A DNA stretch of 64,000 bases from Lunularia cruciata (lineage: Eukaryota; Streptophyta; Marchantiopsida; Lunulariales; Lunulariaceae). The stretch is from NCBI GenBank assembly GCA_948567375.1, contig OX419756.1:31262333-31326332 (forward strand). The letters are read 5' to 3'. The translations under genes were made by a program, and so were the position numbers. Positions 1-64,000 of this stretch are shown piece after piece (positions within the stretch are counted from its first letter, which is position 1; each line of letters starts with the position of its first letter). The notes under the pieces were generated by a model that searched no databases, was not told where the DNA came from, and worked only from the letters and a program-made list of their open reading frames with translations.

Positions 1-2117
1 ATTCATACAAGAAGACAATTAACATAGATATTCAACAATATAAAATATCTTGGATGGATTTGTGTTTGCATTAGTCTAAAAATAGATTTGTAAAGTTCTG
101 TAGTGAAACATACAAATTCTTTTATTTATTGGAAAGACATTATTAAAATCCAGATTCAGATTCAATCTATGATTAATTTTTGTATAATGAAGTCTTCAAT
201 CTCATATATTACTTAGATTTAAATTACAACTCTTTCTTATAATTTTAGTATTTTTATGTTTCTTATTTAGGCTTGTTGTGTCAATCTAATAAATAATTTA
301 TGGCCTTACTAAAAAATTTAGAGAATTTTTTCAGAATTGAAATGTATTGAATATGAAGTATTCTCTTTTTTTTTAAACTTCAATTAGAATAATATAAGAT
401 ACAACATATGTAAAGTAATCAAAATTGATCTGATCAATCTTAATAATTTTCATGATATTTTTTTACATATTAGTACTTTTACATAACCTTACCAACTGCA
501 TAGATGGGAAGCACATAAGATATTCAGCAAATGGTTAAGCATATGAACATTGAAAACAGTGATTATAAATATTTATATGTATAAATTTTAGTTAAAATGA
601 AAACTAAATTTTTTAATTAAAATTATGTGTTGGAATTAAATCATTTGACAGAAATAAACAACAGATTAAAAGATAATGTGATAAAAATACATCTTCCTAA
701 AAATAATGCTATTCATTTAATCTTCCTTTTCATATTAATAGTTGAAATGAGTATAGTCACACAAAACTGTAAATATAATAATATTGAAGAAGGAATTTCT
801 GTATGTTTATTTTTAGATAAACATATTATTATTACAAAAATGCCCGCTTGGATAACTCTCCATTATTTATAGGACTGGGAGCGGCAGTTTCATGGATGGT
901 GCGGTTGGAGAGGATTTTTGGGTTCCCACATGCATCCCGTCAAGGGGCTTCGATTCACAATTAATGTTCTCCAGTTCCATCACCCACGGAGCCCTGGCCA
1001 ACCCCTTCCCGGGTATTTTTGCAATTAAAATTTTCTTTAGGGGTATTTATGTAAGTTCCCAACTTGTGGAGTATATGTGGAAATTTCCCTTGTTAAATGA
1101 CCCATTTCTGTACTCTGTACTTACACCATTGGTTGTCATAGAGCAATCCACCTCTCAGCAACGTAATTATTGGACCACATCATCAGAAATATAGGTGGAG
1201 GTGGGTCATTTTAACAAGAGGGGATCCATTTAAAAATCCTCTAACATTACAATAGTGTGATTCACAACTCGGAATTACCCAAAGAGGTGATTGTCACCTA
1301 CTACTAGGGTAGTACTTAGGGAAGGGGGATGGAAATGTCCTTGGGATGGGATAATGAATGGAGACCATGGACTAAACTATGTTTGGAGATAAAGACAACG
1401 GATGAAACTGCTTAAGGGGATGGGACAATGGATGGGGAGAGGGACTACAGACGTTGTTGGAGACGAGGGAAAAAGGTGGGTAGAGGGACTATTTATGTTT
1501 TCACGGGTCCTTTTGGCCTTGTGCATCATGCACGGGGCTAAACTAGTATTTTGTAAGAACATGAGCAGGGATTGTGCAATGAATCTCTAGGGGAATTTAC
1601 AAATATGGGTACAAAAATCTATAATATTTATAGATAAGGGCACAATTTATTTATATGTGCACTTCTTCATAGCAGAATTTCCAAATGCGGCACAGAGATC
1701 TATAATGTTTACAAAGAGATATAGTACAGCACAAACAGGCATTTTTCAAAAACTAGTTACAATTAAGGGCACATTCTTTGCATTTTTGCAATGTGCTCAT
1801 CCCACAAGAGCAACACTCCTATTTTCTTGTGTGCAGCAATAGATTTCTTGGTTTTACCATGGCCCATCTCTTACAGGTTGGAGTAAATTTTTAGTACTGC
1901 AGAAGAAGCACGCTTAGCATGTTCAAAATACTTGATTGCTATGTTAGCTTCTTATAAGTTTGTAAGTAAAAAGCCACGAATCATTTGCATTATCTGTCTA
2001 ACATGCAAAATTGAACAAGTAGAGTAGAGTTCAACCTGCAAGTTTTGAGTGTCTATCAACGATTGAAAGGATGATCTATTACACATTGTTTCATTTATTG
2101 CCCATGGTGCAACTTGC
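1..2117. other. AT-rich intergenic DNA, no recognised gene
   Basis: The first 840 bases are strongly AT-rich with only short chance reading frames. Between about 840 and 1600 the base composition is more even, and short open frames exist on both strands, but none resembles a known family or shows a convincing intron pattern. I see no RNA gene, LTR or terminal repeat here. It probably belongs to the same old repeat-derived DNA as the MULE fragment just downstream. Confidence 0.5.
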
Positions 2118-2711
2118 TTGACTTTTACAAAATCATTTCAAGTACATGGATACAATTTAGCAGAATTTGCAATGCAACTTGTTTGCAATGTTAAAAAAAT
2201 CAAGCCAAAAGACATCATCAATCATGTATGCTTTAAACTAATTGGAGAGACATCATACATGGTTGCATTGCATAGTAGGGAAGTACACACAAAAAGATCA
2301 GCCAATCAATACCAAAAGAGCTTCCAAAAAATCTCTTCACTCTTGGATGCCTTGAAAATTGCAAACCTAAGAAGTGTAGTAAATTTCCAAGTAGATTCTA
2401 GGAACTACTTCAAGCAAGCATTTATATGTCTTGCCCCTTGGCTTCAATCCTTGAATCCAAGGGGCAAGTGGCATGCTTTTCTTGACGCTATATATACAAT
2501 CAATGTATACCATGGTAGAGGAACATATCATAGTGTATGCCTTGCTATTAGTGTTCTTGATGGTGCATGTAGGCTACTTCCTGTTTCATTTGATGTAGTA
2601 CCAATCAAGAATGCAAAGAATTGGATGTATTTTTGTACATTTGTTACAAAAGCCACGGGATTTGTGAATTTAAGGATGATATCCATAATCAACAATTGTG
2701 AAAAGGTTTGA
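2118..2711 (+). pseudogene. MULE (MuDR-type) transposase fragment
   Basis: This open stretch of about 197 codons has no proper ATG at its left edge. Its second half matches the core of MULE-family transposases: an aspartate-containing segment (LDAIYTINVYHGRG) leads into SVLDGACRLLPVSFDVV, then KNAKNWMYF, which corresponds to the family pattern of a DG-x-P-(L/V)-(A/S)-F strand followed by a tryptophan helix. The piece that would follow the next catalytic aspartate is missing, and the frame stops soon after LRMISIIN. No zinc-finger C-terminus or terminal inverted repeats were found nearby, so this is a truncated relic. The family call rests on motif resemblance read by eye. Confidence 0.55.
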
Positions 2712-4657
2712 AACTACAAAGCGAGCAATGAATTTATTGACTTATTGTTTAATTTATGCTCATTACATTGGTCAATAAAGATAAATTGTAGTGCCAAAAC
2801 ACAAGTTGTAGAAAGCAACCAAGGTGCACAAAGTTATTATATAGTCAAATTTTCTTATGTATCCATCCTCTAACAAGTTATATGTTTTGATTCTTCTCAT
2901 GATTAAAATTCTGGAAGACATTGCAATTAGTTGTAGATAAAAAAAATGGGACATTAAATACACTTCATTGTTATGCTCATTGGTTTCTATATCCATGCTT
3001 GCTAACTTCATTCCTTTCAATTGCAATTGCATTCCTTTTTTAGGTTGTCACATTTTGGAAATTTTAGGCAAGTATGTTTTCTTGATGCATTCATGCATCT
3101 ATAGTTCTTATAACTTTTATTCTCTTCTAGATCCTTGCAAGTCTCTTCTTCCCAACATAATAGTTTAGTGTCAAGCTATTCAATCAGGTTTGCTTCTTCC
3201 ATTTGAAATTTTATCTTGGTTTCCTCCCATAGCTATAGTTTGAGTAGGACAAATCTTGTCTCTAGATCCATCTTGAATTTCTCCTTTTGTGATTTAAAAT
3301 GTTTTTGAAGTTTATTTTGTAGTGCTTTCTCTTATATAACATTCATAAAACTTTTGTGACATTTTCCTTTCTTTTTGGATTTTGTGAAGCTTTTTGTGGT
3401 TCATCTTACTATTTCTCTGAGAAATATCCTATAAATATAGATTCTTTTTGGACCTTATATTGAGTAACAACACCAAGCGGAGCAGTTATACTATGACTCC
3501 AACTTTTGAACAAGCCAATATTGCCATGGCTACGTGATTAAAGTACAATTTACCTTAGAAGATCTAGATGAGACTTTAGGTGCAAAAGTACAGTTATTTT
3601 AGAGCACTTTACTTTAGGCTCCTAAAGGAAGCAAGTCTTTACCTTGTGGCCTTCTTTGAAAGCTTTTTTCTAAGATTTTTTTTGAGAGCCTTGGAACTTA
3701 TACTTTACTTTAAGGAAGGAGGTCCTTTCCACTTTGGCCTTCTTTGAGAGCTCCTTTTTGAGATTTATGTAAGAGCATTTATCTTCTTTTGCATCTTCAT
3801 TCAAAGCTCTTTCTTGTATGCTTCCAAGCATGAGATTAGTGAGCTACACACATTGATTGACTGACTAGATTAGTAGATTTTTGGACCTTTGGGATGTTGT
3901 AATTTGGCAAAGCACTAATATATTCATTTTAATGTTTTACAAGGCATCATAAATTCAATGGAGTCAAAAATTCCTACTGCACATCATTGCTCTTGTGTTT
4001 GTCATATAGCTCAATGGCAAGATTTGGGCAGCTGCAAAAGCACTAACAAGCAATGTATTTAAAACTTCAATAACTCAGATTATAGAGATGAATGAGGAGG
4101 CTGATTCATATCTGCACAGAATATCATTACCAATTTGGACGCTTAGCCTTGCTCTAGTTCCATGATTTGGCATATTGACATCAAATATGTTTGAATCTAC
4201 AAAACCCTTGGATCTCGGAAGCAATGGAGGCTGAGCAGCTTGAAGCAATTATGCAAGTTGTGCATAAGCCTGGTATGCTCATCCACAAGCTTCACATGGA
4301 GCTAGCAAACACTAGCAAGGTGAGTTTGATCCTAGAAAATGTTCATTCAAAAATTCAACAAAATTTTCAAGATGCATGCATTTGTACAATGTTGTAGTTC
4401 GGTCCTAGCAACTTTGAAGTTATGCATCAAAGCAATAGTGGATTTTGTGTTCTTTATCTATCTGAATGTTAGTGTTCATGTAAAGCTTTTCAACAATACA
4501 AACTTCCATGCATCCATGCATATGCAGTTGCAAGGAAAGCACACCAATCACCCTTTGACTTAGTGCACACATCTTATCTGATTTCAGAACTTAAAAAAAG
4601 CATGAAATAAAGTTGTTATTGCAGTAGACTTGAAAACTGGTGTGGAGGACAATCTCA

Positions 4658-4695
4658 ATTCACTAGAGGACAATCTCAATTGTCCTCTAGTGAAT
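4658..4695. repeat. Perfect 16-bp hairpin
   Basis: The arms at 4658-4673 and 4680-4695 are exact reverse complements around a six-base loop. The 14-base block just left of the hairpin (GAGGACAATCTCAAT) recurs within it, so the palindrome may have grown by a short templated duplication. No gene lies close enough to treat it as a terminator. Confidence 0.75.
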
Positions 4696-4867
4696 ATCAA
4701 GCAAGCGGGTAGACCCAAGAAAATCAGAATTTGAAGTGATGGACAAATAGCTTTGGAAGATCAGCTTTCTGGTGGCAAATGCAGGGAAGAAAAGGCAAAA
4801 TAGTCAAACATGTGACAATGGCCATGTTGTATAGTAGTGTTTGCGCTAAGCCATAATAAAGTGTGCC

Positions 4868-5025
4868 TTTGTTTGGAAATATTTTTAAACTATGCATTTC
4901 TTAGTGAATATTATGCACTTCGCACTCTTTTGTAAATATTATGCATTTGTTTGGAAATAATCTTAAACTATGCATTTGTTTGTGAATATTATGCACTTCG
5001 CACTCTTTTGTAAATATTATGCATT
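4868..5025. repeat. Two-copy tandem repeat, 78-base period
   Basis: Two consecutive 78-base units beginning TTTGTTTGGAAATA are nearly identical, differing at a handful of bases. The unit is AT-rich and contains ATGCATTT and TTATGCACTTCGCACTC. It has no coding content. Confidence 0.75.
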
Positions 5026-6852
5026 TCTATGCCCGTATATGTGAAGTCCCTAATATCTAAATCTACTGCTGCCATAGTGTAGTTGGTGGACACACTTGAA
5101 CTCTTTTCCTTTGCCAATATTTATCGGATCCCTTTCTGTTTGTCGCTAACAAGTCTTAGGATATGGTACAGTCGACTTTCTCCTATTGCTAATGGTCGGT
5201 AGTAACTCAAAAGGTAATCATCAGTGAAGAATAGCGAAAAAAAAGTAAATGAAATGTTTATTTTCAAAAATAAGCTATCTCTGAAAAATTATGGTTCATT
5301 TAATTTTATTATTTTGTTAAACAGTTACTTGTATTGAAATGTTGTAATGGTTACTGAATGTAAATTTCTCTCTAAAACTGAAATTAATCTCACTTGGTTT
5401 TGATGTGATCATTATAACGTGATTATTTCCTCAACTCTTCTCAACCTCATCTCAACAATATATAATCCTACGATTAGAAACTGCTAAGCAACTCTTTTCC
5501 ATTCGAGTAGTAATAAGTAAGGTTATTGAGAATCTTTTTGGTATCATCTGAAGTAGATAATCATAATTTTAACTTTTCAAATTTTTTTAAATACAATAAT
5601 TTATCTCACTGGGTGCAAACTAGGCGTATTATTTAGGATTTTTATTTTCTTTCTCATCAATAAGAAAAATATTAATAATATTTATATATCCTCTAATTTT
5701 TTTGAATATACCTCAAGTGAATGACAATACTTCAAGTCACAGTTGAATTTTTTTCTTGATTAAAATGGTAACTATAAGATGACTATTAATACTTGTATAT
5801 TTTTTAATTTTATCCTTTACATTTCACTCTTTTAGGTATGTAGGATTACTAATTTTATTTTCAATATTATCTCAGGTGAAATAGTCATATCAGTAATTTG
5901 TAGTCAAAAAACTTTACTAAACTCAACTTTTGAGAAATAGATTATTAATGAGGACATTCTCTTTACCCTTCAATGAGTCTTGGAGGGTCAATAGTAATAA
6001 ACTTTCATAGACAGAATCACTCCCGTATATCAAACAGAACTTGCTTTCCTTGAGGATGATATTACTTTAACTACCATGGAAAGCATTCCACCACAATTTT
6101 GGCATCACGCATTTATAGTTCTAGATCGGCCATAGTCCAAATTGAAGTAAAAAGATAGCAAACCCAAGGAAAAGGAAATCGATAGTATCATTAAGAAAGG
6201 TACAAGAAAGTACTTGTGTGCTTGTATGGGCTCTTTCTGATAATTATGTAAATTTATGGTTTCATATATTATCAATTAACTCGAAGAAAACTCTCCAACA
6301 AAAAAATAATCTTTTAATGATTTACCTTTGTCCCCCACATGGATCCATACCATGGAGAACTGAGGTCTTTAACAATTAGATAAAATAATGTTATAAACTA
6401 ACTTTTAGAGATAGTCGACGCAATTCGGATATCTTCTGTAGGCACTCTAACGATGATATGAGGCCGGACCGTACAGGAGAACCACATGGAAGGTCCCTTG
6501 TCCAATCGCTAACATAGTTGCATTAGGTGGACCCACCTGCATTCATTCCCTTCTACTGCCAATGCTTGCCGGCTCCCTCCAACTGCGCTTATTGACACTG
6601 ACCCCTGACTGTTCACACATGCAGGTGGAACAGTTTAACTGACGTAATATATAGCTATTACTTCACTTACGAGAACCCAGATGAATATAAACCTATCGAG
6701 AGTACCAATTTCCCCTGATTCTGTGGGGAAATCCGGAAAGGATTTTGTCTGCATCCTCGTGCTCGTTCAGAGAGAATTTTGGTTCTGAAGGTGTGCGTTC
6801 TCTCGTAGTCTCTTTGATCTTTGGTCTTACCGAAGCGACCGCCTTACGGGAG

Positions 6853-9375
6853 ATGGCATCTGGGGAGGTTTTTGCACCAGCTCCGGCTGGTGTGTATGAA
6901 AATGTGAGGACAGTGGAATCTCAGCTCTCAAGTTGCAAAATATCCACTCTTCCGGAGAGGTATGTGTGGTCCACTACAGCACAGGATAACCTTTGTGGCG
7001 TGAGGAGCGAGGCAATTTCCAAGGAGAGAGAGGAAGTAAAGCAGTTGTCGATTCCCGTGATAGATATGTCAGTTCTGGCTGGAGGGGACATTGAGAGTCG
7101 AAAACGGATTGCAAAGGAAATGGGCAAAGCTTGTGCGGAGTGGGGATTTTTCCAGGTGGTGAATACTGCCGTTTCGCGGGCGGTTTTGGACCACTGTGAT
7201 GCGCAGGGACGGGAGTTCTTCAACCTCCCTGTGGAAGTGAAGGAGAAAGCAAAGGAACCTCTGGGAAAGCCATTGTTTGGTTACAGTGGAAGGCTTCAAG
7301 GGTTGGAGTCTAAAGTTCCGTGGGTGGAGTACTTGGGCGAGTACCACAATCCAGTGCAAGGAGTGGAAAATATTGCAACGCAGGTTTGGGAGGATGGAAA
7401 TCCTTTGTTCTGGTACGTAATTAGCTTCTAGTTCTGAGCATCTCATGGCATGATCTTTAGCGCGGGCTGAGTATGTAGCACTTCAGTGTTGCTCAAATCA
7501 GATAATGGTTGGAATGCAAGCTGCACTCCTTTCTTTGTCCGTGCATTCGCATCCCTAGGCAATGTCTAGGGAATTGTCCTTGGCACGCTATTTGCAGCCA
7601 TGACTTAGATATCTACTTCTCTTCCGGGTTCTGAACTTGAAGTGTTTCATTTAATCTATTGAACTACTTGTCCACTTGTTGCACGAATGGATAGCCTGAG
7701 GTAGAATATCTGTTTTTAAATTGCTATGAATTACCCACCAGTTCTTTTCAACATCTTAAGTGGAGATATCGCCAGAGGATGTGATCACTACTTCATGTTC
7801 TACACCTCTGTCTTCTCTAAGCATTTACACGGTACTACCTGTTCTGGCCACGGATAGATATCCCGAGGTAGAGTATGTCTTTTAAAACTGCTGCAAACTA
7901 CCTACCAGTTCCTTTAAACATCTTAAGCGGATAAACGGCAGAAGATGTGATCACTATTTCATGTTCTGCACCTTCTGTCTTCTTCAGCATTTACACGGTA
8001 ATGCGTGTACTAGCTGTCCTCGGGCTCTCTCTGGCCGTTGCTTGAGTTCTACATTTGAAGACTAAGCTGAAAAAAAGAGTTGTTTCAGAAAGTGCACATC
8101 TCGCGTCTACGGCGTGCTTCCTCTCGCAGCCAGGAATATCGTGAGTTCGGCCGACACTAATGAGTACGGAATAGCACTATACCTCACTACCGACCGGCGG
8201 GTAGAGAAGGGCATGTCGTTGCTGCTTTAAGCACGCGAGTTCTGATTCTGACCTGTGGAGGACACGTATCTATTGAGAAACATTAACTCAACTTGCAGGG
8301 AGTTGATATGGTTAGCGGTGTTGTAGGTTTTCATTCCTCTTGTCTCTGAACAAGTTTTTCATATTGCTTCGAGCCTGAAGGTGTATGTCGATCGATTGGT
8401 GTCATCGACCTTTCGCCTGAAGCTACTTGATGTAGTGTGGCTAGAATACTATTCACTCCTCAAACAAGAGGAAGGTACTCCCACTTAGCTGACTTTTCTG
8501 CCTGCAGCAAAACTATTCAGGAGTACTGCACGGCAGTTGAGCAACTTGGAGTGCTCATATTGGAATTATTGTCCGAGAGTCTTGGTCTGCCTAAAGAGTT
8601 CTACTCTCAGCACTTCAAAAAATCGACAAATTATATGGGGTCTTGGCGATTCAACCATTATCCTCCCTGTCCGAAGGCATCTCAGACCTTGGGGCAGGGA
8701 CCCCATCGGGATCCGGATGTCTTGACAGTTCTAAAGCAGGACAATGTGGGTGGTCTGCAAGTGCGGAAAGGCAACACGTGGGTGACTGTCGAGCCTTTGC
8801 CAGGGGCCCTCATTATCAACGTTGGAGACGTTCTGCAGGTAATGGATCTGGTCTTTACTTTGTTATGCTTGTATGTAGTATATGCGAAACCAGAGTATCT
8901 CTTGTCAGCTAGTTTATTCGATATCTAAAAGAGCACGTCATTTCAAACCGTTCTGGCAGAGAGGTAAAAGTCTGCGAGTCTTTACCACTCAATGGGGCTT
9001 ATCTTGTGTATATAGTTTGGAAGTACATAAAAAATGTCCACATCAAGTAGTCAATTCAGCCTGGTCCCGGACATACATTACAATATGTTCTAATTTGTTG
9101 GCTTGAAGGCTTGGAGCAACGACAGATTCACAAGCGTGGAGCACCGGGCGTTGGTGAACCAGGATTCCGACCGGCTTTCTGTTGTTTACTTCTTTGTACC
9201 AGACCCAACGCTGGAAATTTCAGCACCTTCAGAGCTCCTAGGAGAGAGCCAGGAATCTACGTACATGCCTTTCAACTACGCAGATTTCTTGGGCAACCTA
9301 TTCAAGAGTCGTGTCACGGGCGACTTCAGCAAGAATTCTTTAGATTATGTGCGCCGAGAAACAGCAAACCCGTAA
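6853..9375 (+). CDS. 2-oxoglutarate/Fe(II)-dependent dioxygenase (DOXC class)
   Basis: Three exons, 6853-7412, 8508-8838 and 9109-9375, joined at GT-AG introns that keep frame, encode about 385 residues, a normal length for the family. Enzymes of this class couple oxidation of 2-oxoglutarate to hydroxylation or desaturation of small molecules in the cytosol. The N-terminal DIOX_N part includes IPVIDMS and EWGFFQVVN. The catalytic core shows the iron ligands H253, D255 (GPHRDPDVLT) and H309 (SVEHRALVN), and the 2-oxoglutarate-binding R319-x-S321. YPPCPK and GDVLQAWSNDR fit the plant gibberellin-oxidase-like and flavonoid-oxidase-like branch. The LG-x-GPH-x-DP segment is most like GA20-oxidase types, but the substrate cannot be assigned. 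The ATG at 6853 was chosen because upstream in-frame sequence lacks another ATG. A TATA-like box lies about 170 bases upstream. Intron 1 is long (1,095 bases) and contains a tandem duplication. Confidence 0.88.
7689..8005. repeat. Tandem duplication of about 165 bases inside dioxygenase intron 1
   Basis: Two consecutive units, starting at about 7689 and 7852, share blocks such as GAGGTAGA, CATCTTAAG, GATGTGATCACTA and CATTTACACGGTA in the same order and spacing. They are diverged by point changes and small indels. The duplication is confined to the intron and leaves both splice sites intact. Confidence 0.7.
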
Positions 9376-10866
9376 GAATCTGGCACAGAATTGTCGACGT
9401 CCTTCTGAAGCGTTTTACCTACCTAGTAGGGGTGACTGTTATGGTTATGGTCTGTGATACCACAACCTGAAGGTCTATGTACATACGAGGAGTTCCACTT
9501 TTCATTTAGCCCCGGAGACCAACACATCAACATGTTTACTTCATAAATGAAATTGCTATAGAGCTATGTATCATACGAACTAGTAAAGCTCAAAGGACAC
9601 TGTTTCTCGAGAACCAGGATGCGAAGTCATCTCTCTTGTTTGTACCGTTAGTTGTTAGCTGATGCATGAGGCGTATCACTCTATATCTACACAGGTTACC
9701 CTCGTAAGAAGTCATCACACGAGTTGATGACTAGCTATTGGTTTGGCAGTACCGGAGCTGCACTATCAAACTCACCATCCTCCTCCTACCTCCATGCCCA
9801 TTTTGGGATCTATGACTAACCTTCCACAATGTAGATGCTTGTCACGATTTGAATGTCCATCTCAGATCTCATCACCTGGTATTTCTACCTATTGATACAA
9901 GCATCCAGTCGCTAGCAGATGGAAAAAGACGGGAGAGGACGAGAACCTGAATTAGTACTCTACTACCATTATCTGTATAGCCAGGGTTCCAGGAAAAAGT
10001 GGAAAAGGAAGAAATTTGCTTGGCACTGGAACACACTGAAACAGAGCGTATTGCACGTCTGTGAGTCAAGTATATGACGCTCATTTTGTTGATGCTGAAC
10101 AGAAGAGGCAGACTCCCAACGAACGAGATCTTGCGCACTAGATTATCCTTAACCAGAGTCCCTCTTTGAAAAGTACAGTAAACCGGACGTGTTGTGGTTG
10201 TCTGCCGGTTCATCCAGTTCAGGGTTTCCACATCAGCGTGTGACATCCAGCTGGATTGGAGCCCACGACAATGCAGGCGGTAACATGGTAGATTGGCGGG
10301 AAGGGTGACATGATCATTGGGCGTTTTAGAACACGCGCGAATACCCAAACATTGCACCGTTCAGAAACACTCTTCTATTATCGGGAGAATTTGAGCGCAG
10401 ACAAGACCATATTCAATCGAGAGCTTCTTTTCTGTCTTCAGTGCTCTACAGGATACTACTTTCTTGTGGCCGCACGTCGTCGCAGTTCCCTGGCTGCAGT
10501 TCTCCGAGTGATCTTACTTTCTTGCGGCGCTGCGTCTGTCGAAGGTCATGAGCTAGAAATTTTGAATTATTTGATCTGCCACGCTCATTGTGTTGGCCGC
10601 CTTACCAATTGCTTTCATGCGAGCTCCGAGACCAGGAGGTCAAATAAGTCACAAAGGTGGCTGGAGCGAGGTCGTCTGAGTATTCTCCAAAATATAAATG
10701 CAGTCTGTCGGACTCACTCTATAGCGGTGTAGTACAGATTGCAGATTAGCGTGACGGCCTCAACAATCTTGCTAGTAAGATCACGGGAAGTGAACCTGGC
10801 AAGCGGGTTACTAACTTTGACTAACGTTGACACACCTTGAGATTAAGCGCACGCTGGGCGTTATCA
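9376..10866. other. Intergenic region between dioxygenase and GT61 genes
   Basis: This contains the presumed 3' untranslated region of the dioxygenase and the promoter and leader of the GT61 gene. Overlapping open frames on both strands (around 9872-10732) have no recognisable domain and look like chance. A short imperfect direct repeat around 10451-10545 repeats CTTTCTTG followed by a GC-rich block twice. Confidence 0.4.
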
Positions 10867-12540
10867 ATGCTACCAGTTGAGATTTCATCAAATTTTAGGC
10901 CAGCGAAATGGGGCTCAAGATCCTGTCAATTTTTGGCGGTTTTTCTCGGGTTGGCAGCAATAACGCTGAGCACTTTCTACGACACGGTCATGCTTACGAG
11001 GAATGCAATCTATCAAGTTCCCATGGAGGACATTTCGATGTCTTCCATTCCTACTTCTGGTACTTCCCAAATTCTTGAAACCAATTCTCCTCTTTCGTCT
11101 TCTTGTAGTTGTGCCCAGTTCCCAAGTCGATCAAACCGAATCTCCCATCAGAATGCATCATTTCAGTCATTTCCCTATATCACGTTAGAACAGGCTTACT
11201 TTCAAAAGATGCGCACAACGGATGTTTCCCAGATTGTAGAGAAAATTCCCATGCAGGAAAGGGAAAATTTCAAGAGTCAATTCTTGCCAAACACCAATTT
11301 TATGAATTACCCTCTTTTGGCCATGGAGAAAGTTTGTATGGATCCCACCGGAGCACTCCTGCTCATTGGAACCAGTCAAGAGGAGATCGAGCCAAATATC
11401 ACTGGGAAAACAGCAATTTCTGAGCTTTATTACCTCTGGAGGGAGATATACAATTGCAGTGGAAACATCAGCTCAGATCACTGTGTAGGAGTGACCTACT
11501 CGGAAGCCCTCCCACTGGAGCATAGCTACGTTCCAGGCAACACGGCGCACTTCCTCCCATACACAAGCAATCCGATGCACAACTGGGCAGAGCGCACTTG
11601 GCCTTTCACAATGGCGTCCACGCCTCCAATTCAACACACTGTCCCATTTCCTATCAGTCACTACATCATCCACAGGTTCGGTAAATGGCTACTTGAAAGC
11701 CAGCATTCACCAGATCGGGCGCAGATGCTCTGGCAATTCAGAATGCTCATGGAGATATCTGGAGATTCCTCTCCAGACTATCTTACGGTGAAAAATCAGT
11801 CTAAACCAGTGTGTTTTGACCGCCTCTTGCTTCAGATGCATACCAGAGATCGGATAGACGAGACTCGAATTCCTGATCCGATCGCAGGAGCTGGAGTCAG
11901 GAAATATCGAGCGGCAATCTATGATTTTTTCAAATTTTCTGAACTTCCCCAGGTAAAACTGCCGCCAGAGAAACTCAGGGTCGTCTATTACGGCCGCAAT
12001 GATACGTCCAGAAGGAGAGTGATGAATTCCGAAGAAGTGATTAAATATCTACGTAACTTCACTAGACCGCCTTTGGAAGTATACTACTTGGACGAGATGT
12101 TGGCAAGCGGGAAGACGAATTACAGCTTCCCGGAAGTCGTCAGACTGATGTCGCAAACAGACATTTTCGTCGTAGCCCATGGGGCTAACACATGGTCTAC
12201 ATTTTTGCTTCCAGATGGAGCAGGAGTGGTCGAAATCATCGGCCCTTGCAATTGGAGCTCATACAACTACAGTGATCTGCGAACTGTACATACCTGGATG
12301 CATGTCAATGCGGTTGCTAGCAGGCTGAAACACGACACAAGCAACCCGTTTGAAGACATAGTTCCCAACCCCCGCCGAGGAAATACAACACTTTGCAAGA
12401 ACCCTTACACCGGCGTTCCAGATTACACCATAGATCTCGACAAGTTGGGAGATGTCATTCACTCTTTTGCCTACCCCGACCGACCTGGGGATCACTTGAC
12501 ACAGCATTGGTTGTATGATTGGGATTCTTCCCTGGTGTGA
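10867..12540 (+). CDS. GT61-family glycosyltransferase, single-pass Golgi type II protein
   Basis: An intronless frame of 557 codons starts at the first ATG. A hydrophobic stretch at about residues 21-37 follows a basic N-terminus, as in Golgi type II transferases, and is followed by a serine-rich stem. The catalytic region matches the GT61/EOGT-like fold (DUF563). VVYYGRNDTSRRRV at about residue 367 is the nucleotide-sugar region, and DIFVVAHGANTWSTFLLPDG leading to GVVEIIGP at about residue 432 is the family's hallmark C-terminal block. Plant members add xylose or arabinose to xylan or beta-xylose to N-glycans; others modify serine/threonine on secreted proteins. Which acceptor is used here cannot be told from sequence. 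Several N-x-S/T sites occur in the lumenal part. Upstream in-frame codons lack an ATG, which fixes the start. Confidence 0.85.
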   Translation: MLPVEISSNFRPAKWGSRSCQFLAVFLGLAAITLSTFYDTVMLTRNAIYQVPMEDISMSSIPTSGTSQILETNSPLSSSCSCAQFPSRSNRISHQNASFQSFPYITLEQAYFQKMRTTDVSQIVEKIPMQERENFKSQFLPNTNFMNYPLLAMEKVCMDPTGALLLIGTSQEEIEPNITGKTAISELYYLWREIYNCSGNISSDHCVGVTYSEALPLEHSYVPGNTAHFLPYTSNPMHNWAERTWPFTMASTPPIQHTVPFPISHYIIHRFGKWLLESQHSPDRAQMLWQFRMLMEISGDSSPDYLTVKNQSKPVCFDRLLLQMHTRDRIDETRIPDPIAGAGVRKYRAAIYDFFKFSELPQVKLPPEKLRVVYYGRNDTSRRRVMNSEEVIKYLRNFTRPPLEVYYLDEMLASGKTNYSFPEVVRLMSQTDIFVVAHGANTWSTFLLPDGAGVVEIIGPCNWSSYNYSDLRTVHTWMHVNAVASRLKHDTSNPFEDIVPNPRRGNTTLCKNPYTGVPDYTIDLDKLGDVIHSFAYPDRPGDHLTQHWLYDWDSSLV

Positions 12541-15500
12541 GAGACTAATGATACAGTAGACGCTTACTCTTGTCTCTGGACAATTTTGTAACTTTGCCCA
12601 CCTGACTACCCTTCTGCTTCTAAGCTTGATGCTCATCGCTTGTACAGTTTTCCTCCAACATCTTGCAGAAGTCAAAGACGCAACCTGCATATCGACCGGA
12701 AGCAGGGGTGAGGATCTCAAGTCACAAGTGCAGTGGAAAATGTGAAGTGCACAACTGCAGGTGCCACTCACGTGATTAGCGTTGACAGCAGACACAGTAT
12801 CTGTAAATGATCGGAGAAAAATGTTCCAGTACGGGACTCTGTTCGGTTGACGGTGCAGTCTTCATCATTAAAGTTGGAATTTGGTTGTACCTCTTTCTGG
12901 GATAAGTTGTGCCCTTGTCTTTACTTCTCTAGAATCCAAATACATCGACATTTATCTCAGAATATTCACATACTTTTGGGTAATGCTTACTGCAACTTAT
13001 ATGCCTGCACTCGGTATACCAGTCAGCAAATGCATGTGTCTGCACCAACTCGCATTCACTCACCCCCTGAGATCGTATATTCTCTCCCAATGCCTAGACT
13101 TCAGCACTTACTCCAACGTGCAGATATAGCATAATGCCAACTACTCTTACTACTCCCTCGTACGGTAACTTAATAGTTGAAGGATGATTGCTACAGATCT
13201 ATGTAGTCAAAGTGTACAATAACTCGTTTCTCCTTAACTCGAGCAGAAGCCAGCTTCTTGATGTTCAGAGAGTTAACTCTTCCGAGTGGACTCACCGTAC
13301 GTACTGTCGGATAAAGTCACGTAATGTGGGTAGATTGGTGGCAGTCCTTTCAGTAAGTAAATTTACATGGCAGGGTCCAATAAGATGGCAAGGGGAACAA
13401 GAGTTTAAAAAGATCAGAGGCCATTTCAGGAAAACCTTGCCTACTGCCTTCTTCACCATCTTCTTTATTTCATTTGCATTAGGAGGGTTTCACTCATCGT
13501 CCGGTTATACAGCCAATATATTTCCATCGGTTTATAAAACCATCAAACTCATCAGTTTTTATGTCAGCTAACAGTCGAAAGGCTGCAAAAAATGCTTGAC
13601 TCCGCTAATTTCCAATTGAACTTAAACCTACGAAAGATCATCGTGTCTTAATCTACTACAAGTTGCTACTCTACTTACCCAGAAACAAGTTCGCATACAT
13701 GTAACAGCCCTACATCGGGGTAAATTTAAAAAGTCCTTGTCCACCACCAACTTCATGGAATGATTTTCTCTACCTATCGATGATATATAATAGTTCCAAG
13801 CCCTACTTGTCAATAGCATGCCTTGATTGTTCCACGTACAGTGCCTAGTTATTAGATCTGCAATGTGGTAACCATACGTACAGCATCCAATGTATGATAT
13901 CAAAGAAGTGAAATGCTGTACTGCAAGCACAGCTCAAATGAGGTTGTTCCGAATTCGTCAACAATCATTCACGGAGAAACTGCAAATTCCGATAGGGCAA
14001 GAGATTCAAAGAAGCTATTATCTTCCATCAAAAGTTCAAAATATAATCCTCTACGTTCACTCAAAGTCCTAGGGGTTTAAGTGCAATGCACGAAACTCTG
14101 GCCAAATCAAATGATGCTTATTTCAGTATTCACGGTTCCCTCGTTCCGAGCACGACTGTCAGGGTTTGACGTTGTCTTTGATCTTCTAGATATTGCACTA
14201 AACCAATCTCTGTGCGTTACTCGTTCCATGGTGAGCGCATGGATATAGTGCAAATATTATTTATTTAGATGGTGTTGAACTATCTCACTCATCAACAACG
14301 CTTTGACGTGGAAGCGACAATATACATGAGCTATGGGTTCAGAAATGTGGCTTCACTTTTCGTGGTTGCATGCCAATCACGTCCGGTTTTCAAGCTGCAA
14401 CCCGTACTGAAGTGGTTGGGACGCTTTCTTAGTTTATCCATGGATCTACGTATAAGAGCAAACATTAATAACAGCGATGATTTCTCCTGGTTCGGCTTGA
14501 TGGGGTCTTCCCATCCTTCTTATTATCCAATGTGTGTCGGTTTCCCTCTCTGTTAACAGTGATCAAACTAATCTCCCTGGGTACTATGCATTGTTCTTAT
14601 GGATCATAGTCTCTTCGTGCATGAGTTCGTGTCAGCCCATGCACCATATGTCCCCGTGTCTCTGAAAGTAACCATCATATCAGGACTCTTGTTTACATTG
14701 TTTACCTCCTGTTCCGTACTTCAAATTCCGGATCCCGGACATACTGCAACACACTTTTTGCCCATCTTCATGAAGCATATTAATTTTGAGCAGCCCAGAC
14801 ATTGTATTAGAGCACTAGAACAAGGTACCCTAGTTTCGACCTAGGAATCTCTGATTAAAGTAGCAAGTTATTACGCTGATCGACTTACAAGAATCAGGTT
14901 GACAAACTGACGTTGCTTCAAACTCCTGAACAGGAGTAGATGCCGTCACTAATGTTTCTGTCCTTGACTTCTTCTAGGTCATTGATTCTTCAGAATGGAG
15001 GGGAAGATAGGCACTGTCATAACACGCGATAGAAAACGTAGAGTCCAGCATGATCCGTTTTGAGAGTATGCAAGTTTGAACAGGAGGTCCTGTATAAAAC
15101 TCTGTTATCTGTCTAGCCTAGTATACATATCAAATGAGTTACAAAACTGGACTGAGAATTCTTCATGTGCGCATCTTCAACTCTGGAGAGTTGAAAGAAG
15201 TGAATTGCTTGAAGAGAGGCACATCTCGCCAAACTTCTACAAGGCATGAATGAGGATGTGAGTCTAAAATGTGATGATGTAAGTGGTCTTGTTCTGTGAA
15301 GACTCCACTGGGATATTGGTAGTGTGAATAGTCATGCAAATTAGATAAGGAACCGGGCGTCATTGAAGGATCCCAGTTCCAATGTTGGAACAACCGAACT
15401 AGTGTTGTTCTGATAGGATAATATATGTGATAAGGCTCAATTGAGAGCGTATAGTCAGCAACGTAGGGTTGTCGATCTACCGAAACTTCCTGTGCTGCAA

Positions 15501-16146
15501 ACGTTTGATGTCCTGCTACCATAGTGGTAGAGAAGCTATCTTCTTACAGCCTTTGGTAGGATTGTCATAAAGTAGAAACTTTTGAGCGCTTTGAGTTTAG
15601 TCAGCAGATTCTATACTCGTCGTTTGTCGGGAGTGAAGTACTTCAGCAGATTTGTTGCAATTCCAAGTCCAAGAACTTGAGTTGTAATATCTGTGGATCG
15701 AACCATAAGATGGATAAAACATGACAGTGGAGCACACAGCAATTTCAGCATCCATACACCTGTAACCAGTGTCCAACACACATTTCACTTGTCCTTGGCA
15801 GCTAAAGAACTGTGAGACCAGTTGGTTTTACCACTTGGTAGAATTAAGGCGGAAGTTAATGAAATACTTGAGCTCCTTTGAATACATCATTACAGCCGAG
15901 CAGTTTGAATTCTTACTAAGAACATCTTGCACGCCCTCGATTTGCTTCAAGCTTGGGAACTGTTGTTCACCTGGAGTTCTCTCATATAGCGACCAGCCCT
16001 GTTACGGAAGGACAGACGACAGAATTAGTCGTATGTGTAGCGTAAACAAGGCTCGAGTGATTTGAATTTAGGACTGTAAAAGGTATAATGTCCGTGCATT
16101 CATGACGAGGCCTCCGCCTTTTTGAGTAATTTTCTTTCAACCTTCA
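12541..16146. other. Intergenic region without a recognised gene
   Basis: About 3.6 kb of intermediate base composition. The longest frames, including a 119-codon ATG-initiated minus-strand frame at 15163-15522 rich in His, Tyr and Pro, have no recognisable domain. That frame could be an orphan exon but is equally likely chance. No transposon termini, RNA genes or LTRs were recognised. Confidence 0.4.
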
Positions 16147-17301
16147 CTAGTCAGATACATTTCTAAGAGATTTGCTGGCAGACTTGTCCTTAGACGAGTT
16201 CTGTTTTCTTGTGAACATTTTGAGTATCGTAATTGCCAAGAGATGATGAGCCTCCTTTACCGTTCCCTTGCAGCCCTGCCTGTACAGAGGGTATCCAGCT
16301 AGAGCAGCAGCAATGGCCATGCACAGAATGTAGGCTTTGAGAAGGTTTATAGATCCTCGTTCAAGTCCTTCGATAAGAACAACACGGGATGAATGAAGTC
16401 ATCAGCAAAAGAGGAGTAATTATAACGTGGACGTAACTTAAGACGTTCATCTGTCAAACTTAACTTAGACATTTCAAAGTTCAATCAAGCTCTATCGTGT
16501 CCTCCGAAGTTATATCGAGCTGTGAGAGTACCTTGACAAAATGCATCACGTGAGGGTTGATATTGGAGGTCTAGAGTGCTCGAATGTGTGACTCACAAAA
16601 CAATGGTAATCGATGGCTGGTTCATTTGTGCGATCACTTCTCCAATATTACTCTAAGGGCAGACATATATACTTAGAATTAGCACATACCAACGCGACCA
16701 GCCACAATCGCAACCATAGCAGATGCGCAGGCGGCAGCAGTAGTTTGCGTTACACGGTCTTGGTGAGCATAGGCATACGCTATCATCCCGGCCTTCATAA
16801 CTTGAAGTGCCGCCTGCCAAGAACGAGGGCATACATCACAGCGGGATACATGCAAATAGCAAGAACGAATTTCAGCTTGTATCGGTCAGGAAATCTTCTC
16901 CGGCGAAATATCCAAGAAGGACTTCTGGACAGTACCTGTGCCCATATACACCGGCTCAGGCGACGCTTCCCGTCAGTGGAGCGCTTAAGACCTGAACCAA
17001 CCAGCCACCCACACAAAATTGAGTTGAGTTTTATGATGCGCAAATTCTCTGGCGTATTAATGTTGCCGTTGGCTGTACAGTTAAATGCAGAGAGTGGTAA
17101 CTGTTCCGGACATGAAGTTCAAAGAGTTCAAGTAGCTGCTAGCTCGATGCCATCGTTTCTCAGCAAAGACGAGGTTGACAGACAGACCAAAATAAAAATA
17201 CCTAAATTTGTCACGACAAGAGAAGATCCATTGACCAATTGTAATCCCCGTAAATCGTCTACTACAATCACAGACCAGCACAATGAATGAAAGTTTTCTT
17301 C
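16147..17301 (-). CDS. Unrecognised multi-exon membrane protein, C-terminal four exons
   Basis: Four minus-strand exons, 17301-17202, 16991-16936, 16813-16690 and 16367-16147, join with correct phases at GT-AG introns of 210, 122 and 322 bases. Together they encode 166 residues ending at a TAG. The third exon carries QVMKAGMIAYAYAHQD followed by an Ala-rich hydrophobic helix (TTAAACASAMVAIVAG). The fourth opens with LERGSINLLK, then a second hydrophobic helix (AYILCMAIAAALAGYPLY) and a basic, serine-rich tail. I do not recognise the family. Two predicted membrane segments and a cytosolic-looking basic tail suggest a small organelle or endomembrane protein. The 5' part is unresolved: the frame upstream of 17301 is closed, so at least one more exon must lie to the right (17.4-19 kb). 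Confidence 0.5.
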
Positions 17302-17336
17302 CTGTAGATTCTTTTCATGATACCAAAATTTTTACT

Positions 17337-17660
17337 CTAGTTGGATTGATCAATTACACAAAAGACGAGGAATGGACAATGAATAAGCTGCCTCCACTCC
17401 ACTGGGGAATCACACCAGGATTGAACTAGGTTAGGCGTGTGATATTCGCTGTGCTTTTGAATTGGAGATCTAGAGAATGTCTCAACAAAACGGCAACTTG
17501 ACTTCGTAAGTTTAGTCAGGCAGGCAGCCTTTTCTGCAGATGTTCCGTTCTTGGTACAAAGAATTCTTAGATCGTCCAGAAACCTACGCTCGTTCTCTGA
17601 CACCTGAGAGTGAACATGGGTGGCGCTCACAGCCTGAGCGGCGCGGCTGCTCCTTCTCAT
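17337..17660 (-). other. Candidate upstream exon or leader of the membrane-protein gene
   Basis: A minus-strand frame starting at an ATG contains a charged, helical-looking stretch (ENERRFLDDLRILCTKN) and stays open for 107 codons. It lies just upstream of the confirmed exon at 17301, but I could not find a splice donor that joins it in phase with strong consensus. It may be a first exon, part of the 5' leader, or chance. Confidence 0.25.
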
Positions 17661-19590
17661 GCTTCTCGAATCCAGCTTTGACTTCCTGTGATCTGGAACT
17701 CAAAAATTAATGGTACGGATTGACCAAGTGGGGAATTGGAGAATAAGAATCAATGCTCGAGTTTTGTAAAAGCTGACGCATAGATTTATTGCAATTTCTT
17801 TTCCCACATCCACTTAAGTTCCTCTACTGGGCAGTGTACACCACCAGCCTTCTTCCAGTGACGCGCTGCTATTGAGTACAAGTTCTTCAAGCTTTAAATA
17901 TTTACTAATTTTGCTTTGTAAAGTGCATTCGCGGATCAGGTGAGCGATCGACCGCCAATAACGGCATCCGACTTATGCAGAGTGTACCCGAAACGACGTG
18001 GGAAAGGTGAAAATGAGAATTCAAGATGTCGTCCCACCTGCCTTTCTGCCTTCCTCCTTTCAATCAGAAATTGAGACTCGAAAGGTTTGGATCAATCGAT
18101 CGTTACGTCGCTTCAAATCTCCACCAGAGACATCTTTCCTTGCATCCTAAGTCCTCACAAACAGCTCCACCGCAGATCTCACCAGCTCTCGGTATCAAAC
18201 TCATAGAGTGCCAAAGCACCCGATCCGGCTGAGTCATGCATAAGAAACGGACGTCGTATAGGAAGTGCAGTCTCCAGCTTTGGTAGTAGCCCCTCAATTG
18301 TCTACATTCAGAAATTACACAATTTCCCACCTCCAATTTCCTCCCAAGAATCTCCTGAGAACTTCTATTCGATCTTCAACTCCGCACTGGAACCCATAAT
18401 ACTTGGATATTGAAGCTACTGAAATCAGAGGGGCGATAACCAGTGTCTGTTCTTGTAAAGCCTAGCTCACTCTGTGAACGAGTACCAAGGTGCTGCCGGC
18501 ATTGCCCGGTAATGGATGTCTTGCAGTGACGCACGACGATATCGATGTTGATGGACCGTCATTGGCATTCGAGCAAATGCCTCGATGAAGAGCTGAACAC
18601 GTTCAGGCGCGACGAAACGTGTTCGGACTTCAGCGTTGGAGCAGGTGTCACAGTATTTGCCGGCTCTTGGAGCTCATTAGATCATTCTGCAAAGTGTTTC
18701 AGCAGGCGAAGTTTACAGTGCGCCGTAGTCGTGGGCACCAGTACATCTGTTTTCTGTTAGCTGACTTCGCAGACAGCACTTACACTTCAATGCAACGACT
18801 GGACATAAACTTGGACATTGGCGTTCATCTGTAACATAAAAGATCCGTGCAAAGTCGGTTTGAAGTGAACTTGAGTACCTCCTGTGTACGCGGAAGATCA
18901 TCTTTAAGACCGGGAAGTCATTGCTTAAAGAATCACCCACCTCTTTTAAATCAAGAGCTTCTGGGAAGAAAGGAAATGACATTGGTGTTCATCGGGAAAT
19001 TTGCGTAGTGACTTCAGGAAGTAGCTTTGTTTGCACACATCAGCTTAACCCTGTCTACACGTTATAGAGTGTGGACACAGCAAGGTGAACGATACCACAG
19101 TAGCTAGCCGTTGGGGATAATTCTCAAGTAAAGAGAGATGCAGACTATTATCGGGAATCCCAAGCTGATCAATAACTCCGAACTTCCTTCACGGGAGAAG
19201 GACAAGAGAGAGCGAAGAGCTGAGATTTGAAGACCAGGACCAGAGGGAGATGCACCGTAACCACTGTTGCGAATGTTTCACGAGATTGTTGTACATATCT
19301 TCCCTTGATGTGGAGAAACAACCCTCTGTGCAAATGAGAACTTGGAATTCCGCGAATACACTGCTGATAGGCATACAGTTACGATCGTGCCTCAGAATGA
19401 CCACATCCAAGGCAGCTCCACGGCAATCTTGGACTAGCCTTCACCTACTTTATAATCACAATAACTATGTGAGGATATAATGATAAAATTGATGCCACAA
19501 TATTGAGTGAGTTAATCTATGACCTAACCTATGTACACGTTGCGATCCACTGATTATACTTCTGCCGTCAAGTCTCTCCTACGAGGATTT
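17661..19590. other. Intergenic or leader sequence between the two minus-strand genes
   Basis: This probably includes the 3' untranslated region of the MLO gene (left of 19591) and promoter or leader exons of the membrane-protein gene. Short frames on both strands carry no recognisable domain. Nothing repeat-like was seen. Confidence 0.35.
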
Positions 19591-22500
19591 TCACTGGTCC
19601 CTTGGTCGAATCTGTGCGGTACGTAACCTCTCGAGTCCATTGGCTTTGCCGAAAAGTTGTTGACATTTCCTTTCGAGGTCTCCACCGCCTGTTCCTTGCG
19701 TTGTTTCTCCTTCAAGAACTGGTGACACCATCTCTCTGGATCTGGTGGCATGGACCTGGGAAGTGGCAGCAGCTGCTGCTCCCCCAGACGGTCCGTTTCC
19801 ATTTGATCCATTGGACTGGATTGAATGATCGGACCCTGTCGCTAAATTTTTCCGTTTGGCCCTAGCACGCGCTTTCCATCCTTGAATACCATCAGCGACA
19901 CCCTTGGTGAAGACCGTCTCTTTCATCGTTGATCCCATCTGCAACAATTAAGCGTCGAATTTAGTAAAAGGCAGAGATAATAAAGGAAAAAGCTTTCCTA
20001 TAGGACACTCTCATATGTTTCGAGGATTCTATATCAAATAAAGCTAGACATCATGCACCCACGCAATAATAAAGAATAGCCATTTTTCCTTAACACAGGA
20101 TTTGAATGAACTGAAGAAAATATATTTCAGTGTATGAATATAGAACCCGTTCGTTGAAACACGACTCCATACCCACTTAACGCTGAGCAAGACATGACGT
20201 AGTGCAACAAGGTATTAACAGTAAATCCCTAGAAATGATCCCTGCAAAATATATGTTGAGTGTATGATATGGAACCCGTTGGTTAGAACACGGATCAATA
20301 CCATCTTAAGACTGGACAAGACATGACGAGGTATATGCAGTGAATCCCTCATCCCTGAAGAGTATATTTGTAGCTTCTTCCTTACCTGTGTAACTAGAGC
20401 ATAAATTGGTAGTGTGCTGTAGCTAGCCAGCAGTTGAGTCAATATCCTGGAAATCACATGTAAAAAACGCTTCTTTTAGTCGAGACGGAATAGAGATGAC
20501 TTACACCACATTTGTCCTGTCTCATCTAAGGAGAAGACTGCTAATTCGTTAAGGGGAGAAAGGGAGAAAATTACTACCTTCGAGGATGGAGTAAGAGATT
20601 TACTGTGGTCGAGACTAAGAAGCTAGAGTTATTTTCAAGTAAGAGGAAAATTTGGTATATGAAGTACATACCCCACGACAAGTCGGATAATCAAAAGAGT
20701 GTGGTCGCCCAAAATACATGATGACCAGCCAAAAGTTGCCTGCAGTTGTAACGGAGAGCTCACTTTAGCACATAATCAATCTGAACGGCAGTGTCCCACT
20801 CAGACAGCTAGTGTGGCAACTAGTTTATATGTACAAAAAACTGTCTTGTGGATGCAGGGATGTTTGTAGTCTTAAAAAAGACATTTTGTATTATTAATAA
20901 GTAGAGCTTTGCAGTTTTAAAAAGACTACTTCATACCCACAGCCAGAAGAAGACGGCGAGCTCAAAAGAGTTCTGCAGTCAAAACAATAAAATTTGTCAA
21001 ATTTGTAATTAACAATATGAAACACTGGAAAGATTTAAGACATACCAAATAAACTTCACTTCGAGAGTGATAGCTCACCTGAAAAATGACAAAATGAATC
21101 AATTTCAGAAGAACTTTTGGGTTGTCAAACCAAAACAGCTCATCGCTGGGTTTAACTGCTTCGGCCATATCTTTGTCTGGTCTGGTTGCTTGTTTCTCGG
21201 GATCGTCTTGCTCGGCGTGAATAATCGCCATCGCATGTCTCTTGGCCTCTAAAGCTAAGGTTGAGATGATATGCTGTTGCTTTGCTCCAATGACGAGAAT
21301 AATCTGAGAAAAAGCTGATGTCAGATCGCTTCGCTGGGTTTCCGAACTTTGGGAAGCGTAGCTTGATGTTTACCGAGCAATTGTCAAAGCTCACCTTCCA
21401 GCATGTGCAGTTGCCTCAGACTTTTGCAAAAGTTGTCACATTTCTTGCATTCTGTTTCCAACATACTTCCTCAAACTCCAATGTAAGAAACAAGGAAAGG
21501 AAGGATTCAACTACTGCATATACGTACGAGAGTGGGAATGAACGCAGCCCAGAAGTACGTGTACCAGCCTGCAGTATAAACCATAAAGAAATTCAAACTT
21601 TAACAACAGGACAACATACTCAGGAGCTTCACTTGAAACGTATGGACCAGAACCTTCTGCTAGCCATTTGTGACATTCTCTACTTGCATCGTTTCCAAGT
21701 GGTGCATTTACCAACAAAAGAATCTTACCATAAACATTAAATAGCAGAAACAGAATTACAAACAACCAAAGCCACCAGCTGCAATTTCAAGTCAACAATG
21801 CCGATTAGTACGTCGAAGCGTGGCCTGTGGATGGTAAGTTCTGCGTAGAAAACCATAACTTTGTAGCCTTGATTTATTAATATTGCTCAGAATCGTCTCA
21901 TCTGCACCAGAAATATGAAATACCAAGAATTCAGGATAGCACATTACTTGATTCCGATGACGGATCTGAAGTCCACCCCCATAGACCGAATGACATAGTC
22001 GCGGAAGTTAAATGATTCTCCCAAACCGTGATTCTGCATGCAATTACAGCTACAAATCGTTACAAGCGTTTCTTAGTCAGCAATCCTCAAAAGATTCCAT
22101 GGTAAGGAAGAGATATTCTTCGCGAGGTAGAGAGTATGACACTTACAGACAAGAATCCGACACGAAACACCAGATAATCTTCCCTTGAGACAGAAGCGAA
22201 AAATTGCTGGAAGAAGCTGAGCTGTAATTCAAACAATTTCCACAGAGATATTCATAAGTTCTCTGCAGCGGTATCCGGCATCCTGTGCTTGTCTTTTTGG
22301 CAATGTAACCGGTAAATGTAAAAGGATTGTTTTCAACACTTCTCTGAAACAGCAAAAATCAACTGAAAACGTATGTAAAAACTAAAAAAGATAATGAGCA
22401 AATTGAAAGTTATGAACATACCATCCAGCGTGTAAATCCATTTTCATAGCATGGATGAGACCGGCTGTCGATAAACCCGAGACCCGTAGGTTTTCCACTT

Positions 22501-24709
22501 CTAAGCCTATCACAGTACCTCTTCTGCAAGTCTGCAAATAAATTCGGAAGTCAAGGCCTGGAATTACATTAAAAGATATGAAATTAAAACCTTACACCAG
22601 AATATGGACCACGGTGCTCAAAATTGAAGGAGGGTCTGTGGGCTTCTCAAAAAGGTGGTGAACGTATGTGATCTAAGGTCTAGCAAATCAATGTGTATTT
22701 CACTACCAGCTTTGGTGCTGTAGCCAACGCATCTAGTTTCATCTTCCCACGCTTGCCAATGATGCATCTGAGGTACACAAGTTATAAAAGACAACGTCAG
22801 CTTGATGACGTAGCTGGTAGCTATGCTGTACTCTGTAGCCCCACATACATCCAGCAGCTCATAAATTGACAACACAGTTGGTGACAGAGGCTGTAAAAGG
22901 ATAATGTACTGTGTATTCTGTACCCGAACATATAATGAATCAGCTCATAAAGTAACGCTATACTTAGTGACAATGACAAGCCTGTGTTGAACAAGTGCAT
23001 TAAAATCAGAACTTACTCTTGCATACCCCAGAAGCACGGTTAGGAGGCTGTAACCCACGTGTGTCAATGCCAACACAAAAATGAAGATATGCAGTTGATG
23101 CAATCCCTCATAGGATATGAAAGAGTTCTTGCCCTGCAGCATTCACTTTATTGAGTAAAAGTAGAGCATGATATCAATTTCACTCTTCGGAGAACGTTAT
23201 TCATGACTATTTCAACTTCACAACAAAGAGGTACGAAAATCATCATTGAAAATGGTTTAATCATCTCTCTAATCAATTGAGAGTTGAAAAATCCTGCAAC
23301 ATAGATCCATAAGATCTCAGTAACCCCACTCAGATAAATGTAAATCTGGAGCTTGCCTTTGCTTTACAGTATTCACCACCAGAACCTCCAGCTAGCAGAT
23401 GCCGTCGGGGGCCGTAGGTTTCAAGGCGAATGTAGCTTAATAACCTCCTATGAGGCTCCTCTGCCCCAGTAGGAGCTTTTGCTGCGGAGGAAACTTCCTC
23501 GTGTCTTTTACAAGGTAACATGTTTCCAGCAAAACCGTCCGACACACAGATTTTTGTGATGGGATTTTGAAGCACCGTCAGCAGCAAGGAGATGAATCCA
23601 AGAAGCATCAACTCTACGGTGATACAATGAGAAACCTTGGTACGTTAGAACAAAACCACAGAAAGAGACCTGCAGAACAACCCTGACATAATTAAGAACA
23701 TATAACTACAGTTGGATTAACGGCGAAAAAAGAAAGCCATGAGCAGCAATCATTACAGGAAGAGTAAGATCACCCATGATCTACGCACCTTCTGTCATTT
23801 TATCCAAAACCTTTCGCAGAGGTTTCTGATTTTTCTTCTTCAGGTACTGCATTAAGATGTAAACGAACACTTTCAAACGAAGGTAAATAGGGGGCCTTCA
23901 TCATTGATTCCATTTTCCCGGGGACAAGTGACCTCTTCGTGACCAGATGTGAGACAAGCTGATAGATTAAGGATATGTCCCAGCAAGACGCAGAAGAATC
24001 TACATCGACAAACGTCGGGCGCCAGGGGGCAGAGCTTGTAGGGTGTGAACTTTTCAGTTTTCCAGAAGACCCGTCATGAACAGGCGGACCATCGGAAGCG
24101 CTGTCTTGTGTCAAATGATGAAGGTTTCAAGAACCGCAAGAAGAAGTGAGAATGAGGGTGAAACTCGTTGTCTTAGATGCTCACAGGCATTTCCAACCAC
24201 ATGAAGTTAACTCACCCCAATTCGCTCTGGATTCAGTTAAATCCTGTCTACCTCACATCAGTACTCAGGATTTAGGAATCATCGCATCATTCTGGTCTCT
24301 TAATACTTCAGAGAGTGTGTCTCTACTTCCAACATTACACTTGAATCGTAACCATTCTTTGTAAGCCTTTGAAGAGAGAAGTAAGCACTCATTTCCCGCT
24401 TCTTTCCACCGTATTGCCACCGTCGTCTGATCAAACTGCCAAATCTCGTGAAATGGGGACCTGGCAGAAAAGAAAGACATGCTTCTCTATCTAACATTTG
24501 GAGGCTAATAATCCGCACTGAATTCATCGCTTTTCAACAAGGAATGGAGGGCAGCGTACCTTTTTAAGTTTGTGGATCAGCCGCTCGAGTAATAAGGAAG
24601 ACAAAATGAAAATAGATCCTGCAATTGCCACGGCATATGTGGGGGTGTCCTCCAAGCTCGTCTCACTTTCCCCTCCACCCGCCATTTTCCCCGCAGGCTT
24701 GACGTCCAA
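19591..24709 (-). CDS. MLO: MLO family seven-transmembrane protein
   Basis: Sixteen exons give a 584-residue protein with all phases consistent: 24709-24560, 23846-23789, 23613-23357, 23133-23017, 22767-22707, 22531-22422, 22221-22147, 22033-21948, 21778-21729, 21568-21528, 21303-21079, 20972-20937, 20739-20672, 20516-20505, 20446-20386 and 19938-19591. Family hallmarks in order: DTPTYAVAIAGSIF (TM1), LMLLGFISLLLTVLQ (TM2), EGLHQLHIFIFVLALTHV (TM3), FFQQFFASVSREDYLVFR, VILFLLFNVYGWYTYFW, ELFWFDNPKVLLKLIHFV, ASYSTLPIYALVTQMGS (TM7), then a calmodulin-binding helix with its Trp (GIQGWKARARAKR, near residues 482-500). MLO proteins are plasma-membrane calcium-channel-like, calmodulin-regulated proteins; angiosperm members affect powdery-mildew susceptibility and tip growth. 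A second in-frame ATG at 24685 could also start the protein. The exon 5 donor (22707) is the least certain junction. Exon 3 uses a GC donor, and exon 14 is only 12 bases. Confidence 0.9.
20131..20350. repeat. Direct repeat of about 130-base period in the last MLO intron
   Basis: Two diverged copies beginning near 20131 and 20261 share TGTATGA, AGAACCCGTT or GGAACCCGTT, GACATGACG and AATCCCT in the same order. They lie between exon 15 and exon 16 and do not touch the splice sites. Confidence 0.6.
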
Positions 24710-27700
24710 AAGATTTCACAACAGAACTAGATTAGCTGTTTTCCAGAGCTCCCTATCCCTATCTCTTCAACTTCTAACAAACGAATCCTCTCCTCCAGTT
24801 ACAGTGCTACTTGTGCTTCGCGCTCGAATGCTCTCGGCACTCCCGACCGAGGGAAATATGAGGTCAGGAATGAGTCTGTTGACCCCCTGGTTCTTGTCCC
24901 ACTAGTGAATCCATTTGTTTGACTGAGGGCCCGAATCGAGTTGGAACAAAAGTCGCCTCGCACAAAAAGCAAATGCTCTGCCAATCCAAATAATCGTCCA
25001 AGATAGACTGATCTGAAGTGGCGATACGATCACAGCGTCTGAACTGTTCGTCACAAGTCTTGATGGTCTCTTCAATCTTCACAAATCGCCATCAATTCAC
25101 CAGCTGTGATCTAGCTCAGTTCTGTTATTTGCATGAAGTGTTTCCGACGCAGAGGTGGCCAGGCCAGTCTTTACGTGCTCGCAACAAAGAGTATCTTTTC
25201 GATCTCCCGGTCTTCCTTTGGCAATCACAGCGCTGCGAAATGCGCAGCAAAAAGTCTTATAAGCTTCTTCAAATTGAAATCGCATCGGTGCGCCATCCTC
25301 ATCTACTAGCTGCGTCCATTTTCAGGGGAGCAAAAGACAATCCAATCTCTGCAAGAAGAGTTGACTTCACCTTCTTAACTGGACTCGGGACTTCAGGTAA
25401 ACCCCGGAACTTCAACGTGGAGAAGCGCACATGTCTAAAGTGGGGTTTAAGTATGGGTAGATTAGACAGAAGAAACCTATTGGGAGTAGACTCAAATGTC
25501 ATAACTCATGGGCAAGTGGACCTGCATGCTATCTTTTTTAAAATTACGGATCTTGCCCGAATGGATGTGGTTTCTTCTGCCCCACTTCCGATATTAAACA
25601 AATAGGAAACACGGTTGCTTGTCTTAATCAGATTCACAACACCTTCCCATCTAGGAGTGCAGATACCTAAGTAAATGTTCGAGAAGGATGTCCACTGCCC
25701 CTCTGACGAAAAGTTATATGTTGATGGTCCTAGGAAAGCTCAAACTGGCTACAGTCATGAAATTGGGCAAAATCCGAGTCCCCGGTCAGTGCAGTACTGA
25801 ATTCAAAAAACATGTTTGCCTGAGAGAGAAAGACAGGAGGTTTGAAAAGAAGAAAGGGCAGGAGAGTCCAGGGACAACAGCAATCCATCCCTTTTTGACC
25901 CGTTGATGATGGTAACTTCCAAACGGAGCTTATTTTGTCGGTGTGACTCTGAAGTGTACCCGAACATGGATCCACCGATTTAAGATACGCTCGTGTCATA
26001 TTCAACAGTTGGGGACAAGCGATGAGGTTGAGGGTGTGCTGATGTAATGTACAGAGTGAGGGAAAACCGACGACAGGGACCACGAATCCGGTCCAGGCAA
26101 AAGCTCTGCCAGGCCGGTAGTTTGCGTACTGTAGTTCCGGCTACTTTTAAAAGTTAACGTTCTTCGTTTATTGTTGCGGTCGCCTTTTTCCCTTCGTTTA
26201 TTGTTGAAGTAATAATCAAGTACAGTGTTTGAACTTGAAACCGGAAGAGGAAACCATTGCGTCGGACCCACCGTGAGGGGCGAGTTGGACTGTACATCAT
26301 AACCTCTGGCATGGCCCCAGTTGCCGCTGCAGAGTTCCGTTCCAACTGACACATGAATGACTGAGTACTCGGGGAGGGGACAAAGGCGAGCCGAATCTGA
26401 GTTAAAGTTGTGATCGTGGTTTGCTCGCATTTCGGGGGTTCGCGCACAGGCACATAACTAGCCTTCTATCCCATGGAAATCTTCTTCTTTGGGATTCGAT
26501 CCGGCTAATGTGGTGATGTCTAAGCTCGAAGGCTTCCTTCAACAGATCAAATGCACCGATCAAAATCTGTTGTAAAACTGAGCCTTTCAACTTTACAATC
26601 GCGTTCGTCAAAGACCAAGCTCCATAGATTTTAACAGGGAATTGTCGTCTGTTAAATTATGAACTCTACCAGCGAAGGATTTCAGTTCCCGTTTCTTCCT
26701 CGCGAGCCTCGTCACAGACGATTGGACAGAACCCCGCCTGATATTGCATTTTAGGCGGCTGTGTCCTCTGGTAGCCAATCGTCACAGACGATGACACAGC
26801 CTCGCGAGGGGCATAAGTGACATCCGGAAAGATTTGCTCTAGTATCATTACTCTATTCCAGTCAAAGCAGTTGAGATCACCGACACTACCAACACCTTGC
26901 TCCGAATGTTTGCATGGTTAATATCAATCTATCAACGAATATTGGGCGGCCTCTCATGTGTGCCAGACACTTGCTACGGCCATCCTCGCGTCACCCTCTT
27001 CCGTCACTCTCTTTGTAGCTACGTCTTTCACCGGGCCTGCGCTCCCTCGAAAGAGTCCCATGGCTGCGGCAGGTGCTGTCCAGGAGATACCCTTATTTAA
27101 TTGGGCATGCATCCAAACTACATCTAGAGCAACTCTATGCACTGTACAGGCCCACGAGATCCAAAGAATAATCCCCCTCGTTGCGTTCTACCTCGTTGAA
27201 CGGCCATCCTACACACAATTGCTAACGTTGAGTAAGACCGGCTAATTTCGGGAAATGGCCTTCATTTTCCGATCTACAAGTCTCTGATGTCCTTCTTCCC
27301 GCTTGATGATGTCAAGGGCTGTTGAGAACAGGTCTTGAGTGTCTTTGGATATCGATCAATCCTTCTTATGTCTAGGAAGGAGTTGGGGACGTTCCTTCTT
27401 GTGATCTTTCGACGTTGCTACTATTCGATTATCGTGACTCTTAAACTCTTATATTTCTGAAGAGGAAGATGGCATTGTTTATTGTAAATAATTAACTAAT
27501 GCAACACTCTGTCAGTCTGGAGGACTTGCCGCTTCTCTTGACCATATTTGGAATGGCCATTGAAAGAAAAAGATTCTGTAGTTCTTAAGCGTTGTCAAAA
27601 GAAATAATCATGTGAAATCGTGCTGCTGCGTGCCGCCGATGGTTTTTAGCGAACGCATGCTTGTTCGAGCACAATTTATCAATTGCCAAGCTTTCCGGAG

Positions 27701-28667
27701 GAGAGATTGCTGGTGGGGACTCCCGTTGTGAGATGTAATTGAAAACTAAGGAGCAAGATCGTAAGTTAATAAGGACAGAACAAATGAAAATCGAGAACTG
27801 GAGCACGACTGGTCTTTTACATTCTATTCTCTTCACCGTTCTGAGATGGAAGCCTCGGTGTGTCGAGTCACATTTGCAACTATGTCATCTCACATCTAGT
27901 GAGTTGGTATTGGCATCGATCTTTGCAGCGGAATGTTCCAGCAAAGATACTGTTGCATCGACAATGCATCATTCAGACACATGAGCAAAGTTTTTGCCTC
28001 CAGGTCGTTTGAGCTCCGTATGAGGACAAGGTCCTGAATCTGACAGCTGTAGTTACAGCTGGTTTGGGCCTATCTAAGGTTACGCAGATATAAAACACTA
28101 AGTAGTGCATGAAAAGCTAGAATTGGATGTCTGAAGTATCAGCCTCAACTTCCCAGCATCCGAGTTATATTTGGAGAATTTGGTTGCGCGGGGGAGATGC
28201 TGGAGAGTGTGGAGACTGACGGGAGAGGAGAGGGAGAGACGCGAGATAATTTTGATAATTTCTGAGTGTTCTCTGGCATTTAGCAATAGAATGAATAGTC
28301 AATTTTCTACGTTTTCAATTTCGGTTCCATTGGTACTAGATTGAAGACTATGGAGAATGGAGTAGAAAGTTACAAAGATTTATAGCTTTTTTAGGGTTGA
28401 GAGTGATCATTATATATTTAGAGTAATGGATTGTAAATTTTTATTTCTAATCTCTTGGTTTTTATGATTAAATTTCATGAGAATTTAATTTGAAAATTTT
28501 GGAGATGAAAATTGAAAATTACGAGAGTTTATAGATTTTAGGGTTTGGAAAGATGGTTTTGTTATGTGAGTTGGGAGGTGAGGGGTTGTGGTTTTGCAGA
28601 TATGGGGAGATACGGGGAGATATGGAGAGGAGTATCATGTGTTACTATCATTATTCTTGTGCTAGCC
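24710..28667. other. Upstream of MLO; no recognised gene up to the non-LTR element
   Basis: The first part should hold the MLO promoter and leader. Open frames occur, the longest a plus-strand frame of 195 codons at 25018-25605, but none has a recognisable domain, and opposing frames overlap. A GC-rich quasi-palindrome at 26698-26816 is listed separately. From about 28,280 the sequence becomes AT-rich, apparently marking the start of the repeat-derived DNA around the non-LTR retrotransposon. Confidence 0.4.
26698..26816. repeat. Quasi-palindromic foldback of about 120 bases
   Basis: Outer arms CCTCGCGAG / CTCGCGAGG, a middle pair carrying the palindromic ATCGTC-ACA-GACGAT type sequence with ATTGG / CCAAT, and inner arms CCGCCT / AGGCGG fold around a short loop near 26,745. 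It looks like a small foldback or MITE-like insertion, but I found no convincing target duplication. Confidence 0.6.
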
Positions 28668-31600
28668 ATGGCTACACCTTCCGATGTGGGGTTGCCTAGA
28701 GCGGGTCGGGATACACCATGCCCAGTGTGTCATCGACGCTTTACTTCGCAAGTGGTAAAGACTTATGTGGGAAGGATGCACAAGGACTATGATTGTACCA
28801 CTTGGGATATTCACGTGAGACGAGCGACCACATCGACTGCAGTGACACTCGGGATTACGCACGCTTCTTCTATACCTTCGTTGATCGCTCCAGGGATACC
28901 GATCGAGTCGTGGGAGTGGTTAGCTTCTCAAGCGGGTTGCATTTTGGGGTTATTTGAGACTAGTTTTCCATGTCCACGTCTATTCCATAGGCTGCCCCGC
29001 ACACTCCATGATGAGGCAAGAGAGGCTTTTCACCTACCATTGGATCGTTTGGCACGTGATCCCTTGGAAGAGTTAGCGTGGTTCCTATTCCTCCTACTCC
29101 CTCGATGGTGTCTTCGTTATGCTAGAGGGGGACGCGTGGGGCATAGAGAGGTGGCGGCTAGATTTCGTCGATTCCGAGCGGGGGATTGGGCAGCGCTTCA
29201 GAAGGAGTCTGTTAGGGCTACACAATTTAGGAGACAAGCATCGCCACATGATACCATAGATTCCACTCGATTACGACAATGTAGGACATTGGATCAGGCG
29301 GGAGAATTTAGTAGAGCAGCACGAGCGATACACCCTTTGTCTATAGCGAGTCTTACTGATGAGACCATCTCTTCCCTACGCTCATTGCATCCTATAGCAA
29401 TAGAGGGACTACCACTAGAGGTCTTAGATTATCAGCCTGAGCAGCCTTTATGTCTTGATAGGTCGTTATTTGCACAAGCATTGTGCACTGCCCCTCGCCT
29501 TTCCTCAGGAGGCTTGTCAGGGATGGTTTATGAGCACCTTAGAGATTGCTTCCAGGCAGATGATCCTTCTAGTGGTTTTACCGAGTTGTTTCAGGTGGCT
29601 GCAACAGTAGCGAGAGGAGACATTCTTATGTTTGTTAGTCGGGTCTTAGGTGCTAGTCAACTTCTCGCGATTGAGAAGGACACGGGAGGCATTAGACCAA
29701 TTGCTATTGGAGAGATCTTTTTGCGTTTGGTCAGCCGTACCATTGTCTTTCAGCATCGTTCTCACTTTCGACAACACCTTAGTCCACATCAGTTTGGAGT
29801 AGCTACACCTGGAGGATGTGAGGCTATATCTCTAGGCATTAGAGCACTCCTAGATATCCATCAGGAGTGGGTCGTCCTACAGGTGGATGTTGAGAACGCT
29901 TTTAATAGCGTCTCACGTGCATCCATCTTTAGAGAGCTTAGAGAGGCTGGTGGATCCTTGGCGAGTCTCATTCCTTTTGTGCGGTCTTTTTATGGCTCTC
30001 CTGCTTCCCTTTACTACTAGCATGGTGGTTCACAAGAGGGAGTCACCGTCTTGGAGTCAGCTGTTGGTACACGACATGGAGATCCTTTGGGGGGGCTCTT
30101 ATTTGCCATGGCTCACTTTAGAGCTCTCCTATCTACTACTTTGGCCATGCTAGGTTGTGTATTTCCCTCCTTGGCAGATGATACACACATCGTAGGCCCT
30201 GTAGATCAGATTAGGCAGGCCTTTGACTACTTGACTATCGAGCTACATCTAGTAGGCTTGAGAGTCAAGGTGTCAAAGTGTTAGGCATGGTCCCCTTTAG
30301 GTATCCCTCCCCACCTTGAGCTTCCAGAGGGGTGTATCACATCCACAGATAGACTTCGTGTTCTTGGAGTGCCAGTAGGATTGGAGGATTTCGTCACACG
30401 CTTCTTGGACGCTGCCCTTGCAAAGGATGTTCTCCATGTAGATGGCCTTCCATTACTAGGAGATCCACAGGTGGCATTTAGTATACTCTCTTCCAGTATT
30501 GCTCATCGACCATCCTACCTCATCCGTACAGTTCCCCCCTCACCGTCCTTCCTATCACGTCTGAGAGCATTTGATAGGGAGTCTTTGGTGATATTATTGG
30601 ACCAAGGACTTTTGAGTGTGTGACAAGGGATTTGGCACGTAGACAGACGGCTCTACCAATCTCATGTGGTGGGGTTGGCTTGCTTTCTATGGAGGAGATG
30701 GAACCTATAGCATTTTTGGGTAGTTGGGCTCTCTCGGCACCCCTAATTGCCTCTCGTCTTGTGGTTGCTGATAGGCCGGTTTTGGAGACTTATGTGACAG
30801 AGGTGGAGGGAGGACCCTTTTCTCTCTAGGTGTTATTGCGGCAAACGAGAGATAGTCTATCCCCAAGAGCACAAGAGGGTTTTCCATCGTTTGCTTCACT
30901 ATTGTCAGATTGGACTAGAGGTCTATAGTCTTCCTTGACGGAGCGATAGTGTGAGCATACGCTACATTCTCTCTTAGTTGACTCGTCCATTCCTCAGGCT
31001 ACTAGAGCACGTCTACGCTCTTGCTCCGGCAAGGGTGCAGGCTCGTGGATCCTAGCTCGACCATGCATTAGGGCTTTCCGACTTGCACCGACTACTTTCT
31101 CTACAGCGATGAGGTTTAGCCTAGGTTTGGTCCACCCATCTGCATCTTCACTACTCACTTGTGAGTGTGGTACCACACTAGATGCAGCGGCGGTCCACAT
31201 GACATGGTGTCCTTTTGGAGGACAGAGGATAGCTACACATGATGCCATTAGAGACATAGTGTTTGCTATGGCACGAGAGAGTGGATACTTAGCTTGGAGG
31301 GAGCGTTCGTATTTGTTGCAAACGACACGTGTCAATGCAGACTTATACTTGGTCCGAGATGATCAGGTGACAGTAGCGGATGTCGTGGTCATGGACCCTA
31401 TGCGAGATATAGTTTCAGAGGGAGTGATTACCCATCCCCCTGGATGGGCGGCAAGTGCAGTAGCAGGTCGCAAGGTCTCCAAGTATAGGGGCATGCAGCG
31501 AGGTCACTTCTTTGTTCCTCTAGCCTTGGAGTTATATGGAGCGATGGACACAACATTTGACACATTTGTCAGGGAGTGCACGAAAGCTTATCATGTTAGG

Positions 31601-31915
31601 CGTCAGGGGGTACCACTCTCACTCTCATACTTTGTAGCTTAGTTTAGACAGCGTGTGTCCATTGCTCTACAAAGAGCAATGGCTGGTGCAATCCATAAGA
31701 GAGCAATCACATTAGGTGATGTTTCTTCGGATGCTCCAGTTGTGTGTAAACCCGTACGACTTGCATAGCTCTGTTATTTTAGGTGCGGTAGGGCAGATTT
31801 TTCATACAGACTCTATTGGGGCTTAGCCCCATGTTACCTTTTTTGTCTCACCCTTGTAGGGCTTGATGGGGGTCTTCCCTTCCTTCATTTTTCCTACGCG
31901 GTCGCGTTTATTCAC
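28540..31915 (+). mobile_element. Decayed non-LTR retrotransposon, restriction-like-endonuclease type
   Basis: The outer limits are approximate. The element carries one long open frame broken by stops and a frameshift (listed separately), then a 3' tail containing TGGGGCTTAGCCCCATG and GTAGGGCTTGATGGGGG. No LTRs, no poly-A run at the 3' end and no apurinic-type endonuclease region were seen. Composition differs sharply from the AT-rich DNA on its left flank. Target-site duplications could not be identified by eye. Confidence 0.6.
28668..31642 (+). pseudogene. Reverse transcriptase with N-terminal zinc finger and C-terminal endonuclease-like domain
   Basis: The N-terminus has a CPVC pair followed by H and C ligands (C-x2-C-x16-H-x4-C), as in the DNA-binding fingers of R2-like elements. 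The reverse transcriptase shows GGIRPIAIGEIFLRL, PHQFGVATPGGCEA, the first catalytic Asp in VVLQVDVENAFNSVSR, GTRHGDPLGGLLFAMAH and the SLADDTHIVG box. In-frame TAG codons at 30018 and 30282 and a frameshift near 30,610 kill this copy. More stops follow near 30,827 and 30,925. The C-terminal part has a CxC...H...C zinc motif (CECGTTLDAAAVHMTWC). A segment after that (NADLYLV ... VADVVVMDP ... KVSKYRG) resembles a PD-(D/E)XK restriction-like endonuclease. Elements of this kind nick their target with that nuclease and prime reverse transcription there. The clade cannot be named by eye. Confidence 0.75.
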
Positions 31916-31922
31916 AGTTATA

Positions 31923-32141
31923 TCAGGCTTTGCTCCGATTCTTCGAAGTCATGGCATTCAGATCTTCGGTAGTTAATAAATGGTAGACCACGGAAGATCC
32001 AAAGTTTGGTTCTATTATGAAGGATTTCGCTGGGTGGGGATTACAGTGGTTCATTTGGGAATAAAAGTACACGTTTGTCCTTACCAAGAAAACTACCGTA
32101 ACTAGAACAAAGGTACCTAGGAAAATAACGCCGCCAATCAT
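31923..32141 (-). CDS. Possible small single-pass membrane protein
   Basis: A 72-codon frame from the first ATG has a strong hydrophobic helix right at its start (MIGGVIFLGTFVLVTVVFLV) and a polar tail ending TSKNRSKA. The frame stays open upstream of the ATG for about 15 more codons without another ATG, so it may be a last exon instead of a complete gene. It lies directly downstream of the non-LTR element and reads towards it. No family was recognised. Confidence 0.3.
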   Translation of the reverse strand: MIGGVIFLGTFVLVTVVFLVRTNVYFYSQMNHCNPHPAKSFIIEPNFGSSVVYHLLTTEDLNAMTSKNRSKA

Positions 32142-33881
32142 GGTATCAATTTTGGCGTCAAACCTTCCAAGGTACAGAGTTTGCACGGGTGTTTAATTAC
32201 AGAGTCGAGTGCAGTTCAGGTACAATTCAGAGATATCTGATTGATCATGAGTAAAAAGCTGACGAGTTCAAAGCCACAGCTATATCACTTATAAGAGCAC
32301 AAGTAGCTAGTATGCAGTACAACAAGATCTTAAGGTATGGAAATATGTAATTTATCTACCCAAATTTTGGGTGATGAACTTCAGATCTTCCGTGCAATGC
32401 AACAAATCTGAAAGTTGTTACGACACATAGAGAAATGTGCCAGCTGATATTGAGCTCTATCAGTTAATTTTTCGTAGTTTTGCTTCTTTCTGCTCTAACA
32501 TCACGTTAATACGATCTTTCCCTTGGTCAATTGCGTAGTGCTACTTAGGGACGTTCCAACTGCGGAAAACTACTCCACTCACAGCACAGAACCCTTATCG
32601 GTGACAAATTAAAATTTGTGTGGTAATTTGGAATTCAAAATCCACGTGGGGAGCTGTGATCTCCGTTTGGGGCTTTCTGTCGATTTTAAGTGTGAAAGGC
32701 GACCGCGTAGGAAAAACGAGGGATGGGAAGACCCCATCAAGCCGTACAAGGGAAAGGAGAGCAAACGAGAGCTATCGAAGAAGTTGGCTCTTCTAGCTTC
32801 CGATCTGAAAGATGGAGCGTTGTTGCGTTGTAGCGTCGAGCGTTGAATCTAATGATTGCATGAACAGTGTCATCAATGCAACTATTGATGTCTGGAGAGA
32901 GACATTCGAAGTAGTTCTTCATAGGGATTTTCATCCCAGTTACGCCAAGATATTACAAGTTTAGCTTCTGCGCTAGGCGCGTCAAAGATCTATCTTAGAC
33001 AAAACTATCGCACGGATTTGTAACAGGTGGAGCTTCCGTGGTGATACTAGTGAGTGAAAGCACCCTCACCATGAATCTTTTAGAACGCAGCGTATCCGGA
33101 GCGTGAGTCCTGAACTCGCGCCTAGTGAGAGCTCGTCTGAACACCATTTACTTCATTTCAAAGAGTTCCCTACGAGCCGAGACCCTGAGAATACTGAGTG
33201 TCTGTCGGCAAATCTTGCTATTTAGCACCTTATAAATAGCAGGCTCTCTGTATGAGTTCGTTGTCGTCGACTCGTATGTTTTGCTGATCTGCAAATTTAT
33301 CACCGGAAATGCAAAACTGTGGACTTTCAGAAACACATCGGAATGGACGTCATCGTTTCGATGTCGAACGGCTTAGATGTTACTAGTCCATTTGCAGTAC
33401 AGTGATTCACTCTAAAAGTTAGTTCTCTAATCGTTACTTCTCTAAATATTACAGATTTTAGTGTTGAGAATCGTTGAAAGATTTTACTTTTCTAAGAATG
33501 TTTTACCCGAGTTGATTTTCACCACTTAAGGTTACAGATGAATATTTTCAGAAGAATAATTTCCAGAACTTTAAGAAATAACCATTTACAAGCACTAAAG
33601 TACTTCCTTTATACCACCTGCCTTCATGGTGCAATCCTTTTCCTTGAGCCTGGTGCTATCTTCTTCCTTCATTGCACCAAAGCTAGACCACATAGAACTA
33701 TGGAAGAATAGTACCAAGGACATGGTTAAGTATATAACACGCGTACAGTAGATAAAGTAATATCAACCATGAGAATCAACAGTCGTCCCAAAATTTCATT
33801 GAGGGGCAAAGTGAACTTCCTATTCAATAATAATCTTACTTCTTATTTATTAAACTTCAATGTCACTAATCTACAATTCAT

Positions 33882-34055
33882 GGAGATTCAACTACAGTTC
33901 GAAGGAGTTTGACCGCCCAGGAGTATGTTAACTATTAAAACAGTGTAGTACGAGTACCTTGAATACGGAGACTCAACTTCAGTTTCAGAAGGAGTTTCAC
34001 CGTCAAGGAGTAAGTTAAATGATTAAACGTTAAACAGTGCAGTATGAATATGAAA
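33882..34055. repeat. Two-copy diverged tandem repeat, 85-base period
   Basis: The copies start GGAGATTCAACTACAGTT (33882) and GGAGACTCAACTTCAGTT (33967) and share AAGGAGTTT, AGGAGTA and CAGTG(T/C)AGTA in order. Confidence 0.65.
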
Positions 34056-34529
34056 TGGAAAAATTAACCAGATCGATAAAGCTTTTAAGAATAAAGTATA
34101 TTTGAAGATCAATTTTGTCGTTTGCCCTAATTGTTACTTTTTGAGTTACTCCTTAGCACTAACAATTAGAGAGAGTTGAATGCACATGTAAAGGTTCCCG
34201 TGTGGAATGCGAGTTGTTGTTTTGATCAATCCTCCTCATTATGGTTATCACATTGACCCAGGCAGCAGTCATAGCTTTTGGAAAGCATGAGTTGAGTTGA
34301 GTGAGCAGCCAAGTAAAAGTAAGGATAAGAAGGACGACTCATAGTGGGTCACGGTTTGAATCCAATGACAAGGTTATTAAACCCCCATCGAATGACTCAT
34401 CCACGAGATGACTGGGAAGAGTCCAATTTATACATAAATCTGCTTTTATTGTTTCTCACATATGTTTTAAAGCCTCAATCCAGGATGACGAGGTCGTGGA
34501 TGAAAGAGTGTATTCGCATTGGCAGTTTG

Positions 34530-34569
34530 AACTTTTGTGGAGGTTATCCACATAATCTCCACAAAAGTT
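34530..34569. repeat. Hairpin with 18-base arms
   Basis: Arms 34530-34547 and 34552-34569 are complementary except for one G-T pair, around a four-base loop (CCAC). Confidence 0.75.
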
Positions 34570-35024
34570 TCTTCCACCGGTGGACTGATTTGTGGACTAT
34601 GAGTATCAACGAATTTCCCTGACGGCACATGTTCATAATGTCATGCGTCACACTTGGCCAGTCTGATTTCAAGAGTCACGGAAGTAAAAGTCTAATTCAC
34701 AGGAACACGTTGAACTTGTGGGCCTTGATGACAAGGAACTGGCAGTATAAGAAATTGTTTGATGCACATAGCACGTAACAATTGCAATAACATTATCAAT
34801 AGCCCCTCCTTACCAATTACCTACAAAAGCTATCTCAAAAGTGAGCTATCTCAAAAGATTCTTCCCAGTTGCGCATTGTTTTACAGGCAAGTGGGAAGAC
34901 ACAGAGCTTTCCAGAAAGTAAGAGCACATTCCGCTTTATTCACAACCAGCATGCCTTAGATCTGCTGAGCTCTTGTCCATTTCTCACCAATAGTTTCTCT
35001 CGTCAAATCATTCAAATGCTTGAG

Positions 35025-35051
35025 GGCCGGTTCACCTTAAGTGAACCGGCC
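35025..35051. repeat. Perfect GC-rich hairpin with 11-base arms
   Basis: GGCCGGTTCAC and its exact reverse complement are separated by CTTAA. It stands out in AT-rich surroundings. Confidence 0.8.
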
Positions 35052-35107
35052 TTTTCATCTTTCAGATCGGAATTTATCATGAGCCTCATGAGCGATCGGA
35101 ATTTATC

Positions 35108-35147
35108 ATCTTGAGTCTATAATTTCATCAAATTATAGACTCAAGAT
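35108..35147. repeat. Perfect hairpin with 18-base arms
   Basis: Arms 35108-35125 and 35130-35147 are exact reverse complements around a CATC loop. Just upstream, the block GATCGGAATTTATCAT occurs twice (about 35064 and 35095). Confidence 0.85.
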
Positions 35148-35197
35148 TGGATTTGCAGCCTGAAAAATCATTAGTGAAATTTGGAGAATTGTTGAGG

Positions 35198-36420
35198 ATG
35201 GATTCTTCTGTACCCAGCAAAGCAAAAGAGGATGAAAGGTTCCGCATTGCAACACACCATTATGGCCAAATACTAGATTATTTGGAAGACCCCGAGCATT
35301 TTGCATAGATTCATGGTGGGAATTGCAAAAAGCCTATTGAAAATCCATGACTTTTAGTTTCATGGCTACATTTTTGATACAAGAGGGGCAAGGATTTAAT
35401 TCTTCTATAACAAGTGACAGGCTTTGCAAGAAATGGTTGAGATGCATGAAACAATACAAAGAAACTTGGGAGTTGAAGAACAAGGCTACGGGAGAACCGG
35501 AACAAGGCTACGGGTTCTCACCAAGAAGGAATATAGCAATGGGTAAAGAACTATAAAAGATATATTGAATGGAATGTGCCGACATTGTTTTAGAATGGAA
35601 GCTATGTTTGAGAAGCAAACATTAGTCCATCCACTATGGTAAGTTTGGGAGATTTAAATCCCAATTTGAATGTGGTTGGCTTGGAGGAGGTCCATGAAGG
35701 TGCACATGAGGGATCTCAATTCCCATCTTCCTTGGAGGTGGTGCTCTCGGACTCATGCACCCACTTTGTCCCAAACACCCAAGGGGTGAAAAATATACCT
35801 AGTGTTTACATTGATAATGGAATCCAATCACATGAAGAGGAGTCACCATTTGGGGCGCCAGTAGAGGACTCACCTTTTCTTACACCACCTCCACTAACTT
35901 CTACAAGGGACTGGACCAAGGGCACTTTCCTAGACCAAGAAGGAGAACATGATCCAAAGAGGAGAAAAGGTGGAATTTTGGCAAGTAAGGTATCTTGGAT
36001 GTCTCCTAGTATGTCATTGTCTCATGATTTAGCAAAAATTACCATGTTGAAAGCATATATTATAGTATCAAAAGAGAGGTTATGACTAGCTAAACTAGAA
36101 ACAACTAACATGATGAAAAGAGAGAAACTCATGAAAATGGAAGTTGAACGTGTTAGATTAAAGAAAGAATTTGAAAGTTGAAATTGAGAAGAAATTAAGT
36201 GCAGATAAAGGGAAGCTAGGGCAGACAAACACCAGTTCAAGGAGAAGAATTTAGAGTCAAAATGCACGCATGAAATCAAAATGAGTCTCCTCTAAGCAGG
36301 AAAATCTCCTAAGGAAATAAGCATGTATTTCAAAGTGCTAACTCAATTTCTGCATGATCATCCTTCTCCTTCCCAAGAAAAAAACACTACTCCAAATTCA
36401 TCATACTCTAGTGATAGCAA
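35198..36420 (+). pseudogene. PIF/Harbinger-associated Myb/SANT-like protein, decayed
   Basis: An ATG opens a frame with FRIATHHYGQILDYLEDPEHF, but a TAG follows almost at once. Reading on through several stops and frame changes gives KKPI(G)K-like residues, then MHETIQRNLGVEEQ, GYGRTG, then a segment corresponding to NG-x-x-TIKDILNGMCRHCFRMEAMFE. That order is the pattern of the plant Myb_DNA-bind_3 type proteins that accompany PIF/Harbinger transposases, which help the transposase bind DNA or enter the nucleus. A proline/acidic stretch (35.7-35.95 kb) and a Lys/Glu-rich coiled-coil-like tail (36.1-36.25 kb) complete the usual layout. A decayed Harbinger transposase in convergent orientation lies 21 kb to the right, beyond the nested LTR elements. 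Confidence 0.5.
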
Positions 36421-37047
36421 ATAGCATGCCACAATGTAATGCAAGTAAGTTTGTGATAAAGATGAGTTTTATGAAAATGTTAAACCATAATTTCTGAAAT
36501 GGCTTTTGAAATATACACCATGTTTTTTGAATGTATTATGAGTCTTCTAAAAAGACCACGCTCATTGGTGCTTGCTACCACTCATTGGTGCTTGTTGAAG
36601 CTTGTCTTCAATGCCACGTGCCGCTTGATGCTGCCTGGTGCCGCCTAATGCCACAAGTGGCACAAGGTGGGTTTTTGGTGATGCATAATGGTGCCTATCT
36701 TATGTGGGTGGTGCTTGTAGGAGCCAATTGTAAGTTGTGGATGACGCTCGTAGGTGCTCATCTTATGCAGGTGGTTCTCTTAGGTGCCAATTGATACCTG
36801 ATTAAACATAAGCCTACAATGAGGCATAAGTGACACGTAATACAATAAAATATATTTGAGAGTTTGACAAGAAGATTTAACAAAAATGTGATAAAAGTAT
36901 GAGAGAGAATATGATACATAAGATATGCATAAATTGACATTAGATGTGTATAAAAGGGGAGCCACCAAAGCATGTAACTATGCTAGAGGAGAAGGAGGTG
37001 AAGAAGAAGAGGAAGATGAAACATGGTGTCAAAGTGCTGCTATTGCA
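36421..37047. other. Low-complexity spacer left of the copia element
   Basis: Between about 36,560 and 36,800 the sequence repeats a degenerate unit around TTGGTGC / TAGGTGC / GCTTGT. A related degenerate repeat appears in reverse orientation at about 56,740-57,130. No gene is recognised. Confidence 0.4.
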
Positions 37048-37283
37048 TGCATATCCAATTTGATAATACACAGGTTAAGCACTTACCATGATCTCATAGT
37101 AAGATACGTGGTTCACCTTATTGAGGCTACATCCACAAGAACACAAAAAATCACATTTCTGATCATCAAAGTAATGTGTCATCCAAAGCTCCTACTGGCC
37201 TGTGCATATAGTAGTCTAGCCCTAGACTTATTGTCACAATCAGGCTAACTTGGGTTACTCCAGACTTGAGTTAACTCCTAACA
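37048..37283 (-). repeat. Copia 3' LTR
   Basis: It shares with 53266-53506 the sequence from TGCATATCCAATTTGATAAT through GGTTACTCCAGACTTGAG, with point differences throughout. The polypurine tract sits immediately outside its right edge, so it is the 3' LTR in element orientation. Confidence 0.85.
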
Positions 37284-37552
37284 ATCTCTCCCTTGACTCA
37301 TATCTTGGGGTCCTTAACCTCTATTACCTATATGGTTACTCTGCATGAAGTCCTAGAAGGAGTCCTAACATAGGTCCCTTTGTAAACTAGAGTTAGCTAG
37401 AACTAAGCCGTAGCCTAAACAAGATAGAGTAAAATCATATATAGAGATAAAACAACTACTAGTCTACTCTACTTGTGCCCATATGCAACACTTGAAATTT
37501 GACACATTGTCATAAAAAAATTTCCAAAGATATCACTTTTGTAAAAGCATTA

Positions 37553-37970
37553 GCAAAATTGAGTTTACCATCAATCTTGACTAACTCAATCATATTATCA
37601 GACATCCTGTCTGAGAAAATGATACTTCATGGCGACGTGTTTCACTCTACTATCCATTACCCGATTCATAGTTAGATGTAAAGCACTCTCGTTATCATAG
37701 TGTACATTCATAATGTCATGAGTCAATCCCATCTTTGTGATAAGCTTGTCCAACTAGATAGCTTCCTTCATTGCTTATGTTGTTGCTACATACTAAGCTT
37801 CTTCTATAGTAGACTGAGCTACGCACTTCTGCAATATAGATCTCCAACTTATGCATCCTCCTCCAAGTGTAAACACATACCCAATCTTAGATTTCCTCCC
37901 ATCCAAATCTTGTCCATATTTAACATATAGATAGCCAATAAGTGATTTGGCATTGTAAGATTTAGCATCA
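37553..37970 (-). pseudogene. Copia RNase H, distal part (left of the gypsy insertion)
   Basis: On the minus strand this reads SYNAKSLIGY, GQDLDGRKSKIGYVFTLGGG and CISWRSILQKCVAQSTIEEA, then continues across three stop codons to MKEAI, DKLITKMGL and HYDNESALHL. These are the standard copia RNase H blocks. The reading frame is the exact continuation of the piece at 47,705-48,036 once the gypsy element and one copy of the target duplication are removed. Confidence 0.85.
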
Positions 37971-37974
37971 AATA

Positions 37975-38412
37975 TGTCATGCCATTTGTAGTGCCGCATC
38001 TAGATGCTCGGACACTGGAGCTCCAGTGATAGTAGTCAGAGTTATTTCAGCCATTTCTTAGAGACAGTTAGATTTTGTGTTTGGAGTACTGACTTCACGA
38101 TGGGGCCCACCGTCACTTTGCACCATTTGCACCGTCGAGTGTGCCATCAGCGGGACCATTAGGGTTTTAGAGCTAGCTTGACTCCAGGGGGTATAGTTTT
38201 GAAGTGAGCTCCAGAGAGCTCACTTCTTTGATGTTGAGCCTTCGAGTTCTTGGCTATGGTGGACAGAGGCTGGCGAGCGTCACCTGAATTCTCTATGTTT
38301 GAGTGGGTATGGCTTGACTGTAATTAGTGCCCAGTTGTTGGCAGTTTATAGAGTGATAGATCACGTACTGATCTGAGTTGAGTTGAGTTGAGAGTGGTAA
38401 GCAATCTGATTA
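37975..38412 (+). repeat. Gypsy LTR, distal part only (left end)
   Basis: Aligns with 47152-47598 from TCATGCCATTTGTAGTGCCGC to GTAAGCAATCTGATTA, with many point differences. It lacks the about 105-base proximal block that begins the full LTR at 47055. The following bases TACATCAGAG resemble the initiator-Met PBS core ATCAGAG. Confidence 0.8.
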
Positions 38413-40259
38413 CATCAGAGAAGTGAAGTCAAGGGGACATTAGGTGCATGAACTTTGAGTGTTGGTGGTATCTCCAAGCTTGGTGGATCATTGGTAGCTT
38501 GGATCAAGTCAGTGTTTCCCTAGTGTGCAAAAGCTCATTTAATTGATGCAGATTTGGCAGTTAGGCGGATAGTGTGCGGAAGCACTGGCTAAATTTTGAG
38601 CAAAGAAGGAGCAAATTTCAAACAATGGTTGTGATTTTGAGCTCAAGAGGTGAAGGCAGGACCAATTTGCTGCGAGTTGGGCTCAGAAAGTCAAATTGAA
38701 GATTTTGGCCAAATTTGGAGGAGTTTTGCTAGTTTGGAGGACTTTCACAGATTTGGAGAAGTTTTGCCAATTTTGGAGGAGGTTCGAAGTGGCAACAAGA
38801 AAGGCCTCATTTGGCTGAATTTTGGCATTTCGAGGCTTTGAGGTATGGGGCTGTGGGCTATGAGAGGCTATGAAGGCCTAGAAGAGTCAGCAAGCCAGCT
38901 TGCTGGCATGAGACTAGCTAGTTTAGAGTAGATCTTGGTCATTGGTTGGCAAATTTGCCTTTCTTGCTAGATTGTGTGCAACACAGTTTGACCCCTATAT
39001 CTCTTGTTCCTAGACTGGTGCCCTAGCCAATTGGTCCACCCTCACTTGTTGTCATAGTGACTATGCCACTGTTATCTATACACATGTAGCTTTGGCTAGG
39101 AGAGGCAGTTTGATCCCATTCTTGGTGATCTTGGTAGCTTAGGACTTAGATACAAACTTCTCTTATGTCAAATGCCAAATGGTGGCAGAGTCAGTCCCGT
39201 GTTGTGTTATGAGATGGAGGGTTTTGTTTAGATTTCTTGTGATTGGATCCCCTCCATTCTATGCTTCCTATTTGTGCACCACATTTGTGTGAGGTGCATT
39301 GACTTTTGAGCATTGGTGCTTTGGTGTGCTCTCGGTGGTGAAGTTGGAGTGATGACCAGTCAGACTACCTTTGTTTCTCTCCGATGAGGCAGGAAGTGAT
39401 GACCTGCAGACTGTGAGAGTACGTGCTATGATGGCAGGTTACAGGTTGCCCTTTCTCCTAGTGTAGTTATCTCGGTTAGAGTTACATTAGTGGGTGGTGC
39501 TTAGTTGGTATTGGCACTTGGTGGTGTTGGCATTTGGTGGGGCACTTGCGGTTGTGACTTGCGGTTGCAGTTGGTGGTTTGGGTTTGCTGTTGTGGTTAC
39601 TTTGTCATGACGGAGTTCTTTGGAGATTCCAAAGGAGTTAGCCTTGCAGTACGTAGTGGGTTTACTTGAAGTGGTGCTCGGTATCAGCCTGTATCTCAGG
39701 TCCCAATGAGGGAGGAGATTGACTCTAAGTTGGAGTTTGACACATGAGTTGATTCAGTTGAGATTGCACTTGGTGTGTCCATTGTTGTGGGACATGGACA
39801 AGATTTATGGGGCCTCCAAAGGCCCTAGGTGTTACTCTGGTATAGTGGGTACCATTGAGTTGGATGACTTCATCCAGGAGTTTGATAGTTGATGTGATCT
39901 ATAGCAGATGCGGAACCCGACTTTGTTTACACCCTTCATGGCATGGAAGGGGTTGTTTCAGCACTTAGAGGGTCCACCGATGGATGAAAACCATGAGTTC
40001 AAGAGTGCTCATTTGGAGGAGATTGAGTTATGGAGACAGTATTGGTCTCCATACTATGTCTCCATCACTTTAGGCGGTCAGGAGTAGATCGGCTGTACCT
40101 ACGAGTTCTAGCTTGAGTAGTGTGGGTGGAGCTAGTGGAGGTGCACTAGTTGGAGATAGTGCTACTACGAGTGGAGGTATCGCTGCATGAGGTGGTGTGG
40201 TACCGGGGTTTAACCCCATGGTAGAGTTCTTCCTATGTTTGAGGTAGAACTACCAAGGA
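38413..40259 (+). pseudogene. Gypsy leader and decayed gag N-terminal region
   Basis: This lies between the PBS and the recognisable gag. It contains a degenerate run of about 20-30-base units around TTTGGAGGAGTTTTGC (38,700-38,790) and a GT-rich tract near 39,490-39,600. No frame stays open for long, and the gag N-terminus, if present, is too mutated to delimit. Confidence 0.5.
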
Positions 40260-41300
40260 GTGCAGACTGACAAGTTGAGGAGCTTGCAGGAGTTCTTGTG
40301 GAAGGTTGGAGAGAGCCTACGTGAGGCATACACTTGCATGAGGCGGCTGATCAGTTTCACTCAGGGAGTTACTGAGGCCCAGGCAGTCCAATTTTGGTAT
40401 GGGATATTGGACAGGGAGTTGCAACATAGAGTTCATGATGCTACGTTGTTACAGGCTACTTTGCCTACTTTGGCAATGGTCTTTGGTTTGGCTGAGCGTA
40501 TTGAGCTCAACATGGTGGAGGAGAGGGTGGTGACATCTGGATTCGGTAGGGAGACCTCATCCACAGCTGTGACTTCTTCTAGAGTGCAGCAGAGTGCACC
40601 ACGCCTAGTTGGTTTTTGAGGATAGGGTGGACCGCCCAGATCCTATAGAGCAAGTGGAGGGCCTAGTGGAGTTAGACCCTTACTCTCATTTTGGGGTCAG
40701 CAGCAACTAGTGAGTGGTGGTGTTGCTTGTTGGACTTGTAGTGGACCTCACCATCGGAGAGAGTGTACTCAGGGTAGTGAGCCTGATACCTTGGGTGCAT
40801 CATAACCAGCACAGAGGCAGTGTGAGCATTGCCACAGATTTGGTCACACTAGTGACCGGTGTTTTGACCTACACCCGGAGTTACGGAGTGGTAGGGCTGC
40901 TATGGCTTGTAGTAGAGGAGCTCCAGTTCATGGAGGACGAGGTGGTAGAGGTGGTGGTAGAGGATCTACACCTAGTAGGGGTGCAGTTTCTGCCCTTACT
41001 TCTGACACAACTATGGCTACTCGGATTGAGCAGTTGGAGTAGAGATTGGCTAGTATGGCTATTGCTCAAAGGAGATCAGATTTGGGTGCTGAGGCTTCCA
41101 CCTCATATGCTGGTGATAAAGATGCTTTGGAATTCATGTGCAGAGCAGCACAGGTGGATGCAGATGTAGTAGTGACTAGGAGTGCAATACGTGCTCCAGA
41201 GCCTAGAGGAGCATCAGTGGAGTTGGACCCACATAGAGGAGAGGTTGGAAGACAGGTTAGACTTCCCCAGTCTTTCACGCTATCTGAGGCATTGTAGACA
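40260..41300 (+). pseudogene. Gypsy gag with two zinc knuckles
   Basis: The retrotransposon gag core reads LQEFLWKVGESLREAY, EAQAVQFWYGILDRELQHRV and LAMVFGLAERIELNM. Two CCHC knuckles follow: CWTCSGPHHRREC (from 40728) and CEHCHRFGHTSDRC (about 40827). These bind the element's RNA during particle assembly. All lie in the same frame as the downstream protease and methyltransferase, interrupted by TGA at 40618 and further TAG/TAA codons. A Gly/Arg-rich stretch separates the second knuckle from a tail containing MATRIEQLE. Confidence 0.75.
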
Positions 41301-42480
41301 ACATCCATGGTTCCTAGACGTCCTAGTGTAGTTGTGGTAGGTGGTGATGGAGTACATGATGGACTACCTACTACTCAGCCACCTGCTACTACACAGACTG
41401 AGTCTAGCATGATGTTGGGGGCGGCTCAACTGATTATGCGGCATTCTTTGTTTTTGGCTAGTGATATGTTTACATTGGGAGTTGATCCAACTCCAATATT
41501 CCGGTTGGCTACCACGTTGTGTGAGAGTAGGGATGGTGCAGTTCCTACTACTAGAGTAGAGGTGGTTGGTAGTGGAGCTGACTTGGTTGAGGAGCATGGG
41601 ATCCGTTCAGCGACCAGTGGCTTATGGCAGGCAGCAACGGCTAGACTGAAGGAGTTGCCAGCTAGACCGGCCTTTGAGAGAGCACGGTTCACACCTGGTG
41701 TTGTCCTATTGGATAACCAGAGGGGGATTTTTCATTTGGTGTGACTTTCAAGGAAGGTCTATACACCACAGAGAGTCTTGTTAGACTCTGGTGTGCAGCC
41801 CCTTATGTTGGGGAAGGCTGCAGTTGTTGGTCTGGAGTTACGGAAGACCGATGTGGAGAAGTGTCCATTTCAGATCCAAACATCTCTAAGTGGTTGTTCA
41901 ACACAATACATCACACGTGGGGAGCTTGTTGTCCAGGTTCAGCCTAGTCATCCGACTGATAGCTTGATGGTGAGAGCTCAGGCTATTGCGACGATAGCTG
42001 AGTCATATGATGTGCTAGTTGGGGGAGCAGTGTTATACCTCATGGATTTCAGCATCAACTATTGGGAGGAGACAACCTCTTATAGACCTGGTTGGCAGTC
42101 TGGTGAGGGACGGGTATGTCGCCTACTAGTACGCTTCAGTAGTGGCAGTCTTGGCTCACTACAGTCCGGGACCATGGCAGCATCAGTTTTAGCTTTCAAT
42201 GGTGTAGTTACTTGGCCTGGTGACTTGTTGGAGGGGAACGCCCATGCAGAGGATACTCCAATACCAGAGGAGATCACTTGGCTTTGGAGTACGAGTGGAA
42301 TTGTTCCATCCACCTTGGATGTTCCATTGTGGAGTTCAGAGGAGGCATTGCAGCAACATGCTGATCAGTTGGTGCAACAGGCTTGGAGTGGAGCCTTCTT
42401 ACCATCACGAGATGAGTGTGAGGATGAGCCTCCAGAGGCAATTGCTTTGACACCTCTGGATACCACACTCATTGCTTGGC
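41301..42480 (+). pseudogene. Gypsy aspartic protease region
   Basis: RVLLDSGVQPLMLGKAAVVG (41,773 on) carries the catalytic D-S-G of retroviral-type proteases. It is followed by YDVLVGGAVLYLMDFSINYW, the usual C-terminal protease block. A linker with FNGVVTWPGDLLEGN and SEEALQQHADQLVQQAW leads straight into the methyltransferase in the same frame. A TGA at 41742 lies just upstream of the active site. Confidence 0.7.
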
Positions 42481-43460
42481 AGTATCCAATAGAGGGGATA
42501 TGCCTATTGGAGTTGTTTGGTGGGATCAACACCGGACTAGTTGCGGTGTTACAGGCAGGTATACGAGTATAGATGTACTTGTATGTAAAGAGAGATGAGA
42601 CTGCTAGGCAAGTCTCTCTACATTATGTAGCACACTTGGCCTATTGGTATCCAGAGTTTTTACTAATGTCAGTAGTCAAAGGTTACCAGAAGGCCCTACC
42701 AAGAGACATTTCCTTATTAGGGGCGCATGACCTAGAGAGACATGGGCCTATTTACTTGGTGATTTTTGGATGGCTATGTTAGGGACATACACATGCTGGT
42801 AGAGGATTGGGTCTTCACGATCCTCATTCTGGTGTGTTTTGGGAGATATTACGGATACTATGACATCTCCAAGTTCATAAGTCTATTTCTCCAGCTTACC
42901 TTTTGGAGAGCGTTCCTTTGATGGGTGATTCTCGCACCAAAGTGGTGGCGAGTACACATCAGGTCCATTCTTGGATGGGACCTGCTGTATTGTTAGATGC
43001 AGCCAGAGTGGGATCACGGGCTCATCGTCTTTGTCTTTGGTGGACGAACCTCTTACCCAGAGAGGTTCTACAACGCGCTTATGATGGGATTCAGCGACTT
43101 GACTACATCCTTGTTGATGATATCTTGGATGTTGGGCGTCAGTCTCAAACAATGGTAGTGGCTGATAGGTCACCTATGGCAGTGGTGAACCTAGTTGGAC
43201 AGCCTAGAGCCGCATTTCCCACACTCATGAGTTTCCCAGGCTCTCAAGCTTCTCAAGAGGGAGGACCTGGACTTGTTTGGAACTCACAATTATAGCAGTT
43301 GGTGGAGCCCAACACTGATGAGAGAGAGCGGCCGATGGGTTTTTGCACCGGTATTACCACTATTCCAACAATGTCAGAGGCATCCAGGTGTTAGGTGTTA
43401 GGTCAGGCTATGGACCTAAACTGTTTGACCTGGATTGTGAGCCTTGGCTTGGCAAAGTAG
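42481..43460 (+). pseudogene. DNMT3-like cytosine-5 DNA methyltransferase domain inside a Ty3/gypsy polyprotein
   Basis: Motif I (SAM binding) is LLELFGGINTGL at 42504-42540. Motif II follows as YLYVKRDE. The motif IV region reads GPIYLVIFGWLC-stop-GHTHAG, where families have a PCQ or PCN catalytic loop. Motif VI reads YLLESVPLMGD (family ENV). Motif VIII is DAARVGSRAHRLCLWWTNL, matching the DNMT3 pattern AHR-x-R-x-FW-x-NL. The end (ERERPMGF, then LGQAMDLNCLTWIV) fits motifs IX-X. Such enzymes place 5-methylcytosine on DNA. Spacing between motifs VI and VIII resembles DNMT3 more than CMT or MET1. The domain is in frame with gag-protease, with TAG at 42570, 42780, 43293 and about 43395 and TGA at 42861. 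The catalytic cysteine codon is kept, but the flanking Pro and Gln are lost. It is therefore a real capture, now inactive here. Confidence 0.8.
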
Positions 43461-44706
43461 CGTAGGATGTGCTTGATAGGTATCACCACTCGGACACTTG
43501 TGAACCCTATGCCTATCAAGACGATTCAGGCACATGTTGGGGGCGATGGACCGAGTGGATATGGTATTCTTGGGACACATCCAGTAGCTACTAGGGAGAT
43601 TGGTCTACTTGGAGTCCATCCAGGTGAGCGTGGGCTCTTGGATTACACCCTTGGTCCACATGGGATGCAGCTAGAGGATGTGTGGAGCTTGCAGCAAGAG
43701 TGGAGGGAGTTTTTCACACAGAGGTTGGGACCTCTAGCGGTAGGGAGCATGACACTATTGCTCCCAAGGGCCCAGTGTAGCAGTCAATCAGTACGTCTTC
43801 CACTCATATTACAGTCACAGAGGATACTTGGGAGCCAGATCTTGGACCCAAGCTTATTGGAGAGGAAAGACGGAGGGTTTGGAGGTTCTTGAGGAGTTAC
43901 ACAAGCTGTTTTGCCTTTAGTATGAAGGATTTGGGTGCTCTGAAGTGACTTGGTATACGGATTGAGCTGACTAGCAACACACTAGTTTTCCGATGTCCTT
44001 ATTGATATAGTGATATGGAGAGGACATTGATTCAGAGCAGGAGTAGTGACCTTTTTGAGGCTGGTTTGGTGGAGATTTCACATGGAGAGTATGCATCAGC
44101 AACAGTGATGCCAGCCAAGAAGGATATGCATGGCAACAATACAGATAAGCGGATGTGTAGAGATTACCATCCCATCAACCGACAGACCAGGGCTGATTGG
44201 TATGCCATGCCTACATCGAAGGAGATTTTTGATGCAATTGGGCATGCAAAGGTCTTCAGTACGGATCTTTGAGCGGGATATCATCAATTGCTGATCAAGG
44301 AGGAGGATAAGTCCAAGACATCATTTTGGGCTATTGATCCTCACGGAAAGGATGTGTTATATCAATGGAAGTTCTTACCATTTGGATTGAAGAACGCTCC
44401 TGTTGAGTTCCAGAGGGTCATGGATAGGATCCTAGCTGGATTGGATTTTTCTTGGTGCTATATTGATGACATTTTGGTTTAAAGCACTACTGTGGAGGAG
44501 CATGAGAGACAATTGTTGGAGGTGTTTGAGAGGTTGAGATCTCATGGACTCAAATTACATCCTTGTGTAGGTTCTTCCACGAGAAGGTTGAGTATTTGGG
44601 TCACACTATCTACCCCGGAGGACTTGGTGTCCAGCAGACCAAGGTGGAGGCTATTGCACGTATTCCTTGGCCTACGGATGTGAGCAGAGTGTGAGCACTC
44701 CTTGGG
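43461..44706 (+). pseudogene. Gypsy reverse transcriptase
   Basis: After a spacer, a second frame takes over at about 43,770: GEERRRVWRFLRSYTSCFAF, then RIELTSNTLVF and YSDMERTLIQSRSSDLFEAG. The polymerase follows with VMPAKKDMHGN, FSTDL-stop-AGYHQL (first catalytic Asp region), WKFLPFGLKNAPVEFQRVMD and the YIDD box (CYIDDILV). Stops at about 44272 and 44480 and a frameshift before 44,707 disable it. Confidence 0.88.
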
Positions 44707-46738
44707 TTGGTGAACTTCTATCGCCATTATGTTAGAGGATTTAGTGCCATTGCCAAGGCCTTGACGAAGCTGACCAAGCTTACACCAGAGTGGTGTTGGG
44801 GAGATGAGCAAGAGAGAGCTTTTGTAGAGCTCAAGGAGAGGTTGACATCTGCTCCTATTTTGAGGAGGCCGATCAGGGGACGACCATTTCAGGTTCACAC
44901 TGATTGGAGTATGTTGGGACTTGGAGCGGTGCTCACCTTACATGATGATGAGGGGAAGGAGTTTGTGGTGGCCTGTGCTAGTCGCTCCAACAATTCAGCA
45001 GAGGCAAAGTATAGTTCATATGAGGGAGAGTGCTTGGCAACAGTTTGGGCAATAGCACATTTCCAATGTTACCTATTTGGTAACCTCTTCACTCTCATCA
45101 CTGATCATCAGCCGCTGAAGTGGTTGATGGAGTCCGACAAGCTTTCGGGGAAGCTTGCACAATGGGCTCTGATTTTACAGGAGTATGATTTTATGGTTGT
45201 TCACAGACCTGGAGTGGTGAACTTTGATGCAGATGAGTTGAGTAGAAACCCATGTCCTAGCCAGCAAGATCAGACCGGAGCACATTGGCGTGGTGAGACA
45301 GATGAGGAGATGGTGCCAAGTTGGCATGCATCGGCCTTTCTACGTATATTTGCAGAGGCTTTGGTGGTATCTCTCTCAGTGCATACAGGAGGAGTTATTG
45401 AGGTCACAGATCCAGAGAGTAAAGATATTGGTACAATTCAGCAAGACATTCATGATGATGTCTTGATGATGGACTATCTTTGCACTGGTGTTGTGGGTGG
45501 CCCAGTTGGGGCCAAGGAGAGAGATCGTGTTTTTCAGCAAGCCAGACGGTTCAAATTGGAGTGTAGACACCTTTTGTGTGTATGGGAGGATGGTAGAGTG
45601 CGAGTAGTACCACTTCCATCTCAGAGACCACATTTGGTCCGTCATGCTCATGAGGAGCTAGGACATTTTGGAGTAAAGTGTATGTATAGCTTACTCCAAA
45701 GTCATTATTGGTGGCACGGTTTGGAGACCAAGGTACAACAATTTGTTGCCAGATGTGTGGTTTGTGACCAAGTTAGAGCATCATTCAATGCTCCTACGCC
45801 ACAGTTATACCCATTACCTAACATGGGATTGGGTTACCATTGGAGTTTGGACTTTGCCGGACCTTTACCACTGACTGTGAGACATCATCGGTATGTTTTG
45901 GTGATGGTGGAACACTTCTCCAAGTGGATTAAGTTGGTGGCACTTCCTAACAAGTCTAGTGAAAGGACAGCTTACTCGTTCCTGGATTGAGTTCTTAGTC
46001 ATTTTGGTGCACCAACTGAGGTTTTGACTGATCAGGGTACAGAGTTCTTGGTGGAGTTTCAGGTCTTGTAAGACAAGGCTTTGATTGATCATCGTACTAC
46101 ATCCTGAGATCACCCTGAGGCAGATGGCTTAGCAGAGAGTGGTTCAGACGGTGAAGAGAGGATTGCAAAAGTATGGTTTGCAGAGAGGCCACTTGGGAGA
46201 TTGGGATCTCTAATTACCTTGGTTGGCCATGGGCTATCGGTTCAGCCAGCAAGCCTCCTTAGCATCCTTCTCTCCATACTTTCTACTCTATGGATGAGAT
46301 CCAAATTTACCTACAACCATTTGTTGAGATGCTATTGTAGTTTTGGACTTGGATGACCCCGATGTATGGATGAGCGCATGTTCTAAGCGGACAGAGATCT
46401 TTCGGAGAGTGATGCCGATGGCCTTTGAGAACTTGGCAATTTCTCAGCATAGAGATACTTTACGCTATGCTACCATTCAAGGAGGAGGTTATAGACCCTC
46501 GATCCGTTGATTTCATCCAGGCAACTATGTATATCTACAACAGACAGCACCGACAACACTTGATGTTTCTATAGGCCGCACTATCTTGAGAGTGCGTGAG
46601 GTTTTGCCATTTGGAGTCCTTGTGTTAGAAGGACGTGATGGTGTTGTTTGGAAGGATCATGTGCGCAATTGTGCGCCATGCCACCTTCCAAACATTGATG
46701 GTTCTATGGACCCAAGCTTGGCACTTGTACGTGCAAGC
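44707..46738 (+). pseudogene. Gypsy RNase H and integrase
   Basis: RNase H: FQVHTDWSMLGLGAVLT, FVVACASRSNNSAE, YEGECLATVWAIAHF and TDHQPLKWLMESDKLSG. Integrase: zinc-binding HEELGHFGVKCMYSLLQSHY with CVVCDQ, then catalytic-core segments SLDFAGPLP, VLVMVEHFSKWIKLVAL, TDQGTEFL, and PEADGLAE-RVVQTVK for the D, D and E positions. Stops at 45990 and at several later points. The C-terminal domain reads PGNYVYLQQTAPTTLDVS and GRTILRVREVLPFGVLVLEG, then KDHVRNCAPCHLPN, leading in frame into the PHD finger. Confidence 0.88.
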
Positions 46739-46885
46739 TTCAGGTGTATGTTATGTGGCTCTTCTGGTGGAGCTGCTATTATGTTAGTGTGTGATAGCTG
46801 TTTGAGAGGATGGCATATGGCATGTATGACTCCTCCCCTCACGGTGGTTCCTCAGGGACAATGGTTATGTCCTAGATGTACTTGA
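46739..46885 (+). pseudogene. PHD finger at the C-terminus of the gypsy integrase
   Basis: CMLC, then VCDSC, GWHMAC and CPRC supply the complete Cys4-His-Cys3 ligand set, with the invariant Trp before the last Cys pair (GQWLCPRC). The frame is continuous with the integrase C-terminal domain from about 46,520 and ends at a TGA. PHD fingers read histone H3 tails, often the methylation state of lysine 4. Chromoviruses carry a chromodomain in this position, so the finger likely served integration targeting or works with the methyltransferase. Ligands are intact although much of the polyprotein is broken. Confidence 0.85.
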
Positions 46886-47054
46886 CCTATAGCTACTTCA
46901 CTCTTTATATGGTATAGATTGCCGATAGGCAACTAATGATGGGGCTCCATAGCACCCGGCCTCCTGATCTTTGCCCATTAGAGGGTATACCATATACTTA
47001 GAGTAGATGGCTATCTGGAGTAAGAGGGATCTAACCGCCAGCTAGGGGAGCAAT
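46886..47054 (+). other. Gypsy 3' untranslated region and polypurine tract
   Basis: Non-coding sequence after the PHD finger, ending with AGGGGAGCAAT (47044-47054) directly before the LTR start TGTGCACTTTAG. A purine run next to TG is the expected plus-strand priming site. Confidence 0.6.
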
Positions 47055-47598
47055 TGTGCACTTTAGAGTCTATGTGTGAGTTGTGCTTCTATATTGTATG
47101 ATATTGACAGTGATGTATGTTGTGTAGCGATGTATATACACACGATAGCTATCATGCCATTTGTAGTGCCGCATCTAGATGCTCGGACATTGGAGTTCTA
47201 GTGATAGAAGTTAGAGTTATTTCACCCGTTTCTCAGAGACTACTTTCCAATGGTTAGATTTTGTGTTTGGAGTACTGACTTCACGGTGGGGCCCACCGTC
47301 ACTTTGCACCATTTGCACTGTCGAGTGTGCCATCAGCGGGACCATTAGGGTTTTAGAGCTAGCTCAAGTCCAAGGGGTATAGTTTCGAAGTGAGCTCCAG
47401 AGAGCTCAATTCTTTGATGTTGAGCTTTCGAGTTCTTGGCTATGGTGGATAGAGGCCGGCAAGCATCACCTGGATTCTCTCTACTTGAGTGGGTGTGGCT
47501 TGACTGTAATCAGTGCCAAGTTGTTGGCTGTTCATAGAGTGGCAGATCAAGTACTGATCTAAGTTGAGTTGAGTTGAGAGTGGTAAGCAATCTGATTA
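47055..47598 (+). repeat. Full gypsy LTR
   Basis: About 544 bases, from TGTGCACTTTAGAG to CAATCTGATTA. The proximal 100 bases recur at 47600-47704, and the distal part recurs at 37975-38412. It is preceded by a polypurine tract. Its two parts therefore give the order proximal-distal within a genuine LTR. Confidence 0.7.
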
Positions 47599-47599
47599 T

Positions 47600-47704
47600 T
47601 GTGGCACTTTAGAGTCTATGTATGACTTATGTGTGAGTTGTGCTTCTATAGTATATGATGTTGACAACAATGTATGTTGTGTAGTGATGTATATACGCTT
47701 GACA
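47600..47704 (+). repeat. Gypsy LTR, proximal part only (right end)
   Basis: TGTGGCACTTTAGAG onward repeats the start of the full LTR (47055) with small differences, then stops at GCTTGACA, where copia sequence and the AAATA duplication begin. It directly abuts the end of the full LTR, as in an LTR-LTR junction. Confidence 0.75.
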
Positions 47705-48713
47705 AATAAAAAGCTAAAATCCAATGTACCCTTGAGATATATGAGGATCCAATTCATAGCTTCCCAATGTATCCTCCTTGGATTTGACATGTATCTGCTA
47801 GTCTTGCCCATAGCTAGAGCAATGTCAGGCCTAGTGCAAATCATCAAAAACATGAGACTTCCCACTGCCTTGTCATAGGGGATCTTGGACATCAAACCTT
47901 TCTCCACGACATCTATCGGACAAAGAGCTGATGAAAGCTTGAAGTGAGGAGCTAATGGAGTACTCACAAACTTACAATTCTCCATGTTAAATCTTGCAAG
48001 TGCCTTTCTAGCATACTTCCCTTGGGTGAACCACAACTTTCCATCCTCTCAATTTTGTTGGATCTCTATCCCCAAAATCTTCCTTGTTGTACCAAGATCT
48101 TTCATTTTAAATTTGGAACTCAAGAGAGCTTTGAGCTTATCAACATCATATCTATCCCTAGCTGCAATGAGCTGCTATCCACATAGAGTACCAGAATAAT
48201 GAAGCCAAAGACTTCATTACTCACCTTTTTCATGTATACACAAGGATAAAACACACTATGTTTAAATCTTTGTGACCTCATGAAATCATTGAACCATTTG
48301 TTCCATTGTCTAAGAGCTTGCTTTAATCCATATAAGGATTTCAACAACCTAGAAACCATATCCTCTTGGATTTTCTTCACAAAACCCAAAGGTTGTCTCA
48401 TGAAGATCACTACATCTAAATTGCCATAGAGGAAAGCAATGACAACATCCATATCTAAGATAAGACCAAAGTAAGTCACAAGTACACACAATAAGTGAAT
48501 AGTGGCATACTTAGCAACAAGAGAGTAGACCTCATTGTAATCCACACCATTTTCTTGTGTGAAGCCCTTGGCCACCAACCTGGCCTTGTAGATCTTCTTT
48601 TCTCCACCGATAGGGCTATCTTTCAGTTTGTAAACCCACAAACTGTCCACCAGTTGTTGATGTTTTGGAAGCTTGACTAACTCCCAAGTCTTGTTGTCAA
48701 CAAGTGATTGCAT
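47705..48713 (-). pseudogene. Copia reverse transcriptase and proximal RNase H
   Basis: Minus-strand frames show ELVKLPKHQQLVDSLWVYKL, YKARLVAKGFTQENGVDYNE, LLKSLYGLKQALRQWNKWF and LVLYVDSSSLQ (the family has YVDD; a Ser replaces the second Asp here). The connection and RNase H start follow: KYARKALARFNMENCK, YDKAVGSLMFLMICTRPDIA and HWEAMNWILIYLKGTLDFSF. The RNase H breaks at FLF where the gypsy element begins. The changed YVDD box and frame breaks mark it as inactive. Confidence 0.85.
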
Positions 48714-50110
48714 CTCTCTCTACATTGCAACATTCCACTCAAGCTTGTCCATCAAAGCTAGAGCCTCATTGTATGAAGAAGGTTCCCTTTCTTCCAAGAT
48801 CAAAGCCATACCATCATCATCAAGAGAGATATCCTCATCTCCTAATTGTGTTGAATCAACCCATTTGTCAAATGTTCAAGTTCACAAATAGAACATCCAG
48901 ACATCCTCCTTGTTGATCACTGAACTTGATTTTCTTGTGTTGAATGGTGTCAAGGTTCACTAGTCCACTCATGCCCTTGTAATTCCTCAATTTGGGGAAC
49001 TTGCTCCTCTATGGGAGCACCTCCTTGTGACTCATCATGAAAACCATCATAATTGATCTCCTCCTCAACAATATATATAGGAGATTTTCCCTTGTCAATA
49101 TGAGGAGCCAAAGCTTTCTCCCCCTTGGTTGATGATCTAGACTCATTGACTAAAACATCTCTACTGACAATCAATTTATAGGTGAGGAGATCCCACAACC
49201 TATAGCCCTTCACACCACTCTGGTAGCCAAGAAAAATACATTTCTTGGGAGTAAGATCTAGCTTGGATCTATTGTCTTTGGGTATGAGATGATATGCATT
49301 ACGTTAAAGACTACTAAATGATTGTAATTTGCAAGCCCATCCATGCCTCATCTCAAATGGTGTCATACAATGAATTGCACTAGAAGGAGAAAGATTTACT
49401 AAGTAAGTTGTAGTGTTGATAGCTTTAGCCCAAAACACATGTGATAACCTGATTGGCTCAACATACTCCTCATCTACTCCTATAATGTTTGATTGAGCCT
49501 CTTGGCAACACCATTCTATTGTGGAGTATGTACAATAATGAAATAGCAAGTTATCCTCTCTTGTTGACAATACACCTCAAATTCTCCAAAAGTGTATTCC
49601 ATGCCGTTATATGATCATAGAAATCTCAGTTTCTTACCAATTTGAGTCTCAACTTGGGTTTTCCACTTCTTGAAAGTGACAAAGACCTCAAAATTTTAAT
49701 GTAGGAAATGAATCCATACAAACCTTGAATAATCATCGATGAAAGATACATAGTATCGCTTTCCAAAATGTGAGGGAGTTAGGGGATGGGCCACACAAAT
49801 CATTATGTATATAGTTGAATATTTCTTTGGAACTATGAGTTCCACTGCCAAAAGCAATTTGATGTTGCTTCTCTGATACACAATGCTCACAAAATTTTAA
49901 ACTACTCGACTGTAGTGTAGAAATAATGCCTTTTCTTGCAAAGAATAGACATGCTCTTCTCACTAATGTGACCTAGCCTTGAATGCCACAAGTAGTCAAT
50001 CATATCATGAGATCTAGTAGCATGAGCCTCTCCACAAATAGTGTTGCTCTTTAGCACATAAATATTCTTGTGCCTATTACACTTCAAGATGACTTTTCTC
50101 TTAGCCATGA
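48714..50110 (-). pseudogene. Copia integrase region
   Basis: The GAG-pre-integrase part reads LWHSRLGHISEKSM. The integrase zinc and core parts read CEHCVSEKQHQIAF, YIHNDLCGPS, YYVSFIDDYSRFVWIHF and later SHVFWAKAINTTTYLVNLSPS. KGYRLWDLLTYKLIVSRDVL marks the end of the domain before the reverse transcriptase. Several frame changes and stops break it. Confidence 0.8.
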
Positions 50111-50519
50111 TTCAAAGTACACCATCAACTACTTCCCATTGATGACCATTTGTATCTAACATGCCAAGAGATATCAAGTTCTTCCTCATGTTAGGGATAT
50201 GTATGACATTAGTCAATGTGTGTACAAGACCATCAAACATTTGAATCAGATCCAATGCCTACAACTTAACAAGGGTGATCATTCCCCATCAAAACTGAAC
50301 CATTTGATATTGAGTAAGAACTAAAGAACTCTCTTCTGTAACACATATGGTATGAACAAGCACAATTTAGAATCCATTCATCTCCTTTTTGTTAAAAAGA
50401 AGTGCAAAGGGCATATTTTTGGCATCATAGAGCCTACTTATCATCAAGCATGTTATCTTCTTCTTCTTGCTTGTTGTCTTTTGCCACATTTGCTGAGGAA
50501 GGCACAATTGCTTTGCCAT

Positions 50520-51320
50520 GACAATCTCTCTTGAGATGGCCAACTTTGCCACACTTCCATCAGAGCACGGTCTTGGGATCTCCTCCTAGACCAAGATCTA
50601 GTTTTAGATCCCTACTCCCCACCATCTGTTTGCATCTAAGTCCTTCTATGTTTGACATTCAATATTGTTCCTGAAGGAATCAAGGGCTTAGAAGGCAACA
50701 TCATCTTCTATTGGAGATCATCTATTAATAGAGCACTCACTACCTCATTTTAGGTGATGGTTCTCCTATCACAATGTAATAACACTCGTGACAAGGACTG
50801 GTAGGACGTAAGGAGAGAACTCAACAAGTGGAGGGCCTTTCTCTCATCACTTAGGTCCTCTCCAAGATTCTACAAGTCCATAACAAGATCATTGAAGGCA
50901 TCAATATGATCTTGTATCTTGGTCCCATTGTCCTTCATCTTGAAGGTCATCAGCTTCAGGGATGTGTAGAGACAATTTGACAACTCTTTCTGATGATACT
51001 TCTATTATAGCTCATCAAAAAGAGTAATGCAGTCCTTCTACTCACTCAACTACTTTATGACATGTGGTTGTAGATGTAAAACCACTATGTGTATAACTAT
51101 CTCTTGCATTTCATTTCAATCATCCTCTGACACCAAATTGGTCTTGGGTCTTAGCAATCTCCCAAAACCGTTAGCCTTGAGCATACCTTTCACCTGATGC
51201 TCCCACAGGAGATACTTGGAGCGTCCATCATACTTGGTAATGTCAAATTTGGCTCCTGGAATCTTCATGATTGCAATCTCCAAACTTGCACCTCAAAGCT
51301 TTTTCTCAAACATGATGCAA
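50520..51320 (-). pseudogene. Copia gag (UBN2-type) with a damaged zinc knuckle
   Basis: Minus strand from about 51,315: FDITKYDGRSKYLLWEHQVK, DHIDAFNDLVMDL, LLSSLLTSYQSLSRVLLH. The zinc knuckle reads stop-WKCGKVGHLKRDCHGK, where the first Cys codon has become TGA. Additional stops are scattered through the frame. Confidence 0.75.
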
Positions 51321-51349
51321 TTCAATTCCTTATAGGTTCTGTCCTAAAT

Positions 51350-53250
51350 TCATGAGAGTAGCCATGAAGAGACTTGCTCAAGAAGGGACTCCTTTCTATG
51401 AGTAGTTTTTGAAAGTAAAGCTCAACTTATCTTGGAGTCAACGTGCTTTCAAAGCTCAATTGAAACTAGCATAACCAAGAAGGCTTGATATAGTAATTGG
51501 GCAATCGACAAACCAACTCAACTCTTGTACACTTCACTACAGGAACTATAGTTATCCCCATCCTTAGTAACAGTAGCAACAAAGCAATTATTCCTGTTTT
51601 GGGATTCCTTCCTACGCTGCATCTATTTCAGACCAACCAGGTCAACACTCCCAATCCCATGTAAAGCTCTAGCAAAACTAGACAAATTTTTGTTGTCAAG
51701 TACTTAGGGTCTTGGCAAGGGCAATAGAATCAACAGCAACAGTTGCAGCAACAACAACAACATCAGCAGCTAGAGTCCGTGTGGCAAGGCCACAAGAATA
51801 GTATATCAACAAGCTATCACCTTCCAAGATGATGGTTACATTCTCCCAATGGGGTCATTTGAATAATTTTACAACACAAGAGTCTAGCAAACACCGTGTC
51901 CATCACAAAATTTGCTTTAGGTGACCAACAAGCTCATCTTTGTTTCCTTTCATAGGTTCTCCTCTCTCTTTGAGCAAGGCCTTAATCTTTGGAATGGTGA
52001 AACCCTGAATCTCCTTATTTGTAAAGCGACTTGTTGCACCCTCTCTTTGGATTCCCTTGGGACCACCACCAGTGCAATACTTACAACAATGGCAAGTGCA
52101 ATGTAGTACTTGCTAGAGCTTTTATCATAAGGATTCATTTCTTCATCTCAACCGCTTGTGAATCAAGGAAGCATGAGAGTGTACAAAGGTTTTGCACGAC
52201 AGATTGATCGTCTCAAATTAGGGACTAGAAATCTTGATCAAAATCCCTCTTAGAAATCTCTTAGAGTGAATGTAAGGAGATCACCACCAATGACTACAGT
52301 ATAATCAAAATTCCTCTCAATCATAAGAGGTCAGAATTCCTCTCAAAAATCCTTTTCTATCATTCAATTCTTGTCCCAATCTCCCTATCTTCAATGTTCT
52401 CTTTTCTTTTCTTGCCTTGCTGCTTCCTTGATCCTGGCTAAAACTCCTCTCTGCCCTTGATCTTCATGTCTTACCCTCTTGATAATTCTCTCCCTTCCAA
52501 TCTCAAAATCCTTTGATACTTCTCTGTCACTTTAAAAGATTCCTACCTTCTCTTCAATCTTTTTTTGTCAATCCCTTCAATGCTACTTCCCAAAGAGTGT
52601 TCCTGCCTATATCTTCATTGTCATCTCCTTTTCTTCTACCCTTCATTGTGTCTGCCCAAAGGCTTCTTTAGTGCCACCACCTTTTGATCATTCCTGCCAA
52701 TTCCTATTGCTACTTTCTGCTTCACTGCTCTTTTCCTGTCCTCCTTTCTCTTGCTGATCTTTAATTCCTCTCAAATCCCCTTCATATTTTCTATCCTCGA
52801 TTCCAAGCACACTCTCATCCGGTCCATCTCCTGGACATCAGCCTCCTCTATACTACCCAAGGACATTTTTGAGTCATTGGTATCTATATCCCAATCCATG
52901 TAGCTCTCAAGAAAACAAAAAATATTTCTCATTATGCCTACACCATTCTCAATCTATCCTTTAGACCTCATCTCATCTTTTCCACCTAATATAGTGCTCC
53001 AACCCTCCTTGCATCTCTATCCAAATTTTGACAAAAATTATGCTGTACCAGTCTTAGCCGCCCTAACTTCCAACACTTTCCCAATTCTCAAATCTGCAGT
53101 GACTTCAATTCTCAGTTCTCAATGGCACAACCTAATCTGCTCTTCTTGATAGTACTACTTGAAGATTCAAAAAAATTATTCATTGTGCTCTGCAACCTCT
53201 TGAACAAAATTTAGCCTTTGAGCAACTATTGCACATTATCAACCAAACCT
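51350..53250. other. Long leader region of the copia element, origin unclear
   Basis: About 1.9 kb separates the PBS from gag, more than copia leaders usually need. On the plus strand near 51,720-51,780 a CAG/CAA-rich tract would encode a glutamine run. From about 52,370 to 52,800 the sequence is CT-rich on the plus strand. No domain was recognised. It could be an old insertion within the leader or a genuine long leader. Confidence 0.4.
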
Positions 53251-53265
53251 CACTTTGATACCAAT

Positions 53266-53506
53266 TGCATATCCAATTTGATAATACATTGGTTAAGCAT
53301 TCACCATGATCTCACAAGAAGATACGTGGTTCACCTCATTGAGGCTACGTCCATGAGAACACACAAAATTTCATTTCTGATCATCAAAGTAATGCATCAT
53401 CCAAAGCTCCTACTTGCCCACACATATAGTAGTCTAGCCCTAGACTTACTATCACAATCAGGCTAACTTGGGTTACTCCAGACTTGAGGATGGAGTTAAC
53501 ACTACA
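53266..53506 (-). repeat. Copia 5' LTR
   Basis: Partner of 37048-37283. It contains a small extra block (GATGGAG) near its right end and is followed on the minus strand by the tRNA-Met-like PBS. Confidence 0.85.
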
Positions 53507-56500
53507 TCCTCATGTCTATGTTGGTATACATGATGTTGAATTTGAAATGGACTCAATGAACACCAAAGAGGCCACTATCTCTCATCCAAGGGTTGGTGCC
53601 TAATACCAATAGCAAGAAGGGAATATAGGTCACTACTATAAGAACTCAGTCTACCGGATGTCTACTCTTCTTTTGCCCAAATAATAGTAGGCCTATCCTC
53701 ATGGACAAATCTATCCAAAGCACTCATCAAAGGGCCAAATGAGCAAGTGTATGATGTTTTCTCTACCTTGTAAGGATGGAAGTGGGTAGGATGGATAGCA
53801 CCATGTGGTTGGTTCCTATAATAAGAGAGTGTAAAACTGTCTAGGATAAGAAGATCATGAAGAGGTAAACCTAATGAAGTGAGATGCTCATTTGATCTTA
53901 CTCTAAGTCCTCTAAACTCATCATCTTGCTGGACATCTGCAAAACACAAACATGCCATGAGGTGAGTCTCGGTGTGAACTCCCTCTGGAAGTTCTGACCA
54001 ATACCACATGCTCCATAACAACCACTCCAGTCCACTCCATCCAAAGTAAGATCTATCCACAAGATAACCTCAAAGCGTAGCAAAAAAAATTGAATGAAAT
54101 GGAAAATCCCAAGATATGCAACCCATCCTACATGCCTTGACTGTGTGTGAAGGCACCAACCATGCCTAGTCATCCATGTCTCCCATGCATGGAAACCGAT
54201 GCTATCACAAACCCAATATGATGCCAAACAAGTTACATCCACAACAATAATCTTCTTTTGCATGAAGCCTAGGAAGAGAACACATGGAATATAATTTCTT
54301 GATAGACAAAGCCTCTCTCTAAACTCAATCTGAGTCCCTTGAGTCTCCATACTATGAGGTAAGGCAAAATTTTGGGTCTCTTGAGTCACAACATTGCATG
54401 GTAATACTTGGGTGGCATCTACCACATAGTGGCATCAATCAAGTTCTGCATCTCACGGTGGGTATAGGTCTGGCAAGCAATAGTATGTAGTCTCAGTCCA
54501 AGATAAGCCACACAAGCCCTCACTTGAGCTAGACTACTCTCACTCTCCTCTACGGGAACATGTGCACTCTCACACCTCTCCATAGCAACAACTAACTCAT
54601 GCCTGATTTTGTAACTGGACACTACAACCATTAGCCATGGCAATGGCACCTAGGATGTCCAAATCCAAGTCTAAGTTAGCTCATCTTTGCTCTCTTTCCA
54701 TCTCATAAGTAATCTCAGTCAGATGCCTCTTTTCATGTGCAGTTAGAGTATCCTCTTGCTCAAAAAGCAGTCTCTCTCTACTTACAATCTACCATGCTCC
54801 TCAAAGCTTTCCAATCTACTCTTGTGCTCAAGCACTAATCTCTCTCACTCCTCTATACTCTCCACTTGCCTCTTGCACTCAAGCACTAATCTCTTATGCT
54901 CCTCTACACTCTCTAATCTACTATCATGCTCAACCAAAAGTCCTCTCCCCCTCAACCACTCAAAAACAATCATCTAAAACACACATGATGTTAATAGAAC
55001 AAGAAGAGGGTGAAGGTACTCTGACGGAAGTGGGATGAGGTGCTTCCTCCATAGATGGAGAGAGGGGAGAATGGGAAGAATATGGACAAGGCACTCCCTC
55101 TTTAAACCTATCACTCAATAACCTCACTATTGGTAAGGCATGTGTCTCAATACAATCTGTTGAACACCTGTTCACAAATGGTACATTTAGTCATCCATCA
55201 AGTAAAATTCACTTTTGATCAAGTAAAGACACAAGTTCATTAATTAAGGCATGTTAAATTAACTCATTTATTAAATCTAGTAATGGTATATACAATAGAA
55301 CTTTGTATGTTTTCAAATAACAAAAACATACAAATATATATGCCAAAACTCAAATCTAATCAATCACTCATTGTCCACATCTTCTCTCTCATCTTGCTCA
55401 TCATCAGCACTTGTGTCCTCATCCTCACTCTCTGCATCCTCATGATCATCATGATCATCCTCTTTATCATGTATAATCTCCTCTTCTCCATCACTCAAGT
55501 ACATCACTTCCTCCTCAAAAATGAAACCTCTCTCCACAAAGAGGTGAGTGAGTATCTGCCCAAGGAAGGTGACTCTAAACTTGCACCACTTAGGTCTCTC
55601 AAATCCAAACTCCCCATTTTTGCAATGATAGCTAAAAATTTAACTCTCCCAATCATTATCCTCCATACCAAATCTCCTCAACTTTGTCTTGGTGTTGAGA
55701 ACCAAATGCCCATGTACAATCTTAGGCAAAAGAGTTGGTGCCACAAGTGCACCCATCAATAGGAAGAAAGCCTTTAAAAGTAAGATATACACATTTCTTT
55801 GCCAAATACCTCTTTGCAACTCTATTTCCTTGTGGAAACCAATCTGAAACAATTGTGTAAGGAACAATCTTCTTCCTTGGCATTACAAGTGCATCTCTCA
55901 CTATATCAACTATCAATTGAAATTGCCTCCCCTTGACCAAACAAGTGCAAGAATTCTTGTCCCAAGAACTCACAAACTTGAATTAGTTACAAACTCCCAA
56001 GAACTCACAAACTCCTTAATTCATGCTATAGCTATTTGAATTTGATGTTTTTCTATCCAACACCATTTGATGAAGTTTATAGGGTGTTGAATAGTGTGGA
56101 ATATGATAAACCAATCTCCTTCTTGAGTATTCCTCATATCCTCATATTCCATCAATAATCTTCTCATAGCCCTAGATTTCTGCCATGGAGAATATAGGAA
56201 ATGCAGGGATAGAAATGAAGGAATTTGATTGCATAATTAATGCGCTCCTTGGTCTTTGGCTCCTTGCTCATTTTTTTCTCTCACCTTTCACTACTCAAAA
56301 AAATACTACTTCTACTCTTAGAAACGGCTCTTGAACCTCTCCTAACCCTTGTCCTCAGTTTTGAATCCTGGTCCCAAAAGCACAATTGTGAAATCTTGTC
56401 TCAAAATGCAAATCTCACTGTCAAACCCCACCACTCTCAAACCTTGTTATTATGCACTAGAACTCAAACAACACTCGGGACCCAAATAGTACACCCTTTT

Positions 56501-57340
56501 GAAACTCCAAATTGTTGAACTTCTCAAAAATCACTGTCCTCCTTTGAAATCCACTAAGCTGAATTGCTCCCAAAAACTTCTTGAAATGCTCAAATGGTGA
56601 AATGCTCAAATGTGGAGGAGGGTCTATATACCCCTACATGACAAATTATTGATATAAACTTCACTCACAAAATTCCTATTTCACCAAAAAGAACCCCAGT
56701 TCAATGAGAAAATATACAAATCATGAGCGGTAACATGCAGCACATCACCTTGCCAATAGGCGCACCTCTGAGCAGCCCTGAGTGCCATCATGCAGCAATG
56801 ATATGGGCATCATTGAGCACCAATGGGTGATATTATAATATATACACATGAATTGGTGGCTCCTTGCACCTCCAATGTCTACAAGCAAGCGTTAGCCAGC
56901 ATCAGCCGACGTCACCCTTACCAACTACCATGCCAACATCCCTCAAGGCCACCCCCGTGAGTTTCCTATAGCACTTTGGGCATCAACCAACACTATCCAA
57001 TGACTTTTCCATAGCACATTGTGCATCAACCAATGCCATCCAATGACTTTTAGTGCTTTGGGCCTCAGCAAGTGACATCCAATGACTTCAAGTGGACATT
57101 GGGCGTCATTGAGCGCTAACACATGGAAATGGGCATTTATGAGCACAATCATGCATTGAAGAGAACAAAATAATTTTTTTTATCAAGGTAGCAACATATG
57201 ACAATGTTTTAAAAACTATGGAAGTAATAGTAACATATGACAATGTTTTTAAAACTATGGAAGAAATACTAGAAACATTACTTACAAGATATATACAGAA
57301 TTAGAAGAATGATATTTTTACTGTATAGAAACATGGTCTT
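53507..57340. other. Repeat-derived DNA with unrecognised decayed frames
   Basis: Minus-strand frames at 53,662-54,060, 53,898-54,425 and 54,419-54,649 look like pieces of a former protein (for example SYFGWSGLEWLLWSMWYWSE), but no family was recognised. A minus-strand frame at 55,722-55,973 (SSWDKNSCTCLVKGRQFQ) and an acidic run near 55,400 are likewise unassigned. 56,740-57,130 is a degenerate CATCCAATGACTT-type repeat, and 57,192-57,270 holds a 40-base tandem duplication around AACATATGACAATGTTTT. The region is probably transposon interior. Confidence 0.4.
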
Positions 57341-58260
57341 TCATTCCAATAAATGATTGACATGATGAGCAAGGCATTGTTGCATCATCCTTGACCTACT
57401 TTCTTCTCTACCAAGCTCTATTCCATTGATAGTCATTTCTGAATCTATTTGAGGTTCCTCTATAAATCTGAAATCCTTCTCTGACCAAACATCGGACCTA
57501 TTGATTGAATAGTTATGTAAAATAATAAAAACTGAAACAAAATTTAACAAATATGCATTTCTAGCATTATCTTTAAGTTGCACTCTAAGCTCACAAAGAG
57601 AATGCCATCTAGGTTGCAATATTCCTATACAATGCTCATTTATCACCCTTACCTTTGCCAAACATTTGTTGAACTCTTGCTTGTCCTCTGTTTGGGCCAG
57701 CTTGAATACGAGGACTAGGTGATGCATGGGTACATAACCAGAATCACCTAAAAGGTCCTCTTTGGACTCAAAACTATGACACCCCCTCTCTTTGGTTCAA
57801 ATTATTCCAAAGTGATGATTTTTTCAAACAAGTCATGTCTTGACATGATCATGGTATTCTTGCAGGTAAAAAACACAAACCTTTAATACAATCATGCAAT
57901 AATAAAATAATACAAATGTACAAAGAAGAGCACCAATGCTAATAAACAAAACAAAATATATAACATTTACCTCCAATAAAATGTATAATTCTCCTTTTAT
58001 CATCACAAATCACTTGACCGTTTATGGAATGTGAGCCCTTTTTGCTAAAATATATTTTTCTATCCACCGTGGGTCAATTAGCACAAGGAAAAAATATTCC
58101 ATCTACCAAACCAACACAACCAAGGAAACCTTTTTGTGCAAAAACAGCGGATATCCTTCTCCTCTCCTCATGCTTAGGCCATGCAACTTGATTCCTCATC
58201 AAATCTAATATGGTAATCATAACTCAGTCAATAAAGGCAATTGTTGAACCTACACTAATG
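57341..58260 (-). pseudogene. PIF/Harbinger transposase, decayed
   Basis: The first exon-like part reads HEERRRISAVFAQKGFLGC, VGLVDGIFFPCAN and DRKIYFSKKGSHSINGQVIC, which includes the first Asp (VDG). It is followed by IIHFIGG at a GTAAAT donor. The second part has LLGDSGYVPMHHLV, carrying a later catalytic Asp, then EFNKCLAKVRVINEHCIGIL with the catalytic Glu, and ARNAYLLNFVSVFIILHNY. These are the DDE_Tnp_4 hallmarks. Stops occur in the middle (N-stop-P, and near YHDHVKT), so this copy is inactive. The intron spans about 57,862-57,972. Confidence 0.75.
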
Positions 58261-58329
58261 CCCTAGATGTTTAACCTCCTTGAAACACAAGCTCCATTAA
58301 CGTGATGCCCAAATCTATTGAGAAATTTT

Positions 58330-60091
58330 GGAAGAAATGTCTCCTTCAACTATTGGAAAACAAAGAACACTTTATATTTTTGCTTCAAGAAATGCACCAA
58401 AGTGAATCTAGAGAAATCATCAATGAAGAACAAAAAAAATATTAAGAACCATCAAGATGGATATTGAAGTTGTCCATACATTTTTGTGCACCAGCTCAAG
58501 GGGTTTGGTTGCATATTTTCTGGGGTGATTAAAGGGTTGCCTAGCCTATTTTCCAAATTGACAAGCGGAGCAAATCTCTGCATTGTTGCTACATGTTAAC
58601 TATGGAATACCTATAACTACAATAGTGTTTGCAGATTCCTCAGCTTTTGGACATTCATGTGGCCAAAGCACTTATGTCAAATCTGCATATCAATCACTTG
58701 TGACCACTTTGTCCATACATTGATGCCTATATTTGAGGCATTGTGATATCTAGTTTGAACAACCTACCACATCTAATCCTTATGCATATAGTAGTGATAG
58801 ATTTTCTATCACTACTATATGCATAACTATGCTTTGGATTACACAACCATCTAGATTAAACAAAACTTGATACCCTAACTCTACCAATTGGCCTATTGAG
58901 ACAATGTTTTGAGTGATGGTTGGTACAAATAGAACATCTCTTAATGTTGAGATCTTGGACTTCAAGGCAACAATAGGTACTTTATCCTTATGAGTGATCT
59001 GATGTAGGGCATCATTGCCTATAACAATAACAATGGGATGTCGAACGAGTTCTAGATGACTAAACCAATCTTGATGTGCTATCATGTGGTTGTTGGCTCT
59101 AGAGTCAATGTGCCATTCTTTAGTAGGTTGTACCATAGTCTTCATCACATAGGTCATTATCAATAGGCTCTCATCTTCAAAATCATTGTAATCATCAAAA
59201 TCACAAGCTACAAAATTCTCTTGAGCAATGTAGCCTTGACCAACATTGTGTTGTTGTTATTGCCACTTGTGACAATCATGAGCATAGTAGCTTTTTGCAC
59301 CACAATGGTTACATTGCCCAAGGAGATGTAGCCTTTGCTCTAGCTTGAATCTTGACTCTATTGTGGGTAGGCAAGTCCGTGGGTCTAGTAACAACTTGGT
59401 TGTTGATGTTGATGTTGATGTTGATGTTGATGTTGATGTTGATGTTGATATTGATGGCCATGATTGTGTCCACCTCCTCCATTACTATTTTTTTAAGAAA
59501 CTCCCACGTCTAGAAGTAATTCCATGGCCTTTGACCTCTACTTTCACTTGCATACAAACCTGATCTTGCTACTACAAATTTGAGGAAGACCATTGGTTTC
59601 CTATTAATTGCATCTCTTCACTTACTAAAAGAGGGTCAGATCTTGAAGTGAAGGAAAAGTCTCATGCTTAGCAATCAACATTTGAACCATTGGAACTCAA
59701 GACCCAATCCTTGTAAAATGATTATGCTCAAATCATCATCTTCTATTGTGAATCCAATGCTACCGAGTTGGTCAACAATACTCCTTATGGAAAAAACATA
59801 CTCATTCACAGATTGTGACCCCTTCTTGACAACATTAAATTTCTATTCAACCACATCTTGCATGCTTTTGTAGATAGCTCAAACACCCTTCCAATTGCCG
59901 CCTCTCATGCATCTCGTGTTGTCCCTACATCTTGAACATAGCCACATATAGAGGTAGAAATAGAAACCATAAGGTAATGCAAGACTTGGTTGGCTTGCTT
60001 CTTCCCATTTTCTCACCTCTGGACTATTATCATCTCCTCCCTTGTGACAAGTTTCCATAATTCTTGTCCCATCAAAAAATACTTCATACAC
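58330..60091 (-). pseudogene. Second Ty1/copia element fragment: gag, protease, integrase start
   Basis: Minus strand, from right to left: a UBN2 gag piece (VNEYVFSIRSIVDQLGS), a His/Gln run, a knuckle CNHCGAKSYYAHDC in which Tyr replaces the His ligand, the protease EWHIDSRANNHMIAHQDWFS (family D-S-G-A), DVLFVPTITQNIVSIGQLVE, then an integrase fragment with CSACQFGK and PLELVHKNVW before it decays at about 58,330. No reverse transcriptase or LTRs were found. The left end abuts the Harbinger transposase region. Confidence 0.75.
59399..59456. repeat. Hexanucleotide microsatellite (GTTGAT)n in copia gag
   Basis: Nine to ten uninterrupted GTTGAT units. Read on the minus strand in the gag frame they encode alternating His-Gln just upstream of the zinc knuckle. 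Confidence 0.9.
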
Positions 60092-63000
60092 AATTTCTAT
60101 ATAACATAAATGTGATGGAGCTCACATTGAATTCAACCATGATTGATCTTTACTCAAAATTAACCCAACTATCTACTCTGATTAAGCATAATCTCCTCAT
60201 AACCTTTATCAACTTTACTATCAACTCTATGCCTCCCTTTATTTTTATGGTTGTCAATCACAAAATAAAGACAAAAGACTCAAGAATCTATCATGAACCA
60301 CAGGAAAAACACCTGTTCAAAGTACAATTGGCAAAAAAGACATTTATGATTGTGATCTAAGGCAAAACATATCAATAAATGCCAAGAAAACATGGATTTC
60401 CAGTTTGAAGGCAAAAAACAAAGTAAATTATTCCTCATTGCTAGTTATATTTTCTATAGATGGAATATAAGAAAGTTCTATTTGGAAGATATTGGCCTAC
60501 AAAGAACTTGTTGTCAATATCTTTGATCACTCTGAAACTTGGTAGACAACTAAGTTCAAACCTTTTGAACAAAATAACACTGTAGTGGTTGGCTGACATC
60601 ATTTTGGTCAGAAAACATTATCTTGACCCTCAAAAGGTGTAATGAAAGTTTTGGCGATGCGTCTTGTCCGACACCTCTCTTCATTGTCTTTTGGCTGATA
60701 GAACTCTAGGTTCAGCAACACATCTTGCTATTGCACCACATTAAGGATTCCTTTCTTCAAGTTGCATTTCTCTTGCTTGCCATGCTCTCCATGCTCTCTA
60801 TGAATTTGATATTGTGTCAAGAAACTCCAAACTCACACAAGAGAGAGAGAGTAGATAAACCAAGAGAGTGACTAGGTAGGCAACCCTTCCTAATATATAT
60901 ACAGATCAAAGAACACTTGCTACCTACTCACAAGGTATGGCCAAGAACCTAATGCACCATATAGGTGATGGATTTTTAGCTAACACTATACCAAGTATAC
61001 TAAGTGGGAATGCAATGCTATACAAGTTCAGTCTAACCTTGAACTAATTCACACTTATAGAGAGCTTGGAGTCTCAACATATAGCCATGTAATAGTATTT
61101 TGAAATGTTTATGGATTCCGTAAATATAATATGGCTATGTGTTACTTAGTAAGTATTAATTAACCCTAATTAATACTTTTTATTCAAATTATTGATTAAC
61201 CCTAATTGATAATTTGAATTTGGAACTCACAAATGGAGTGTAATTTTGTTTCTTATTCTTTGCATTGCAGTCACATATGGCTATTTTTGGTCTTGGATTC
61301 ATATTTTCAATCTCAAGGAGACTAGATTGGATGTCCTCCATTTTGAAATAGTTGTGGTTCATGAAATACTCTTGAAGTGCATTTGTGAAATTCCCCATTT
61401 TTCATGTACCCCTTAACACAAGGATCATTTTTGAACTTGTATTTCACATTCTATATAAAACTAGTTTGGAGGCCCTCTGATGTGAAATAATCATCATCAT
61501 GGATTTTGAAATACTCATGAAGTGCATTTGTGAAGTTCTCTATTTTACATGTTCCCATCATAGAGTCATAGAATCGAGAGTTGAGAGGAATGCCAAATTA
61601 CATGTTCTCATCACAAGGTTAAGTGAGAGTTGTCAAGAGAGTTGAGAGGGTTGCATTTGGCATTTGAGACAACACCGGGTCATTCTGGTATCATAACCAG
61701 ATCAAGGTCCCTATTGTGAAGGGTATCCATTCCACACTCAAAGAGTTGCATTCTACCACATGGAAGAATTCTTCAATAATTGGACATTCCTCTTGAAGGA
61801 GCATTAATGAATTTACAAATTTATCATTTGATTTTTGGTGTTTACATTGCCTGTACATTTTAGGCACATCCTTTGCAGTTTGCATTAGAGCATATGATCC
61901 ATTTGAAGCATAGGGAAAATTAGCCATTTGAACTAGAGGGAAATGGCATGACCCAATACTAGTTTGCAACTCACTAAGAAAATAAAAAAATATATCCATA
62001 TGAGTATCAAAGAGGATCTTGAAAATTAATCTTTGGATTAGATGATTTGTTGTATAGTTTGGATGATTTTAATGATACCTTAGAGCTCTTGTTAAAATGG
62101 TGGAAGTTTGCAAATTGCAAGAGATATCTCAAGTCAACAGTTCCTTTTCCTTGCACTTTGGAGTTTGTGAAAAAATATTTTATGGGTCTTGATCTATAGA
62201 CTTGATTCAAATAGATGTCTCTTCCTTTTATAGTTTGGTTGATCTTATTAAAGAATATGAGGTATTTAGGAAAACATATAAGAGGAATCAAACCTCAATA
62301 TAGATCCAACTAGCTCTTGTTCTTGACCAATTTGGTCATCACAATAATGAAGCATGTGCTGCATGTGGCTTTAACATATAGGGTAAGAGTGCAAGGTCAA
62401 CCATCATTTTTGTAGAGAGAGTCATGTTAGTCATTTTTATCAATTCATAAGAAGGAAGTAGGGTGGCCAAATCAAGTAGAGAGGAGGAGGATTTCATCCT
62501 TATTTTCTCAAAAGGTTTCCCAAGATGCATTGGATTATTAGATAGAACATTGTTCCCTCTTGCAACTAGAACAATGATAAACATGAACAATGAACTATAT
62601 TTTAGTTGAAAGTGCTCTTATTCCATTAATAGACAATTGATTTATATCAATAAAAGAAGGATAATCCATTTTATGGGAGGTAAGTGGATTTGCTGATTAG
62701 AAATGTTATGCCAAGGTTTTTTTTTTTTTTATGTACAAAGGTAATGTATTATGTTTATTGCATTGGTTATAATCTCAAGGTTTTTGCTTTATGTTTATTG
62801 TACTTGCAGGAATGCTTAGGTCATATCATGAACTATTTAAAAGAAGGCTCCTATTTGAATCAAATTGAACCACAAAGGAAACTATCATATTTTGGAGAAT
62901 AATTCATATTTCCTTGGCAATTTTGGTTCTGTTTCCATTAATCATTTGGTCCATTCTTTGAAATAACCATGTACAAAGGACAAGAAACTATATAACAAAT

Positions 63001-63150
63001 ATATAGTAAGGACCTAGATAATTCATAAAGATTGTATAGAAGTGCTAAGAGCTAGATAGAATTCTCTTAGAAAAATCAGAGTGCAACTAAAAAGTAGAAA
63101 TAGTCACAATATTTGTAGCACCAAAGCTAGTTTGCTCGAACGTTGGAATG
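60092..63150. other. AT-rich repeat-derived DNA, no recognised gene
   Basis: Short minus-strand frames (61,189-61,398; 61,691-61,999; 62,007-62,291; 62,339-62,590) have no recognised domain. A diverged direct repeat with about 147-base spacing lies at 61,340-61,410 and 61,490-61,560, sharing GAAGTGCATTTGTGAA. A T11 run occurs near 62,720. Confidence 0.4.
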
Positions 63151-63159
63151 ATAGTGTTG

Positions 63160-63510
63160 GCAGTCATAATTATTTTGGTAGTTGCTCATGGACTACTTGA
63201 TGGCAGCTAGATTTCATGTTGTGGCTACTGATCACATGATGGGACACATCATCACTTGCACCATTCAATCTATCAGATGTGTTGTTAGTGGCACCATTAA
63301 GGTTGGAGACCTAGGTTGAGCAAAGGGGTATACTTTTGAAGTGCACCTCTAGAGAGCTCACTTCTTTGATGTTGAGCCTTCAAATTCTTGGCTATGGTGG
63401 ATAGGAGTGAGCATCACTTGGAGTCTCTTAGGTAGAGTGAGTGTGGCTTGATTGTAATCAATGCTTGATTATTGGCAGATTATTGAGTGGAGGATCTATA
63501 ACACCCATTG
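63160..63510 (+). repeat. Diverged LTR fragment of the same gypsy family
   Basis: Shares blocks with 38,080-38,400 in the same order: GGGGTATA, TTTTGAAGTG, GAGAGCTCACTTCTTTGATG, TTGAGCCTTC, TCTTGGCTATGGTGGATA, GTGTGGCTTGA(T/C)TGTAATC. It is more diverged than the two LTR copies within the nested element. It could be a solo LTR or the left LTR of another copy running off the window. Confidence 0.65.
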
Positions 63511-64000
63511 GTCCATGTATACTATATAAGGATTTTAATTTTGGTATTGTAAGTAGTGGAGAAATATTATCTATATCAATTTAGCTAAGCTTCTATATTA
63601 GTCATGATTAGCCAGAGTGAGTTCTAGCTAAGATAAAGGTGATCCTATTCTAGAGGAAGGGAAAAGAGACCATTATTTTTATCTTCTAGTGTATTGACTT
63701 GGTATTATACCTAGTTATTTGACTTTGAGGAAAGAGTTGAGAGCTCTTGGGCCCACAAGCCTTGTTGGTGCAAAGTATTTCTATAGTCTAAGGATAACCC
63801 ATGTAAAGGAATGCTTGACTTAGTTGGTAGGTGAGGATAAGACCACTTACTCATGGGATTATTCCCATGTGCTTGTGTATTACTTTAGACTTTTAGACTT
63901 AATTTTACTTTTAGCCTAGTAATTGAGTTACTTTGGTAATTAATAACTTTGGTGTGTAAATTTTTCATAATTTTATAAGCTAGGGGTGAGGAGTAACTCA
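63511..64000. other. Window end, unassigned
   Basis: AT-rich DNA after the LTR fragment. I see no convincing PBS match directly after it and no coding region. It may be the leader of a further gypsy element or simple flanking DNA. Confidence 0.35.

Follow-up and report, generated by a model that had tools for sequence, protein, structure and literature searches.

Retrotransposons with their own cytosine methyltransferase have previously been reported in a charophyte alga and in dinoflagellates. The main text and figure legends of de Mendoza et al. (2018, PMC5890265) describe KnitGypsy-Dnmt3 of Klebsormidium nitens, which combines Gypsy domains with a divergent DNMT3-like domain under purifying selection and has a DIRS-like repeat order, A-coding-B-A-B (legends of Fig. 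4c and Fig. 1e). Its enzyme showed no activity in yeast, a result that the authors called inconclusive. The same paper describes two kinds of dinoflagellate retrotransposon whose C5 methyltransferase is under constraint, SymbioDIRS-Dnmt3 and SymbioLINE-Dnmt, and reports that the SymbioDIRS enzymes methylate CG in yeast. By term search, its main text contains no occurrence of PHD, readthrough, Marchantia or Sphagnum. A 2019 paper (PMC6338049) states that land plants such as tracheophytes lack transposons that encode DNA methylases, and PMC12344493 repeats the streptophyte and dinoflagellate reports. A report of a methyltransferase-bearing retrotransposon in a bryophyte or liverwort was not found in the literature covered (including PMC6453930, PMC12477816 and PMC5784723); this is weak evidence, as most subscription journals and all preprints lay outside its scope.

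In the liverwort analysed here, such an element is abundant and has relatives in Sphagnum and in Marchantia polymorpha. The window, the whole 64,000-nucleotide stretch of Lunularia cruciata DNA that was analysed, holds one copy (Table 1) of a family that, as computation shows, encodes Gag, protease and a DNMT3-like enzyme, an in-frame UAG-CAR-YYA, and then reverse transcriptase (RT), RNase H, integrase and a PHD finger. Compared by published description only, the family resembles KnitGypsy-Dnmt3, its nearest described relative, in its Gypsy domains, its DNMT3-like coding domain and its A-coding-B-A-B order; in contrast to the KnitGypsy-Dnmt3 enzyme, which is in the Pol ORF, its methyltransferase lies in ORF1 with gag and protease, upstream of the UAG. 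Unlike SymbioDIRS and SymbioLINE, described as tyrosine-recombinase DIRS or LINE elements, it has an rve integrase and 4-bp duplications. The first-pass annotation of this DNA had correctly pointed to algal precedents for retrotransposon methyltransferases (PMC5890265). The bryophyte relatives, the UAG-CAR-YYA context, the PHD finger, the A-coding-B-A-B termini and a separate host DNMT3 gene go beyond it.

A degraded copy of an abundant family

Table 1 Features of the retrotransposon copy in the window
Feature	Position	Strand	Basis
Whole Ty3/gypsy element, ends TGTC...GACA	37975..47704	+	Ends common to other copies; empty site reconstructed
4-bp target-site duplication AATA, left copy	37971..37974	.	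Direct reading
Target-site duplication AATA, right copy	47705..47708	.	Rejoined flanks
Terminal repeat A, first copy (A1), without preceding B	37975..38412	+	Comparison with other copies
gag remnant, two frames	39794..40691	+	tblastn with open-frame copy
Two gag zinc knuckles	40710..40904	+	By eye; alignment to open-frame copy
Aspartic protease region, LLDSG by eye	41700..42284	+	Alignment to open-frame copy and window sequence
DNMT3-like C5-cytosine methyltransferase domain	42465..43469	+	Alignment to copies; profile and fold on open-frame copy
ORF1 tail 3' of methyltransferase, one frame change	43473..43777	+	Alignment to open-frame copy
Conserved UAG, then CAG-TCA (UAG-CAR-YYA context)	43778..43780	+	Copy comparison
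Reverse transcriptase, one frame change	43961..44673	+	Alignment; Pfam on copies
RNase H	44779..45273	+	Alignment; Pfam on copies
Integrase, one frame change; H2C2 and rve in copies	45544..46471	+	Alignment; Pfam on copies
PHD finger, end of Pol	46712..46882	+	Alignment; PF00628 on copies; PDB search
Purine-rich tract immediately 5' of B1; AGGGGGG in younger copies	47042..47052	+	Copy alignment
Terminal repeat B, first copy (B1)	47053..47147	+	Copy comparison
Terminal repeat A, second copy, 91.8% identical to first	47150..47598	+	Repeat alignment
Terminal repeat B, second copy, reaches element end	47598..47704	+	Copy comparison

Alignment bears out the annotated location of the methyltransferase segment between protease and RT, in the protease frame. 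The segment had been said to start at 42481 and to share the frame of gag-protease: it is real, but its readable frame begins at 42483 within the slightly longer domain, and the shared frame holds for the protease but not throughout the gag N-terminus, which now lies partly in another frame. In translation, motifs I, VI and VIII and a IX-X stretch are legible and motif IV is interrupted by a stop, much as first read, and the earlier motif X assignment agrees with the DNMT3A alignment. Relative to copy L010, the domain has six in-frame stops and no indel; its protein is 85% identical to the domain of another copy. The window copy is a degraded, dead member of its family and cannot work.

A DNA search of the same genome (566 Mb, 74 contigs) aligned the domain over its full or nearly full length to at least 39 other places at 92–93% identity (40 places listed, including the window, of 6,599 first-look candidates). 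As the query had been the domain itself, a second sample of 40 additional copies was picked by a separate site 3' of the domain, out of the 100 places that headed the listing; all of it comes from contig C1. The methyltransferase region is kept in 37 of these 40, and 36 of the 37 have at least one stop inside it; two others break off just 3' of the region and one is scrambled. Its presence in 37 of 40 sampled copies, together with the genomic copies at 92–93%, makes the methyltransferase a family trait, as had been proposed. The family has well over a thousand copies in the genome. One locus, L070 (C1:15859950-15862400), is a rearranged derivative in which pieces of the leader, the UAG region, the 3' part and A occur in both orientations.

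Eight other copies were picked for long open frames, seven of them with flanks. ORF1 spans up to 1,428 codons from stop to stop and contains gag, two zinc knuckles (by eye), protease and methyltransferase; the gag match to PF03732 is below that profile's cut-off. ORF2, 1,037 codons long in two copies, follows in frame after one TAG and contains RT, RNase H, integrase and a C-terminal PHD finger. The methyltransferase is thus separate from integrase and PHD finger and would be joined to them only in a readthrough product.

Identity of the enzyme

The evidence supports the view that the Ty3/gypsy family itself encodes a DNMT3-like methyltransferase. The proposed C5 methyltransferase identity was upheld by PF00145, which matched the domain of an open-frame copy at 4e-8 (33.5 bits on the domain alone and 30–31 bits on whole ORF1, against a cut-off of 22) and 8 of 10 aligned relatives at 1e-3. 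Among solved structures, DNMT3A/3B ranked top in sequence, profile and fold comparisons, in agreement with the annotated DNMT3 type; BFVD matches (best 8.8e-17) were weaker than the PDB matches to DNMT3. The motifs follow the order I-IV-VI-VIII-X, without the DRM rearrangement. The catalytic Cys of motif IV, the ENx of motif VI and the RxR of motif VIII are invariant in all ten relatives, while the residue preceding the Cys is Glu instead of Pro in four. Such invariance in distant relatives is a stronger sign of constraint than the copy-variant statistics given below. Chance motif resemblance is ruled out by the profile match, the fold matches and the genomic copies. The annotation had named a lack of C5 methyltransferase matches, or a segment confined to one copy, as grounds for giving up its reading; matches were found, and the segment is not so confined.

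A conserved UAG between the two reading frames

TMV-type readthrough signals have the form UAG-CAR-YYA. The element's context, UAG CAG followed by CCA, TCA or CTA, is of this form, but its UAG sits between the methyltransferase and the RT of a retrotransposon, and its readthrough is putative. The sequence pattern of this site, allowing any codon at the TAG position, occurs at 1,719 places genome-wide, against none for the reversed control, and at 1,647 places when TAG is required. Among 22 copies chosen independently of the site, including the window, 20 cover the codon (19 TAG, 1 GAG), and the six bases after it fit CAR-YYA in all 20 copies covering them. The family therefore has the sequence hallmark of programmed readthrough, its UAG being conserved together with the CAR-YYA context and followed by an in-frame ORF2, and we infer low-level readthrough of this stop. 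The first Met of ORF2 is codon 48, and the residues preceding it are similar, by eye, in P0008 of Marchantia and P0026 of Sphagnum, as expected if they are translated. No stable RNA structure exceeding shuffles was found 3' of the UAG (z 1.1).

Termini and target site

The TGTC...GACA ends, the rve integrase, the RT-RNaseH-integrase order and the short duplications are those of Ty3/gypsy (Metaviridae), and the ORF2 of the copies carries rve and H2C2 integrase domains rather than the tyrosine recombinase of DIRS. The two complete flanking LTRs expected of Ty3/gypsy are not present; instead of LTR-coding-LTR, the order is A-coding-B-A-B in the window element and in seven further copies with both ends read, one of which, L010, has A1 shortened to 72 bp. 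Full B-A-B was seen at seven of eight further 3' ends sampled, the eighth stretch having started inside A. Perfect 4-bp duplications surround seven of eight copies, including the window, the exception being L013 (by eye). Joined through one AATA, the window flanks give a continuous 173-codon minus-strand frame resembling copia RT-RNase H (by eye), and the next ORF outward from the element matches RVT_2 at 1e-40. The interrupted Ty1/copia pol gene occupies 37800-37974 and 47705-48719 of the window on the minus strand, in one frame when rejoined.

Cyclic permutation of B.A-coding-B.A yields the integrated order, as though a two-repeat circle had been opened at GACA-GC-TGTC. Such an origin stays a guess because random opening should also yield A-B-A-coding-B, and among 17 3' ends inspected only one has B without a second A. 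That copy, L014 (C2:62726000-62735500), is 5'-truncated, and its 3' end halts at B after the purine tract. A possible primer site after A1 matches the initiator-Met primer site over only 7 bases, which may be due to chance.

Relatives, domain orders and phylogeny

A search with the domain region returned 53 proteins, 14 of them named Marchantia polymorpha (60–74%) and one Sphagnum fallax. A profile search returned 245 proteins, the best 120 of which include Calypogeia fissa, Riccia sorocarpa, Marchantia paleacea, Sphagnum species and Chrzof1, presumably Chromochloris zofingiensis; many of these relatives are short records, known from domain sequence rather than from element context. The domain orders fall into three types. 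Type I, in bryophytes and some metagenomes, has protease-methyltransferase with the RT outside or after. In type II (23 of the 53, with RT or RNase H in view) the methyltransferase follows RNase H and precedes integrase, and type III (P0052, P0055) reads methyltransferase-RT-RNase H-integrase. A PHD finger is present in all 19 type II records that extend past the integrase and not seen in P0052 and P0055; in a PDB search it resembles the fingers of CHD4, KDM5 and UHRF1. Metagenomic type II elements such as P0027 and P0049 share with the window family the methyltransferase clade and the PHD finger after the integrase, but differ in having the methyltransferase between RNase H and integrase. P0027 and P0049 continue for more than 300 residues beyond the PHD finger; at thresholds up to E = 1, nothing in Pfam matches these extensions, and that of P0049 has no significant PDB sequence match.

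For phylogeny, 56 rows were chosen from 295 proteins. Of these rows, 10 are DNMT3 of host plants, 15 are other sequences and 31 are domains of element type, a number of which were classed as such purely from similarity. The element-type domains form one clade (100/100, stem of 1.9 changes per site), within which type I is supported at 100/99 and type II at 95/60; host plant DNMT3 forms a separate clade (100/100). The element clade joins host DNMT3 and an ADD-bearing eukaryotic row at 72/90, with a long-branch warning. Both RT and DNMT trees of 25 elements each recover type I. All three types come out in the RT tree; in the DNMT tree, where the two type III rows are long, types II and III are each broken up. 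The simplest reading is one old capture, followed by moves within the polyprotein; it rests on trees without Ty3 outgroups lacking the domain, and the long stem points to no particular donor. A virus source was also considered: an IMG/VR scan gave 140 relatives, of which 80 were kept, and the best segments were 23–50% identical over parts of the domain, none of them close. Sphagnum P0091 groups with Marchantia P0003/P0004 to the exclusion of Calypogeia P0064 and P0001 of the Lunularia genome. This grouping conflicts with how the species are related and may reflect old subfamilies or horizontal transfer.

The Lunularia genome does contain a host DNMT3-like gene (L001), which is closest to MpDNMT3b (61%) and sits inside the host clade beside Marchantia and Riccia DNMT3b (100/99), a position that puts the genome within the liverworts or close to them. 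Like the host enzymes (MpDNMT3a/b, L001), the element enzyme is of DNMT3 type with unrearranged motif order, and L001 also has PCQ in motif IV; the host genes nevertheless lie in a clade of their own. L001 could in principle have supplied a host DNMT3 pseudogene that entered a single element on one occasion. This is exceedingly improbable: the domain occurs in 37 of 40 sampled copies and in the relatives from other species, and the two separate clades each have full support, so the one-copy pseudogene is refuted by the genomic copies themselves. Two further stretches of the genome, L002 and L003, look DRM- and CMT-like by eye.

Decay and constraint

In the window copy, A1 and the second A repeat agree at 402 of 438 positions (91.8%); the corresponding identity is 97.6–99.3% in five other copies and 89.9% in L013. 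Compared with L016, C-to-T or G-to-A changes in the window copy affect 31 of 136 CG, 41 of 239 CHG and 25 of 786 CHH positions, and this concentration at CG and CHG is the mark expected from methylation in plant contexts. No special CG loss is evident in five young copies, whose observed/expected value of 0.45–0.47 for CG lies between the 0.66 and 0.12 of the window flanks.

Across seven copies whose methyltransferase is open, dN/dS averages 0.46 in the domain and 0.65 in the ORF1 tail (21 pairs each), and 0.36 in part of the RT (15 pairs; L010 excluded for a frame change); values from such close pairs are noisy, some exceeding 1. With expected variants matched for base and context across 47 copies, singleton variants come out close to neutral (domain 0.95, tail 0.93, RT 1.05), while those in at least five copies are lowered in the domain (0.59) and RT (0.60) but not in the tail (0.93). 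Nonsense changes occur near their expected number, also among shared variants, although recurrent CG and CHG change blurs that class. The variant data moderately support constraint on the domain, and only moderately because of this recurrent change and the near-expected nonsense in the class of at least five copies.

Possible function

The best explanation, to which we give somewhat less than an even chance, is that the methyltransferase methylates the element's own DNA before integration. Low-rate readthrough would yield the methyltransferase in Gag-like amounts, packaged in the particle, with RT and integrase made as a minority fusion. The packaged enzyme would methylate cytosines de novo in the new double-stranded DNA, which would then resemble host DNA on entering the nucleus, where the PHD finger may help to place it in chromatin. 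The host would later keep or extend CG and CHG methylation, and the copy would decay by C-to-T change, as the window copy has. Gag-level dosage would not be general, since 23 of 53 homologs have the domain after RNase H. We also count against the proposal the yeast result for KnitGypsy-Dnmt3, the inability of the window copy itself to work, the Glu-Cys motif IV in four of ten relatives, the near-expected nonsense, and the finding that neither special CG loss nor a stable RNA structure after the UAG is evident.

Other roles would use the same enzyme differently. It could act on host chromatin, methylating the insertion site or host genes after delivery with the integrase, whose PHD finger would read histone H3, to hide copies or favour tolerated sites. 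A chromatin-reader-type finger resembling those of CHD4, KDM5 and UHRF1 does end Pol, here as in type II, but the methyltransferase lies in ORF1, joined to integrase and PHD only by readthrough, and the two type III records show no PHD finger; we regard this role as unlikely. We place less weight still on a counter to host silencing, for example by competing with or misdirecting host DRM, CMT or DNMT3, with or without methylating DNA. Targets for it exist in the DNMT3-like gene and the DRM- and CMT-like stretches, and methylation pressure is strong, judging by the concentration of window transitions at CG and CHG; yet the catalytic residues are conserved, which a pure decoy would not need. Similarly improbable is a self-limiting device, whereby pre-methylated copies are born silent, do less harm to the host and accumulate. 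The high copy number and the stops in 36 of 37 sampled domains would fit, but many decayed Ty3 copies are common in plants that lack any such methyltransferase.

Methylation of the element's own DNA before integration also enters a broader and more tentative picture, in which we have little confidence: a single ancient green-lineage Ty3 clade would have acquired a DNMT3-like enzyme in one capture and then shifted its place in the polyprotein, either next to the protease or between RNase H and integrase. In bryophytes, placed upstream of a readthrough stop, the enzyme would be a structural-level particle component acting on element DNA before integration, giving a transposon born methylated and with a histone reader on its integrase. 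The relatives in Marchantia polymorpha, a plant with routine genetics, make it directly testable why an element carries a host-type silencing enzyme.

Elsewhere in the window, open frames match a dioxygenase N-terminal domain (6745-7431), a glycosyltransferase 61 (10837-12540) and another reverse transcriptase (28545-30020).
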